This document shows, in pieces, positions 1-64,000 of a stretch of 64,000 nucleotides of DNA. The stretch spans positions 1,599,300 to 1,663,299 of the forward strand of contig OX639990.1 of NCBI GenBank assembly GCA_951828535.1, given 5' to 3'. The first letter of the stretch is position 1. Every line of letters starts with the position of its first letter. Under the pieces are notes generated by a model. The model worked only from the letters and a program-made list of their open reading frames with translations. It was not told the origin of the DNA and searched no databases. The stretch is from an uncultured Candidatus Entotheonella sp. (lineage in GTDB: Bacteria > Tectomicrobia > Entotheonellia > Entotheonellales > Entotheonellaceae). Both the position numbers and the translations under genes were made by a program.

Positions 1-684
1 TTGGCTCAGTTCCCGCAGCAGCGGGTTGTCCCCCGGGACAGAATGGGCTTCGGCTTCCTTCCAACGCAGCCAGTATTTCTCCGGCGTCTCGATCACGCCG
101 TAGCGCAGCCCCTCCGTGTCGTTGCCCGCCATCACGAGCTGTACCGTGGTGAAAAACGGCTGGATGAACGTCTTCTTCTGATTGTCGAGATTCTGGCGGA
201 TACCCTCAGTCACCGATACCGTAGAACGCTTCAACTCCAGCACACCCAGGGCGAGGCCGTTAACGTAAAGCACGAGGTCGGGCCGCTTGGTGTTCTCCCC
301 GGCAACCGTCACCTCTTCGGCAAGGGCGAAGTCGTTGTTGTCGGGGTTCGCCCAGTCGATCAGCCAGACAGTCACGTTCTGCTCGCCCACGTCCGGCTGC
401 ACCTTCACGCCGTAACGAAGCAGGCCATAGACCTCGCGATTGGCGTCGTAGAGCGTCTTGCTGCCGCCGAGTGCTGCGGCCTTATCCAGTTCAAACAGCA
501 CTTTGCTGATGATCCTGTCGCTGTGGTCCTGGCGCGTCAGCCACTCGGTAAGCAACGTTTTCTCGATGTTGCTATTGCGGTCGCGGTCTGTCCAGTCACC
601 GAGGTAAGCGTAGTCAAGTGCCTCGCGGAAGAATGCCACCGCCCGTCGCTGCGTGCGGATTTCCCGTTCGCCGACCGTGCTCAT
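1..684 (-). CDS. hsdR: Type I restriction enzyme R subunit HsdR, N-terminal part
   Basis: The N-terminal 228 codons are present and the gene continues past the left edge of the window. HsdR is the motor and nuclease subunit of type I restriction complexes. The translated part carries the N-terminal endonuclease domain, with an acidic residue in 'RPDLVLYVNGL' followed by 'GVLELKRS', which is the D...ExK pattern of the PD-(D/E)xK fold. The ATG at 684 has a G-rich stretch (GGCGGGGGAA) about 10 nt upstream. It is the last visible gene of a minus-strand operon and starts 86 bp after the OLD-like gene. The helicase motor cannot be seen, so intactness is unknown. Confidence 0.93.
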   Translation of the reverse strand, partial: MSTVGEREIRTQRRAVAFFREALDYAYLGDWTDRDRNSNIEKTLLTEWLTRQDHSDRIISKVLFELDKAAALGGSKTLYDANREVYGLLRYGVKVQPDVGEQNVTVWLIDWANPDNNDFALAEEVTVAGENTKRPDLVLYVNGLALGVLELKRSTVSVTEGIRQNLDNQKKTFIQPFFTTVQLVMAGNDTEGLRYGVIETPEKYWLRWKEAEAHSVPGDNPLLRELSQ

Positions 685-770
685 GGTTTCGCATTCCCCC
701 GCCTCAAAAATGTCACCAGTCCGTTTGGCTGTCGTGTCAGCATCTTCTATGTCTTCACCATTCTACGGGC

Positions 771-2318
771 TTAATTCGCGCGCCATTGCAGCAGGGCATT
801 CGCCAATCCTTCCACCAAAGGCTGATTATCGCTTTCCCTTCGGCCGGCCTCCAGCCGGGCAACGACCCGGCAAATATCCGGGGCATCCCAACCAAGGGGT
901 TCGGACAGGCCACGAAGTTTGGTCTTGGCAATCTGTGACGGGCGGTCGGACGCGGAATCGTAGACCGAGGCCAGCCGATTCATCCGCTCGACCAGTTCGG
1001 CGGGGTCAATATTCAATTCCCTGGCACCCTCTGAGCTCTGCCGCAGGCGGTCCCACACCCAGACTTCCGGCGCGGCGCGGCCGGGAAGAAACAATACGGG
1101 GACTTCACTCCCAGCACCTTCTCGTATCTTTCGTTCAACGTCGCAGCCTCGCTTGTCACCATCGAGAATGAAGACGAAGTTTTGAATCTGGCCGAATTTC
1201 CTGAAAGCCGTGGCGTGTGCCGGGAATTCGCCGGCGCCTGTGTCCCGCCCTATGCGAACCGATTCCCTCCTGATTCTCTGACGGGGTAGCAGAACGTCAA
1301 CAATACCGTGCAGAATGCCTTCGGCCGCATCGTCTTCACATAGCAGGTTGAGCGCGTCACCGGAGCGGCCGTACAGTGCATCCTGGACCACGTCGCGATA
1401 CGCCGGGCGTACCGCAACCCGGCCCCTTTCGTCGCGTTCGAGAAAGATGCGCCCGTTGGCGGGCACCGAATCGAGCACGACCGGGCTGTGAGAGGTCACG
1501 ATGATCTGCAGGTCGTTGCGCAGGGCAAGTTGCTGAAGTTGCAGCATGAGAAGTTGCTGGACCCACGGGTGCAGCCCAGCTTCCACTTCGTCAATCAGAA
1601 CCAGTGCGCCTTCGAGTTGGGCGATTTCCCGCGACAGCCGCAAGATGGCGCGCTCGCCAGCGGCCATGTGCAATTCGGAGTACGACACGCCACCTTCCTG
1701 GGCAGCAAAAAGCAAGTTCTTGCTGCCGCTGGACAGGTTGACGACCTCTGAATATCGGAAGGGAAGCATCTGCTGCGCGAACTCAACCTGTGACGCCGTC
1801 AGGGGAGATTCCAGCGGCGCGGAACTCAGGCGAGACATGCTGAGCACACCGCGAACCTCGGATGGATTGCTGAGATTGCTGAGTGTCCTGAGATAGAGCG
1901 GCCGTTCCGGCTGGCTGGCGTTCTTGCGACCGAGGAAGCTGCGATTCCAACCCTTGGAACGGCGCCACCGCATGGACCGCCGGCCGTCAGGCGTCGAATA
2001 GTCGAACTCTATGACGATTTCGCGCTTTTCGTCCTCGCGTCTTCCCAGTTTGGGCCGGTAATCGGGAAAAAGCGTGGACGGCACGAAATCCTTGACACCC
2101 GCTCCCGGCACCTTGTAGGCGCAGGCAGCCGCAAAGAGCACGGTCGACTTGCCGCTGGCATTGCCGCCGGCAATGACGCTCACCGGGTAATCGAACACCA
2201 CCCGGATATCGTCGATGCCACGAATGCCCTCCAGGTGAATTCCCGCCAGAAAATGCGGCAAATGGGGTTTCTTGCCCTGTAACTGTTCCCAGAGGTCTCT
2301 GAAACGCTTCTCGATCAT
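771..2318 (-). CDS. OLD-like AAA ATPase with C-terminal TOPRIM-type domain
   Basis: A 515-residue protein. An ABC-type ATPase module comes first: Walker A 'GGNASGKST' near residue 50, a signature-like 'AAGERAILRLSREI', Walker B 'ALVLIDEVEAGLHP', and an H-loop 'IIVTSHSPVVLDS'. The C-terminal third has 'LCEDD' and 'FILDGDKRG', which look like the acidic motifs of a TOPRIM nuclease. This domain order is that of OLD-family (overcoming lysogenisation defect) nucleases. The start at 2318 is chosen because AAGGAG lies 8 nt upstream; the open frame extends to 2693 but that extension has no such site. It lies between kwaB and hsdR on the same strand, so it is probably co-transcribed as a defence accessory. 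The function is inferred from domain order and context. Confidence 0.8.
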   Translation of the reverse strand: MIEKRFRDLWEQLQGKKPHLPHFLAGIHLEGIRGIDDIRVVFDYPVSVIAGGNASGKSTVLFAAACAYKVPGAGVKDFVPSTLFPDYRPKLGRREDEKREIVIEFDYSTPDGRRSMRWRRSKGWNRSFLGRKNASQPERPLYLRTLSNLSNPSEVRGVLSMSRLSSAPLESPLTASQVEFAQQMLPFRYSEVVNLSSGSKNLLFAAQEGGVSYSELHMAAGERAILRLSREIAQLEGALVLIDEVEAGLHPWVQQLLMLQLQQLALRNDLQIIVTSHSPVVLDSVPANGRIFLERDERGRVAVRPAYRDVVQDALYGRSGDALNLLCEDDAAEGILHGIVDVLLPRQRIRRESVRIGRDTGAGEFPAHATAFRKFGQIQNFVFILDGDKRGCDVERKIREGAGSEVPVLFLPGRAAPEVWVWDRLRQSSEGARELNIDPAELVERMNRLASVYDSASDRPSQIAKTKLRGLSEPLGWDAPDICRVVARLEAGRRESDNQPLVEGLANALLQWRAN

Positions 2319-2439
2319 GAACGCCGCTCCTTCATGTCGATTTCTCAATGCTGCCGAGGTCGACGCGGCTGAGTGCCTCGCGAAGGAGCGCGGTAACACA
2401 CCAGTGCGGGATAACTCCACGCCCGCGCCGCGGTGCTTA

Positions 2440-3243
2440 TCAATCAGCTTTCCTTTTGGAATTGGTTTCGTAAAGAGTGTCAGTGATAGCTCCACGAAAA
2501 CGCTCCTCGTTGAGAAACTGTAGAAGCTTCTTCGACTCTGACTTATCTGTCGGAAAGACAATCTTGTCATCCACAATTTTGATAGAGACGTCATATCCAT
2601 TAGAACGCGATTTAATCTCTTGAGCAGAATAATTGTCGAGAACACCCGAGTCCTTGAGCATATCGAAACGCTTACGTGACCATTGATTGGCACTGAGTAC
2701 CACCGCCTCCCGATTCTCAGGCGCGAGCAGCCTGTGATTCAATACCTTTTTAATTTCTTCATTCGACGCCTCCTTATAGAAATCAGCTAGCGGCAGAAAG
2801 GTGTTGACGGTACGAAAGTTATGAAACAATAGCTTATTTTCGTCGGGCTTATATACTGCGCTCAACTTCCCGCTGAGCGTCAGACCAGTGCGTGGGGCAC
2901 TGCGGTAAGTGCCGCTTTCCAGGAATAGAAACCGTCCCGGTCGGATCACCTGAGAAGGGGTGAAGTTCTGAAACAGCGCCAACTCTTCACGATGCTCGTT
3001 CCTAACGAAGGCCACCAAACCCTTGATGGAATCGATCATCGCCTCATCACCGTTGATCTCATCTATACCCGAAATGGTCATGCTGCTTTGCCCCGACAGC
3101 CAACTGGGCGGTGAGTAGTTGGCCAAACAAAACCGCTCATGCTCCTCCGGTTGGTAGCCCGAATCGAACTCCACCTCCTGGATTTCTCTGACAAATTCTT
3201 CGTATTGGACGTTCCAGCTCTCTGAAAGGCTATCCTGTAGTTC
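2440..3243 (-). pseudogene. kwaB: kwaB (DUF4868), 3' fragment, interrupted by IS element
   Basis: This is the downstream nine-tenths of a KwaB-like gene. KwaB is the DNA-binding DUF4868 subunit of the Kiwa anti-phage system and works with membrane protein KwaA. The C-terminal segment 'TVNTFLPLADFYKEAS' and the ending 'YETNSKRK' fit my recollection of the family. The 5' end is cut at 3243 by an insertion element. Rejoining it to the 5' piece at 4511-4592, with one copy of GTTC removed, restores a continuous 293-codon frame across '...LHQE-LQDSLSES...'. A frame of 276 codons still runs from a GTG inside the element (3270) without a clear ribosome site, so a truncated product is possible. The family call is from memory of the domain and is supported by kwaA next door. 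Confidence 0.72.
3240..3243. repeat. Target-site duplication GTTC (left copy)
   Basis: The four bases GTTC directly abut the left end of the insertion element, and an identical GTTC at 4511-4514 abuts the right end. Four-base duplications are usual for the IS407 group of IS3 elements. The exact match points to simple transposition without later rearrangement. Confidence 0.9.
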
Positions 3244-3306
3244 TGACCTAGCCCCTTGAATCCGGGCCACGGGGATGTAGAGTCCATTGTAGGGAGGATG
3301 GGCTCT

Positions 3307-3570
3307 ATGAAGCGCAGATTAACGGACCAGCAGATCATCGGTATGATCCGGGAGCAGGAGGCGGGGCTGAAGACTTCCGAGGTCTGCCGCAAATACGGCA
3401 TCAGCGACGCCACCTTCTACAAGTACAAGGCCAAGTACGGGGGCATGAGCGTCTCCGATGCGAGGAGGCTGCGCGCCCTGGAGGCGGAAAACGCCAGGCT
3501 CAAGCGCCTTCTGGCCGATGCCATGCTCGACAATGCCGCTCTGAGGGATCTCACGACAAAAAACTTCTGA
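3307..3570 (+). CDS. IS3-family transposase OrfA
   Basis: An 87-residue protein with a helix-turn-helix segment ('[19 protein letters not shown]') followed by a leucine-zipper-like stretch ('[19 protein letters not shown]'). OrfA binds the element ends. The ATG at 3307 has GGGAGG 9 nt upstream, and this start is preferred over the frame opening at 3256. The gene ends at a TGA immediately after the A AAA AAC heptamer, so ribosomes that slip back one base make the OrfAB transposase. Confidence 0.93.
3558..3564 (+). promoter_or_regulatory. Programmed -1 frameshift slippery heptamer
   Basis: The heptamer A AAA AAC lies in phase with the OrfA codons ACA-AAA-AAC. A -1 slip changes the reading from T-K-N-F-stop to T-K-K-L-L-T-P and continues into OrfB. 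This is the standard expression route for IS3-family transposases. Confidence 0.85.
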
Positions 3571-3605
3571 CGCCCGACGCCAAGCGGGTAGCCGTTCGGC
3601 AGGTG

Positions 3606-4481
3606 ATGATGGTACACGGCTTGAGCGAGCGGCGGGCGTGTCAACTGGTTGGGCTGGATCGCTCCACGTTCCAGTATTACAAGAAGACGGGTACGGACGC
3701 AGTCCTGAGGGAGCGGCTCAAGACGATGGCCGGCGAACGCCGCCGCTTCGGCTACCGGCGCCTGGGCATCCTGTTACACCGCGAGGGCTTCGTGGTTAAT
3801 CACAAGAAGCTCTTTCGCCTTTACCGTGAAGAGGATCTGGCGGTGCGGCGCCGGCGGGGCCGCAAGCGGGCTTTGGGGACGCGCAGGCCCACAATCGTGC
3901 CGAGTCGCCCCAATGAACGCTGGAGCCTGGATTTCGTCTCTGACAGCCTTGCCGAAGGGCGAAAGTTCCGAGCCTTGTGCATCGTCGATGACTTCTCGCG
4001 CGAAGCGCTGGCCATCGTGGCGGACTTCTCGCTATCAGGCGTTCGAGTGGTACGAGAGTTGGACCGACTTGTCTCGGTGCGTGGCAGGCCTGTCCTGATT
4101 GTCTCGGACAACGGTACCGAGTTGACCAGTCACGCTGTTCTCAAGTGGTCGAGGGACACCCGGATCGACTGGCATTACATTGCGCCCGGCAAGCCGACCC
4201 AGAATGCTTTTGTGGAGAGCTTCAACGGCCGGTTTCGGGACGAATGCCTGAACGAGCATCTGTTCAGCACGTTGTCTGAGGCGCGCCATCTGATTGAAGA
4301 CTGGAGGCGGGACTACAACACTCTTCGGCCGCACAGCTCGTTAGGCGGCCTGTCGCCAAGCATCTACGCCGACCTCAGGCGCGTGCCTCGACCTGCCTTG
4401 GCTGAACTGTATCAGGGCACTGGCGAGAAGGCTCGGATCGCAATGTCGAAAGAAGCAGCAACCATGAACAGACTCTACTGA
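3606..4481 (+). CDS. IS3-family transposase OrfB (DDE catalytic part)
   Basis: The catalytic half of the transposase. The retroviral integrase-type core is visible: 'WSLDFVSD' (first Asp), 'IVSDNGTEL' (second Asp), and '[14 protein letters not shown]' (the Glu, about 35 residues on). It ends with the '[15 protein letters not shown]' tail common in this family. It is probably made mainly as a fusion with OrfA through the slippery site at 3558; the independent ATG at 3606 is the first in-frame one. The frame is open throughout, so the element appears functional. Confidence 0.93.
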
Positions 4482-4510
4482 CCGGTGGCGGGCATCAGGG
4501 GGCAGGGTCA

Positions 4511-4592
4511 GTTCTTGATGCAGTGGGACCCGCAACAGGCGCGTTTGAGCGCCATCCTTGATAATCGAAGCAAGTTGGAAATTTTCAAGCAT
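4511..4592 (-). pseudogene. kwaB: kwaB 5' fragment (first 27 codons)
   Basis: This short piece starts ATG at 4592, overlaps the kwaA stop codon by 8 bases (translational coupling), and reads 'MLENFQLASIIKDGAQTRLL' and on to 'HQE' before meeting the insertion element. It continues in frame with the 3' fragment at 2440-3243 once the element and one GTTC copy are removed. It is far too short to be found by ordinary gene callers. Confidence 0.8.
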
Positions 4593-5127
4593 CGGAATCC
4601 CCCGTGTCCACGTGCAGAAAGACATCCCTAGCAAGCTGTACCGTTAATAGTTCTTCCCCAGGCCATCGCAAATCCCTTTTGCTGATCAGAAGATTGGACA
4701 TGCCATGACGATTCTTTACGGCATAGAAGCGATATCTGAACAACCGCATGACCGGATTGAAATGAAACGCGCCAGCATGCGCAATGGCTAGGATAATGAT
4801 CGTTAGAATGTACACGCTTGTGAGCCATTGACTGGCAAACGTCGCATTTTCTGATCTGACGAATGGCAACAAGTAGATAAACAGGAATGTCAGCAGTTCC
4901 TGATCTTTACGCTCAAACTCCCTGATCTCAAATAACTGTTTCTGTCCGTTTTGCGCCATGTATCTCAGAAGCAGCCAGCAGAGGATCACCAGAAGAACCG
5001 CCACTGCCAGCCACCAAATCCAACACGTCCACGGCTCGCCACGCTCGAACTGATTTACAGTCATGGCGCCCAGCACCGGAGACAAAGACGTGGATACCAG
5101 AAGGCACTTGGCGAAGAGGTTCATCAT
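4585..5127 (-). CDS. kwaA: Kiwa system membrane protein KwaA-like
   Basis: A 180-residue integral membrane protein with about four hydrophobic segments (roughly residues 4-22, 34-55, 76-92 and 103-123) and a polar C-terminal part containing 'NPVMRLFRYRFYAVKN' and 'LLISKRDLRW'. In Kiwa, KwaA is the four-helix membrane sensor that recruits KwaB at the inner membrane. The assignment rests on size, topology and its place directly upstream of a DUF4868 gene, with which it overlaps by 8 bp. Its ATG overlaps the hsdS stop (ATGA), so it is coupled to the restriction operon. With kwaB split, KwaA is probably orphaned. Confidence 0.68.
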   Translation of the reverse strand: MMNLFAKCLLVSTSLSPVLGAMTVNQFERGEPWTCWIWWLAVAVLLVILCWLLLRYMAQNGQKQLFEIREFERKDQELLTFLFIYLLPFVRSENATFASQWLTSVYILTIIILAIAHAGAFHFNPVMRLFRYRFYAVKNRHGMSNLLISKRDLRWPGEELLTVQLARDVFLHVDTGDSDA

Positions 5128-6383
5128 GCAGAAGCTTCCATGGTGGAGCTTGGTTCGACCAGCCGTGTCTGACCGGTCAGGAGTTGCTGCATCATGCCTT
5201 GCTTGACGGCGCGTGTCTTGTCCCGGCGTCGTTCCAGCGCGGCGACCTCGGCGTCCATGTCGAAGAGGATGTTGGCGATGGCGGTTTGTTCTGCGAGAGG
5301 CGGGAGTTCGATCCTCACCTGAGTCAAATTACCGGCACTGATATGAACGACTGCGTCTCCCTGACCCATACAAGCCTTTTGTGTCGCCACGGTTGGATGG
5401 TTCATTAGGTGACCAAGGTAAATCGGATTTTGCCCCGATGGGGTCAACGTGATGACATCTCCACCCACATAAGCCGGTTCTTCACCAAGATACGCCGCGC
5501 ATATACCGATCTCCTCCGCTGTCTCACCAGATCCTGCAAATAGAAGGTCGCCCTTCTTGATCGGCAGTGCCTCCAAGGCGACAGCCAGAGGAACACGCGA
5601 TACGGGGTTTAAGATATAGTCTTTGTATCGTGTGTATAGCTCTCCGTAGCGGATACACGGCAAGCCCGAGTCAGAGACATCCTCGCGTTTGATTCCACGG
5701 CCCTTTGAGAAGGGTCCCAATTCCCTCAGCCGCTTTGTCGCCCACTCCCCACCGAACCCCGGCAGACGGGTCTCGCCGGTGAGGAGTTGCTGCAAGGCGG
5801 CTTGCTTGATAGCCCGCTTCTTGGCGATCAGCGCCTCCAACGACCCGAGCAATTCATCCACATCCGACAACGCCTCGGCGATGGCACGTTGTTCAAGAAA
5901 AGGGGGACAGGCGACCCAATGCTGATGAACATCATTTCGATTCAACGTAGGAACGCCTGAACCGGACAGAAATCGTGCGAGATTTAGGTGGGTATAAAGG
6001 TAGTAGACGAATTTCGGATCGTTCTCGCGGAAGGACGTAACCCAGAGAGTAGTGTTGTGCGGCCAGTAGTCCTTTTCGATGAAGTGAACTTTCCCAATCG
6101 TTCCCGATCGCCCAGTGACGACGCCCGGACCCTTCACCATCGCCCGTTCATGGTGCTGCAAGATACCATTGGAATAAACGACAGGATGCGGACCGGGACG
6201 GAGTTGCGAGGTAGGTAGATCAAAGCCTCTTTGTAACGGGGCGATTTCACAAATGGACGCCTGTGCCCAACCGGATGGAACTCCATCGCCCTCGGTCTGC
6301 TCTCCGCCTATAAGGACACCTTGCCCAGATGCACGTCGGCCGATATCGGGGGCATCTTCTATCATTCCTTGGCTTTTATTCAT
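5124..6383 (-). CDS. hsdS: Type I restriction enzyme specificity subunit HsdS
   Basis: A 419-residue DNA-recognition subunit. Two target-recognition domains alternate with two conserved helical spacers: 'AEALSDVDELLGSLEALIAKKRAIKQ' after the first half and 'ANILFDMDAEVAALERRRDK' near the end, each followed by a 'QLLTG(E/Q)TRL' motif. This repeat structure defines HsdS. The ATG at 6383 overlaps the stop of the truncated PIN gene; a GTG six codons earlier has no ribosome site. It overlaps kwaA by 4 bp. Unlike a simple hsdMSR locus, about 3.4 kb of accessory genes lies between hsdS and hsdR and about 1.1 kb between hsdM and hsdS. Confidence 0.93.
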   Translation of the reverse strand: MNKSQGMIEDAPDIGRRASGQGVLIGGEQTEGDGVPSGWAQASICEIAPLQRGFDLPTSQLRPGPHPVVYSNGILQHHERAMVKGPGVVTGRSGTIGKVHFIEKDYWPHNTTLWVTSFRENDPKFVYYLYTHLNLARFLSGSGVPTLNRNDVHQHWVACPPFLEQRAIAEALSDVDELLGSLEALIAKKRAIKQAALQQLLTGETRLPGFGGEWATKRLRELGPFSKGRGIKREDVSDSGLPCIRYGELYTRYKDYILNPVSRVPLAVALEALPIKKGDLLFAGSGETAEEIGICAAYLGEEPAYVGGDVITLTPSGQNPIYLGHLMNHPTVATQKACMGQGDAVVHISAGNLTQVRIELPPLAEQTAIANILFDMDAEVAALERRRDKTRAVKQGMMQQLLTGQTRLVEPSSTMEASA

Positions 6384-6541
6384 CGCTCCCGCCTTCCCCA
6401 CAATCCAAGACTCTTTGGATGATCTCCACTGGCCAGGATCCTCCCATGATGCGAAGCCCGGATGAACGCTCGTCCTGGTACGGAATCGTTGAAGAGTAAC
6501 GCGCTGATAATGACGTTTGTATCGAAGACGAAGCGGGTCAT
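6380..6541 (-). pseudogene. Truncated PIN-domain toxin (VapC-like), N-terminal stub
   Basis: A 53-codon frame reading 'MTRFVFDTNVIISALLFNDS' at its start, which is the first strand and first catalytic aspartate (FDTN) of a PIN ribonuclease. PIN toxins normally run to about 130 residues; here the homology stops after about 38 residues and the frame ends in unrelated residues at the hsdS start. Its ATG overlaps the antitoxin stop (ATGA), the usual arrangement for such pairs. It probably lost its 3' two-thirds in a deletion that brought hsdS up against it. Confidence 0.75.
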
Positions 6542-6762
6542 TCGTCGGCCAGGATGGATTGCAAAATATCGGGAGTCAGACCGCGCCGTTGCGCATTGCG
6601 GCTGATTTCCAGCATCGTGTCCCGAAGTGATTTCCCGGATTCCGTCGCATCACGCAAACACAAATTGACAAGCAAATCCAATTTGCGACGCTCGTTATCC
6701 GAGGCCGAACGGTAGAGTTTGGCTACATCGGGATCGACTGACACGGTTATCTGTTCCGGCAT
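6538..6762 (-). CDS. Putative antitoxin partner of truncated PIN toxin
   Basis: A 74-residue acidic-basic protein starting 'MPEQITVSVDPDVAKLYRSA', with a beta-strand-like N-terminus followed by helices ('ERRKLDLLVNLCLRDATES'). Small proteins of this type commonly precede PIN toxins. The ATG at 6762 has GGAGGGG 5 nt upstream, so the longer frame to 6843 is not needed. The toxin gene overlaps by 4 bp. Because the toxin is truncated, this antitoxin is probably a survivor without a partner. Family placement is inference from context. Confidence 0.6.
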   Translation of the reverse strand: MPEQITVSVDPDVAKLYRSASDNERRKLDLLVNLCLRDATESGKSLRDTMLEISRNAQRRGLTPDILQSILADE

Positions 6763-6872
6763 TTCTACCCCTCCGAGGCAAACGACTTCAGCGATAGCAG
6801 GGTTGCCGGGCCGGCCAATGCACCCAACGGCATTCCTGTACAAGGGGTCATGGTCATTGACGCTCAGCCGTT

Positions 6873-7100
6873 TTATCCTGTGATCTCTCTCGCATGAGTG
6901 ATGTCCGTGCGAGTTACCAGACGCGCTTGTGACGGCAGAACCGAGGCCAATGCCGCCGTGTTGCCATCAAGGGTCAGGAACTCCACCTCGAAAGCCTCGC
7001 CATTGGGATACATGTGGACGATCGTTCCAACGTCTCCCGCCTTCAAACCAAAATCGGAAATATCGTCCGTGAGCACAATGCGATCATGTTCTTCGAGCAT
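6873..7100 (-). CDS. DUF4926 domain protein
   Basis: A 75-residue protein matching DUF4926 as I recall it: 'LEEHDRIVLTDDISDFGLKA' followed by 'GDVGTIVHMYPNGEAFEVEF', a small SH3-like beta fold. The start at 7100 has AGGAGGG just upstream. It overlaps the preceding DUF6883 gene by 17 bp. The overlap suggests a toxin-antitoxin-like or immunity pair, but the biochemical role is not established by anything in the sequence. Confidence 0.7.
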   Translation of the reverse strand: MLEEHDRIVLTDDISDFGLKAGDVGTIVHMYPNGEAFEVEFLTLDGNTAALASVLPSQARLVTRTDITHAREITG

Positions 7101-7440
7101 CTTCCCTCCTGAGCGGATGTGCGGTGACGAGCCGTGGTTGGCTGCCCTCTTTGTCAATGATCCACACGGTTCTCACGTGTGGGTTACGTCCATCGGGTGT
7201 CTTGATTATGCCATCCACGCTGTAACGCACGCCATAGTCCGATGTCACGATTCCAGAGACTTCATTGCTCGTTCCGTGATCACGCAATGCAATGGCAAAG
7301 CTTTGCCATTGCTCTACATTAAACCCAAAGCTTGAGAAGAAGATGGCTTTGCTCCGACCGTCAGAATGGCTTGTCGAAAGCAGGTAATCGACGATCTTGG
7401 CAGCATCGACACGAGCTTGACGCGCATTGGGTAACTTCAC
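7084..7440 (-). CDS. DUF6883 domain protein
   Basis: A 118-residue protein starting at GTG 7440 (GGGGGA upstream): 'MKLPNARQARVDAAKIVDYL', then 'GRSKAIFFSSFGF', 'YGVRYSVDGIIKTPDGR' and 'VRTVWIIDKEG..PRLVTAHP'. These are the conserved blocks of DUF6883 as I recall them. The family is often found as a C-terminal toxin-like domain or as a solo gene beside DUF4926. Overlap with that gene and the position between hsdM and hsdS suggest an addiction module in the restriction operon (inference). Confidence 0.7.
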   Translation of the reverse strand: MKLPNARQARVDAAKIVDYLLSTSHSDGRSKAIFFSSFGFNVEQWQSFAIALRDHGTSNEVSGIVTSDYGVRYSVDGIIKTPDGRNPHVRTVWIIDKEGSQPRLVTAHPLRREDARRT

Positions 7441-7523
7441 TGATTCCCCCGACGATCAAACGTCATGTTCTCCGTAGGTTCGCAGGCGTAATTCGACGCT
7501 AATTTCAAAGTTAAACGCTTAAC

Positions 7524-9964
7524 TCATAGAAAGAGTCCCATCCGCTTCAAGTGTCCCTCGACCTTGGCGCCGAACGCTTCCACCTCCTGCTCCAACTCCG
7601 GCAACGGCTGTGCGTAGCGCTCCTCCAACTCTTTCACGCGCCCGGCAAGCTGCTGGGTCAACCGCTGCATTTCACCTTCGACAGCCTCCCGAATAGTAGC
7701 GAGCCATTTGTCCTCGACTACCAGCGTCTTGATCTCGGTCTCGGTGAGCATCGCGTAGCGGGCCAGCACCCGTTGATCCAGCTTGGTCTGGACGTCCTTG
7801 ACGGCCTTGCCCGTACTGGATTCAGCCTCGATCAGGGCAAGGCAGCGCTGGAGAGCAGCCTGTTCCTCGCCACTCTCCGGCTCGTGCTGAATGGTCTTGA
7901 GCCGGTCCTTCACGCCCGCCCTGGTCACCTTGCCCTTATCGTTGACCGCGTCCGTCAGCAGACCTTCCTCGCCGGTGCACTCCTCGACGAATGCCTCCAA
8001 CTCGCGGGCGGCTGTGTCCTGCTCGGCCTGGAATTGCTCAAGGGCGGCCTGCTCGGCAGCAGAATACCGCGCAACAACCAAGGGCGGGGGAATCAGATCC
8101 ATCTTATACTTCTTGCGTTCGATGGTCAGGTCCGGCGTCTCTTTGAGTTTCTTTTCCTTGTCCTCGATGATGCCGCGCGGTTTGGCCGCCTCGACCCAAC
8201 CCTCGGCGACGATGAGGTAGACGTCATCCTGCATCGTCTCGTCCCAGTAGTCCAACAGCCGCTGGTAGACGTCATAAGGGTCGAGCAGTGGCAGGACGGC
8301 GAAGCGCGCGAGCAGGTCTTCCGACAGGGTGTGGATAATGTCCTTGGGAGTGGCGTCTGACCCGATTCTCTTGAGAAGCGGCTCGTAAGTCTCACGCCAG
8401 CCGTCGAGGATGGCCGCCATCCGCTTACGGTAGGACTCGAACTCGCCGTGGCCGAGGATGGCGGCTTTCACCTGGTGCGTCTCGACCCGAGCCTCGCTGT
8501 AGCCTGCTCGCCCGTTGTCTGCGAACAACGCTTGCCGCATGGATGGAAAGACGGACCAGTAGACACCCAGGGCGTCAAGGTCGCGGTTGGGGATGCCGCC
8601 GTGCAGATGCGCGTCGAGGTCGTGCAGGTCCTCCAGCCCACTGGAGTTGATGTAGCGCGGGATATTGAGGTTGTAGTCGTTAGTCGCACTTGCGATTTCG
8701 GCCACCGGCACCATAGGGCGTAGCGCGGCACCTCGGTCTGCTTGGTGAACACGTCCACGATACGGTGGATGTCCTGGGCCCGCAGGCGGTTCTTGTTGCC
8801 GTCCTTGAGGAAGCCTTTGCTGGCGTCGATCATGAAAATACCGGTGCGAGCCTCGGCGTGTTCCTTATCCAGAACCAGGATGCAGGCGGGGATACCGGTG
8901 CCGTAGAAAAGGTTGGCCGGCAAACCGATGATGCCTTTGATGAGCCCGCATTGTATGAGATTCCGGCGGATGTCGGCCTCCCGGTTGCCGCGGAACAGCA
9001 CGCCGTGGGGCAGGATGATGGCGCCCTTCCCCTTGCTTTTGAGCGACTTGACGAGGTGCAGGAGAAAGGCGTAATCGCCGTTCTTGTCGGGGGGAATCCC
9101 ATACTCGAAACGCCTGAATTCATCGTGGGCCGGATCAAGACCGCTGGACCACGCCTTGGCGGAAAAAGGGGGATTGGCGACGGCGAAGTCGAAGGTCTTG
9201 AGACTGCCGTCGGAGTTCTTGAAATAGGGAGCGGCCAACGTATTGCCGCGCCACAACTCGGCAGTCGGGTGTCCGTGCAGGATCATGTTCATCCGCGCCA
9301 GCGACCAAGTGGCGTTGTCCATCTCCTGCCCGTAGACAGTAATGCTGTGCGGCGCCTCGTCGGCAGCCTTGAGGAGCAGCGAGCCGGAGCCGCAGGTGGG
9401 ATCGTAGATCGTCTGGTCCTGGCGGGTATCGGCGCCAATGCCGATCACTTTCGCCATAATGCGCGACACCTCGGCAGGGGTGTAAAACTGTCCCTTGCTC
9501 TTGCCGGACTCGGTGGCGAAGTGGCGCATCAGGTATTCGTAGGCATCGCCAAGCAGGTCGTCACCCTCGGCGCGGTTGGCGCGGAAGTCGAGGCCATCGA
9601 AGATGGCCACCAGCTTGGAGAGCCGATCCTGCATCTCCTTGCCCGCGCCGAGCTTGCTTTCGTCGTTGAAGTCGGCTTGGTCGATGACACCCTTGAGGTC
9701 ATTGGCCTCGGCGAGTCGAGCAATGATCTGGTTGATCTTGTCGCCGATCTCCTTGTCGCCCTTGAGCCGCACCATGTCGGCAAAGCCGCCGCCGTCGGGC
9801 ACGTCGATGAGCACGTCCGGCCTGCCGGCGTATTTGTCCGAGACGTACTTCATGAACAGCAGGGTAAGAACGTAGTCCTTGTACTGCGAGGCATCCATGC
9901 CGCCACGAAGCTCGTCACAACTCTGCCAGAGCGAGGCGTACAGTTGGGATTTTTTGAGGGCCAT
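7524..9964 (-). pseudogene. hsdM: Type I DNA methyltransferase subunit HsdM, frameshifted
   Basis: The N-terminal half (from ATG 9964, GAGGAG upstream) has the HsdM helical domain and an adenine-N6 methylase core: 'DPTCGSGSLLLKA' for S-adenosylmethionine and 'VANPPF' (catalytic NPPF). The second half, in another frame from about 8714, continues with 'NDYNLNIPRYINSSG' and a long charged helical tail. The expected 'PRYA-R-MVPVAEI' junction is broken: the DNA reads GCCCTATGG where GCCCGTATGG would keep the frame, so one base is missing between 8715 and 8716. The product would lose the C-terminal assembly region unless translation restarts at the ATG at 8714. A sequencing error is possible. Confidence 0.85.
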
Positions 9965-10037
9965 TTTTCACTCCTCATTGATTCCGAGGCGTCGGCAAAT
10001 GGGCAAATGGACGAAACCCCTGACCTGTCACCAGGTC

Positions 10038-10362
10038 AGCCAGCAGGTTGTACGTGGACACCGGGCCGGTGGTCGAGCGGGTGTATGCAAAATACGCCGG
10101 CCTCGGCTGGTTCGGCAAGAACACCTGCCTGCTCAACAAGCGGCTCGGCTCCTGGCTGCTCCTCGGCGTCCTCGTTCTGACGGTGCCGCTGGACATCGAC
10201 CACCCAATGCCCGACCATTGCGGCACCTGCACCCGCTGCCTGGACGCCTGCCCCTGGAACCGCATACCCCATTTCAGCGCCGAGCCCGGCCTGCAACCCC
10301 GCCCGCAGCACGCCCATCCGGACCTCGAAGAACTGGCCCGCCTGACCCCCGCAGCCTTCCGG
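10038..10362 (+). pseudogene. Partial, internally deleted copy of queG
   Basis: A stretch closely resembling the middle and 3' part of the intact queG at 12727-13839. It begins near 'LYVDTGPVVERVYAKYAGLG' and runs to 'CGTCTRCLDACP', then jumps to 'WNR..HF..EPGLQPRP' and stops after 'LARLTP.AF'. The jump joins the two CP(T/W) iron-sulphur motifs, GACGCCTGCCCC and GACGTCTGCCCC, and removes about 165 bp between these near-repeats. It lacks a start region and the 3' end. It lies 74 bp upstream of hsdM, so it may mark an edge of the defence island. Confidence 0.88.
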
Positions 10363-10470
10363 CGCGACATGGGACGGCGCGTCGCCGTCGGGGTGCGGAT
10401 TCACTTGCAGGGCGCAGCGATGAAACACCGCGCCGGCTGGCTGCAACAATGTCGTCATGGTGGCGTTCAT
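10363..10470 (-). other. Possible 5' stub of an unknown gene
   Basis: On the minus strand an ATG at 10470 is preceded by AGGAGA and opens 'MNATMTTLLQPAGAVFHRCA', then runs into the queG remnant, where any coding sense ends. The strong ribosome site and codon use suggest a true gene start that was truncated when the queG copy arrived. The product is not recognised. The rest of the gap from 10471 to 10679 shows nothing I can identify. Confidence 0.3.
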
Positions 10471-10679
10471 GCCATCTCTCCTGAGAAACCAGCGCGCAGC
10501 GGCATTCTTGTATTCGGGGTTCTTTTCCGATAGATAAAGGGAATTCTGGCCGCTCGTCAAGGACGGAAAAGGCGTGGTCGAGTCACTTGCCTGACCGATA
10601 AGGCAGGGGTGTGATTCAGATTCCAGCGTCTCGGTAGGAACAGGACAGGCTTAAGTCAACTAGGCCAAAAGGACAACCC

Positions 10680-11264
10680 ATGGTTGTGCGGCTAGACCAT
10701 CATATACTGAAACGTCTTCTGCTTATCTGCTTGTTCTGCGCCCCAGTGGCTGCCTGGGCGTTTTACAAACCGACACGAGTGCTTGCGCCTGAACTGAATG
10801 GCGTGTCGTGTGTCAGTGACGTCATTTGCACGGACAATGGGTCGCGCTATAAGGAAGCAGCCGAGTTGTATGACGAAGCTTATGAATTTGTGAACTCATT
10901 GGTTGGCGCCATCGAAAGGAAGCCTCGCGTAATCTTCTGCGATTCGGAAGCCTGTTTTCAATCTTTTGGATTTCATAGAGCGGCTGCGAGCACCGTAGGC
11001 ATATCTGGCATCGTTATTGGTCCACGCGGGTGGAGAAACTACTATATTCGTCATGAGATGATCCATCATTTGCAGGCCGAGCGGCTGGGCGTTTTAGGGC
11101 AGTGGCGCAGCCCCACGTGGTTTAAGGAAGGAATGGCGTACTCACTGGGCCAGGATCCCAGAGAGAATCTCTCCGAGCCTTGGCAGCAGTACCGTTCAGA
11201 ATTCGAGAAATGGTATCAATCCGTGGGTAAAGAACGTCTGTGGGAAGAGGCGCAGAAGCTATGA
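10680..11264 (+). CDS. Secreted or membrane-anchored gluzincin-type metalloprotease
   Basis: A 194-residue protein with an N-terminal hydrophobic segment (about residues 12-27) that is a signal peptide or anchor. The motif 'HEMIHH' supplies a HExxH zinc site. 'WFKEGMAYSLG' about 20 residues on provides the third ligand Glu, as in gluzincin peptidases. The domain is short and no close named family is recognised. The ATG at 10680 has AAAGGA 6 nt upstream. It stands alone between the queG remnant and a convergent lipoprotein gene. The substrate is unknown. Confidence 0.65.
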   Translation: MVVRLDHHILKRLLLICLFCAPVAAWAFYKPTRVLAPELNGVSCVSDVICTDNGSRYKEAAELYDEAYEFVNSLVGAIERKPRVIFCDSEACFQSFGFHRAAASTVGISGIVIGPRGWRNYYIRHEMIHHLQAERLGVLGQWRSPTWFKEGMAYSLGQDPRENLSEPWQQYRSEFEKWYQSVGKERLWEEAQKL

Positions 11265-11550
11265 CGACTCGCAACAAAGGCACCCACAACGGGCTCCATG
11301 CTGCGGGGCTGTCTGGTGATCAGCCGAACCCCTGTGGCCCGGTTGCAGGTGGATACCTACCGGCACGGGACGGAATACCCGGCTATCGTAAAACGCAGTG
11401 GCGAATAGTGGAGCGGCTGGATTGGGGAAGTTCCCGGCGTGAATTGCCAGGAACGCACCCATGAGGCGTTTCGGCAACGCTCCGCCGCAACGCTTTCCGA
11501 GGCACTGGAATTCAATCGGCACAGGGCCTTGGCGGCGGCGGGAACCGCGA

Positions 11551-12369
11551 TCAGTCCGGCGGAATCAGCGCCACGATCCGCACCGGGGCACCGGTGCCGC
11601 CTTCGATCTTCATCGGCAGGGCGATCAGCAGGAAATCCGTGGCGGGAATCCCGGAAAGGTCGCCGACATTCTCCAGGTTGGGAATCCCGGCGGCAGCGCC
11701 GATCTGGTGGACAATGAAGTCCTGCGACGGCCCGTAATCCACGCTGGCGGTGTCAATCCCGATAAGCCCCGCCTCCCGCTCGACCAACAGGCGCATCGCC
11801 TCCTCGCCGAGCCCCGGGAAGTGCAGGTTGTCGGCGTTCCCTATCTCGTCGTCGCCCAGATACGCCAGCCGGTCGGGCCAGCGGCGGGCCCATCCGGTCC
11901 TGACCAATACGGCGGCACCCGAGGGAATCGGGCCGTGTTCCGCCTCCCAGTTGCGGATGTCTTCGGCGCTCACCCGGTAGTCGGGATCGGCCGCTGCCAT
12001 CCGGCTGACATCGAGGACCACACCGGGGGCGATGAGGCGGCGAAGCGGAATGCCGGCCACCTCGTTGCCCCCCTCGAAGAAGTGGTACGGGGCGTCGAGG
12101 TGCGTCCCGCCGTGCTCGGCGGTGGCGAACTCCTTCATTGCGTAGAAATAACCCGCCGGGGTCATGCCCTCGGCCAGCGTGTCGAGCTGGAAACCCTTCG
12201 TATCGGTGGGCCAGTAGAGGGTGTTCGCGCCGTATCCGTGGCTGAGGTCCACCATCCGCCAGCCCGCGACCGCCTGCGGGCCGACTGGCGGCGGCCCCGG
12301 CGGAGCGCCGCAGGAGGCGGTAAACAAGAGGGCGGAAACGCCAGCAAACAGAAGAAATCGGGCTACCAT
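11551..12369 (-). CDS. Cyclase family (kynurenine formamidase-like) lipoprotein
   Basis: A 272-residue enzyme of the cyclase/formamidase fold. The metal-binding signature 'HGGTHLDAPYHF' is present, and a later 'GIDTASVDYGPSQDF' block fits the family. The N-terminus 'MVARFLLFAGVSALLFTASC' is a lipoprotein signal with lipobox TASC, so the enzyme should be anchored outside the cytoplasm, which is unusual for a fold mostly found as soluble amidohydrolases. The start at 12369 is used because it begins the signal peptide; the open frame reaches 12486 but would bury it. Substrate unknown. Confidence 0.85.
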   Translation of the reverse strand: MVARFLLFAGVSALLFTASCGAPPGPPPVGPQAVAGWRMVDLSHGYGANTLYWPTDTKGFQLDTLAEGMTPAGYFYAMKEFATAEHGGTHLDAPYHFFEGGNEVAGIPLRRLIAPGVVLDVSRMAAADPDYRVSAEDIRNWEAEHGPIPSGAAVLVRTGWARRWPDRLAYLGDDEIGNADNLHFPGLGEEAMRLLVEREAGLIGIDTASVDYGPSQDFIVHQIGAAAGIPNLENVGDLSGIPATDFLLIALPMKIEGGTGAPVRIVALIPPD

Positions 12370-12497
12370 GAAAACCTGCCTGGCAAAACGTGTCTGCGTG
12401 AGCAATGCCAGCCAACGAGGAGGGGTGCTCCAGATGTCCCGAGTTTCGCGGCTGCTTTTTAATTTCATCTCTTTCATTGGGAACACGCCAGATACGA

Positions 12498-12531
12498 CGA
12501 GGCCCCGGAGGGGTAACCCTCCGGGGCCTCG
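12498..12531 (-). terminator. Strong hairpin downstream of tRNA-Asn
   Basis: A perfect 15-bp stem (CGAGGCCCCGGAGGG paired with its complement) closed by a four-base loop. There is no T-run on either side, so it is not a textbook intrinsic terminator. Its place 43 bp past the tRNA 3' end suggests it ends or protects the tRNA transcript and separates it from the cyclase gene. Confidence 0.6.
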
Positions 12532-12573
12532 CGTTAACTAACGAGTTGCCTACGTAGGCAGTCGAAAAAACAG

Positions 12574-12646
12574 CTCCCCGGGCCGGACTCGAACCAGCGA
12601 CAAGTTGGTTAACAGCCAACCGCTCTGCCAACTGAGCTACCGGGGA
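12574..12646 (-). tRNA. tRNA-Asn (anticodon GTT)
   Basis: A 73-nt cloverleaf. The acceptor arms TCCCCGG and CCGGGGA pair fully, the D-arm begins TAGCTCAGTTGGCAGAGC, the anticodon loop is CTGTTAA with GTT at positions 34-36 (12611-12613), and the T-arm contains GGTTCGAGTCC. The discriminator base is G and CCA is not encoded (CTG follows). Anticodon G34 is a queuosine site, and queG diverges 80 bp away. Confidence 0.96.
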
Positions 12647-12726
12647 ATGATTAGGATGTATTATACTGCCGTTCGACCATTCGTCCAGAACAAATTGGGC
12701 CGCTATGACGCGAGAGCAGAAGACAG

Positions 12727-13839
12727 ATGACCCTTCCTTCCTCGTCCCATATCTCCCGTCGCGAACTGACCCAGCGCATCAAGCAGCACGCCCTGGAACT
12801 GGGCTTCGATCTCGTGGGGGTGGCGCCGGCGCAGGATAGCCCGGAACTGCAATTCTACGAGACATGGCTGGCGGCGGGCTATGCCGGAGACATGCAGTAT
12901 CTGGCCCGCAGCAGGGAACGCCGCAGTGATGTGCAGCAGGTGCTGCCGGGGGCGCGCTCGGTGGTGGTGTGCGGCCTGAATTACGACACCCCCTACCCCT
13001 ACTCGACCGACCACGCCGACCCGACACGCGGCTGGGTGGCGCGTTACGCCTGGGGTGAGGATTATCACGGGGTGCTTCAGGACAAGCTGGAACGGCTGCG
13101 GGACTTCGCGGCCATCCTGCTGCCATCGCCGGCAGCCAGCAAGCTGTATGTGGATACCGGGCCAGTGGTCGAGCGGGTGTATGCCAAATACGCCGGTCTC
13201 GGCTGGTTCGGCAAGAACACCTGCCTGCTCGACAAGCGTCTCGGCTCCTGGCTGCTCCTCGGCGTCCTCGTTCTGACGGTGCCGCTGGACATCGACAGCC
13301 CGACGCTCGACCATTGCGGCACCTGCACCCGCTGCCTGGACGCCTGCCCCACCGAGGCGTTCCCCGAGCCGTACGTCCTGGACGCGCGGCGCTGCATTTC
13401 CTACCTGACCATCGAGCTCAAGAGCGCGATTCCCGAGGACCTGCGCGCGCCAATGGGCAGTCACGTACTGGGTTGCGACATCTGCCAGGACGTCTGCCCC
13501 TGGAACCGCAAACGCCATTTCACCACCGAGCCCGGTCTGCAACCTCGCCCGGAGCACGTGCATCCAGACCTCGAAGAACTGGCTCGCCTGACCCCCGAAG
13601 CCTTCAGGCAACGCTTCCGCGGCACCGCCCTCGAACGCCCCAAACGGCGCGGCCTGCTGCGCAACGTCTGCGTGGCGATGGGCAACTCCGGCAATCGCGC
13701 TTTCATTCCGGTGCTGGAAGACCTACTGCAGGATGAAGAACCGCTGATACGCGAACACGCCGCCTGGGCCCTCGAACAACTGCGCGGCGACCCGCCTCAG
13801 CTATCGGCCGGGATCCCTACTCGCCCATCCCGTACTTGA
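12727..13839 (+). CDS. queG: Epoxyqueuosine reductase QueG
   Basis: A 370-residue enzyme that converts epoxyqueuosine to queuosine in the anticodon of tRNAs for Asn, Asp, His and Tyr, using cobalamin. The N-terminal DUF1730/cobalamin region is followed by two 4Fe-4S motifs, 'CGTCTRCLDACPTEAF' and 'CDICQDVCPWN', and a C-terminal HEAT-like segment ('NRAFIPVLEDLLQDEEPLIR'). Length is normal. It diverges from tRNA-Asn(GTT) and its 3' end overlaps the convergent def gene by 23 bp. A decayed partial copy lies at 10038-10362. Confidence 0.96.
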   Translation: MTLPSSSHISRRELTQRIKQHALELGFDLVGVAPAQDSPELQFYETWLAAGYAGDMQYLARSRERRSDVQQVLPGARSVVVCGLNYDTPYPYSTDHADPTRGWVARYAWGEDYHGVLQDKLERLRDFAAILLPSPAASKLYVDTGPVVERVYAKYAGLGWFGKNTCLLDKRLGSWLLLGVLVLTVPLDIDSPTLDHCGTCTRCLDACPTEAFPEPYVLDARRCISYLTIELKSAIPEDLRAPMGSHVLGCDICQDVCPWNRKRHFTTEPGLQPRPEHVHPDLEELARLTPEAFRQRFRGTALERPKRRGLLRNVCVAMGNSGNRAFIPVLEDLLQDEEPLIREHAAWALEQLRGDPPQLSAGIPTRPSRT

Positions 13840-14347
13840 TGAATTCTTCCGTGAAGGTCAGCGACGCCATACTCGTCATGCGGTCGAGATACACCTTGCC
13901 CTGCACGTGATCGCACTCGTGTTGAATGACGCGGGCGTGGAATCCCTCGACCACGAAGTCCAGCCGCTGCCCGTCGCGGTCGTATGCCTGCAGGCGAATC
14001 CGCGTGTGCCGCGGCACCCGGCCGCGCATGCCCGGCACGCTCAGGCAGCCCTCCCAGTCCTCCACCTGCTCATCGGTGAGCGGCGTGATTTCCGGGTTGA
14101 TGTAGACCGTCAGCGGAATGTCCGGGGCGTTCGGATAGCGCGGGTTCTGCGCCACCTCCATCACCACGATCTGCTGCGACACGTGCACCTGCGGGGCGGC
14201 CAGGCCGGCGCCGTCGTACTCATACATGGTCTCGATCATGTCGTCGATGAACTGCTGCACCTCCGGCGACGTGATCTCATCCGGCGGCACCGGCTCGGCG
14301 ATCTGCCGCAGCACCGGATGCCCCAATCGAGCTACCTTGAGAATCAA
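13817..14347 (-). CDS. def: Peptide deformylase
   Basis: A 176-residue metalloenzyme that removes the formyl group from new proteins. The three signature motifs are present: 'GAGLAAPQV', 'EGCLSVPG' (metal Cys) and 'QHECDHVQG' (HExxH). No ATG lies at the conserved N-terminus; a TTG at 14347 with GGAAGGAG 6 nt upstream gives 'LILKVARLGHPVLRQ' and the usual length, so TTG is taken as the start. It does not neighbour fmt, which is often its operon partner. Confidence 0.94.
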   Translation of the reverse strand: MILKVARLGHPVLRQIAEPVPPDEITSPEVQQFIDDMIETMYEYDGAGLAAPQVHVSQQIVVMEVAQNPRYPNAPDIPLTVYINPEITPLTDEQVEDWEGCLSVPGMRGRVPRHTRIRLQAYDRDGQRLDFVVEGFHARVIQHECDHVQGKVYLDRMTSMASLTFTEEFIKYGMGE

Positions 14348-14431
14348 TGTGCGCTCCTTCCTGTGAAAACAGACCTCTCCAATTCCCCAAGGCGTCATTT
14401 CCGCGAAGCCTGCCCCCGGCCTGAACGGGAG

Positions 14432-14643
14432 GGCCATGGGAATTACCATGAAAATAGCCTGCGCAACTGCCCCGACCGTCGTAGCCCATGGTCCCGTGCT
14501 GGCGGGAACTGACAGCGTGCGCACAAATCCACCTGAGGGAAACATTCAACCCCCCAACCCCCCTTGTCAGGGGGGCGGCGGCCGCTTCGGGAGCCATTTT
14601 CATGGCTCTCGATGTGGCCTTGGCGAGGCCATGGGAATTACCA
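14432..14643. repeat. 17-bp direct repeat and G/C hairpin in def-pduO gap
   Basis: The sequence GGCCATGGGAATTACCA occurs at 14432-14448 and again at 14627-14643, where it covers the pduO stop codon. Between them, 14558-14575 is CCCCCC-TTGTCA-GGGGGG, a hairpin resembling common intergenic palindromes. The repeat suggests a small local duplication. Nothing coding is seen in the gap. Confidence 0.75.
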
Positions 14644-15186
14644 GGGAATTTCCTCATGGCGGCGGTGCAGATTCTCCAGCCGCGCCGCGACGAACAGAAA
14701 ATCCGACAGCCGATTCACGTACCGCAGAATGAGGGGGTCAATCTCCACCTCATGCGACAACGCGACGATGCGCCGCTCGGCCCGGCGCCCCACGGTGCGG
14801 GCGAGGTGCAGGGTGGCGCCGCCCTTCGAGCCGCCGGGCAGGATGAACTGGCGCAGTGGTTGCAACTGCGCCTCGAAGCGGTCGATCCATTCCTCCAGTT
14901 GGCTCACCTTGTCTTCCGTAAAGGCCGCCTTGGCGCCGCGCTTGGCCTCGACCCTGGCGCTCGGATCGGCCAACTGGGCGCCGACCGTGAACAGGTCGCG
15001 CTGGATGGTCAACAGGCACGGGCGCAAGTCGTCGTCCTCGCGCACGAAAGCCAAGGCGAGGCCCAGCACGGCGTTCAGCTCGTCCACGTCCCCATAGGCC
15101 GCCACCCGGGCGGCGTCTTTCGGCACCCGCGTGCCGTCGAACAATCCGGTCTCGCCTGCGTCACCCGTCCGGGTGTAAATCTTCAC
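14638..15186 (-). CDS. pduO: PduO-type cob(I)alamin adenosyltransferase
   Basis: A 182-residue enzyme that transfers adenosyl from ATP to cob(I)alamin to make coenzyme B12. The N-terminal ATP-binding 'TRTGDAGETGLFDGTRVPK', the 'YGDVDELNA' block and the helical 'RRAERRIVAL' and 'YVNRLSDFLFVAAR' segments are those of PduO-type enzymes. It is complete and solitary. It may support the cobalamin-dependent QueG nearby, although no B12 riboswitch was seen upstream. Confidence 0.93.
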   Translation of the reverse strand: MKIYTRTGDAGETGLFDGTRVPKDAARVAAYGDVDELNAVLGLALAFVREDDDLRPCLLTIQRDLFTVGAQLADPSARVEAKRGAKAAFTEDKVSQLEEWIDRFEAQLQPLRQFILPGGSKGGATLHLARTVGRRAERRIVALSHEVEIDPLILRYVNRLSDFLFVAARLENLHRRHEEIPW

Positions 15187-15250
15187 GCCTCATTTCCTCC
15201 GCGCAACTGGGTAGCGCCTGACACCACCTCGGTTACAGAATCCCTGACAC

Positions 15251-15275
15251 GGGCATCCACAAGGGTTGCCCCTAC
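15251..15275. repeat. Dispersed intergenic repeat, copy 1
   Basis: The 25-base sequence GGGCATCCACAAGGGTTGCC CCTAC lies upstream of pduO. A near-perfect copy in inverted orientation is at 16089-16113, on the other side of the CinA-like gene (GTAGGGGCACCCCTTGTGGG then TGCCC). Each copy is partly self-complementary. Confidence 0.75.
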
Positions 15276-15288
15276 GGGCACGGGCTGT

Positions 15289-16026
15289 TCACACCATGTC
15301 GACCACGACATCCGCGGGCAGCAGCGCCAGCAAGTGCTCGTGCGCCCGTTCCAGGTAGGCCGGGTCCTTGGATTCCAGGGTGAGCTTGACCCGGTACGCC
15401 GGGTTGTCCACCTCGGGATAGGAGCCCAGCATCAGGTCTGGAAACGCCGTCATCACGGCCTCCAGATGGTGGGCAAAGGTGCTCTCTCTGGCCCGCACGT
15501 ACACGTGACGGGTGTGATACGGCAACTCGCGGAAGCGCTCCTTGATGTCGTCAAACAGCCGCCGGAACAACTTCGGGATACCCGGAAAAACGTACACGTT
15601 GCCGATCCGCAAAACCGGGATGGGCAGGCTGGCCTCCATCAGCAACTGCGTGCCCTCCGGCACACTCGCCATCTTGTCCCGCACCGCCGCGGGCCGCTCC
15701 GCCCAATGCGCCTGCAACAGGGCGCTCAACTCGGGATGGATGACCACTTGCCGGCCCAACCCCCGGGCCACCGACTCGATGGTGACGTCGTCGTGCGTCG
15801 GGCCGACACCGCCGGTCGTCAGCACGTAGTCGAAGGCAGATGCGAACGCTGCGACGTGCTCGGCAATCACCTCGACCTCGTCCGGCAGCACCACGATGCG
15901 CCGCACGTCCACCCCCAGCGGGCGCAGTTCCTGGCACAGATAGGGGGAATTGGCGTCCACCACCTTGCCGGAGAGAATCTCGTTGCCAATCACCACGATG
16001 CCGGCTGTCTTTGCCACGTGCCCCAT
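15289..16026 (-). CDS. CinA-like molybdopterin-binding domain protein
   Basis: A 245-residue protein made of the MoCF/MogA-like domain found at the N-terminus of CinA: 'IGNEILSGKVVDANSPYL', 'VLTTGGVGPTHDDVTIESVA' and 'VYVFPGIPKLF'. The C-terminal deamidase domain of CinA is absent, as in a common stand-alone family. CinA-type domains act as nucleotide (ADP-ribose/NADH) pyrophosphatases in some members; the activity here is not certain. Inverted copies of a dispersed repeat flank it. Confidence 0.88.
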   Translation of the reverse strand: MGHVAKTAGIVVIGNEILSGKVVDANSPYLCQELRPLGVDVRRIVVLPDEVEVIAEHVAAFASAFDYVLTTGGVGPTHDDVTIESVARGLGRQVVIHPELSALLQAHWAERPAAVRDKMASVPEGTQLLMEASLPIPVLRIGNVYVFPGIPKLFRRLFDDIKERFRELPYHTRHVYVRARESTFAHHLEAVMTAFPDLMLGSYPEVDNPAYRVKLTLESKDPAYLERAHEHLLALLPADVVVDMV

Positions 16027-16088
16027 CCCGAATCAAGAAAAGTCCTCGGTGATTACCAAAACAGACCGTCCACATGCCCCCAACCGCC

Positions 16089-16113
16089 GTAGGGGCACCC
16101 CTTGTGGGTGCCC
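16089..16113. repeat. Dispersed intergenic repeat, copy 2 (inverted)
   Basis: Inverted counterpart of 15251-15275, starting GTAGGGGCACCCCTTGTGGG. Together the two copies bracket the CinA-like gene. Confidence 0.75.
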
Positions 16114-16165
16114 GCTGTCACGTGCCGGCGGGCGTCCACAGGGCAGACACAAGGCCCGCCCCTGC

Positions 16166-17332
16166 CTATTGCCGCAGCGGCGCCGTCACCGCAAGGCGGC
16201 AGATGTCGTTGGTACCGGCGAGGATCTGCGTCATTTTGGCATCCCGATAGATCTTCTCGGCCCCCGACTTGCGGGTCGTGCCGTAGGCGCCAAGCAACTG
16301 CACGGCGTCGCCGGCCGCCTGCACGGCGACCTCGCTGGCAAACACCTTGGCCATGGAGCTCAGAGCCAATTGCGGCGGATCGCACAGCGCCGCCTTGTGG
16401 GTCAGCAAACGCGCCGCCTCGATCCGCATGGCCATGTCGGCCAGCGCGCCCTGCACCATCTGATGGCCCAGGATCGGCCCGCCGCCCTGCACCCGCCCAA
16501 CTGCGTGCCGGTGCGCCAATTCGTAGGCGCCGCGAGCGATCCCCACCGCCACGGCAGCGGCCTGCGCACGGCCACGAGCGATCAGCTTGTGCACCAAGTC
16601 GGCCCCGCCGCCCTCGGCCGTCAGCAGGTGCTCGCGCGGCACCCGGACGTTCTCCACATAGAATTCCACCAGCGGACAGGCCCGCAGGCCCATGATCGGC
16701 AACACCTCGCTAACGTGGAAACCTGGGGCATCGGTGGGAATAAGGAAACCGGTCAACCCTTCAGGGCTGCGATCCTCGCTCAGGGTGGCGAAGACGGCGA
16801 TCCAGCGGGCGGCGTTGCCGGCAGCACAATAAGCCTTGCGACCCGACAGCGCGTAGCCGTCGCCGCGTCGCTTGGCAGTCACCATCATGCGCCCGGTGGC
16901 CGGCGCGTCCGGATGCTGCAGGTCGCTGCCCATGTGCCGCTCGCTCAAGGCCAGGGCGCACAGCAACGGCTGACGGGCGGTTTCAGCAGCGACGATTTCG
17001 GGGAACAGCAAGTCCATGAGGTAACGGTTGCCCGACAGCGAAACCGCCGCTTGCGCCTGGCCGTTGGCCATCAGCAGCGCCGCAGTACCCGCATCCCAGC
17101 AGGCCAGCTCTTCAGCGGCGACGGCGGCGCTGAGGCCGTCCATGGTGCCGCCGTAATCGGCGGGCAATTGCGCCGACAGCATACCGACGTCACAGCACAG
17201 CGCCAGCAGGTCCGCGTCCAGCGAGCCCGGCGGCGCGGCGTCCAGCTTGCCGGCCAGCCAGCGCAATTCGCGCCGGGCGAATCGGCCGACACTGCTCCGC
17301 ACCCCCTGTTGCGCTTCCGTCAACTCAAACAT
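16166..17332 (-). CDS. Acyl-CoA dehydrogenase-like flavoprotein lacking catalytic Glu
   Basis: A 388-residue protein with the acyl-CoA dehydrogenase fold: 'ALSERHMGSDLQHPD' in the flavin domain, 'GRKAYCAAGNAARW' in the beta domain, and the C-terminal 'EKIYRDAKMTQILAGTNDIC'. In medium-chain enzymes the catalytic base is the Glu just before GT in that last motif; here it is Ala (ILAGT). The alternative Glu position of isovaleryl-type enzymes also seems to lack Glu. It follows an HpaB-type hydroxylase and a flavin reductase on the same strand (36-bp and 66-bp gaps), so it may be a monooxygenase-related or non-dehydrogenating member rather than a beta-oxidation enzyme. Confidence 0.85.
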   Translation of the reverse strand: MFELTEAQQGVRSSVGRFARRELRWLAGKLDAAPPGSLDADLLALCCDVGMLSAQLPADYGGTMDGLSAAVAAEELACWDAGTAALLMANGQAQAAVSLSGNRYLMDLLFPEIVAAETARQPLLCALALSERHMGSDLQHPDAPATGRMMVTAKRRGDGYALSGRKAYCAAGNAARWIAVFATLSEDRSPEGLTGFLIPTDAPGFHVSEVLPIMGLRACPLVEFYVENVRVPREHLLTAEGGGADLVHKLIARGRAQAAAVAVGIARGAYELAHRHAVGRVQGGGPILGHQMVQGALADMAMRIEAARLLTHKAALCDPPQLALSSMAKVFASEVAVQAAGDAVQLLGAYGTTRKSGAEKIYRDAKMTQILAGTNDICRLAVTAPLRQ

Positions 17333-17368
17333 ACCCGGCCCATTCCACCAGGCGCAGCGCCCGGCGCC

Positions 17369-17869
17369 CTACCCTTCCTCCGCCTGCAACTTGCCGTACT
17401 TGCTAGCGAAAAAGAGCAGCGGCCGCAGACTGTCGTCCTCGCTCACCGCGGCCTCCTGCACCTCGCCCAGGAACAGGGTGTGGTCGCCGCCCTCGTAGCG
17501 CGCCCAGACCTTGCAATCAAGGAAGCCGAGACATTCGTCCAGCACCGGGCTGCCGGTCTCCTTCGCGCTGTGGGGTATATCGGCGAACTGATCGCCGTCC
17601 TTGGGCGCCTTGCCGGCCCACCAATCGGACCAGGCGCGGCGGTGTTCCGGCAGGATGTTGACGCAAAAGACGCCCGAGTCCAGCAGCCAGTCGTGCATGT
17701 CGGCCTTCTTGTCGACGCTCACGAGGATCAGCGGCGGGTCAAGCGATACGGACGTGAAGGCGTTCGCCGTCATGCCGTGCTTGGAATCTCCCATGCAGGT
17801 GGTAACCACCGTCACACCCGTGGCGAAGCGGCCGAGCACCTGACGAAACAGCGCTGGATCAAATGGCAT
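17369..17869 (-). CDS. Flavin reductase domain protein (HpaC-like)
   Basis: A 166-residue FMN/FAD reductase: 'GRFATGVTVVTT', 'GMTANAFTSVSLDPPLILVS', and 'LFLGEVQEAAV' near the end are family blocks. Such proteins give reduced flavin to two-component monooxygenases. It sits between the HpaB-type oxygenase gene and the acyl-CoA-dehydrogenase-like gene, so it probably serves one or both. It is full length. Confidence 0.92.
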   Translation of the reverse strand: MPFDPALFRQVLGRFATGVTVVTTCMGDSKHGMTANAFTSVSLDPPLILVSVDKKADMHDWLLDSGVFCVNILPEHRRAWSDWWAGKAPKDGDQFADIPHSAKETGSPVLDECLGFLDCKVWARYEGGDHTLFLGEVQEAAVSEDDSLRPLLFFASKYGKLQAEEG

Positions 17870-17935
17870 AGCGTTTCCCTTCTGGACTTAGGACGAGTTG
17901 GCCCGGGCGATGCCGGGGCTCGGGCGCGGCGCGCC

Positions 17936-19381
17936 TCAGGCGTCGAGGCCGGCCACGTATTTGGCGAGCTTGAGGCTGTCCTGAAAATCGTACTCGCGGT
18001 GAATGGTCATCTTTTCCGCCTCGATGGACCCCTCGGCGTGGATCGCCAGCACCGCCTGATAACCGCCGAAATCCGCCGCCGTCAGCTCGGAAATCATGTT
18101 GAGCGCCCGCAGGCGGTCCGCCGCCGACACCCCTTCCCGGCCGCCGAGGTATTTCTCGATGAGGGGGCGCGTCTCCGGGTTCAGCAAGTCGTCCTCGCCG
18201 GGCGCCGTCACCAGAATGCCGCCGCTGATGTCCTGCAGGGCGCCGATCATCTCGTGATAATTCTCGGCGAAGTGCAGCTTGGCGATGTTGACCAGCAGGG
18301 GACTGGGCACCGCGATGCCCTCCTCGGCCACGCGACAGGCCAGAGCGGCCTGCGTGGTGAGGGCGCGCAGGGTTTGCGTGTAGGCGATGAGGCGGGTGAT
18401 CTTCTCGCGGATGTGGCCGGGCCGCAGCAGGCCGTTGTAGTCGGCGATCAACTGCGCCGCGCCCACCAGGGTGTCGGTGAGGGGCAGCTTGTAGGAAATG
18501 GCGGTGAAGCGGTGGAACTCGACGAACGTCTTAGCCAGCGCGCCGGCGTATTGCCACTCCTTTTGCAGGAAGACCCGCTCGTGCGGCACGAACACGTCGT
18601 CGAACACCGTCAGCGTTTCGGTCATTTTGTGCTGCGAGGTGATGGGGTGATCGAAGTTGCCGTGCCGCGGGGCGCCGTACGGGCTGCAGATCATCTTCAG
18701 ACCGGGGGTGTCGACGGGGATGGCGAAGGCCACGGCGTAGTCGCGGTCAGCCTCGGACATGTTGCGCGTCGGCAGCACGATCACTTCGTTGGAATTGGTC
18801 ATCACCGAGGTGTGGATTTTGGCGCCGCGCACCACGATGCCGTCCGGCTTCTCGTCGACGATGCGCACGTAGTAATCGGGATGAATCTGCTGCGAAGGCG
18901 GCCGGCTGCGGTCGCCCTTCACGTCGGTTTGGGCCACGGCAACGGCCAGGTCCTGGGTGGCGCAGTGGCGGTAAAACGCCTGCACGCGCGGCAGGTAGTC
19001 GGTCTTGAGGTTGTCGTCCATGTGCCGCGCCACCATGTGCAGAGCGAAGAGGGCGTCGGTGCCGATTTCCTTGATGAGCACCACCAGGGTGCGGCCCAGG
19101 CCCGTAGCGGTCTCGATGAGCTTGCTGCGCTTGAGCAGGTCGTCGCTGTCGCGGGGCAGATGGTAGTAGCGGCTGATGGTTTCGCCGACATGGGGGTCGT
19201 CGATAACGGCGAGATCGCGGTGCGCCGGATCCTCGGCCATTTCGTAGTCGATGCAGGCGTGCTTGACGGCGACGCTCAGGGTGGGGTGGCTGGTTACGTC
19301 CTTCACCCGCTCCCCTTTGTAGTAGACCACGCGCCCGTCTTGCAGGCTGGCGATGTATTCCTGTGGCGTTCTGAGCGCCAT
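17936..19381 (-). CDS. 4-hydroxyphenylacetate 3-hydroxylase family (HpaB-like) oxygenase
   Basis: A 481-residue flavin-dependent hydroxylase with 'RTPQEYIASLQDGRVVYYKG' at the N-terminus, 'GAKIHTSVMTNSNEVIVLP' in the centre, and 'HREYDFQDSLKLAKYVAGLD' at the end. These enzymes use FADH2 from a partner reductase to hydroxylate aromatic compounds. The related 4-hydroxybutyryl-CoA dehydratases need cysteine ligands for an iron-sulphur cluster, which are absent here. The start at 19381 has AAAGGAG 6 nt upstream; the open frame to 19573 is an extension. First gene of a three-gene operon. The exact substrate is unknown. Confidence 0.88.
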   Translation of the reverse strand: MALRTPQEYIASLQDGRVVYYKGERVKDVTSHPTLSVAVKHACIDYEMAEDPAHRDLAVIDDPHVGETISRYYHLPRDSDDLLKRSKLIETATGLGRTLVVLIKEIGTDALFALHMVARHMDDNLKTDYLPRVQAFYRHCATQDLAVAVAQTDVKGDRSRPPSQQIHPDYYVRIVDEKPDGIVVRGAKIHTSVMTNSNEVIVLPTRNMSEADRDYAVAFAIPVDTPGLKMICSPYGAPRHGNFDHPITSQHKMTETLTVFDDVFVPHERVFLQKEWQYAGALAKTFVEFHRFTAISYKLPLTDTLVGAAQLIADYNGLLRPGHIREKITRLIAYTQTLRALTTQAALACRVAEEGIAVPSPLLVNIAKLHFAENYHEMIGALQDISGGILVTAPGEDDLLNPETRPLIEKYLGGREGVSAADRLRALNMISELTAADFGGYQAVLAIHAEGSIEAEKMTIHREYDFQDSLKLAKYVAGLDA

Positions 19382-19517
19382 GCAACTCTCCTTTGCCGCG
19401 CCGCTGCGCGTGTTTGTCGGCCTCCTGCGAGGTGCCGTCGGTACGGTGCAAACGCGGTTCATTATATCTGCGCGAGGGCGCGAAACCAGCGAAAAATAGC
19501 CGCTTGCGTCGGCCTGT

Positions 19518-20348
19518 TCAGCCGCCCAGGCCCCGCTGCAGCGCCGCGACGTGGCGGCGCATAGCCGGGGCATCGGGCGCCTCGGGACAAGCTTCCAGAT
19601 AGGTGGTCAGGTCTTCCAGGGCTCTGCGCAGTTGGCCAAGCTGAGCGCGCAACAGGCCACGATCACGGATTTCGGAGGGAACGTCCGGTTTCAGGAGAAT
19701 GAGGCGATCCACGGCGCCGAGGGCCAGCTCGTGGGCACCCTTGCGCACGTAGATGACTTTTAGATTGTTCAGCACGCGCGCCAGGATGTGCAGGTCGCTG
19801 ACCGCGTCGAGATACGACTCCTGCCACGGCAGATCCTGGCCGTAGATTTGCGTTACGCGGGCGGCGCAGTCCTGCTCGGAGAGAAGTTTGCCGCCGTGAA
19901 ACGGATCAATGTAGAACGGCTCGGGGTGAGCGCCGTATTGCACGACGAAGTGTCCCGGCAGGCCGACGCCGTTGATCGGCAATCCAACATGGCGGCCGAT
20001 GTCGAGATAGACGATGGAGAGAGTGATCGGGATGCCGACCTTGCGGTCCAGCACCTCGTTCAGGAAGCTGTTGCGGGTGTCGTAGTAATCCCTGTGGTTG
20101 CCGCGAAAGCCCCGTTCTTTGAAGAGACAGGCGTTGATGTGCGACACGATGCGGCGGGGTTCGAGTTCCAGGCCCAGGCGGGCCGAGATCGTTTCCGCCA
20201 TGCCGTCGAGGCGTCGCAGATAGGCATCGACGTCGAGGTCGGGATGGGCTTCCAGGGCAATGAGAAGCGCGCCTTCGGCCAGACGGAAGTCCTCTGGCGG
20301 GCGCGCGATGTACGCCGTAAAACGGCGCCGGGCCTCTGAGACCTCCAT
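19518..20348 (-). CDS. SirB1 family protein (transglutaminase-like plus TPR)
   Basis: A 276-residue protein with the SirB1 core 'NSFLNEVLDRKVGIPITLSI' and 'GVGLPGHFVVQYG', followed by 'FIDPFHGGKLL'-type residues and C-terminal helical tetratricopeptide-like repeats. The role in bacteria is poorly known. It is 40 bp downstream of the SurA-DsbA-like gene on the same strand and may be co-transcribed. Confidence 0.9.
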   Translation of the reverse strand: MEVSEARRRFTAYIARPPEDFRLAEGALLIALEAHPDLDVDAYLRRLDGMAETISARLGLELEPRRIVSHINACLFKERGFRGNHRDYYDTRNSFLNEVLDRKVGIPITLSIVYLDIGRHVGLPINGVGLPGHFVVQYGAHPEPFYIDPFHGGKLLSEQDCAARVTQIYGQDLPWQESYLDAVSDLHILARVLNNLKVIYVRKGAHELALGAVDRLILLKPDVPSEIRDRGLLRAQLGQLRRALEDLTTYLEACPEAPDAPAMRRHVAALQRGLGG

Positions 20349-20388
20349 GCTACCTCCTCAACCCCTCTGTTTGCCCTGCACCACCGCT

Positions 20389-21423
20389 TTATTGGCCGTT
20401 GGCGCGCTCCAAGGCCAGCTCGACCATCTCCACGAAACGCTCGAAGGGCACGGCGCCGTTGATCGGCAGGCCGTTGACGAAAAACGACGGCGTGGCGTTC
20501 ACCCCGGCGGCAATTGCATCGTCAATGTCCTTCTGCACCTCTTGGCGGTACTTTTCGGAATCCAGGCAGGCGTTGAATTGCTCGGCGTCGAGCCCCAGTT
20601 CCACGGCGTATTGCTTGAGGTCCTCGGTACCCAATTCGGTGACCGCGAACAGGCGGTCGTGATATTGCCAGAACTGTCCCTGGTCGTTGGCGCATTGCGC
20701 GGCTTCGGCGGCCTTCTGCGCTTCTGGGTGAATTTGCCGCAGCGGAAAATCGCGGAAGACGAGCTTCAACCGGCCGTGGTAGGCGGTCATGAGTCGCTTG
20801 AGCACCGACTGCACGCGGCGGCAGTAGGGGCATTGAAAATCGGAAAATTCGACCAAGGTGACGGGTGCGTCCTGCGGCCCCATGAACGGGTCGTCATCGG
20901 CGCCAACGTCAACCCGGGGCGGTGCCAGGGCGATACGCACGGGGTAGCGTTGCCGCAATTCGCGCCCCAATGCCGCGCGGCGCCGGGCCTCCGACTGTCG
21001 CTGCAGGTGGGCCATGATACGCCCCTCCAATTCCTCGAACGAGCGCGACAGCCGTTCTCGGTTGTTGTCGTAAAAGTCCCTGATTTGTTCGGGGGTTACG
21101 GGCTCCATTTTGGCGAAGATTTCGGCACCCTGGAATTCCTCGACGCTCATGCCGCGCTCCGCCGCTTCCAGGGCGATGAGGCGCTCGGCGACGAGGGAGT
21201 CGAGCTGGGCCTTCATGGCCTCGTAACGCTCCATGTCCATCTGCAGGAGCTGGGCGCGCATGGAGGCGCTTAGCTCTTGCGCGGAAATGGGCTGGCCTTG
21301 CACCGTCGCGACCACCTCGGGCAGGTCAGCGGCCAATGCCGGCAGGCATAACGGCAGGAGCAGCATGGCGCAGGGCAACAAGGTTAGCCAACGGGCGGGG
21401 ACGGTAAACGGGTGTAACGTCAT
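20389..21423 (-). CDS. Periplasmic SurA-like/DsbA-like fusion protein
   Basis: A 344-residue exported protein. A signal peptide (about residues 1-31, ending 'LPALAA') is followed by a SurA/PpiC-type N-terminal chaperone-like segment ('VATVQGQPISAQELSASM' to 'MSVEEFQ'), then a thioredoxin-fold DsbA-like domain with active site 'CPYC' in 'EFSDFQCPYCRRVQ' and cis-Pro loop 'GVNATPSFFVNG'. It probably handles disulphides in the periplasm. The joined architecture combines a holdase and a redox domain. Confidence 0.88.
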   Translation of the reverse strand: MTLHPFTVPARWLTLLPCAMLLLPLCLPALAADLPEVVATVQGQPISAQELSASMRAQLLQMDMERYEAMKAQLDSLVAERLIALEAAERGMSVEEFQGAEIFAKMEPVTPEQIRDFYDNNRERLSRSFEELEGRIMAHLQRQSEARRRAALGRELRQRYPVRIALAPPRVDVGADDDPFMGPQDAPVTLVEFSDFQCPYCRRVQSVLKRLMTAYHGRLKLVFRDFPLRQIHPEAQKAAEAAQCANDQGQFWQYHDRLFAVTELGTEDLKQYAVELGLDAEQFNACLDSEKYRQEVQKDIDDAIAAGVNATPSFFVNGLPINGAVPFERFVEMVELALERANGQ

Positions 21424-21611
21424 GGCAAAACTCTCCGTATTTCGATTGGGCCGTTAAGAGTGGGCGACTTTGAGTACGTGAGGCGAACGCAGGGAAGCCG
21501 CATTGACGAGGTACAGGGGGTGTGGAAAAATGCGTCGGTTCTGTTCTCTCGCGCGAATGGCGGCGAGTATACCATGTTTCACGGCGTGCTGACGGTGGTC
21601 GGAGTGATAGC

Positions 21612-22427
21612 GTGAAAGCCTATTTGGAACTTGTTTGCAATGTCCTGGACCACGGCGTGGAGAGGGCCAACCGCACGGAGATGAAGGCGCTGTCGCTGTT
21701 CGGGCTGCAGGCGCGCTACGACCTGCGGCAGGGCTTCCCGCTCATCACCACCAAGAAGGTGCTGTTTGACGCCGTGCTGCGGGAACTGCTGTGGTTCCTG
21801 CGCGGCTCGACCAACGTCCACGACGGCCTGGCGGCCCACACCCCCATCTGGAACCCGTGGGCGAGCGATGACGGCGAATTAGGCCCCATCTACGGATACC
21901 AGTGGCGCAAGTGGCCGCGCTATGCGCGCGACGAAGAGACGGGCGAGCTCACCGAGAGTCACGTCGATCAAATCCGCCAGGCGATTGACACCATCAAGAA
22001 CGAGCCATACTCCCGACGCATCGTCGTGAGCGCCTGGAACGTCGCCGACCTGCCCGACATGGCCCTGCCGCCGTGCCACCTATTGATGCAGTTCTATGTC
22101 GCCAACGAGCGGCTTGATCTGCAGGTGTATCAACGCTCGGCCGATCTGGCCGTCGGCGTGCCGTTCAACATCGCCAGCTACGCTCTGCTCCTGATGATGG
22201 TGGCGCAGGAGTGCGACCTGCAACCGGGCGTCTTCGTCCACACCCTCGGCGACGCCCACATCTACCTCGACCACGTGGACGGCCTGCGCACCCAACTGCA
22301 GCGCGAGCCGTTCCCCCTGCCCCGCGTCCAGATTCGACGCAAGCCCTTCTTTGACCTGCGCTTCGAGGACTTCAGCCTGCTGGATTACCGCTGCCACCCG
22401 TTTATCAAGTTCCCGGTCGCCGTGTAG
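21612..22427 (+). CDS. thyA: Thymidylate synthase ThyA
   Basis: A 271-residue enzyme that makes dTMP from dUMP with methylene-tetrahydrofolate. The catalytic cysteine motif '[12 protein letters not shown]', substrate-binding '[13 protein letters not shown]' and '[18 protein letters not shown]' are all present. The start is GTG at 21612 with GGAG 7 nt upstream, matching the conserved 'KAYLELV' N-terminus; the frame is open from 21522 but without support. A partial higA remnant follows directly. Confidence 0.96.
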
Positions 22428-22464
22428 TGTTCCGAACATGGATGATGACCAAGGCGCTGGAGGC

Positions 22465-22563
22465 ATGATGGCAAGAAGTGGGATGCGGTCGGTGCATCCG
22501 GGCGAGATACTGCGCGGGTAGCTTGATACGTTCGGCCTATCGGCCAGTGCGCTGTCGGAGCGG
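22465..22563 (+). pseudogene. higA-like antitoxin remnant
   Basis: The DNA reads 'MMARSGMRSVHPGEILRG-stop-LDTFGLSASALSE', clearly related to the intact higA at 25719 ('MNARNGMRPVHPGEILHEEL'), with an in-frame TAG at 22519 and loss of the rest. The bases just before it (TGTAGTGTTCCGAACATGGA) also match the region before higB at 25371, so a second higBA copy once stood here and lost its toxin. The rest of the gap to 22606 holds nothing else I recognise. Confidence 0.8.
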
Positions 22564-22606
22564 AGTGGCCCTATTCCAAGAGGAAACCCACACTATCTTT
22601 GATGGC

Positions 22607-25081
22607 TCAATGGCGGCGCAGCACAAGGCAGGTCATGTCGTCCGCGGCCGCGGCACCGCTCGAGAAGCTTCCGATTTCGGCCCAGACATGGTTCACGATG
22701 TCCTCAGGCGACCGCCCGGCGGAACCGACCATGGTCGCCTCCAGCCGCTCCTTGTCGAATAGCTCCCCGTCGAGATTCGTCGCATCAGTCAGACCGTCAG
22801 TGTACAGAAACAGGGTTTCTCCCGGTTGAAGAATCTCACGCCTGCTGGAGTAGCTGAAATCCTCTATCAGGCCCATCGCCAGTCCACCGGTCAGGGGGAG
22901 CGATCGCCTGGAATCGTCGGAACCCAGCAGAAATGCAGGCTCATGTCCAGCGCAGACGTACTCCACCTCGCCGTTCTTGAGGTTGACGGTGGCGAGCATG
23001 CAGGTGACGAACAGATACATCGGGTTCTGTCTGCACAGCCGACGGTTCGCCGCCTCGGCGACAGCGGCGATTTTGGCGTACTCGGTGGACGCAGACTTGA
23101 CCGCCGCCTGGGATGCCGCCATGAACAGCGCGGCGGCGACGCCTTTGCCGGAGACATCACCGATGGCAAAGAACAGCCTCCCGTCCGACGACTCCGCGAA
23201 ATCGACGAAATCGCCGCCGACTTGCTGCGCCGGCGTCATCCGCGCATACGCCGAGAAGGCCCCCAGGTCGACGCCCCCTTCCCGCACCAGCGCGGCCTGC
23301 ACGACCCTTGCCATCCCCAAGTCCTGCTCGATCGCTTGCTGTGCGAGACGCAGACGCTGATTGCTCGTTTGCAACTCCTGGGTCCGTTCCGACACCAGTG
23401 TCTCGAGCTGCTCCTCGCGGTTGAAGACCTGAATCGTCATGTCCGCGAACACGCGCGCCAGGCTGCCGATCTCGTCCGATCTGCGGATCACCGGCTGCAT
23501 GACGCCGTGATCCGGTTGCAGTCCCGTCTCCACCTGCCGCGCGGCGTCGGCGATGATCTCGATGGGACGCGTCAGCAATCGCGTGCCCAAGAGCGCGGCA
23601 ACGGCGGTAAGACCAAGCAGCCCGAACGCGATAAGGACGGTGTTCCTTGCTTCGCCTAGCACTGTGAGCGCGATATCGTCCAGGCTGACGGCGATGGCCA
23701 GGCCCCCGATCAGAATCCCGCCGGTGTTGACGATCGGGGAGGCGACCCAGATACCGCGATCATCGGGCGACAAGAGGCTCAGGCTCGCTGCGCTGACCAC
23801 GCGCTTCCGGCTCATCGCATTTTTCATGAGCCCCTCGATGCGGCGCTCGTAGATTCGCTGTGTGTCCACCACGCCGCCACCTGCTTGCCGCTCCGAGCGC
23901 GGCGCAGCCGCGGCCAACTCACGGCTGAGGTTGACGATCCAGAGCGCCCGGAGGTTGCGGGAACGAACCAGAATATCCGCCTCTTGCTGGTACACGGAGT
24001 AGAGCAGGTTGCCCGAGCTGCTTTCGATCGGAACACCGACCTGCACCAGGCGCGGCGAGTTCTTGCCAGCAACCGTGACGTACTTGTAGGCAACGCCATC
24101 AGAAGCGTGCGGCGCCGTCGGGTGCTGCACGACCTGCACCGAACCCTTCCGCAGGCCACCGAGCTCCTTGAAGTGCGGCATGTCGACATTGGCCGCGCCG
24201 CTCCGCGGCAGGCTGGAATAGATGGCGGCGGCGCTCGCGTCCGCGATGCGAATCTCGCCAATGGCGGTGGAAGCAACGATACGCCTCAGCCTCAGGTCCA
24301 CATCGTCCTTCGTCCACTCGGCCGCCTCCGCGGCAGCGACAAAGCGGTCCACCATCGTGGCTTGCGCCGTCATGTTCTGGCCGAGGATCCCTTCAATGAC
24401 GGCCGAGACGTCCGCCCGCTGCGAAGCGTAGACGTTGGTCAGAATCTCCTGCTCGCCAAACGCAAGCTGATTCCCGACCTGCACAATCCTTGGTTTGTCG
24501 ACGCCACCGACACCGACGTACTTGAAAACCTGTTGATCGATCTCTCGCACCTGCGCCGGCTGCGTGATGAAGTCGTCGCTGTCGAGGGGCGAAGCAAGCA
24601 GGACGTAGAACTTCGACGCCTGCGGCTGCACGGCAGGGTCGAGGTTGAAACGGAAGGGCACCGGAACGCCAGCCGCGTCCTGCACGTTGGTGAGATAGGC
24701 GTAGCCCCGCTCGTCGGTGATCCAGAACTCGTCGAGCACGGTCTCCCTGGTGATGTCGCCCAGAATCTCCATGATGCGGGGCGGGTCGTATCCGGCGGCT
24801 TCGGCGGCTTCTACGAGATGGGCGGCGATGCGCGCTTGCGCCGTCATCGGACCGTCGAGTGTGGCGTCCAGCGTGCGCGCGACATTGGCCAGCGAGATCT
24901 CGCCCACTTCCGCGAAGCTCCCGGACAACAACTCCGCCAGATGCACGGCTGCGGCCTCCGCCTCGTCACGCAAAGCCACGGCGGAGTTGTAGAGGAGAGT
25001 CGCGGACATCGTCAGGACCGTGAGGGCCAGCAGGGCCGCAAGCACGATGAACACACGGGCCGCCAGACGCAACCGCTTCAT
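22607..25081 (-). CDS. Membrane SpoIIE-type serine phosphatase with HAMP domain
   Basis: An 824-residue membrane signalling protein. TM1 is near residues 8-30, followed by a large periplasmic sensor region with two similar halves (each containing 'FKYVGVGGVDKPRIVQVG' or 'YKYVTVAGKNSPRLVQVG'), TM2 near residue 500, a HAMP segment ('LLTRPIEIIADAARQVETG'), a coiled coil, and a PP2C/SpoIIE phosphatase domain with metal motifs 'GGDFVDF', 'GDVSGKG' and 'AADDMTCL'. It probably controls a partner-switching anti-sigma/anti-anti-sigma pathway, but no partner gene is adjacent. The start at 25081 begins the first membrane helix; ATG at 25126 is an alternative. Confidence 0.88.
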   Translation of the reverse strand: MKRLRLAARVFIVLAALLALTVLTMSATLLYNSAVALRDEAEAAAVHLAELLSGSFAEVGEISLANVARTLDATLDGPMTAQARIAAHLVEAAEAAGYDPPRIMEILGDITRETVLDEFWITDERGYAYLTNVQDAAGVPVPFRFNLDPAVQPQASKFYVLLASPLDSDDFITQPAQVREIDQQVFKYVGVGGVDKPRIVQVGNQLAFGEQEILTNVYASQRADVSAVIEGILGQNMTAQATMVDRFVAAAEAAEWTKDDVDLRLRRIVASTAIGEIRIADASAAAIYSSLPRSGAANVDMPHFKELGGLRKGSVQVVQHPTAPHASDGVAYKYVTVAGKNSPRLVQVGVPIESSSGNLLYSVYQQEADILVRSRNLRALWIVNLSRELAAAAPRSERQAGGGVVDTQRIYERRIEGLMKNAMSRKRVVSAASLSLLSPDDRGIWVASPIVNTGGILIGGLAIAVSLDDIALTVLGEARNTVLIAFGLLGLTAVAALLGTRLLTRPIEIIADAARQVETGLQPDHGVMQPVIRRSDEIGSLARVFADMTIQVFNREEQLETLVSERTQELQTSNQRLRLAQQAIEQDLGMARVVQAALVREGGVDLGAFSAYARMTPAQQVGGDFVDFAESSDGRLFFAIGDVSGKGVAAALFMAASQAAVKSASTEYAKIAAVAEAANRRLCRQNPMYLFVTCMLATVNLKNGEVEYVCAGHEPAFLLGSDDSRRSLPLTGGLAMGLIEDFSYSSRREILQPGETLFLYTDGLTDATNLDGELFDKERLEATMVGSAGRSPEDIVNHVWAEIGSFSSGAAAADDMTCLVLRRH

Positions 25082-25122
25082 TAACTCATCCCAAGGAGGA
25101 CATGGACCGGACAGACCGTTGG

Positions 25123-25368
25123 TCATGTCGCTTTCGATTCCAGGAGTGTGCACGGTACAGTCGTGTACGCCCCGGGAGGGGACTTTATTATAGGGCAGTA
25201 TCCGATTCGTGTCGCAGTGAGTCCGGCGTTCCCCCAGCTGCCGGAAGAATACGGCCCGGCCAGCGAAAAATACTCGACCTCCCACAAATGCTGCCGCATC
25301 GCTGCCAAAGCGTCGCTGAACGTCGCCTGCTCCTTTGCCGCACCCTCATTCAATCTCGTCGTTGTCAT
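25123..25368 (-). other. Short coding-like stretch, possible mobile-element remnant
   Basis: On the minus strand an 81-codon frame from ATG 25368 opens 'MTTTRLNEGAAKEQATFSDA' and continues 'LAAMRQHLWEVEYFSLAGPY'. The composition looks coding, and the 'F.DALAA.R..LW' pattern resembles C-termini of some transposases, but I cannot name a family. It lies between the phosphatase and higB in a patch with other decayed genes. Confidence 0.25.
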
Positions 25369-25427
25369 TGTGTAGTGTTCTGAATCTGGATGTACGCCTG
25401 ACGTAAGATGGGATATGCTCCCGAAAC

Positions 25428-25706
25428 ATGATCCGAAGCTTCGCGGACCGGGATACAAGGTGTTTCTTCGAGGGCCGCCGTGTTGCTGCGTTCCAAGGGT
25501 TCGCTAATCTGGCTGCACGCCGCCTGACTCTGCTGGACAGCGCGGTGTCGCTCGAAGATCTGGCGGCGTTGCCGGGCAACCGGCTGGAGGCCCTTCGGGG
25601 CGGCCGCGTCGGGCAGTACAGCATCCGGATCAATGCGCAATGGCGCATCTGCTTCCGTTGGACAGATGATGGACCGTGCGACGTGGAGATCGTGGATTAC
25701 CACTGA
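25428..25706 (+). CDS. higB: HigB-like toxin (RelE superfamily)
   Basis: A 92-residue toxin of the plasmid-maintenance killer family: 'MIRSFADRDTRCFFEGRRV' and 'LEALRGGRVGQYSIRINAQW' then 'RICFRW', with the 'VEIVDYH' ending. Such toxins cut mRNA on the ribosome. It is 12 bp upstream of its antitoxin gene, in toxin-first order as typical for higBA. Complete. Confidence 0.93.
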   Translation: MIRSFADRDTRCFFEGRRVAAFQGFANLAARRLTLLDSAVSLEDLAALPGNRLEALRGGRVGQYSIRINAQWRICFRWTDDGPCDVEIVDYH

Positions 25707-25718
25707 GGGGCTAGAGAC

Positions 25719-26024
25719 ATGAACGCAAGAAACGGAATGAGGCCGGTGCATCCGGGCGAGATATTGCACGAGGAGCTTGACGCGCTCGGGCTGTCGGCCA
25801 GCGCGCTGTCGAAGGCGCTGGGCGTGCCGGTGAACCGGATTACGATGATCTTGCGCGGCCAGCGGAGCGTGACGGCCGACACGGCGTTGCGACTGGCGCG
25901 CTATTTCGGGACAACACCGGAACTCTGGCTGAATCTGCAAAAAACCTGGGAACTCCGCCGGGCAGAGATTGACACGGGCCAACAGATCACCAAACAGGTG
26001 AAGCCCCGACAAACCGCTGCGTAG
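25719..26024 (+). CDS. higA: HigA-like antitoxin (XRE family)
   Basis: A 101-residue helix-turn-helix antitoxin with the family opening 'MRPVHPGEILHEELDALGLS', the HTH 'SKALGVPVNRITMILRGQR', and 'ALRLARYFGTTPELWLNLQK'. It should neutralise HigB and repress the operon. A damaged second copy is at 22465. Confidence 0.94.
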   Translation: MNARNGMRPVHPGEILHEELDALGLSASALSKALGVPVNRITMILRGQRSVTADTALRLARYFGTTPELWLNLQKTWELRRAEIDTGQQITKQVKPRQTAA

Positions 26025-26042
26025 GCGAGCGAAGGTAAGCTG

Positions 26043-26251
26043 ATGCCCGTTCCCGACTATCAATCACTCATGCTGCCAGTGCTCAAGGCACTCGCCGACG
26101 GTGCGGAGACACCGATTTCCGAGACCTCCTGATCGCGATGGGCCATGTCACCGGCCGTTCAGGCGACGGTGGAATTGTCGGCGTGCGCATCCGGATTCGC
26201 CATGAGATCAAGCGGATTGACGAGGACTCTTTCGAGCAGGAAGCTTTGTAG
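26043..26251 (+). pseudogene. Mrr restriction endonuclease remnant with internal deletions
   Basis: The DNA starts with the Mrr N-terminal block 'MPVPDYQSLMLPVLKALADG' and reaches a stop. A second frame carries 'DFRDLLIAMGHVTGRSGDGG' from the Mrr catalytic region, joined directly to 'RIRIRHEIKRIDEDSFEQEA', the Mrr C-terminal end. So only the first, a central, and the last pieces of a roughly 300-residue methyl-specific endonuclease remain. It follows higA by 18 bp. Confidence 0.82.
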
Positions 26252-26335
26252 GCCGTGCGCTCATCATGGGGAGTGGCGTTCAGGCCGCCGGCGACGGTGG
26301 CCCCAGCAGCGCGACACACGAGAGGAGACCAGCGA

Positions 26336-26578
26336 TTGCTAGTCGAATACATACAGGCGGCCTTACGCCACGCGAAATATGAGCTATTGGCTGACGACGG
26401 TTCATTCTACGGCGAGATTCCAGTGTGCAACGGCGTTTACGCCAACGCCGCGACCTTGGAGGAATGCCGCGACGAATTGGCGGAGGTGCTGGAGGAGTGG
26501 ATTTTGTTCCGCGTGTACAAGAATCTCCCGGTACCCGCGATTGACGGCATTGAGCTGACGATCAAGGAAGTCGCTTAG
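26336..26578 (+). CDS. hicB: HicB-like antitoxin
   Basis: An 80-residue protein with the HicB partial RNase-H-like fold: 'AKYELLADDGSFYGEIPVCN' and 'GVYANAATLEECRDELAEVL'. It starts at TTG 26336 with AGGAG 8 nt upstream; no ATG fits. It overlaps the hicA start by one base (TAGTG), showing coupling. Antitoxin-first order is common in this family. Confidence 0.88.
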   Translation: MLVEYIQAALRHAKYELLADDGSFYGEIPVCNGVYANAATLEECRDELAEVLEEWILFRVYKNLPVPAIDGIELTIKEVA

Positions 26579-26802
26579 TGCCGCCATTTGGACCGATCAA
26601 GCAACGGGACTTGATTCGCTATCTGCGGCTCCTGGGGTTCGAAGGGCCATATTCAGGCGGGAGACATCAGTTTATGCTCAGGGTGGACACGACTATCAGG
26701 TTACCCAATCCCCATCAAGGCGACGTCGGCAGAGAACTCCTTGCAAGGATTCTACGCCAGGCACACGTCAGCCGGGAGGAACGGGAAGCTCTCTCAGGTT
26801 AA
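26578..26802 (+). CDS. hicA: HicA-like mRNA interferase toxin
   Basis: A 74-residue double-stranded RNA-binding-like toxin. It has the family pattern 'KQRDLIRYLRLLGFEGPYSG' with 'GGRHQFM' (catalytic His region) and 'LPNPHQGDVGRELLARILRQ'. It starts at GTG 26578, coupled to hicB. Complete. Confidence 0.9.
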   Translation: MPPFGPIKQRDLIRYLRLLGFEGPYSGGRHQFMLRVDTTIRLPNPHQGDVGRELLARILRQAHVSREEREALSG

Positions 26803-26812
26803 CCCCAGGCGC

Positions 26813-27131
26813 CTATCCTGGAACGAGGTTCGCGTTCGCGCCGCCGCCTTCGCAACAAATGACGGGAGGCGGCCTGCGAGAAGGGCGAGACGCAGAGCCT
26901 CTACAACGACTTCTTCCAGATATTCGGGATCGAGCCCGCACCGTCGCGCGCTACGAGGTGCACGTGGCGAAGCTGGGCAACCGGCAGGGGTTCATCGACC
27001 TGTTCTGGCCCGGCGGCTTCGCCTCGGAGCGCGAGCGCCTCGAGCATCTGTTCATGCGCTATGAGAAGATGCGGGCACCACTGGAAGCGGCGAGGAAGGG
27101 GAAACCGAGACGGCGGAGACGTGGGCGGTAG
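26813..27131 (+). pseudogene. DNA methyltransferase remnant (N- and C-termini only)
   Basis: Reading from CTA 26813: 'LSWNEVRVRAAAFATN-stop-REAACEKGETQSLYNDFFQIFGI', then after a frame change 'RTVARYEVHVAKLGNRQGFI' and 'DLFWPG'. This is the N-terminal block of large class I DNA methyltransferases (MmeI/PglX-like). It joins directly to a C-terminal block 'ERLEHLFMRYEKMRAPLEAA' with a basic tail. The start codon seems lost, TGG appears changed to TGA, a frameshift is present, and hundreds of central residues are missing. Confidence 0.72.
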
Positions 27132-27167
27132 TCACGAGCTGATTGAGGAACAGAGGGAGGGAAGTAT

Positions 27168-27437
27168 ATGGATGTAAAAGAAGTGGTACGGGTGGCAAAA
27201 AATTATGTTGCTGAACTATTTCGGGATGAAGACATTACCCATGTTGGGCTCGAAGAGGTTGATTTTGATCAATCGGATAACTGGGTCGTAACGATTGGAT
27301 TTTCTCGGCCGTGGGATCGAAACATCGGTTCTGTTCTAGCCGGGCAGGCTTCAAGGTCTTACAAAGTTGTACGAATCCGAGACGAGGATGGCAAGGTCCT
27401 GTCCGTGAAGGAGCGCACTTTAGGAGATTCAGGGTAA
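27168..27437 (+). CDS. Small protein, putative partner of PIN protein
   Basis: An 89-residue protein of unknown function, 'MDVKEVVRVAKNYVAELFRD' at the start, with alternating beta and helical character and no recognised domain. GGGAGGGAAG lies upstream of the ATG. It ends 4 bp before the PIN-domain gene, so the two are almost certainly co-expressed. It may be the antitoxin or a sensor for the PIN nuclease (inference only). Confidence 0.7.
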   Translation: MDVKEVVRVAKNYVAELFRDEDITHVGLEEVDFDQSDNWVVTIGFSRPWDRNIGSVLAGQASRSYKVVRIRDEDGKVLSVKERTLGDSG

Positions 27438-27441
27438 GCCC

Positions 27442-27900
27442 ATGTTCATCGACACAAACCTGCTCGTTCTGCTCGTCGTGGGTGAGACGGATAAGGCTCT
27501 GATCTCCAAGCATCGCCGCACAAGAGCCTATCGAGTACAAGACTACGAACGGTTGGTGAGATTGATCAACGAGGCTGACCATCAAGTGTTTGTCACACCC
27601 AACACGCTCACCGAGACATCCAATCTGCTTGCCCAGCGCAGGGAGCCGGAACGCTCGCGTCTGTTCGGCGTGCTCCAGGCTCTCATCGGAACAGCCGAAG
27701 AGACAGTGGTTGAAAGCAAGGTTGCAACCCGCAACAGCCATTTCAAACGGCTTGGCCTTACCGACGCCGTTCTCCTGGAAGTCGTTTCGGCATCCAATCC
27801 CTTGGTCACGGTGGACCTGGATTTGTACCTCGCGGCTTCGGAGAAAGAAGCAGGAGCCGCGTATAACTTCACACACTACCGGGACTTCCAAACCCTCTGA
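27442..27900 (+). CDS. PIN-domain ribonuclease, putative toxin
   Basis: A 152-residue PIN protein. 'MFIDTNLLVLLVVG' carries the first catalytic Asp, 'TETSNLL' an acidic residue, 'LTDAVLLE' the next Asp, and 'LVTVDLDLYLAA' the last acidic pair. It is complete, unlike the PIN stub at 6380. With the 89-residue gene upstream it forms a probable toxin-antitoxin pair that does not match standard VapBC sizes. Confidence 0.8.
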   Translation: MFIDTNLLVLLVVGETDKALISKHRRTRAYRVQDYERLVRLINEADHQVFVTPNTLTETSNLLAQRREPERSRLFGVLQALIGTAEETVVESKVATRNSHFKRLGLTDAVLLEVVSASNPLVTVDLDLYLAASEKEAGAAYNFTHYRDFQTL

Positions 27901-27921
27901 CATCCTTTCAGACCGCCAAAC

Positions 27922-27950
27922 TTGACAGCCATAACGCCCTTGCCTAGCAT
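27922..27950 (+). promoter_or_regulatory. Sigma-70-type promoter for the peroxidase operon
   Basis: TTGACA at 27922-27927, 17 bp, then TAGCAT at 27945-27950. This near-consensus pair lies 38 bp before the cytochrome c peroxidase start and after the PIN gene stop, so it probably drives the peroxidase-kinase-regulator operon. Confidence 0.55.
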
Positions 27951-27988
27951 GCGCGCCTTGTTTCACCATGGATGCGTAAGGGCTGGAA

Positions 27989-29017
27989 ATGACCGTGTGG
28001 GCTATCGGCAAATCAGTTGTTGTGCGAATCGCGCTGGCCGTCATGGCGCTGCACCTCGCCTGCGCCGGGACAGCGCTGAACGCCGAAACACCCTTGCCAT
28101 CCGCGGGCGCCTGGGACAGCGAGCCGATCGTCCCGATTCCTCTTTCCACCGATCTTGATGCCGGGCAGGTCGCCCTCGGCGAGAAGCTGTTTCACGACCC
28201 GCGCCTGTCGCGTAACAACGCCTTTTCCTGCGCCACCTGCCACCGGCTCAACCAGGGCGGCGGCGACGGTGTGTCACGGCCCCCGACCCTCACGGGCGGC
28301 CTGCATCTGCGCAACACCCCGACCGTTTTCAATGTGGCGTTGAATTCCCGCTTCCATTGGGACGGCGGCTTCCGCACGCTCGAAGCGGAAGCTGAAGCCG
28401 CCATCCATGATCCCGCCATCATGAACAGCGATTGGGCGGACGTTTTGCCCAAGTTGCAAGCCGATGCCGACTACGTGAGCACCTTTAACACCGCCTACCC
28501 CGGCGGGCTGACGCGAGCAAACGTGCTGCACGCCCTCGCCAGTTTCCAGCGCTCGCTGAACACGCCCAATTCGCGCTTCGACCAGTATCTGCGCGGCGAC
28601 GCCGACGCGCTCAGCGACGATGAAAAACAGGGCTACGACCTGTTCAAGGCCTTCGGCTGCGCCGCCTGCCACCAAGGCGTCAACGTGGGCGGCAACATGT
28701 TCCAGCGCTTCGGCATCTTCCGCAACCAGAACCGGCCGCACGAAGACGAGGACGCGGGTCGCTTCAGCGTCACCGGCGCGGAGCGCGACCGGCAGGTGTT
28801 TCGCGTGCCGAGCCTGCGCAACGTGGCGGTGACGGCGCCCTATTACCACGACGGACGCGTGCAAAGCCTCGAAACCGCGGTGGACCTGATGGCCACCCGA
28901 CAGCTCGGCAGGCCACTGTACCCTGAGGAGATCGAACTCATCGTGCAATTCCTGCACACGCTCACCGGCGAATACCAGGGGCAGTTGCTAGCCCTCCCGG
29001 ACGAGGACGGATCGTAA
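27989..29017 (+). CDS. Di-haem cytochrome c peroxidase / MauG family protein
   Basis: A 342-residue periplasmic di-haem protein with an N-terminal signal segment (about residues 10-33). Two haem-binding motifs are visible: CATCH at residues 81-85 and CAACH at 224-228, with the family blocks 'RNTPTVFNVALNSRFHWDG' and 'VPSLRNVAVTAPYYHDG'. Members either reduce peroxide with cytochrome c electrons or, like MauG, oxidise protein side chains to build quinone cofactors. Its stop overlaps the kinase start by one base (TAATG), tying it to a two-component system. Confidence 0.93.
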   Translation: MTVWAIGKSVVVRIALAVMALHLACAGTALNAETPLPSAGAWDSEPIVPIPLSTDLDAGQVALGEKLFHDPRLSRNNAFSCATCHRLNQGGGDGVSRPPTLTGGLHLRNTPTVFNVALNSRFHWDGGFRTLEAEAEAAIHDPAIMNSDWADVLPKLQADADYVSTFNTAYPGGLTRANVLHALASFQRSLNTPNSRFDQYLRGDADALSDDEKQGYDLFKAFGCAACHQGVNVGGNMFQRFGIFRNQNRPHEDEDAGRFSVTGAERDRQVFRVPSLRNVAVTAPYYHDGRVQSLETAVDLMATRQLGRPLYPEEIELIVQFLHTLTGEYQGQLLALPDEDGS

Positions 29018-30723
29018 TGGGCATCCCATGGAGGCGGCTTCTGGTCGTCACCGGCCTCTTGCTGCTGCTGACGTTCTTGCTGCTTCAGAGCAGAAGTCCC
29101 GACGTGGGCTTGCGGGAACGCATATACGAAACGTTGCACGTCTTTGAGGTGCACGATGCCGAGTTGAACCGCGACGTGCTGCTGGCGCGTGCCGGTTTGC
29201 TGCCCCATTACGATTCGTTGTCGGAAGCCACGGACGGCCTATACGGCGCCCTGCACGGCCTGGAATCCTGGAACGAGACGGCGTCCGAGGAGTTCAGCGC
29301 GGCCATCGGCGGGCACGTCACGGACCTGTCGCGCGCCGTGCGGGAGAAAGAAACACTGCTCGAATACTTCAAGGCCGACAACGCCCTGCTGCGAAACTCG
29401 CTGACGTACTTCCTGCACACTGGCCACCTGCTCAGCACCCAGACGGTAGTGAACAACCGCGCCGTGGCCGCGGCCATCGGCACCCTGTCCAATGCCATGC
29501 TGCGCTTCGTGCGCACGCCGCAGCGGGCGGTCAGCAACGAGATCAGAACGGCCCTCAACCAAATGACCGGCGCCAACTTGTTGCAGCACGATCTGCACAT
29601 CCTGGTCTTGCACGGACACCTGATCGTCGACGTGCTGCCCGAAGTGGACGACCTGCTGCGTCAACTACTGGCCGCCCCCACCACGACACGGGTGCGGGCG
29701 CTGCGGGACGCCTCGCTGCAGTACTACGGCCAGATGGAAGCGCGGGCGCAGACCTACCGCATCCTGCTGTATCTCGTTGCCGTCGTGCTGCTGGCCTACC
29801 TGGTCTACCTGTTCAATCGCCTGCGCGCCAACGCCCGCGACCTCGGACGCGCCAATACACGCCTGCGCCGCGAGATCGACGAACGCACGCGCCTGGAAGA
29901 AAAGGCGCGTGAGCAGGAGCTGCAACTGATCCAGGCCAACAAGATGACCGCGCTCGGCACCCTGGTTGCCGGCGTGGCGCACGAGATCAACAACCCGAAC
30001 AATCTGACGATGATGAACGCACGCGTGCTGGCCGAGGCATGGGGCGATGCGCAGTACATCCTGGAGAATTACCACGACGAGAACGGCGAGTTTCTCATCG
30101 GCGGACTGCCGTATGCGGAAATGCGCGAGACGGTGCCCGCACTCATCCGCGACATGCACGTGGGTGCGCAGCGCATCGAGCGCATCGTCAACAGCCTGAA
30201 GGATTTCGCGCGCCCCCGGCAGCAGGCCGTGCAGGCCACCCTGCAGGTCAACGAGGCGGTGCAGCGAGCGCTGAACCTGCTGCGCCACCGCATCGCCAAG
30301 ACGATAGATTTCCAGGTCGAGCTCGCCGAGGGGCTGCCGCCGCTGCAGGGCGACATGCAGCAGATCGAGCAGGTGGTGGTCAACCTCATCACCAACGCCC
30401 TGGAGGCGCTGCCAGAGGAAGGCGGACAGGTGACGGTATCGACGCGGTATAATCAGGACGACCACGACATCGAAATCGACGTGCGGGACACCGGCATCGG
30501 CATCCCGCAGCAAAACGTCGAACGGCTATGCGATCCGTTTTTCACGACTAAGCAGGAGCAGGGCGGCACGGGCCTCGGCCTCGCCATCACCTACACGCTG
30601 GTGCGCGACCACGGCGGCAACCTGGTGTTCGAGTCTACCCCCGGCGAAGGAACCCGAGCGCGCGTGACGCTGCCGTGTCCCGCCGAATCGCCGGTGCCCG
30701 CGCCGCAAGCCCTGCAGGTTTAG
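29017..30723 (+). CDS. DAHL-domain sensor histidine kinase
   Basis: A 568-residue membrane kinase. TM1 is near residues 8-26; the periplasmic part is a helical DAHL-type sensor containing 'LNRDVLLARAGLLPHYDSL'; TM2 is near residues 248-268. A coiled linker leads to the phospho-acceptor 'GVAHEINNPN' (His322) and an ATPase domain with N-box 'NLITNALEAL', G1 'DTGIGIP' and G2 'GGTGLGLAI'. Overlap with the peroxidase gene and the following NtrC-type gene make it the probable sensor of a sigma-54 system. Confidence 0.92.
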   Translation: MGIPWRRLLVVTGLLLLLTFLLLQSRSPDVGLRERIYETLHVFEVHDAELNRDVLLARAGLLPHYDSLSEATDGLYGALHGLESWNETASEEFSAAIGGHVTDLSRAVREKETLLEYFKADNALLRNSLTYFLHTGHLLSTQTVVNNRAVAAAIGTLSNAMLRFVRTPQRAVSNEIRTALNQMTGANLLQHDLHILVLHGHLIVDVLPEVDDLLRQLLAAPTTTRVRALRDASLQYYGQMEARAQTYRILLYLVAVVLLAYLVYLFNRLRANARDLGRANTRLRREIDERTRLEEKAREQELQLIQANKMTALGTLVAGVAHEINNPNNLTMMNARVLAEAWGDAQYILENYHDENGEFLIGGLPYAEMRETVPALIRDMHVGAQRIERIVNSLKDFARPRQQAVQATLQVNEAVQRALNLLRHRIAKTIDFQVELAEGLPPLQGDMQQIEQVVVNLITNALEALPEEGGQVTVSTRYNQDDHDIEIDVRDTGIGIPQQNVERLCDPFFTTKQEQGGTGLGLAITYTLVRDHGGNLVFESTPGEGTRARVTLPCPAESPVPAPQALQV

Positions 30724-30742
30724 CGGAAGGAGAACCCCAAGC

Positions 30743-32179
30743 ATGGCGTCTACCGCTTCATCACCGCTCCCCATTCTGCTGGTGGACGACGAGCCGCAGT
30801 TGTTGCGGAGCGCCAGCGTGTTGCTGCGCTCCTCCGGCGTCAAGCACGTCGTCACCCTCGACGACAGCCGCGCGGTCATGCCGCTGCTGAGCGAGCAGGA
30901 CGTGGGCGTCATCGTGCTCGACCTCGCCATGCCGCACGTCACCGGCCAACAGCTACTCGGGCAGATCGCCGCCGGCTATCCCGACGTGCCGGTGATTCTG
31001 ATGACCGCCACCAACGACCTGGACACCGCCGTGCAGTGCATGCAGGGCGGCGCCATCGACTACCTTGTCAAGCCGGTGGAAAAGAACCGCTTCGTGTCGT
31101 CGGTGACGCGGGCGCTGGAAATCCGCAACCTGCGCGAGGAGGTGCTGTCGCTGAAGGAGCACCTGCTGACCGAAAGGCTCGATCAGCCCGACGCCTTTAC
31201 TGCCATTGTGACGCAGAGCAAGGCGATGCACGCCATTTTCCGCTACGTCGAGGCCATTGCCGCGTCGCGCCAGCCGGTGTTGATCACCGGCGAGACGGGC
31301 ACCGGCAAGGAACTGCTGGCGCGCTCGGTTCACACCGTATCGCACGGGCAGGGGGAACTGGTCGCCGTCAACGTCGCCGGGCTGGACGATACGATGTTCT
31401 CCGACACCCTGTTCGGCCACACCAAGGGCGCCTTTACCGGCGCCGACCAGGCGCGCAGCGGGCTGATCACGCAGGCGGCCGACGGCACCTTGTTCCTGGA
31501 CGAAATCGGCGACCTGGCCATCCCGTCGCAGGTCAAATTGCTGCGCCTACTGCAGGAGGGGACGTATTACCCGCTCGGCGCCGATAATCCGCGTCAGAGC
31601 AGCGCGCGGGTTATCGTGGCGACCAACGTGGACATCGTGGAGCGGGTCAACGCCGGGGCGTTTCGCAAGGACCTCTATTACCGCCTGCGGGCCCACCACC
31701 TACACGTCCCGCCGCTGCGCGAGCGTCAGGAAGACTTGCCGCTGCTGATCAACCATTTTCTGGAAAATGCCGCCCAGGAGTTGAGCAAGCCCACGCCGAC
31801 ACCGCCGATGGAGCTATTTCGCCTGCTGAAAACGTATGCGTTCCCCGGCAACGTGCGCGAGCTGGAAGCGATGATCTTCGACGCCGTCGCCCAGCACCAA
31901 GGCGGCGTCCTGTCGCTCAAAACCTTCAGGTCCGTCGCCTTCGACCGGCGCAACGGCCCCGACGACGGCCCGCAAGCGAGCGCCGCTATGGAAAACCTGT
32001 CGTCCCTCTTCCCCGACTGTCTGCCGACCCTGAAAGAAGCCGAGCAGGCGCTGATCGCCGAGGCCCTGCAACGCGCCGACGGCAATCAGGGCATCGCCGC
32101 CGGCATGCTCGGCCTGACCCGCCAGGCGTTGAACAAGCGTCTGACGCGGCAAAAATCGCCCGATCCTGTTGAGCCGTGA
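30743..32179 (+). CDS. Sigma-54-dependent response regulator (NtrC family)
   Basis: A 478-residue regulator. Receiver domain: acidic 'VDDEP', phospho-acceptor Asp60 in 'VLDLAMP' and Lys110. AAA+ domain: Walker A 'GETGTGKE' at 183-190, the sigma-54-contacting loop GAFTGA at 229-234, Walker B 'LFLDEIGD' and the arginine region 'FRKDLYYRL'. It ends with a Fis-type HTH ('NQGIAAGMLGLTRQALNKRL'). GGAAGGAGA precedes the ATG. A perfect sigma-54 promoter lies 199 bp beyond its stop, in front of pqqA, which is its most likely target. Confidence 0.94.
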   Translation: MASTASSPLPILLVDDEPQLLRSASVLLRSSGVKHVVTLDDSRAVMPLLSEQDVGVIVLDLAMPHVTGQQLLGQIAAGYPDVPVILMTATNDLDTAVQCMQGGAIDYLVKPVEKNRFVSSVTRALEIRNLREEVLSLKEHLLTERLDQPDAFTAIVTQSKAMHAIFRYVEAIAASRQPVLITGETGTGKELLARSVHTVSHGQGELVAVNVAGLDDTMFSDTLFGHTKGAFTGADQARSGLITQAADGTLFLDEIGDLAIPSQVKLLRLLQEGTYYPLGADNPRQSSARVIVATNVDIVERVNAGAFRKDLYYRLRAHHLHVPPLRERQEDLPLLINHFLENAAQELSKPTPTPPMELFRLLKTYAFPGNVRELEAMIFDAVAQHQGGVLSLKTFRSVAFDRRNGPDDGPQASAAMENLSSLFPDCLPTLKEAEQALIAEALQRADGNQGIAAGMLGLTRQALNKRLTRQKSPDPVEP

Positions 32180-32207
32180 GCCACCGCAAAAAGGGGTGCG
32201 ACAATTT

Positions 32208-32330
32208 TTGCAGGCGCAACTGACGTATCAGAAATATAAGTGATTGTATACAAGTGGGTTATGGAGAATCAGGGCGTACCATACTACAGTCTGTCGCAGG
32301 GGCTTGCCGGACGGACAGGAAACGGCCTGT
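32208..32330. promoter_or_regulatory. Candidate activator-binding inverted repeats upstream of pqqA
   Basis: Two small inverted repeats lie in the 198-bp gap before the sigma-54 promoter: TTGC-AGGC-GCAA at 32208-32219 and ACAGG-N6-CCTGT at 32315-32330. They are about 160 and 50 bp upstream of the -24 element, within or near the range where NtrC-type enhancers act. Neither is proven; they are the only symmetric sites I noticed here. Confidence 0.3.
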
Positions 32331-32377
32331 GGCCGCAACTGCCTTATTTCTGGGGCGATAGAAGGCTGAAGAAATTC

Positions 32378-32393
32378 TGGCACACAGCTTGCA
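32378..32393 (+). promoter_or_regulatory. Sigma-54 promoter of pqqA
   Basis: TGGCACACAGCTTGCA matches the consensus TGGCAC-R-N4-TTGCW at every fixed position, with GG at 32379-32380 and GC at 32391-32392 separated by the required 10 bp. Transcription should start about 32403, giving a leader of about 75 nt that contains a 6-bp hairpin (CCCCCG at 32422 with CGGGGG at 32433). The NtrC-type activator gene lies directly upstream. Confidence 0.9.
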
Positions 32394-32478
32394 GGGATAA
32401 TGGTGACGATGTTGACAAGTTCCCCCGCTGAACGGGGGATGACAACCACGGGAAGCGACTCCCTGAAGGAGAGAATCA

Positions 32479-32553
32479 ATGAAGTGGACCAAGCCTGCTT
32501 ATCAGGACAAGCGTTTCGGTTTTGAGCTCACGATGTACATCCTCAATCGCTAA
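32479..32553 (+). CDS. pqqA: PqqA, pyrroloquinoline quinone precursor peptide
   Basis: A 24-residue peptide with the PqqA signature: 'MKWTKPAYQDKRFG' then 'FELTMYILNR'. The conserved Glu and Tyr that PqqE joins to make PQQ are spaced E-x3-Y, as required, and the C-terminal 'NR' is typical. The ATG has AAGGAGAG 5-6 nt upstream. It is a single-gene transcription unit with its own sigma-54 promoter and terminator; no pqqB, C, D or E follows. The gene is below the size limit of most gene finders. Confidence 0.9.
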   Translation: MKWTKPAYQDKRFGFELTMYILNR

Positions 32554-32572
32554 AACGATTGTTGATGCGCAA

Positions 32573-32604
32573 GGGGCCTCGGGGAAACCCGAGGCCCCTT
32601 TTTT
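32573..32604 (+). terminator. Rho-independent terminator of pqqA
   Basis: GGGGCCTCGGG, a GAAA loop, then CCCGAGGCCCC form a perfect 11-bp stem, followed directly by six T. It ends 51 bp after the pqqA stop, so pqqA is transcribed alone. The following 200 bp to 32806 show no gene. Confidence 0.95.
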
Positions 32605-32806
32605 GTGTCTGCTTGTATTACCCGTCTCCGTTTCTGCCCTATCGCGTTCAGATTACCCCACCCGATCACGTCATCTTCAGATAAGCCCGAAGTTTCCTGA
32701 ACGCTTGATCCGTGGCGCCGACTATCGCAGTCACTCCGTCCATCCGTTTACGGCGTCCCGTTGCATTCGGCTTTTCCGATTCGGGTATGCGCTTGAGCCG
32801 GATGGA

Positions 32807-33910
32807 CTACGTCACAGGAGGCAGCGGTTCCACTCTCTCGTTCACTCTTGGCAGCACTTCGTTCATCAGCAGTTCCAAAGTATGACGCAGCCGTTCCGGC
32901 TGGTCGCCCCAGTCGGTTGGGCTCCACAGCAGAGTGCCGAATCCCCCGGTGGTCCTATACATATCGACGATCCTGTCGGTAACGGTATCGACCGAGCCGA
33001 TAATCCAACTCGTCTTCATGAAGTACTCGGGTGTCACTTCCGCATCCGACACTGACGGGTCGTGCTTAAGGTGCCCCAGGAAATTAAAAGCGTTGTAGAG
33101 TTGCCACAGGTATTCGCGGCACGACCTGCCGAGCGGTCCCTCGTAGGCCAGGCGCTCCGCCTCCGCATCGGTATCGGCGACCAGGATCTCGGTTTGGACG
33201 CGCCACTTGCTGCGATCGGGCTTGAAACCCGCGGCCTCGGCAGCCTCCACATAGGTTTCCCAGTGGCCGTGGGTGTACTCGTCGTTGAGGTGGATGCTCA
33301 ACGGCATGAAGCCGTAGGAACCGGCGAGCCTGATGGTCTCCGAGCGTGGCGATACCACCGCCATGCCGATCGGCGGATGCGGCTTGGTGAACGTGTGCAT
33401 GTGATGACGATAGTTGCCCTCGACCAGCTCCGGCGGAATGTGCACGTTCCAGTACTTGCCCTTGTACTCGAACTCACCTTCCGCGGCCCAGATGCCCAGC
33501 ATGATGTCGAGCGCTTCGCGCATCATGACGCGGTTCTCGCCGCCCATGCCATCGACGCCGAAGGCCATAAAGTCGCCCTGATGCGCCCCCGCGGCGACGC
33601 CGAGCTGTAGGCGGCCCTGCGCCAGGTGGTCCAGGAAAGCGACCCGGTGGGCCAGCTCGACGGGGTGGTGGTACGGCAGCAGGTGAGCGCCCGGGGCGAG
33701 CTTGATACGCTCGGTCTGCAGCAGGGCCTGAGCGATGGTCAGATCGGGCGACGGGTTGGGCTCCCAGGTCACCGTGAAATGCTCACCGATCCACGCTTCG
33801 GTGACACCGAGTTCGTCGCCCCATCGAAGTGATTGCAGATCGTACTGGTGCCAGTCATATGGCTTTCTTTCCGGCGGATGCGCCGGCATCATGAAGTAAC
33901 CGAGATCCAT
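32807..33910 (-). CDS. LLM-class flavin-dependent oxidoreductase
   Basis: A 367-residue luciferase-like TIM-barrel protein: 'MDLGYFMMPAHPPERKPYDW', 'AWIGEHFTVTWEPNPSPDL', 'LLPYHHPVELAHRVAFLDHL' and 'GVAAGAHQGDF' are blocks of this monooxygenase class. It probably uses reduced FMN. The start at 33910 has GGAG 8 nt upstream. It diverges from an ABC importer, with paired candidate operators between them, so it is probably part of the same catabolic regulon. Substrate unknown. Confidence 0.9.
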   Translation of the reverse strand: MDLGYFMMPAHPPERKPYDWHQYDLQSLRWGDELGVTEAWIGEHFTVTWEPNPSPDLTIAQALLQTERIKLAPGAHLLPYHHPVELAHRVAFLDHLAQGRLQLGVAAGAHQGDFMAFGVDGMGGENRVMMREALDIMLGIWAAEGEFEYKGKYWNVHIPPELVEGNYRHHMHTFTKPHPPIGMAVVSPRSETIRLAGSYGFMPLSIHLNDEYTHGHWETYVEAAEAAGFKPDRSKWRVQTEILVADTDAEAERLAYEGPLGRSCREYLWQLYNAFNFLGHLKHDPSVSDAEVTPEYFMKTSWIIGSVDTVTDRIVDMYRTTGGFGTLLWSPTDWGDQPERLRHTLELLMNEVLPRVNERVEPLPPVT

Positions 33911-33981
33911 AGTTTCGTCTCCTGATCTTCTACGTATGCAACCTTGCGCCAATCCATCCGAAACGAGCCAACTGCAGATAG

Positions 33982-33995
33982 TTCCTATATGGGAA
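33982..33995. promoter_or_regulatory. Candidate operator TTCCTATATGGGAA, copy 1
   Basis: A near-palindrome (TTCC...GGAA) 72 bp before the oxidoreductase start. An identical 14-base copy lies at 34218-34231. Paired sites in a divergent promoter suggest regulator binding, most likely by the IclR protein encoded at 38625. Confidence 0.6.
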
Positions 33996-34217
33996 ATCAG
34001 TTCACATTCATTAATCTACCACCGACATGTTGCCAGCACAAGACGATTTCCCGGTTTTTCCCAGCGTTGACCAGCCAGCAGGATACCGGGGCCCGTGCGG
34101 CGCGGGGGGACGGCGGCAGCGGCTCCGACCGGAGGGCCGGACGGCCCGGCTGCGGGCGGTACGAATCATCTTGTTTTGGACGGGGCTCTATGGTACTTCT
34201 ATCAAGTATGAACTCAT

Positions 34218-34231
34218 TTCCTATATGGGAA
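34218..34231. promoter_or_regulatory. Candidate operator TTCCTATATGGGAA, copy 2
   Basis: Identical to 33982-33995 and located 29 bp before the ABC substrate-binding protein start, where bound protein would block or activate transcription. The 222 bp between the copies contain no gene. Confidence 0.6.
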
Positions 34232-34259
34232 CAAACCGGTCAACATTAGGAGGGACGTC

Positions 34260-35657
34260 ATGAGTCTTGGTCACGCTATCAAACTGTCTCGACGAACCTT
34301 TCTCAGAGGGACCCTGGGGACCGTCGCCCTGGTGACAGCCCTGGCGATCTGGGCGCCAACCATCCTGACGGCTGCGGAGCACGCACTGCCGCTCGGCGAA
34401 GCACGCTTCACCCAGAAATTCCAAGGCGCGAGGCTCAACGTGTTGATGATCGACCTGACGCTGTCGTTCGAGATACAGAAGCGCCTCCCCGAGTTTGAAC
34501 GGATGACCGGCATCTCCGTCAACATCGAGATCTCTCCCTACAACGCCTATCATCCGAAGGCGATGCTGCCGCTGGCGAGCGGGGCTGCTACGTATGACGT
34601 GATGATGGTTGACGTCCCTTGGGTAGCCGAATTCGTTGGCACGAACAACCTCCTGCCCCTGGACGATTTCGTTGCGAAGGAGGACCCGTTCTACTTCAAA
34701 GACATGGTCCCGGAACTCATCAACGTCATGAACGGCAGCCAGGACAAGCTATACTCTCTTGCCACCTTGCCAACCACGCAGCTGCTCAGCTATCGCAAAG
34801 ACGTCTTTGAACAGGAGGCGGCAAATTACCTGGCGGCAACCGGGCAAGAGCTGAACGTGCCGACGACGTGGCGCGAGTATGCTGACGTGGCAAAGTATTT
34901 CACGAAGAGGCTGAATCCGGAGTCGCCGACGGACTTTGGCGTAACCATGACCGGAACGCCAGGCAACGGCGCGTTGAACATGTTCCAGCCGGTCCTGTGG
35001 GGCATGGGCGCACGCGAGTTTGACAACGATTACAATGTCACCATCAATGACGAAAAGGCCTTGGCGGCGTGGAATCTGTTCGCCGAACTGGGCCAAGCCG
35101 CTGAGGACGGCGTTGGATCCGTCTACTGGGATGACATGAACAAGGTCTACCAGTTCGGCAAGGCGGCCATGATGTTCATGTATCACGTGTTCGTGGTCGG
35201 GAACGAGCAGGAAGATTCGCCTGTCCAGGGGAAATCGGGTTATGGCATCATCCCCGGCGGCACCCCCGTCATTGGCGGCTGGTCGACGTCGATCAACAAG
35301 AACACGGCCAACCCGGAGGCCGCGTGGGAGTTCCTGCGCTGGATCACCGGACCCGAAATCGCCAAGGATCTGTTCATCGCGGGTGGAGCAACGGCGCGAG
35401 CCTCGGTCCTGACGGATGCAGATATGGTCAGTCAGTATCCGTTCCTACCGGCGCTCCTTGACTCGTACAAGTTGGTCCAGAACCGCGCCAGCGCGTGCGC
35501 CGCATGTCCACCAATCATCCCCGAAGCACAGTACGAAATTCAGACCGGGGCGGAGGCGAGCGCGGTACTCAGCGGCGCCAAGACCCCGGAGCGGGCGGCC
35601 AACGATGCCGCCCATGCTCTGGAGCAATTGCTGAAAGACTTCGGCTACCGGCAATAG
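34260..35657 (+). CDS. ABC transporter solute-binding protein, Tat-exported (sugar type)
   Basis: A 465-residue extracellular binding protein of family 1 (carbohydrate type). The N-terminus has a twin-arginine motif 'SRRTFLRG' followed by a hydrophobic stretch, so it is probably exported folded by Tat. 'FERMTGISVNIEISPY', 'ASGAATYDVMMVDVPW' and 'IIPGGTPVIGGWSTSINKNT' are typical blocks. AGGAGGG precedes the ATG. Two permease genes follow. The ligand could be a sugar, polyol or related compound. Confidence 0.92.
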   Translation: MSLGHAIKLSRRTFLRGTLGTVALVTALAIWAPTILTAAEHALPLGEARFTQKFQGARLNVLMIDLTLSFEIQKRLPEFERMTGISVNIEISPYNAYHPKAMLPLASGAATYDVMMVDVPWVAEFVGTNNLLPLDDFVAKEDPFYFKDMVPELINVMNGSQDKLYSLATLPTTQLLSYRKDVFEQEAANYLAATGQELNVPTTWREYADVAKYFTKRLNPESPTDFGVTMTGTPGNGALNMFQPVLWGMGAREFDNDYNVTINDEKALAAWNLFAELGQAAEDGVGSVYWDDMNKVYQFGKAAMMFMYHVFVVGNEQEDSPVQGKSGYGIIPGGTPVIGGWSTSINKNTANPEAAWEFLRWITGPEIAKDLFIAGGATARASVLTDADMVSQYPFLPALLDSYKLVQNRASACAACPPIIPEAQYEIQTGAEASAVLSGAKTPERAANDAAHALEQLLKDFGYRQ

Positions 35658-35770
35658 CTCGCGGACCTTTGTCTACCGTGGAAGCCAGTCCAACCAACGT
35701 CCGACCGCGGTATAGCCGGACTTGTGGCTGGCTTCCAGCCTGAACCGGGTGCCTTATCGTAAGGGTATTG

Positions 35771-36697
35771 ATGCTGACCACCACGCACACGCCTGGCCAC
35801 CAGCGCCGGTCCTTGATTTCGGAACGGATGGTTCCCTGGCTCTTTCTCGCGCCAGGCCTCCTCGTCATCCTCGCACTCGCCCTCTACCCCTTTCTGTATG
35901 CCCTCAGCACGTCGCTCCACAGCTACTATCTGGCCAACCCGGCTGGCAGCCGCTGGGTGGGCTTCGACAACTTCACCGCCTTCTTTCGTGACAACAATTT
36001 CTGGGACAACGTGACCACTACGATTCGTTACGTCGGTGTCGCCGTGGGCATCGAGATTCCTCTCGGCTTTGGTATCGCTCTTCTTCTGCACACCCAGACC
36101 CGTTTCAAGCTTGTGTGGCGGGCGGCGCTCATCATTCCGGTGACCCTGGCGCCGGTCGTCGTCGGCGCGCTGTGGAAATTCATGTACAACAACCAATTCG
36201 GCATTATCACGTATCTCACGGGTCTCGTGGGTTTTGAATCGCTTTTTCTTGGCGGCCCCAACTCGGCCCTGTGGTCGATTATCGTTCCCGAAATTTGGCA
36301 ATGGACGCCATTCGTCACCCTCATCTGCCTGGCCGGGCTGGCCACGCTCCCGGACGAACCTTATGAGGCCGCGGCCGTCGACGGCGCCTCGGCCTGGCAG
36401 ATACTGCGCTACATCACACTGCCCTTGATGAAGCCATTCTTGACGATCGCGTTCGTGCTGCGGTTGATCACGGCCTACAAGGTATTTGACCCGATCTACC
36501 TGATGACGGGGGGCGGACCGGGCATATCCACGCAGGTGCTGTCGATCCGCGTCTACGAGCTAGGGTTCGCGACCCTACAGATGGGCCGGGCGTCAGCCCT
36601 GGCCCTCCTGCTGTTCATCGTGGCGACCCTGCTGACCAAATTCGTCGTCCTCAGGCTGCTCGAATCGAGGCAAGACGACGAGGGACGTCGCTTATGA
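35771..36697 (+). CDS. ABC transporter permease, MalF-like
   Basis: A 308-residue inner-membrane permease with six predicted helices and the EAA loop 'EAAAVDGASAWQILRY', which contacts the ATPase. The 'MTGGGPG' segment is typical of MalF/UgpA-type subunits. The start ATG at 35771 is preferred to the TTG just before it. It overlaps the next permease by 4 bp. Confidence 0.93.
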   Translation: MLTTTHTPGHQRRSLISERMVPWLFLAPGLLVILALALYPFLYALSTSLHSYYLANPAGSRWVGFDNFTAFFRDNNFWDNVTTTIRYVGVAVGIEIPLGFGIALLLHTQTRFKLVWRAALIIPVTLAPVVVGALWKFMYNNQFGIITYLTGLVGFESLFLGGPNSALWSIIVPEIWQWTPFVTLICLAGLATLPDEPYEAAAVDGASAWQILRYITLPLMKPFLTIAFVLRLITAYKVFDPIYLMTGGGPGISTQVLSIRVYELGFATLQMGRASALALLLFIVATLLTKFVVLRLLESRQDDEGRRL

Positions 36698-37602
36698 ACA
36701 TGCCAGGCAAGAGCCACCCCTCCCCTTCCCTCTTGCGGCCCATACGCCGAGACAGAACCCTGGCGCCAGTACGTTCAGCGCGACTTGCGTTCACATGGTC
36801 TGTCACCGCACGCTGTGTGCTTGTTATTCTCGTGTTTCTTTTCTTCGCTTTCCCCATATACTGGCTCGTTACGCTTTCGTTCAAAGCCGACACGGACGCC
36901 TGGGTCATTCCCCCGAAATGGACGTTCGCCCCGACGCTGGCGCATTACCAGAAGCTGATCACCACCTGGCCGTTCTTTACCTACTACCTGAACAGCTTCA
37001 TCGTGGTTTGCGGCGCCCTGTTCGTGTCCGTGCTCCTCGGCGTGCCTCTGGCGTACGCTCTGGCGCGCTTCAAGTGGCGACAGACGCGGAACATCTCCTT
37101 CATTATTCTTAACCAATTGATGATGCCGCCGGCGGCGGTGGTGGTGCCGTTTTACCTCATATGCCGGCAACTTGGCATCCTGCAGACGCTGTGGGCTCCC
37201 ATGCTCGTGTACGTGGCCTTTACCCTTCCGTTCATCACCTGGATCATGAAGGGGTTTTTCGAGAGCGTACCTCATGATATCGAAGAGGCGGCGTTGGTTG
37301 ACGGCGCCGGGAACTTCCAGGTCCTCTGGCACATCGTGCTTCCCCTGGTGCTCGGCGCTCTGTCGTCCACGACTCTGCTTGCCGCCATTACGATCTGGAA
37401 CGAATTCTTTTTTGCTCTGGTCCTGACGGGTACGACGACCTATACGGCGCCGGTCGCCATTATGGGGCTGTGGACGCAGTACACGGTGTACTGGGGTTCC
37501 ATCGCCGCGGGAGGCGTACTCATTTCGCTCCCGATCGTCATCGTGGGCCTGATCGTCCAGCGCCACCTGGTGACGGGCTTGACGTTTGGCGCGGTGAAGT
37601 AA
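36694..37602 (+). CDS. ABC transporter permease, MalG-like
   Basis: A 302-residue permease with six helices and the EAA loop 'EEAALVDGAGNFQVLW'. It belongs to the MalG/UgpE side of carbohydrate importers. It overlaps the upstream permease (ATGA). No ATP-binding gene follows, so the transporter must borrow an ATPase encoded elsewhere. Confidence 0.93.
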   Translation: MNMPGKSHPSPSLLRPIRRDRTLAPVRSARLAFTWSVTARCVLVILVFLFFAFPIYWLVTLSFKADTDAWVIPPKWTFAPTLAHYQKLITTWPFFTYYLNSFIVVCGALFVSVLLGVPLAYALARFKWRQTRNISFIILNQLMMPPAAVVVPFYLICRQLGILQTLWAPMLVYVAFTLPFITWIMKGFFESVPHDIEEAALVDGAGNFQVLWHIVLPLVLGALSSTTLLAAITIWNEFFFALVLTGTTTYTAPVAIMGLWTQYTVYWGSIAAGGVLISLPIVIVGLIVQRHLVTGLTFGAVK

Positions 37603-37685
37603 GTTGGACGAAAAGATTGGGAAAACCGGTCGGAAGGGCGCGTTGTTTGCGGCATCGCGAGAAAAATCGCTTGGAGGAGGACCCG

Positions 37686-38561
37686 ATGGCTAAGTATCAA
37701 CGGCAACTTGGAGACATCCGTATTCACCGGATTGTGGAATTGACCGAGGCAGAGCTGGCGCCTCGGACTATTTTTCCCGAGACCGGACCCGAAGACTGGG
37801 ACCGCCATCAAGCCTGGATGCCGCCCCGGGCAATGGACCCGTCTTCAGGAAATTTGATCGTGGTCTTTCAGGCGTTCCTATTGCAGACATCCCACCACAA
37901 CATTCTGGTAGACGCCTGCGTCGGCGATAACAAACCCCGGGAAGACAATCCGAACTGGCACCTGCAGCAACGCGGTTCCTTTCTGCCGCTCCTTGCTCAG
38001 GCCGGGGTCACGCCTGAAGCGGTCAACTACGTCATGTGCACGCACATGCACTCGGACCATGTGGGCTGGAATACCGAGTTGCGCGACGGCCGTTGGGTGC
38101 CGACGTTTCCAAATGCCGAGTATATTTTTTCGCGCAAGGAGCTAGCTGCCTGGGAAGCCTTGCACCAGAAAACACCGCAGCCGCACATGACGGACAGCGT
38201 GTTCCCAATCCTCGAAGCGGGCCAAGCCAGACTGGTCGACAACGACTTTGCGATTGACGACGAGGTATGGTTCGAATCGACCCCGGGACACACCCCGGAT
38301 CACGTCAGTGTGCGCATGGCGTCGCGCGGTGCGCGGGGCACTGTGACCGGCGATCTCATCCATTCACCGGTTCAGTGCCTTGAACCGTCCTGGCTTATGT
38401 TTGCAGACTTTGAACCGGATCGCGCCAAGGTCACCCGGCGGACATTCCTCGACGCCCACTGCGACACGGATATCCTGGTGTGTGCCACGCACTTCCCGGA
38501 ACCGTCATTTGGCCACATTGTGCGGCGCGACGACGCCTTTTGGTTTGCCTACGAAGAATAA
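37686..38561 (+). CDS. Metallo-beta-lactamase fold hydrolase
   Basis: A 291-residue hydrolase with the zinc motif 'THMHSDHVGW' (HxHxDH), a later 'STPGHTPDHVS' histidine, and a C-terminal 'CATHFPEPSFGHI'. This arrangement resembles lactonase-type members. GGAGGAGG precedes the ATG. It is 83 bp downstream of the permease on the same strand and probably processes the imported compound, for example a lactone (inference). Confidence 0.88.
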   Translation: MAKYQRQLGDIRIHRIVELTEAELAPRTIFPETGPEDWDRHQAWMPPRAMDPSSGNLIVVFQAFLLQTSHHNILVDACVGDNKPREDNPNWHLQQRGSFLPLLAQAGVTPEAVNYVMCTHMHSDHVGWNTELRDGRWVPTFPNAEYIFSRKELAAWEALHQKTPQPHMTDSVFPILEAGQARLVDNDFAIDDEVWFESTPGHTPDHVSVRMASRGARGTVTGDLIHSPVQCLEPSWLMFADFEPDRAKVTRRTFLDAHCDTDILVCATHFPEPSFGHIVRRDDAFWFAYEE

Positions 38562-38624
38562 CCCCAGAAGCGCGATGGTCGGCAAAACAATACGTGACTG
38601 AAAAATAAGCCTGACCGTTTTGGT

Positions 38625-39500
38625 CTAGATGATGCCTTCAGTCAGGAGGGAGTCTCCGTCAGCACGAGGCGTTGAGGGTGCAGCGCGTGTGAGCGCCCTC
38701 TCAATCTCCCGCGCTGCTTCCAACAGAGGCTGGCTCAACATCTGCATACGCTCGATGGCAGCCCTCTGCAACGGAAGGGTGAAGGACACGGTTACGATCG
38801 GCCAGCCGGGCACGGAAACCGCAATGCCGACGCACCTGACCCCGATGTAAGCCTCCTCCATATCCACGGCGTAGCCTTTCTCCTTCACCTCCCGAAGACG
38901 GGCACGCAACTCCTTGCGGGTCTTGACAGTGTTCTGCGTCATCGTCCTCAGTTTCGCTGGCAGCCCCTGGAAGGCGAGCTTCTCCGACAGCAGCGCCATC
39001 GCCGCCAAACCTCCAGAAGTAGCGTACGCCGGATGCCGGCGCCCCATCGCAGTTGTAACCCGCACCACCTGATAGGGGGAATCGAGTCGGTCCAGAATGA
39101 TCTCTTCACCGTCATCATAGACACACAAGACCAACGTCTCGTGCCATTCTTCGACAAGCCGATGGAGGATCGGATCGAGAATACTTCGCAGATCTCCCGG
39201 CTTAGCCAGGCCTCTAGCATTTAATTCAAGAACAGCCAAACCGATTGAGTACCTACTGGAATCCTCATCCCGACGAAGAAAGTTCAGCGTCTCCAAGGTG
39301 TAGAGCAGCTTATGCAAGGTTCCCTTGGGCAACTCCAACTGCTTGTGCAGATCCATGAAACTTAGCGGTTTCTCAGATTTTGAAACCTCCAGCAGGATCT
39401 GGAGGGCGCGCGCCACACTGCGGTTGAGGCCAGCAACGCCGTGTGTGCCTCCGCTGTCCCACCGCTGCAGCGCCTTCGTCCGTCCGGGATGAGGTCGCAT
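38625..39500 (-). CDS. IclR-family transcriptional regulator
   Basis: A 291-residue regulator. The winged HTH is 'SFMDLHKQLELPKGTLHKLL' with 'YTLETLNFLRRDED', followed by an IclR effector domain ('GRRHPAYATSGGLAAMALL', 'YAVDMEEAYIGVRCVGIAV'). ATG 39500 is the first start close to the HTH; the frame is open to 39692 and the true start is uncertain. It converges on the hydrolase gene and probably controls the importer and oxidoreductase through the repeated TTCCTATATGGGAA sites. Confidence 0.88.
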   Translation of the reverse strand: MRPHPGRTKALQRWDSGGTHGVAGLNRSVARALQILLEVSKSEKPLSFMDLHKQLELPKGTLHKLLYTLETLNFLRRDEDSSRYSIGLAVLELNARGLAKPGDLRSILDPILHRLVEEWHETLVLCVYDDGEEIILDRLDSPYQVVRVTTAMGRRHPAYATSGGLAAMALLSEKLAFQGLPAKLRTMTQNTVKTRKELRARLREVKEKGYAVDMEEAYIGVRCVGIAVSVPGWPIVTVSFTLPLQRAAIERMQMLSQPLLEAAREIERALTRAAPSTPRADGDSLLTEGII

Positions 39501-39732
39501 TTCGGCGTTCGCGGGCGATAATTCTTCGAATGCTCTTCCTCTTTTCAAATCCTCTTCCCCTGCTTCACAGGTGTTGGCCTTTGACAAGGCATAGTCGCCC
39601 GGAAATACCGTAAAGGACACGAACGCGCGCAGCGAGAAACATAAGCCCCTGGGGGGTCGTTTCCTCCTCGGCACCGGGAGATGTGTGCCCAATTGCGGAT
39701 CGTAAAGCGAACAAGGAAACTACCGGATCAGA

Positions 39733-40479
39733 TCAACCCCGGGGTCGGAAAATGCGGAAGAGTTTCTGCAACGGGTCATAGAACTCATCCACCACGCGCT
39801 CCTTGAGGGGAATGATGGCGTTGTCGGTGATGGTGATGTCTTCGGGGCAGACCTTGGTGCAGCACTTGGTGATGTTGCAATAGCCGATGCCGTCGCTGTC
39901 CTTGAGGTCGCCGAGACGGTTTTCGATGTCGAGCGGGTGCATTTCCAGGGAGGCCCCATAAACGAAAAACCGCGGGCCGATGAAGGCATCGTGCATCTGG
40001 TGCTCGCGCAACACGTGGCAGACGTCCTGGCACAGGAAGCACTCGATGCACTTGCGGAACTCCTGCACACGGTCGATGTCGGCTTGCGCCATGCGCCACG
40101 TGCCGTCGTCTGCATCGGGTTGCCGGGGTTTGAAGGGCTTGATGCGCTTCTTGACCTGAAAATTCCATGACACGTCGGTGACCAGGTCCTTGATGAGCGG
40201 AAATGCCTTCATCGGCTCGATGCTCACCGGCTTATCCAACGGAATGTCGCTGCAGCGGGTCATGCACATGAGTTTCGGGCTGCCGTTCACCTCGGCGGAA
40301 CACGAGCCGCACTTGCCCGCCTTGCAATTCCAGCGCACGGCGAGGTCCTGGGCCTGCTCGGCCTGGATCTGATGCACCGCGTCGAGCACGACCATACCCT
40401 CGGTGATATCGGTTTGATAGTCCTCGAAGCGGCCCGCATCGCGGTCGCCGCGCCACAGCTTGAACGTTGCCATGACCAT
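39733..40479 (-). CDS. sdhB: Succinate dehydrogenase/fumarate reductase iron-sulphur subunit
   Basis: A 248-residue electron-transfer subunit. The N-terminal ferredoxin domain has 'NCKAGKCGSC' and a later Cys in 'KLMCMTRC' for the 2Fe-2S centre; the C-terminal domain has 'CIECFLCQDVCH' and 'CNITKCCTKVCPE' for the 4Fe-4S and 3Fe-4S or second 4Fe-4S centres. The start at 40479 has GGAG 8 nt upstream and overlaps the sdhA stop. It is the last gene of the operon. Confidence 0.93.
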   Translation of the reverse strand: MVMATFKLWRGDRDAGRFEDYQTDITEGMVVLDAVHQIQAEQAQDLAVRWNCKAGKCGSCSAEVNGSPKLMCMTRCSDIPLDKPVSIEPMKAFPLIKDLVTDVSWNFQVKKRIKPFKPRQPDADDGTWRMAQADIDRVQEFRKCIECFLCQDVCHVLREHQMHDAFIGPRFFVYGASLEMHPLDIENRLGDLKDSDGIGYCNITKCCTKVCPEDITITDNAIIPLKERVVDEFYDPLQKLFRIFRPRG

Positions 40480-42305
40480 CACTGCATCTCCTCGATGACG
40501 GTTTGCAGGTCTGAACGGGTCGCGGGCAAGGCTTCTCGCGTCACCTGCATCTCGCCGTCGGGACCCTTGCGAACGATGATGTTTTCGCGCGCCTCGTTTT
40601 CGTCTTTGTCGGGATAATCCTCCCGGAAATGCGCCCCGCGGCTTTCCTTGCGCTCCAGCGCCGCCAGGGCAATCGCCTCCGATACGGTCAGCAAGTGGCG
40701 CAAATCCAGCGCCGTATGCCAGCCGGCGTTGTATTCGCGGTTGCCCGGCACGGTGACCCGCTGAGCGCGCCCGGCCAAATCCCGCAGCGCCTCGACACCC
40801 TTGCGCAGATCGCTTTCGGTACGCACGATGCCAACCAAATCCTGCATCATGTCCTGCAGATCCGCCTGCACGCGATAGGGATTCTCCGCCTCCGTCGGAG
40901 CACTGCCGTTCGACTCGAAATAGCGCAAAGCCCAGGTGGCGGTCGATTCAATCTGTGCCTCGTCGATAGTGCCGGCTCCGTGTTCCGCGGCGAATTCAGC
41001 CGCGTACCTGCCGGCCCGCTTGCCGAAGACCAACAAGTCCGACAGCGAGTTGCCGCCCAGTCGATTGGCGCCGTGCAGCCCGGCAGCGCACTCCCCGGCG
41101 GCGAACAGGCCGGGGACGTTCGACATCTGTGTGTCCGCGTCCACCCGGATACCGCCCATGACGTAGTGCGTCGTCGGCCCCACCTCCATCGCCTCCTTGG
41201 TGATGTCGATGCCGGCCAGTTGCTTGAATTGGTGATACATGCTCGGCAGCTTGCGGCGGATATGGTCCTCGGCGGTCGGCAGCCTTTCCTTAATCCAGGC
41301 AATGTCCAGGAATACGCCGTCGTGCGGGCTGCCACGCCCTTCTTTGATCTCGCGCACAATGCAACGCGCCACATGGTCGCGTGTCAGTAGTTCCGGCGGG
41401 CGGCGGGCGTCAGGGTCGCCCTGGGTATAGCGCCAGCCCTCTTCCTCGTTGTCCGACGTCTGGTTGCGGTACAACTCCGGGATATCATCGAACATGAAGC
41501 GCCGGCCTTCCCGGTTGCGCAGCACGCCGCCCTCGCCGCGCACGCCCTCGGTGACCAGGATACCGCGCACGCTGGGCGGCCACACCATGCCGGTGGGATG
41601 AAACTGCACGAACTCCATGTCCATGAGGTCCGCCCCGGCGTGGTAGGCCAGCGAATGCCCGTCGCCGGTGTATTCCCAACTGTTGCTGGTGATCTTGTAG
41701 GCGCGGCCCACGCCGCCGGTGGCCAGGATGACCGCCTTGGCGCGGAACACCCGGAAGCGCCCGCGTTCGCGGTCGTAGCCAAAGGCGCCGACCACCCGAC
41801 CGTCGTCCTGCAGCAGCGTGACGACCGTGCACTCCATGTGCACCTCGATGCCCTGGTGAATGCCGTGGTCCTGCAGCGTGCGGATCATCTCCAGCCCGGT
41901 GCGGTCGCCCACGTGCGCCAGCCGGGGGTACTTGTGACCGCCGAAGTTGCGCTGCAGGATGCGCCCATCCTGGGTGCGGTCGAACAGCGCACCCCACGCC
42001 TCCAGCTCGCGCACGCACGCCGGCGCCTCCTTGGCATGCAGCTCGGCCATGCGCCAGTTGTTCACGTACTGGCCGCCGCGCATGGTGTCGGTGAAATGCA
42101 CCTTCCAATCGTCCCGCTGGTCCACGTTTGCCAAGGCCGCCGCGATGCCGCCCTCGGCCATCACCGTGTGGGCCTTGCCGAGCAGCGACTTGCAAACCAG
42201 GCCCACGGACAACCGGGTGGCGGCAGCCTCGATAGCCGCCCGCAAGCCGGCGCCGCCGGCGCCGATGACCAACACGTCGTACTCATGCGTCTCGTAGTTG
42301 AGCAT
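40479..42305 (-). CDS. sdhA: Succinate dehydrogenase/fumarate reductase flavoprotein subunit
   Basis: A 608-residue FAD protein. 'DVLVIGAGGAGLRAAIEA' binds FAD, 'MAEGGIAAALAN' follows, 'QFHPTGM' and 'TEGVRGEGGVLRN' form the dicarboxylate site, and 'GLHGANRLGGNSLSDLLVFG' is the second FAD block. It oxidises succinate or reduces fumarate. Its start overlaps the membrane subunit stop by one base (TAATG). Confidence 0.94.
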   Translation of the reverse strand: MLNYETHEYDVLVIGAGGAGLRAAIEAAATRLSVGLVCKSLLGKAHTVMAEGGIAAALANVDQRDDWKVHFTDTMRGGQYVNNWRMAELHAKEAPACVRELEAWGALFDRTQDGRILQRNFGGHKYPRLAHVGDRTGLEMIRTLQDHGIHQGIEVHMECTVVTLLQDDGRVVGAFGYDRERGRFRVFRAKAVILATGGVGRAYKITSNSWEYTGDGHSLAYHAGADLMDMEFVQFHPTGMVWPPSVRGILVTEGVRGEGGVLRNREGRRFMFDDIPELYRNQTSDNEEEGWRYTQGDPDARRPPELLTRDHVARCIVREIKEGRGSPHDGVFLDIAWIKERLPTAEDHIRRKLPSMYHQFKQLAGIDITKEAMEVGPTTHYVMGGIRVDADTQMSNVPGLFAAGECAAGLHGANRLGGNSLSDLLVFGKRAGRYAAEFAAEHGAGTIDEAQIESTATWALRYFESNGSAPTEAENPYRVQADLQDMMQDLVGIVRTESDLRKGVEALRDLAGRAQRVTVPGNREYNAGWHTALDLRHLLTVSEAIALAALERKESRGAHFREDYPDKDENEARENIIVRKGPDGEMQVTREALPATRSDLQTVIEEMQ

Positions 42306-52224: not shown

Positions 52225-52552
52225 GTCCAAAATGCGGCAAGAATCGGCAATTGAATAAGTTAACGGAGTTGTTGACAGGTTTTGTGGAAAAGATGGGGAA
52301 AAGAGAAACTCGCAGGCAGCTAAATGACGCTATTTCGCGGTTTTAGAGCAAAATACCCATCTCTACGTTAATTCCATATGTAATTGATTTAATATGGCTT
52401 ATGGGACTGCACAAATTTGTAGCAGACAACTGCTGCAAAACGCAGCAGACAAGTGCCGCGTTTATCCACAGGAAGGCGCCTGATCTTCCAGAAACCCCTG
52501 ATTTTGGTGCAAAAACGGCCCCGGACCCCAACTCATGTGAGGAAATCTCGGC

Positions 52553-54268
52553 ATGCGCACGGTCGATAAAATTGTCGAAGTTCTCGAAGAGGCAGGCATC
52601 GACCACGTCTTCGGCCTTCCCGGCGGCGACACCGGCCAGATATTCAAAGCGCTGTATGGCAAGCAGGACAAAATCAGGGTCGTGCTGGCACGTGACGAGC
52701 AGACGGCGGCGTGCATGGCCGACATGTATGGCCGCCTGACCGGCAAGCCGGGGGTGTTCATGGCGCAGGGCTGCTACGCCGCCTCCACCGGGCTGTTCGG
52801 CGTCATCGAAGCGGGGCTCGGCAGCTCGCCAATGCTGGTGATTACCGACATCACCACGTACGGCGTGCCGCCCGGGCACGGCTCCCTGCAATGCGGCGGC
52901 GGGGAGTACGGCAATTTCGACATCGCGGCGATTTTCAAGGCGACCTGCAAATTCACCGCGGTCGCTCACAGCCCCGGCGAGGGCGTGCAGGCGGTGCAGC
53001 GGGCCATCAAACACGCGGTCACCGGACGCCCGGGTCCGACGGCCGCAGTGCTGGCCATCGAGTCGCTGCGCGGCGAGATCACGGACGATACATTCCCGCG
53101 CATTTACGACACGCGGGGCTACATGCAGAACGCTCCGACGGTCCCGCACCCCAGCGACATCGAGCGCGCCGCCGAGCGCCTGCTTGCCGCGGAACGGCCC
53201 GTGATCGTGGCCGGCAACGGCGTGCATGCTTCAAAGGCGTACGCCGAGTTGCAAACCCTGGCAGAGGTCCTCGGCATCCCGGTAGCTACCAGCACGCTGG
53301 GCAAGGGGGTATTCGCGGAAGCCCACCCGCTGGCGCTCGGCGGCATGGGTATTTTCGGCTCACCGGCGGCCAACAAGGTCGTCAGCGAGGCCGACCTCGT
53401 GCTCATCGTCGGCTGCCGGCTAAAGGGCCCGGACACGATTACGGAAAGTCCGCACCTGATCGATCCCCACCGTCAGGCGCTGATCCAGCTCGACGTCGAG
53501 CCGCGCAACGCCGGCTGGGTTTTTCCCATCGATCTCGGCCTGATCGGTGACGCCAAGGCCACCCTCACCCAACTCAACGAAGCACTGGCCGACGGCGGTG
53601 TGCGCCCCGCCTATACCGACTTGCCGCGCTTTTCCCAATTGCAAGCCGACAAACAGGCCCTCCACTACTTCGACGACACCTACAGCGCCTCGGGCGCCGT
53701 GCCCATCCTGCCGCAACGGCTGGCCAGAGAGTTATCCGAAACCCTAGACCCCGACGCCATCGTGTGTGCCGACGCCGGCAACAACCGGGTGTGGATGCTG
53801 CGCTACTTTCAAACCCAGCAGGCCGGCAACTATTTCGGCACCTACGGCATTGCCGGCATGAGTTGGTCGCTCCCTGCGGCGCTGACGGCCAAGCTGCTCC
53901 ATCCGGACCGCCAATGCGTGTCGGTATGCAGCGACGGCTTCGCCATGCAGAACCACGTGCTGAGCACCGCCTTGCAATATGACGCGCCGGTGACGTACGT
54001 GGTGATGAACGACGCCCAATTGGGCATGGTGCGGCAGGGTCAGGGGGACCAGCCGGTCGCCTCGGAGTTCGTGCGCACCGACTGGGCGGCGGTCGCGCAG
54101 GGCTACGGCTGCGTGGGTCTCAAGGTGAGACAGCCGGACGACATCAAACCCGCCGTGCGGGAGGCCCTGAGCGGTCAGAAACCGGCGGTCGTTGACGTCA
54201 CCATCGATCCTTCCGAACCGATGCAGGAACGCCTGCGATCCTCGCTCGGCGTCTACGGCAGCTACTGA
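52553..54268 (+). CDS. Thiamine-diphosphate-dependent enzyme, acetolactate synthase-like
   Basis: A 571-residue three-domain ThDP enzyme. The N-terminal domain has 'VFGLPGGDTGQIFKAL' and the cofactor Glu in 'ARDEQTAACMAD'; the middle domain 'RPVIVAGNGVHASKAYAELQ' binds nucleotide or FAD; the C-terminal domain has the ThDP site 'CSDGFAMQNHVLSTA' ending 'VVMND', where ND replaces the usual NN. Related enzymes include acetolactate synthase, oxalyl-CoA decarboxylase and sulphoacetaldehyde acetyltransferase; the exact reaction is open. No small regulatory subunit follows. Confidence 0.9.
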   Translation: MRTVDKIVEVLEEAGIDHVFGLPGGDTGQIFKALYGKQDKIRVVLARDEQTAACMADMYGRLTGKPGVFMAQGCYAASTGLFGVIEAGLGSSPMLVITDITTYGVPPGHGSLQCGGGEYGNFDIAAIFKATCKFTAVAHSPGEGVQAVQRAIKHAVTGRPGPTAAVLAIESLRGEITDDTFPRIYDTRGYMQNAPTVPHPSDIERAAERLLAAERPVIVAGNGVHASKAYAELQTLAEVLGIPVATSTLGKGVFAEAHPLALGGMGIFGSPAANKVVSEADLVLIVGCRLKGPDTITESPHLIDPHRQALIQLDVEPRNAGWVFPIDLGLIGDAKATLTQLNEALADGGVRPAYTDLPRFSQLQADKQALHYFDDTYSASGAVPILPQRLARELSETLDPDAIVCADAGNNRVWMLRYFQTQQAGNYFGTYGIAGMSWSLPAALTAKLLHPDRQCVSVCSDGFAMQNHVLSTALQYDAPVTYVVMNDAQLGMVRQGQGDQPVASEFVRTDWAAVAQGYGCVGLKVRQPDDIKPAVREALSGQKPAVVDVTIDPSEPMQERLRSSLGVYGSY

Positions 54269-54294
54269 CCCGCCGTTTTGCCGGTTCTCTCGCC

Positions 54295-55131
54295 TCAGCT
54301 TTCCTTGAAACGCAAATGCTCGCCGTGCACGGGGAAGAAGTCGCCCTGGCGCAGGCCGAGAACCAGATCGTTCAGGGTTCGAATCGGGCCGTCGAACAGG
54401 GTCAGGTAGGAATACAGGCGGGATATCTGGTGCGCATCGCTGCCGCCGGTGCCGCGCAGGCCGTGCTTGCGGGCGTACTCGATGGCGCTCAGATTCTGAT
54501 CTGCCGGGGTCTTGCCGTTCAGGATCTCCACCGTTCCGAGCAGGGGTGCCACCTCGTCGCCCGGAAGCTCTCGCAACATGCTCGTTTCGCGATAGGGATG
54601 CGCTGGGACTGCCACGCCGCCTTCCAATCCAGCGACTTGGCGAAGAAATGCCGGACCGTCGGGCTGCACCGTGAGCTGCGGCTGCCGCAGGTCGCAAGAT
54701 GAGATGACCTCATCCTGGGAGCCGTAATACAGCACGTGGCCGTGGGCGGTGCTGACCTCGGCGGCGGACAGCAGCGTCAGGCCGCTGTCGTCCGAGACGG
54801 CTTGCAGTTCGTCGCAGCTATAGATGTAATCGTGATCGGTAACCACCACCACGAGCGGCACCGCCAGATGTCCGTGGCGGAAATAGCCTTTCTTGTATAG
54901 GGCGTTGGTCCAGGCGGCGATGCGCTGCGGCTCGATCAGCCCGTCTGAGCGCGGTGTGTGGCTGTGCATCTCCACCGCCGTCACCTGCGTGTGCCGGATG
55001 AGCTCGACGAGGTAGGCGGGCGGGCTGAGAGCCGCCCTCTGTTTTTTGCCGAAGGTGCGGACGTCGTACCACTGGTTGGCAACAAGGTCACCGAGATAGC
55101 GTTCTCGGACGGCGGCAAAACTCGGCGGCAT
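54295..55131 (-). CDS. PHP-domain phosphoesterase
   Basis: A 278-residue protein with PHP metal motifs: 'EMHSHTPRSDGLIEP' (HxH), 'VVVTDHDY' (TDHD), 'VAVPAHPYRE' (His), and 'GTGGSDAHQI' (GSDAH). PHP proteins hydrolyse phosphoesters or nucleotides. It converges on the ThDP enzyme gene and stands alone. Substrate unknown. Confidence 0.88.
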   Translation of the reverse strand: MPPSFAAVRERYLGDLVANQWYDVRTFGKKQRAALSPPAYLVELIRHTQVTAVEMHSHTPRSDGLIEPQRIAAWTNALYKKGYFRHGHLAVPLVVVVTDHDYIYSCDELQAVSDDSGLTLLSAAEVSTAHGHVLYYGSQDEVISSCDLRQPQLTVQPDGPAFLRQVAGLEGGVAVPAHPYRETSMLRELPGDEVAPLLGTVEILNGKTPADQNLSAIEYARKHGLRGTGGSDAHQISRLYSYLTLFDGPIRTLNDLVLGLRQGDFFPVHGEHLRFKES

Positions 55132-55276
55132 GAACGGAAGTCCTCTTTAGGCGGTCATGACCAACGGCGGCGGGCGTCGAACTGGTCTGGCTCGGCGCCG
55201 AAATATGGGCTATGCTGCTGGCCTTTCCAAAGCCCACCGGCAATCCAAACCCTGTCGGCGCAAATGAGACAAACCC

Positions 55277-55825
55277 ATGGCACAGTTAGTCTTTGTTGAT
55301 CTGGAAACGACCGGTCTTGACGTCGACCGGCATGGCATCATCGAGATCGGCTGCATTTTCGAGACCGACGGCCAACGCGAAGCTGAAGATTTCCACTCCT
55401 TAGCCAATCCGGGCGAGGTGGAGAAGAGCGCCGAGGCGGCTGAGGTCCACAAGATTCCGCCCGCCAGCATTGCTGCGGCGCCGCCTCTTGAGGAGGTCCT
55501 GCGGCAGTTCGACAAGCGGTGCCAGGACGAAGCCATCATCAGCGGCTGGAACACCAAGTTTGACGAGGCGTTTCTGTATCGCGCCTACCAGCGCCACGGC
55601 ATCCCCTGGCGGTTTGATTATCACATCTTCGACGTGTGGAGCCTGTACAAGCGTTTCCAGCTGCTCGGCGCCCTGCCCGCCGACCTGCATCTCGGGCTGG
55701 GCACGGTGGCGGAGCATTACAAGCTGATCCGTGAGGGCGAGGACCAGCACCGCGCGCTCACGGACATCGAATGGACGTGGCGGCTGCACCGCTTGGCCCT
55801 GAAACCGCAGGCCGCCTTGCCGTAG
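55277..55825 (+). CDS. DnaQ-like 3'-5' exonuclease
   Basis: A 182-residue DEDDh exonuclease: motif I 'VFVDLETTGLD', motif II 'SGWNTKFDEAFL', motif III 'HRALTDIEWTW' with the catalytic His. It is a single-domain enzyme like RNase T or orn-type relatives, and may act on DNA or RNA ends. ATG 55277 is 18 bases after GTCGG-rich sequence without a strong ribosome site. Confidence 0.9.
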   Translation: MAQLVFVDLETTGLDVDRHGIIEIGCIFETDGQREAEDFHSLANPGEVEKSAEAAEVHKIPPASIAAAPPLEEVLRQFDKRCQDEAIISGWNTKFDEAFLYRAYQRHGIPWRFDYHIFDVWSLYKRFQLLGALPADLHLGLGTVAEHYKLIREGEDQHRALTDIEWTWRLHRLALKPQAALP

Positions 55826-55951
55826 CAGCGTTCCCGCCCTGCCTCGGGACATCCGCAAAAATCACCGCCATTGGCGTTACACCCCAAACAACCGTCCGGT
55901 GTGCGTCATGCCAATGGCGGTTTGTCTTGCAGGCCGGTTCAGCAACCTTGC

Positions 55952-58285
55952 CTATCGCTGGCGCGGCAATTTAATAGTCACCTCAACCCGCCGGTTCTGC
56001 TGCCGCCCTTCCGGCGTGTTATTGTCGGCCACGGGGCGATATGGGCCGTAGCCGCCAATCGACAGGCGTTCGGGCGCCACACCCTTATCGATCAGGTAAC
56101 GTACGAGCTTAGCGGCGCGCGCCGTCGACAATTCCCAATTCGTCGGCCATTTCGAACCCCGCCTGAGGGGAATGCTGTCTGTGTGGACATTAAACCGCAC
56201 CTGATGCGAGGGGATTTCCTGCAGTATCTCGGCGAGGCGATCCAGGGTTTGTCTGGATCGCCCTCCCAATTCAACAGCCTTGACAAAATCAAAGACCTCA
56301 GCCGACACGAGTTTCACGCGCCGTTTGCCTTCCCGCACGCTCAACTGCTGTTGCTGAAATTCATCCGCAAAACGCTGCCGTACCAGATCCGCCACCGCCT
56401 CGACACCCGCAGCGGCCTCGGCACGGCGGGCGCGCTTGCGATCCAAAACCTGCCGCGCCTCCATCAAATCCCGGCGCAGTTGCGACTGTCGAATTCCATC
56501 AATCCGCGCCTGCCGCGTCGTTTGATCCAGGGCTTGCTGCGTCTCCGCATACGCCTGCTCCGCGCGCTTCATGGCTTGCCGCGTCTCGTCACGCTGTTGT
56601 TCCATGTCCCAGTAACGCTCGACCCATTGCTGCTTGTCAGACTGCAACGCCGCCTGCGCGTTGGCGTGCGCCTCGGTCTGTTCTGCCATCGCCGCACGAA
56701 CCTCGGCAAGCGACGCGGCGGTTTCCGACAAGGCCTGTTGCGTAGCCTCGACCTGAGCCTGCGCCTCCATGAGATCCCGGCGCAACTGCGACTGTCGAAT
56801 TCCGTCAATCCGCGCCTGCCGCGTCGTCTGGTCCAGGGCTTGCTGCGTCTCCGCATACGCCTGCTCCGCGCGCTTCATGGCTTGCCGCGTCTTGTCACGC
56901 TGTTGTTCCATGTCCCAGTAACGCTCGACCCATTGCTGCTTGTCAGACTGCAACGCCGCCTGCGCGTTGGCATGTGCCTCGGTCTGCTCTGCCATCGCCG
57001 CACGAACCTCGGCAAGCGACGCGGCGGTTTCCGATAACGCCGCCTGCGTGTTGGCCAATACCATGCCCTGTGCCGCGCTGCGTCCCTCCTCCCGCTCCAG
57101 TGTTCGGCGGGTACGCGCCAACTCTTCCCGCACAGATGCCAGGATCAGTCGCACCGCATCGCCTTGCGCCCGCGCTTCCATAAGGTCCCGGTTCATCTGC
57201 GACTGTCGAGCCTCGTTAGTCCGGGCCTGCCGCACGATCTCGCTCTGCGCCTGTTCCGCCGCCGAGTTGGACTGCGCCAAGTGCTGCTGGGTTTGCGCCA
57301 ACGTCTGCTCCAGGCCCGCTTGGCGTTCCTGGCTCTGCACCATCAACGTCTGGGCATCCCTCAACTGCTGCTGCACCGACGCAAACATGCCTTGACGCAC
57401 CGCAGCCACCCGACTTACGCCGTCCAGTTCCGACCGCAACTGCACCGACAACGCGCTGGCTTCCCCCAGCCGCTGCTGCGTACTCGATAGCACCTGCGCT
57501 ACCACGCGATACCGACCCTGCTCCCGCGCCAGGGCCGACCGGGCGTCCGCCAACGTCTGCCGCACCGCCGCCAGCGATGCCTGCGCGTCGCTGGCTTCGC
57601 CCTGGGCACTGGCAACCTGCGCCTGCAATCCTGCCGCCGTCGCATTCGTCTGCAACAACTCCTGCCGCAGCGTTACGGTGTCCTGCTCGGCCTGCCATTG
57701 CCGTTGCTGCGCCGCCATCAAGTCTGCCTGCATCTCCGCTTGCAACGCAGCGTTCGCCTCGTCCTTTCTCGTCTGCGCCCAGCGCAGCTTCACCACCGCA
57801 GCACTGGCCTGTTCCAGGGCCTGACGCACACCGGCCAATATGCCGCGGGAGTTCCGGTGCCGTTCCTGTTCCCCAGCGAGCGCCGACTGCGTGCTCGCCA
57901 ATTCGTCCTGCAGCGCCTCCAGAGCCTGCTGGGCACCTTGCAACCGGGCCGATTCCGCCTCGGCCTGGGCCAGCCGCTGCTGCGCCTGCGACAGGTCCTG
58001 CTGCAAATTGGCATCCCGCTCCTGACCCTGAACCATCAACGTCTGGGCATCCCTCAACTGCTGCTGCACCGACGCCAACATCTGCCGAGCCGCATCCTTC
58101 TGGCGCCGCTCGTTCTCCAGATCGGCCTCCGTTTGAGCGTGGGTGGCCACCTGCGTCTGCAACCGACTCAACTCCGCCTGCAATTGCTTGTTCTTCCAAC
58201 GCAGCGCATCATCCGCCTGCCCGGCGACAGCGGCTGCGAAAATTACCGCGGCTGTTATCAGTACCACCACCGTCCGTTGGGTCAT
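55952..58285 (-). CDS. Coiled-coil OmpA-family envelope protein
   Basis: A 777-residue protein. An N-terminal hydrophobic segment (about residues 4-22) anchors or exports it; a coiled coil rich in Gln, Ala and Glu covers about residues 25-620; and a C-terminal OmpA/MotB peptidoglycan-binding domain has 'FNVHTDSIPLRRG', 'NWELSTARAAKLVRYLIDKG' and 'GRQQNRRVEVTIK'. Two adjacent 102-residue units are nearly identical (DNA 56461-57072). It probably spans the periplasm from the inner membrane to the cell wall. No partner gene is adjacent. Confidence 0.87.
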   Translation of the reverse strand: MTQRTVVVLITAAVIFAAAVAGQADDALRWKNKQLQAELSRLQTQVATHAQTEADLENERRQKDAARQMLASVQQQLRDAQTLMVQGQERDANLQQDLSQAQQRLAQAEAESARLQGAQQALEALQDELASTQSALAGEQERHRNSRGILAGVRQALEQASAAVVKLRWAQTRKDEANAALQAEMQADLMAAQQRQWQAEQDTVTLRQELLQTNATAAGLQAQVASAQGEASDAQASLAAVRQTLADARSALAREQGRYRVVAQVLSSTQQRLGEASALSVQLRSELDGVSRVAAVRQGMFASVQQQLRDAQTLMVQSQERQAGLEQTLAQTQQHLAQSNSAAEQAQSEIVRQARTNEARQSQMNRDLMEARAQGDAVRLILASVREELARTRRTLEREEGRSAAQGMVLANTQAALSETAASLAEVRAAMAEQTEAHANAQAALQSDKQQWVERYWDMEQQRDKTRQAMKRAEQAYAETQQALDQTTRQARIDGIRQSQLRRDLMEAQAQVEATQQALSETAASLAEVRAAMAEQTEAHANAQAALQSDKQQWVERYWDMEQQRDETRQAMKRAEQAYAETQQALDQTTRQARIDGIRQSQLRRDLMEARQVLDRKRARRAEAAAGVEAVADLVRQRFADEFQQQQLSVREGKRRVKLVSAEVFDFVKAVELGGRSRQTLDRLAEILQEIPSHQVRFNVHTDSIPLRRGSKWPTNWELSTARAAKLVRYLIDKGVAPERLSIGGYGPYRPVADNNTPEGRQQNRRVEVTIKLPRQR
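56461..57072. repeat. 306-bp tandem duplication inside the OmpA coiled coil
   Basis: The unit at 56461-56766 recurs at 56767-57072 with few differences (for example CCATCAAATCCCGGCGCAGT against CCATGAGATCCCGGCGCAAC). Each codes for 102 residues including 'QWVERYWDMEQQRD' and 'AMKRAEQAYAETQQALDQTT'. Shorter related motifs ('SVQQQLRDAQTLMVQ') also recur elsewhere in the coiled coil. The length is a multiple of three, so the frame is kept. Confidence 0.88.
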
Positions 58286-58712
58286 GAGTGCTCTCCCAGA
58301 ATGAGTCGTGCTTCCACGGGTACGTTCATGCGTATCGCCAGCCTGTCATGAGGCACAATACGCGCTCCGCCAAGTTTGGAAAACGTGCGCAAGGGTTTAT
58401 GACTTGAGAGGTGTGACGACAAGGTGTGAAAGGAGTACCGGCTACCTGCCCGGAACCCGCCTGAACGGTCGGGAAGCCAAGGGATTACTGCGGACGACGT
58501 GACGCGCCTCAGCCGCCTCACATCCGGCAATACGCTTCCTGCCGCAAGCCGATGGAAGCGTACACGTGTTGGAATGCTACCGAATACCGCATATAGTGTC
58601 AACAAAGATGGAAGCGGCGTTTGAGCCGCCTGGAAAGCGCCCTTTCGGGGTTCCGACGCGGCGCCGCAGCGGGAGTTTTCACACTGGACGAACATGTGGA
58701 AAAGGGATCGGC
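58286..58712. other. Intergenic gap before fxsA
   Basis: A 427-bp stretch between divergent genes. Short open frames are present but have no ribosome site or recognisable product. No terminator, RNA gene or clear repeat was seen. It presumably holds the promoters of the OmpA-like gene and fxsA. Confidence 0.5.
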
Positions 58713-59093
58713 ATGCTGATCAAATTGCTGGTGTTATTCATTGCACTACCGCTAGCCGAAATCGTCCTGCTGATTGAGATCGGCTCGCGCATTGGCACCC
58801 TGGCAACGTTGGCCATCCTCGTGCTCACCGCGGTACTGGGCGCCTCCCTGGCCCACCGGGAAGGGCTGAAGGTGCTGTGGCGCATTCAGGAGAAGATGGC
58901 GCAGGGCATCATGCCGGATGAGGAACTGATCGACGGCGTGCTGATTCTGGCAGCGGGCATCGTGCTGCTGACGCCGGGCTTGCTGACCGACGCGGCCGGC
59001 CTGCTGCTGCTCGTGCCCGGCAGCCGCCTGGCGTTGAAGCGCTGGCTGCGGGACCGGTTCAGCCAGCGCATCCGGGTGCGGTACCATGAATAG
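58713..59093 (+). CDS. fxsA: FxsA family membrane protein
   Basis: A 126-residue membrane protein with three to four helices: 'FIALPLAEIVLLIEIGSRIG', 'LATLAILVLTAVLGASLAHR' and 'LLTPGLLTDAAGLLLLVPG' are family blocks. FxsA in E. coli can suppress F-factor exclusion of phage T7. ATG 58713 has AAGGG upstream. Complete. Confidence 0.92.
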   Translation: MLIKLLVLFIALPLAEIVLLIEIGSRIGTLATLAILVLTAVLGASLAHREGLKVLWRIQEKMAQGIMPDEELIDGVLILAAGIVLLTPGLLTDAAGLLLLVPGSRLALKRWLRDRFSQRIRVRYHE

Positions 59094-59116
59094 GGGCGCC
59101 ACAGGCGATGTCCGGA

Positions 59117-60096
59117 TCAACATCCGCCAAGGGAGCCGAACCAACGGCGGGAACGCCTAATCCGACGTCCAAGAAATGCCTCCAGCAGATCGCGCCGCAT
59201 AATGATCTGGCCTAAAGAGCTGGCCGTGTCGTCCAGTATCCAGTCGGGTATATCCGAACGAACCCGGCTGAACTCGAGAGGAGCCACCGCGATGACGACG
59301 GCGTCCCCCCATATTCCCCAGTAACCCTCCGGTGGGCGCTGCTCCTTCCTGTAATTGTCCGCACGCAGCAAGCGATCCAAAATCAGTCGGGGCCGCTCGA
59401 ACGCGGCCTTCTGGTACGCCTGCAACGTAACGGCGCGGCACCAATGCGGCATATCCGCACCGGGGGGTAAATTCTCCCGAAACAGGGTGCACAGGATGTC
59501 AGTGGAACATGGCTCGTAGAAACGTCACGAACGGCTTCGTACTGCGCCCGGTAATGACGCCAGGCGGTATCGTCGTTGTCGAAGACAATCAATGTTTCCG
59601 CCTGTCTGCCCGAGAAGGCCGTTTCCGATAGGTTGGCCGATCCCACAATGACCCGCCGGAGCCCGCCCCGTTCGAGGAGATAAATCTTTGCGTGGGCGAC
59701 GGCATCCTTCACCACATAGAACCGCACGCTCCCATCAGCAACGCGGTTGTAGACAACTTCCCGGCGCTCTGTCGTCAGTCCGTCCAACCCGATGAAGCCC
59801 TTGTTCAGCTTCTCCTCGAGTACCGCCTGGAACGCCAGAACCTCCGCGGCCTCGCGGGACAGTACCCCGCCATGACCGAATACACACTCAAACATCCGAA
59901 AATCATGATCTCGCAGCAGGCCTACAATCATGGGAATACTGGAGGTGTAAGTCAGCGCATACATGGAATCGAAACCTTCGAATAGGCTTCCGTCAAAGGG
60001 CGCAATGTCGCAGGCACGGGCACGAACTACCCTGAGGGCACCGTCACGAGCTATGGACTCGGGATCGTTGAACGTGAAGCCTTGCTGTTGCGCCAT
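59117..60096 (-). pseudogene. Phospholipase D-like domain protein, frameshifted
   Basis: The first part from 60096 carries a PLD-like nuclease motif 'HAKIYLLERGGLRRVIVGSA' followed by NLSE. After about residue 190 ('YEAVRDVS') the sense moves to another frame that reads 'FYEPCSTDILCTLFREN' and continues to 'WFGSLGGC' at 59117. A one-base indel near 59523 explains this. PLD domains of this type occur at the N-terminus of helicase-like or restriction-like proteins; the second part is not recognised. Damage or a sequencing error are both possible. Confidence 0.68.
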
Positions 60097-60177
60097 GTCG
60101 TCAGCATCTCCGATTATAGCGGTATGCGTTTGTGTGTCTGGCCTATCTTATCGTGAGCTTGAAGCATGAAAATGGGA

Positions 60178-60259
60178 CCGTCACCCCAGCGGAAGCCGGG
60201 GTCCAGGGGTTTTCGGACGCCCAAAGGTCACTGGATTCCGGCATGTGCCGGAATGACGG
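60178..60259. repeat. Intergenic inverted-repeat element
   Basis: CGTCACCCCAGCGGAAGCCG at the left and GGATTCCGGCATGTGCCGGA then ATGACGG at the right form two facing palindromes, the familiar 'GTCATTCCGGC...GCCGGAATGAC' repeat seen in many proteobacteria. The rest of the 60097-60684 gap has no gene that I can support. Confidence 0.8.
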
Positions 60260-60684
60260 CTTTGGGGGCGTTGGCCATCACGCCGGCGGCTATTTTCACG
60301 GTAAGACATCGGATGATCAGGGCTGGTTTGGTCCATTGCGACGATCCCATATCATCATACAAAACCCGCTCTAAGATGAAACGCCTGATGCTACACCCTC
60401 CGGGCATTCGGGGCTGGACGATTCGAGTAACTTGTATACGCCGATTTCTCCAGGTTGCAAAAGCGCCGTCATTTGGTGTCGCCTTATTCAAGTTTTCTCA
60501 ATGACGGAGAACGTTACAAAAATTCCGGCCTAAATCTTAACAGCGGACATCTGCCGCCATCACAGCCTAGCCCAAAATCACACCGGCACATGAAGGTGAA
60601 GCCCCCGCGCCGTCCTTCATCCCCCGCCGGCGAGTGTGCTATTCTGGCGCCTCTTATCTCACCCCACAAGACGGAGGAACACGC

Positions 60685-61056
60685 GTGTCATTGGACAAGC
60701 TGCAGCCGGGCGCATCGGCGGAAATCACCACCGTGGTTGACGACAGCCTGGTGGTCAGTCACATGGGCGGGGACGGCGTGCTGTCGACCCCATCGATGAT
60801 CAGCTTGATGGAGCGGGCGGGCATTCAGGCGGTGCAATCGCTGTTGCCGGAGGGGCACACGACGGTTGGCTTCGAGGTCAACGTGAAACATTTCGCCGCC
60901 ACGCCAAAGGGCAAACGCGTCACGGTGCGGGCCGAACTGTTGGACGTGGACGGGCGCAAGCTGCGATTCAAAGTCGAGGCGCACGATGAGGACAAGAAAG
61001 TTGGCGACGGCACGCATCGCCGCGCCGTGGTGGCCATCGCACCGGCGGCGGAATGA
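60685..61056 (+). CDS. Thioesterase family protein (FlK-like hot-dog fold)
   Basis: A 123-residue single-domain thioesterase: 'MGGDGVLSTPSMISLMERAG', 'LPEGHTTVGFEVNVKHFAAT' and 'GKRVTVRAELLDVDGRKLRF' fit the fluoroacetyl-CoA thioesterase-like family. It starts at GTG 60685 with GGAGG 7 nt upstream. It overlaps the Nudix gene by 4 bp, suggesting joint handling of CoA esters. Confidence 0.88.
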   Translation: MSLDKLQPGASAEITTVVDDSLVVSHMGGDGVLSTPSMISLMERAGIQAVQSLLPEGHTTVGFEVNVKHFAATPKGKRVTVRAELLDVDGRKLRFKVEAHDEDKKVGDGTHRRAVVAIAPAAE

Positions 61057-61637
61057 CGACGCGGGCACCCCTGGAAGGGCGCATCCAAGGCCTGTTGAAG
61101 GCTCGACCTGGCCGGGAACTCGCCGTGCCGGGGCGTCGTTTGGCAGCGGTTCTGTTGCCGCTGTACCGCCACAACGGCGACTATGGCGTCGTCTTCACCA
61201 AACGCTCGGAAACCGTTCCGCATCACCGCGGGCAGATGTCCTTCCCGGGCGGCGGCTACGAAACGCAAGACGGCACGCTGCGGCAAACGGCCCTGCGCGA
61301 GAGCCAGGAGGAGATCGGTCTGCAAACGGCGCACGTGCGGGTACTCGGCCAGCTCGACGACCTGCTGACCAGCAACAGCAATTATCTGGTGCGACCCTTC
61401 GTCGGCACCATCCCGTATCCATATCCATTCATTGTTGATGGGCGAGAGACCGCCTCAATTGTCGAAGTGCCGCTGCGCTTCCTGCGCCAGCACAACCCAC
61501 GTGGGGAGGAATGCCGCGAATTTGGGGGGCGTGAAGTACGGAGTATCTTCTTTGAGTATCAGGAGCACGTGATCTGGGGAACAACGGGGAAAATCCTGAA
61601 ACAATTCCTCGATTTGTTGGAAACCCTTCCCGCCTGA
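61053..61637 (+). CDS. Nudix CoA pyrophosphatase-like hydrolase
   Basis: A 194-residue Nudix hydrolase. The Nudix box is complete ('GGGYETQDGTLRQTALRES' and 'QEEIGL'), and the family region 'VVFTKRSETVPHHRGQMSFP' is typical of NudL-type CoA diphosphatases. The ATGA overlap with the thioesterase indicates an operon for removal of unwanted CoA or acyl-CoA. Confidence 0.93.
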   Translation: MTTRAPLEGRIQGLLKARPGRELAVPGRRLAAVLLPLYRHNGDYGVVFTKRSETVPHHRGQMSFPGGGYETQDGTLRQTALRESQEEIGLQTAHVRVLGQLDDLLTSNSNYLVRPFVGTIPYPYPFIVDGRETASIVEVPLRFLRQHNPRGEECREFGGREVRSIFFEYQEHVIWGTTGKILKQFLDLLETLPA

Positions 61638-61675
61638 CAGCCACCCGGCCCGACAAGCGCCGGGACGTCATCGTA

Positions 61676-61876
61676 TTACCGCTTGACAACGCGAGCGGCC
61701 TGCATGCCCTTCGGCCCCTGAACCGCCTCGTATTCCACCTCTTGGCCTTCGTCGAGTGACTTGAACCCGTCGCCTTCAATCACCGAAAAGTGAACGAAGA
61801 TGTCTTCCCCGTTGGGCTGTTCGATAAAGCCGAAGCCTTTTTTGTCGTTGAACCACTTGACCTTCCCGACTGCCAT
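61676..61876 (-). CDS. Cold-shock protein (CspA family)
   Basis: A 66-residue OB-fold protein with RNP motifs 'KGFGFIEQ' and 'DIFVHFS'. It binds single-stranded RNA or DNA. The start at 61876 ('MAVGKVKWF') has AAGGAGG about 9 nt upstream; the ATG three codons earlier directly touches that site and is less likely. Complete. Confidence 0.95.
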
Positions 61877-61976
61877 GAACCCCATCCTCCTTCCATGACG
61901 TTGTCAATCCGGTATGCCACCTGGCCAGCACGGGCACCTTGTAACAGGGCGCCGGAAAGGTGTCAAGCGCCTCAGG

Positions 61977-62408
61977 CTAGCAAGCTTCGTCCTGCCCATC
62001 TTCCGGCAACGCCGAAACGGGATTACCGCCGGCGTCTGCCGGCACAAATTGGCGCACCAACTGCGGCAGTCGTTTGGCAAACGCCGACTTGGCCACAACT
62101 TGGCTCGCGCCGGCCTGAAGCGCCTGCTTCTGCACCTCGACAGCAACGTGAGAGCCAAAGGCCAGGATGGGCACCGAACGTCCGTGTTCCTCGGCCCGCA
62201 GGTCCCGAATGAGGGCAGTCGCGTCGCCACCGCGCAGCGTCAAATCGACGATCACCAAGGCCGGCACGCCGCCCCCCTGCAAGCGGGCCTGCAGGCGCCC
62301 GCCGTTGGGAACAATTTCGGCGGCAAGCCCCAGATGCTGCAGAGCGGTGCGCACTTTGGCCTGGAAGAAGAGATCGTCGATAACGGCGACAACGGCTGGC
62401 TGCTGCAT
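61977..62408 (-). CDS. Single-domain receiver-like protein
   Basis: A 143-residue protein with a response-regulator receiver fold: 'AVVAVIDDLFFQAKVRTAL', phospho-acceptor-like Asp in 'LVIVDLTLRGGDA' and Lys in 'VVAKSAF'. No output domain is present. AAAGGA lies 9 nt before ATG 62408. It follows the aldolase gene by 26 bp on the same strand. No kinase gene is near. Confidence 0.78.
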   Translation of the reverse strand: MQQPAVVAVIDDLFFQAKVRTALQHLGLAAEIVPNGGRLQARLQGGGVPALVIVDLTLRGGDATALIRDLRAEEHGRSVPILAFGSHVAVEVQKQALQAGASQVVAKSAFAKRLPQLVRQFVPADAGGNPVSALPEDGQDEAC

Positions 62409-62434
62409 GACAGTGGGTCCTTTCAGATGTCGCG

Positions 62435-63166
62435 TTAACCGTCCCCGTTCTTCCTGTCCGCCAGAAAGCGACGTGCACCCTCGGCGAGCAAGCCGCTCAC
62501 CCACGCGGAAGACATAACGTCGTCCGTCATGCGCTTCCCGGCGCCGCGAATGCGCGCCGTCAACTCGGCCATGACTTTGCGCACCTGCGGATGGTCGGGT
62601 TCCCCCGGATAACCCAGGCTCTGCGCGAAATCGTTGGGTCCGATGCCGAAATAGTCGATCCCGTCCACCGCCAGAATCTCGTCTAGGTTGTCCACCACGC
62701 TGGCGTCCTCCAGCAGGGCACCGACCAGCATGTTGGCATTGGCAATCCGGTAATACGCCGCCTTGTCGTCGATGCCCTGGTTGTAATCGGTACCGCGGTT
62801 GCCGCCGAACGAGCGCTCGCCGAGCGGGCCGAAATAGCAGGACCGCACCAGTTCCTCGGCGTCCGCCGCGGTGGCGATATGGGGACCAAGAACGCCCTGT
62901 ATGCCGCGGTCGAGAAAACGCAGGATGGTGGAAGCCTTGATGTCCGGCACGCGCGCGATGGGCGTCACCCCCACCGCCTCGGCGGCGCGGCATAGGTGCT
63001 CCAATTGCTCCAGCCCGAACGGCCCGTGCTCGCCGTCGAGCCATACGAAGTCGAAGGGCTGCTTGCCGAGGATGTCCACCACCCACGGGGCCGGAAAGGC
63101 CAGGTTGTAGCCGTAGGCCATGCGCCCTTCTCTCATGGCCGCCTTCACGCGATTTGTCTGCGGCAT
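62435..63166 (-). CDS. HpcH/HpaI family aldolase
   Basis: A 243-residue class II aldolase: 'PFDFVWLDGEHGPFGLEQLE', 'RVPDIKASTILRFLDRGIQG' with 'VLGPHI', and 'VDGIDYFGIGPNDFAQSLGY' carry the metal and substrate residues. Members cleave or form bonds to pyruvate or oxaloacetate, as in hydroxyphenylacetate breakdown. AAAGGAGG precedes ATG 63166. It might relate to the HpaB-like gene at 17936, but is far from it. Confidence 0.92.
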   Translation of the reverse strand: MPQTNRVKAAMREGRMAYGYNLAFPAPWVVDILGKQPFDFVWLDGEHGPFGLEQLEHLCRAAEAVGVTPIARVPDIKASTILRFLDRGIQGVLGPHIATAADAEELVRSCYFGPLGERSFGGNRGTDYNQGIDDKAAYYRIANANMLVGALLEDASVVDNLDEILAVDGIDYFGIGPNDFAQSLGYPGEPDHPQVRKVMAELTARIRGAGKRMTDDVMSSAWVSGLLAEGARRFLADRKNGDG

Positions 63167-63257
63167 GCCTGCCTCCTTTGCGTGTAAATCTCCCTTTATC
63201 TCTACCGGCGCAGCCCCCTCCCTAGCCCTTCCCTTCGCGGCGGGAGGGACTTTTCTG

Positions 63258-63296
63258 CTCCCTCTCCCCTGGCGGCAGAGGGTTGGGGTGAGGGGG
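63258..63296. repeat. Palindromic intergenic repeat, copy 3 (inverted)
   Basis: CTCCCTCTCCCCTGGCGGCA followed by GAGGGTTGGGGTGAGGGGG, the reverse orientation of the element at 44111-44149. It lies between the divergent aldolase and MFS genes. Confidence 0.8.
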
Positions 63297-63436
63297 ACCA
63301 CGCCAATAAAACATTACCGCCCATTTTGCATCGCTGCCTGCTGCGGTGTAACCTGCCGGGGTTCCCCGAAGCGGGCTATTCCTTATAGCACTTCTCCAGC
63401 ACATCGTCTCACCACGCCAAAAGGATCAGGAGCCAA

Positions 63437-64000
63437 ATGGCATCTCCGCAGCTCGTAGAGCCCATACGCGAGCGCTCCGAGGGTGCCTGGCGCCACCTGT
63501 TCACCATCTCCCCCGAGCGGCCCTCCTATAAGTGGTGGGTGGCCCTCACAGTCATGCTGTGCGCCTTCATCGTGGTCATGAGCAGCGCCACGGTGAGCGT
63601 TGCGCTGCCGCCCATCATGACGGCGTTCGGGCTCAACATCGACCAAGCCCAGTGGATCGTCACGGCCTACATGATCGCCGGCGCCGTGCTCATTCCCACC
63701 GTCGGCTGGCTGGGCAACCGGCTGGGCAATCGCAACGTCTTCCTGCTCAGCCTGCTGGTGTTCGTCGGCGGCTCGGCGCTGTGCAGCTTCGCCTGGAGCA
63801 GCACCTCGCTGATTCTGTTCCGGGTGCTGCAAGGCATCGGCAGCGGCCCGATCATGCCCATGACGCTGGTGATTCTGAACAGCAGCTTTCCGCCCCGGCA
63901 GCGCGGCCTGGCCATGGGGCTGTACGGCCTGGGCGTGTCGTTCGGACCTGCCTTCGGGCCGGTGCTGGGCGGCTACGTGACCGAGTATCTGAGCTGGCGC
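63437..64000 (+). CDS. MFS transporter, DHA2 (EmrB-like) family, N-terminal part
   Basis: The first 188 codons of a major facilitator exporter that continues beyond the right edge. 'ATVSVALPPIMTAFGLNIDQ' with 'AQWIVTAYMIAGAVLIPT' and 'GWLGNRLGNRNVFL' are the DHA2 family blocks, and 'RVLQGIGSGPIMPMTLVIL' the motif C region. AGGAG lies 4 nt before ATG 63437. Family members export drugs by proton antiport. The remaining helices are not visible. Confidence 0.92.
   Translation, partial: MASPQLVEPIRERSEGAWRHLFTISPERPSYKWWVALTVMLCAFIVVMSSATVSVALPPIMTAFGLNIDQAQWIVTAYMIAGAVLIPTVGWLGNRLGNRNVFLLSLLVFVGGSALCSFAWSSTSLILFRVLQGIGSGPIMPMTLVILNSSFPPRQRGLAMGLYGLGVSFGPAFGPVLGGYVTEYLSWR

Follow-up and report, generated by a model that had tools for sequence, protein, structure and literature searches.

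The window, by which we mean the whole 64,000-nucleotide stretch of DNA analysed here, from the uncultured sponge symbiont Candidatus Entotheonella sp., carries a compact series of genes and signals in the order CcpA-type di-haem peroxidase (CCP), DAHL kinase, NtrC-type regulator, -24/-12 box, pqqA and terminator. The following features were assigned.

27922..27950, forward strand: sigma-70-like promoter, TTGACA-N17-TAGCAT, 5' of the CCP, kinase and regulator genes; consensus match only
27942..32603, forward strand: block conserved in the sister genome, exact extent; 90.2% nucleotide identity, unrelated flanks
27989..29017, forward strand: CCP gene, di-haem cytochrome c peroxidase of the CcpA type; PF03150, two CXXCH, PDB comparison
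29017..30723, forward strand: membrane sensor histidine kinase with a periplasmic DAHL domain (residues about 30-248); profile search
30743..32179, forward strand: NtrC-type response regulator; receiver, sigma-54 AAA+ domain with GAFTGA, Fis-type HTH
32378..32393, forward strand: sigma-54 -24/-12 promoter TGGCACACAGCTTGCA, about 86 nt 5' of the pqqA start codon
32421..32439, forward strand: pqqA leader hairpin with a 7-bp stem; weak, fold z -2.1 and -1.4
32466..32473, forward strand: pqqA ribosome-binding site AAGGAGAG, read from the sequence
32479..32553, forward strand: pqqA, 24 amino acids, the only pqqA of the genome
32571..32604, forward strand: pqqA intrinsic terminator, a 13-bp stem at 32571-32600 and then a T tail

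A sequence-only reading had listed the di-haem gene, the DAHL kinase with its TAATG overlap, the GAFTGA regulator, a perfect -24/-12 promoter and a 24-residue pqqA with its terminator, and all of these were confirmed; the pqqA call was real, but its bounds had to be corrected to a start at 32479 and an end at 32553. The overlap joins the stop codon of CCP to the ATG of the kinase gene at 29015-29019. Matches of the kinase to PF19443 (DAHL; E 1.5e-51), HisKA and HATPase_c comprise both the sensor domain and the kinase core of a DAHL sensor kinase, and the regulator, in which GAFTGA is present, matches Response_reg, Sigma54_activat and HTH_8. For the sigma-70-like promoter, 0.6 matches are expected by chance in the region, and only its -10 part falls within the block shared with the sister genome. 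The terminator has a fold z of -5.0; a scan of Rfam gave nothing above the gathering score, with the strongest of the weak matches falling on this same terminator.

The peptide encoded by pqqA, MKWTKPAYQDKRFGFELTMYILNR, is short, has the E-x-x-x-Y spacing of PqqA and lies above the curated cut-offs of both PF08042 (32.3 bits against 21.1) and TIGR02107 (34.9 bits against 20). The site before it scores 18.5 of 19 as a sigma-54 promoter, a value reached by 0 of 1000 shuffles of the 200 nt 5' of pqqA. It has the GG-N10-GC form, and a GAFTGA activator and a single copy of rpoN accompany it in the genome. The perfect 16-mer was discarded as genome-wide evidence, being uninformative alone (6 sites against 6 for the reversed control). 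A search 5' of the pqqA promoter gave no conserved palindromic site for an activator, and inverted or direct repeats considered for this role were rejected as not conserved.

A block conserved between sister species

The nearest relative in our collection is a metagenome-assembled genome of an uncultured Candidatus Entotheonella sp. (L007), with a kinase 92% identical; its pqqA lies at the same place as in the genus-mate G001. Alignment of the window to the sister genome L012 gave a single collinear block that begins inside the CCP promoter region and ends at the pqqA terminator, both flanks being unrelated. These bounds suggest that the four genes move, or are retained, together. Within the block pqqA is identical at 75 of 75 nucleotides, and the CCP, kinase and regulator genes are 90.1-91.8% identical. 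The -24/-12 elements are kept and the spacer between the two boxes has changed; similarly, the stems of the leader hairpin and of the terminator are retained, with different loops. Gene order and promoter, which were to be sought in relatives, are thus both preserved in the sister, as an isolated block. The conservation of the unit is shallow, in that two species only carry it. An ORF that we read as transposase-like is found upstream of the block in the sister genome.

The haem enzyme and its pairing with DAHL kinases

The CCP protein is a member of the CCP_MauG family (PF03150, E 8e-51, 173 bits against a cut-off of 25.6; two CXXCH). It had been described as "MauG/CcpA-like", of which only the second half stands. 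In a comparison with solved structures, its best matches among CcpA-type peroxidases lie at 211-240 bits and MauG at about 65, and it reaches 160 bits against the cut-off of 443.85 for the MauG family TIGR03791 of NCBIfam. Its Met301 aligns without gaps to Met275, a haem ligand of Pseudomonas aeruginosa CcpA, at the axial-ligand position, which in MauG is occupied by Tyr294.

The unexpected result of this analysis is how regularly such an enzyme accompanies DAHL. PF19443 was searched against 399 Pseudomonadota genomes and matched in 62, in 51 of them above the cut-off. A CCP gene lies directly upstream on the same strand in 35 of the 36 distinct loci inspected, usually with 120-220 nt from the end of the CCP alignment to the DAHL domain. 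Outside this sample, CCP lies upstream of DAHL in 5 of 6 genomes above the cut-off, the window included; one of the five (G595) is not of the window's class. We propose to group these loci, the window among them, as CCP-DAHL sensory pairs, defined by CCP directly 5' of DAHL on the same strand. The pair occurs on named plasmids of Vitreoscilla, Rhizobium, Indioceanicola and Bradyrhizobium. As in the window, the CCP gene overlaps or abuts the DAHL gene in these VirA-like and other DAHL kinases, which are found in many Pseudomonadota; unlike the window, their loci have no pqqA and lead to other outputs, including histidine kinases, hybrid kinases, GGDEF-EAL proteins and other response regulators. 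A member of the window's family (G003) has the CCP-DAHL pair and lacks PQQ genes, and its response regulator is a different one. DAHL and pqqA occur together in 6 genomes against 9.9 expected, which argues against any general link between the pair and PQQ, and the near-invariance of the pairing argues that CCP goes with the kinase and not with PqqA. A part for the di-haem enzyme in PQQ metabolism, as earlier supposed, loses its footing here, since CCP is a standard neighbour of DAHL whether or not PQQ is involved. Our searches of the open-access PMC literature, the scope of which excludes subscription papers, found no description of the pairing.

Residue conservation bears on what CCP does in the pair. 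We aligned 36 proteins (34 DAHL-linked CCPs plus those of the window and the sister). Both haem motifs and the equivalents of the bridging Trp94 and of Met275 are kept in all 36, and catalytic Gln104- and Glu114-type residues are present in 30 and 25 of them, as would befit an ordinary periplasmic peroxidase that scavenges H2O2 and is co-regulated with the kinase without being its co-sensor. The position of CcpA His71, however, is His in none of the 36, and CCP stands directly 5' of the DAHL gene nearly always, whatever the output domain. The window CCP shares fold family, haem motifs and the Trp94 and Met275 equivalents with the peroxidases of P. aeruginosa (CcpA, 1eb7) and Nitrosomonas europaea (1iqc) but differs from them in having Leu at the His71 position and Glu and Ile at the catalytic Gln104 and Glu114 positions of the peroxidatic haem, and so falls outside the catalytic bacterial CCPs. 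We regard the scavenger as a lesser possibility, although one that retains appreciable weight, and prefer CCP as a co-sensor.

Tentatively, and at somewhat less than even odds, DAHL sensors may in general be two-protein haem sensors; in the lineage of the window, such a sensor would have been connected to the only PQQ precursor gene by way of sigma-54. The periplasmic di-haem CCP, whose peroxidatic haem lacks its distal His ligand, would signal to the DAHL domain the redox state or the presence of peroxide or another haem ligand, and all PQQ-dependent oxidation would be controlled through the supply of the cofactor. The conserved residues of the DAHL domain are YD, K, FK, N..RNS and H. An AlphaFold2 model of the domain from a two-row alignment had a mean pLDDT of 48.6, which made it unsuitable for searching for similar folds.

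Probable sigma-54 control of pqqA

In the same Pseudomonadota sample, pqqA loci came from 64 of the 399 genomes; their flanks were fetched and sigma-54 sites scored. Among 92 pqqA genes the top site scores belong to Candidatus Thiodictyon syntrophicum, the window, its sister and four Burkholderiales-type loci. With the window and the sister left out, all 5 pqqA loci that have a same-strand upstream sigma-54 activator gene reach 16.5 or more, as do 6 of the 85 others (Fisher p 1e-5), and in all 5 a GG-N10-GC site lies between -81 and -102. The Burkholderiales-type loci with activator and site indicate that sigma-54 control of pqqA is a recurrent arrangement. In Burkholderia multivorans and Variovorax boronicumulans, as in the window, the activator gene is directly 5' of pqqA on the same strand, and the conserved Trp codon of PqqA is preceded at 81-102 nt by a -24/-12-like site. 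These loci differ from the window in that both of the activators that were scanned are one-component proteins of GAF-AAA-HTH make-up and not response regulators, that CCP and a DAHL kinase are absent, and that pqqA heads a complete pqqABCDE operon instead of standing alone. The window therefore departs from the recurrent arrangement in its two-component input and in the physical separation of pqqA.

The sequence-only reading had found a stand-alone sigma-54 unit for the precursor peptide unusual. Sigma-54 control itself has precedent, the Burkholderiales operons showing the same logic; it is the lone, unlinked pqqA that is unusual. A single, unlinked pqqA occurs in 2 of the 64 pqqA-bearing Pseudomonadota genomes (G310 and G248), and in G310 it is preceded by a -24/-12-like site, AGGCACGGTGTTTGCA (p 0.005). 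Within the open-access PMC subset of the literature we found no description of a stand-alone sigma-54 pqqA. In an alphaproteobacterium (L170), a pqqA-CCP-two-component neighbourhood examined as a possible second case was rejected; its kinase is not a DAHL kinase and a terminator-like sequence follows its pqqA, and one such neighbourhood in about 90 pqqA loci is near what a rough estimate gives for chance. PMC12826043, on exaA and pqqA regulation in Azospirillum brasilense, cites sigma-54 control of exaA, so that there too sigma-54 takes part in regulating PQQ-dependent alcohol oxidation. The sigma-54 target reported there is a PQQ dehydrogenase, with a LuxR-type regulator, whereas in the window pqqA itself has the site and the PQQ dehydrogenases of the window's genome show no strong ones.

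The kinase-regulator pair has its closest named relative on plasmid pGJ3-1 of Photobacterium sp. GJ3. The kinase core is 44% and the regulator 49% identical to those of the window, and a -24/-12 site likewise lies just 3' of the regulator. The head of the Photobacterium kinase, by contrast, reads as a periplasmic solute-binding-type domain and not as DAHL, the downstream gene is transporter-like, and there is neither a pqqA nor an adjacent CCP. A different sensor head, yet a -24/-12 site after the regulator, suggests that sensor heads and outputs have been exchanged. Only 2 of 11 other members of the regulator subfamily have a sigma-54 site directly downstream; the idea that the next gene carries such a site was accordingly rejected as a general rule, and adjacency of regulator and target is no rule of this family.

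Because most subfamily members lack a downstream site, we can only infer that the neighbouring regulator activates pqqA, from its position, the conservation of the block and the parallel in Burkholderiales. The promoter might instead depend on sigma-54 under another activator, with the neighbouring pair acting mainly elsewhere and its position being only partly functional. The regulator's relatives, the failure to find a conserved upstream activator site and the existence of CCP-DAHL modules without PQQ genes, including that of the family member with a different regulator type, agree with such an arrangement. It is nevertheless unlikely, as the four genes, promoter and terminator have been kept together between rearranged flanks in the sister, and an activator gene beside pqqA recurs independently. 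Conservation of the block with its sigma-54 box argues well for sigma-54 control by the neighbouring regulator. The earlier suggestion that the kinase-regulator pair controls PqqA supply is thus likely to be right, given also that this is the only pqqA, that it is unlinked from pqqBCDE, that rpoN is present and that PqqA and PqqE co-occur.

PQQ genes of the genome and the supply of PqqA

We searched the window's genome (G000; one contig of 3.6 Mb, 92% complete) by families and patterns, and the genome-wide statements made here are based on these searches. The sequence-only reading had called for a search for pqqBCDE and PQQ dehydrogenases elsewhere in the genome, and both are there. The family search found one pqqA only. 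pqqBCDE lies at G000:C1 709.6-712.8 kb, about 0.92 Mb from pqqA, so that the usual, though not defining, linkage of pqqA to pqqB is absent. The genes pqqB-C-D-E, followed by an ABC-transporter ATPase ORF, occupy 708.6-712.8 kb on the strand opposite to pqqA. A PQQ-dehydrogenase gene lies near this cluster, and there are 11 PQQ-dehydrogenase-like ORFs in the genome. No strong sigma-54 site was found before the PQQ dehydrogenases or pqqB (best 16.5 of 19). PqqA and PqqE are both present in the two genus members, G000 and G001, and neither was found in the family and class genomes G002-G004, of which G002 is only 77% complete; this co-occurrence fits the peptide of the window being the working precursor.

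An unlinked pqqA in a region bordered by rearrangements, with a transposase-like ORF in the sister, could be a decaying or foreign duplicate, with PQQ made from another, unrecognised PqqA. We consider this highly improbable, since the one-contig genome gave no second PqqA match, pqqA is fully identical in the sister with ribosome-binding site, promoter and terminator intact, and it co-occurs with pqqE. The proposal that CCP matures PqqA or a PQQ enzyme in the manner of MauG, which its family membership and its place within one unit had invited, is hardly credible and was rejected on its axial Met, its family and structure scores, the CCP-DAHL pairs away from PQQ genes in other genomes and its signal-peptide-like N-terminus, PqqA processing taking place in the cytoplasm.

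We favor a regulatory reading, which is likely where the maturase reading is not, and assign a probability of roughly 0.6 to CCP, DAHL kinase, NtrC-type regulator and pqqA forming one functional unit that leads from sensor through regulator and RpoN to pqqA. The exported CCP and the DAHL domain would form a two-protein periplasmic sensor, as their near-invariant pairing suggests; the kinase would phosphorylate the regulator, which with RpoN would open the -24/-12 promoter. A transcript of about 200 nt would stop at its own terminator, so that the precursor peptide is made on demand, and the distant PqqBCDE would convert it to PQQ for the PQQ dehydrogenases. On this best reading, a haem co-sensor and a DAHL kinase would gate the supply of PQQ precursor, and peptide supply would probably limit PQQ.

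If this is true, a signalling unit of its own controls an essential redox cofactor through the ribosomally made precursor, and PQQ supply becomes testable with one reporter. The haem enzyme of the pqqA cluster would be a widespread sensor partner rather than a maker of PQQ. DAHL is a common sensor domain, the 51 genomes above the family cut-off including those with the VirA-like kinases of rhizobia, and its position nearly always behind a di-haem peroxidase gives it a concrete partner and a testable type of signal, haem or redox.

Peroxidase genes upstream of DAHL sensors

The direct upstream neighbour of the gene for a sensor with the periplasmic DAHL domain (PF19443) was a di-haem cytochrome c peroxidase (CCP) gene in 35 of the 36 Pseudomonadota loci examined, irrespective of the output domain. 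The DAHL/CCP loci comprise L172-L201, L210, L211, L216, L218, L228, L232, L233 and L235. Every CCP of the aligned set lacks histidine at the position of His71 in the P. aeruginosa peroxidase CcpA.

pqqA arrangements and sigma-54 sites in other genomes

Burkholderiales pqqABCDE operons are directly adjoined upstream by a sigma-54 activator gene, and a -24/-12-like site lies 81-102 nt 5' of the conserved PqqA Trp codon. The loci are:

L088, 5602-8072: pqqABCDE with upstream activator gene
L090, 5717-8075: pqqABCDE with upstream activator gene
L102, L103 and L108: pqqABCDE with upstream activator gene

At L104 (~5000-5075), pqqA is present as one unlinked copy that has the -24/-12-like site AGGCACGGTGTTTGCA; judged by sequence alone, the neighbouring ORFs read like Calvin-cycle and C1-metabolism genes. 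On the reverse strand of the alphaproteobacterial locus L170 (~5000-8343), another unlinked pqqA is followed by a CCP gene, whose product shares 41% identity with that of the window, and then by genes for a NarL-like regulator and a kinase that has no DAHL domain; this grouping may be a coincidence. Two genomes, G430 and G332 (L157, L160), carry pqqA in three tandem copies within ~300-700 bp.

In the Photobacterium relative of the kinase-regulator pair (L006, 8435-8620), a perfect 15-bp inverted repeat, TATAACCAAAGGAAT/ATTCCTTTGGTTATA, precedes a -24/-12 site between the regulator and a transporter-like gene, and is a candidate activator site. A perfect sigma-54 consensus, TGGCACAAAGATTGCT, also occurs at L041 (genome position 955592, minus strand), just 5' of two small heat-shock-like (Hsp20-like) ORFs.

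Flanks of the unit and the pqqA leader

Two regions flank the unit, which runs from CCP to the pqqA terminator, outside its conserved block:

window 25428-27900, just 5': several toxin-antitoxin-like small gene pairs
window 32807-37602, 3': luciferase-like monooxygenase and sugar-type ABC transporter

By reading, the small pairs appear HigBA-like, HicBA-like and PIN-like; 27442-27900 gave no Pfam match. The transporter's binding protein was confirmed, and its permeases are assigned by the same kind of reading. In the sister-species genome (L012), a transposase-like ORF (9036-10385) stands immediately 5' of the unit, at the conserved-block edge.

The sister species retains, in altered form, the stem of the pqqA leader hairpin (window 32421-32439), and the pqqA coding DNA of the two species shows zero differences, even at synonymous sites.
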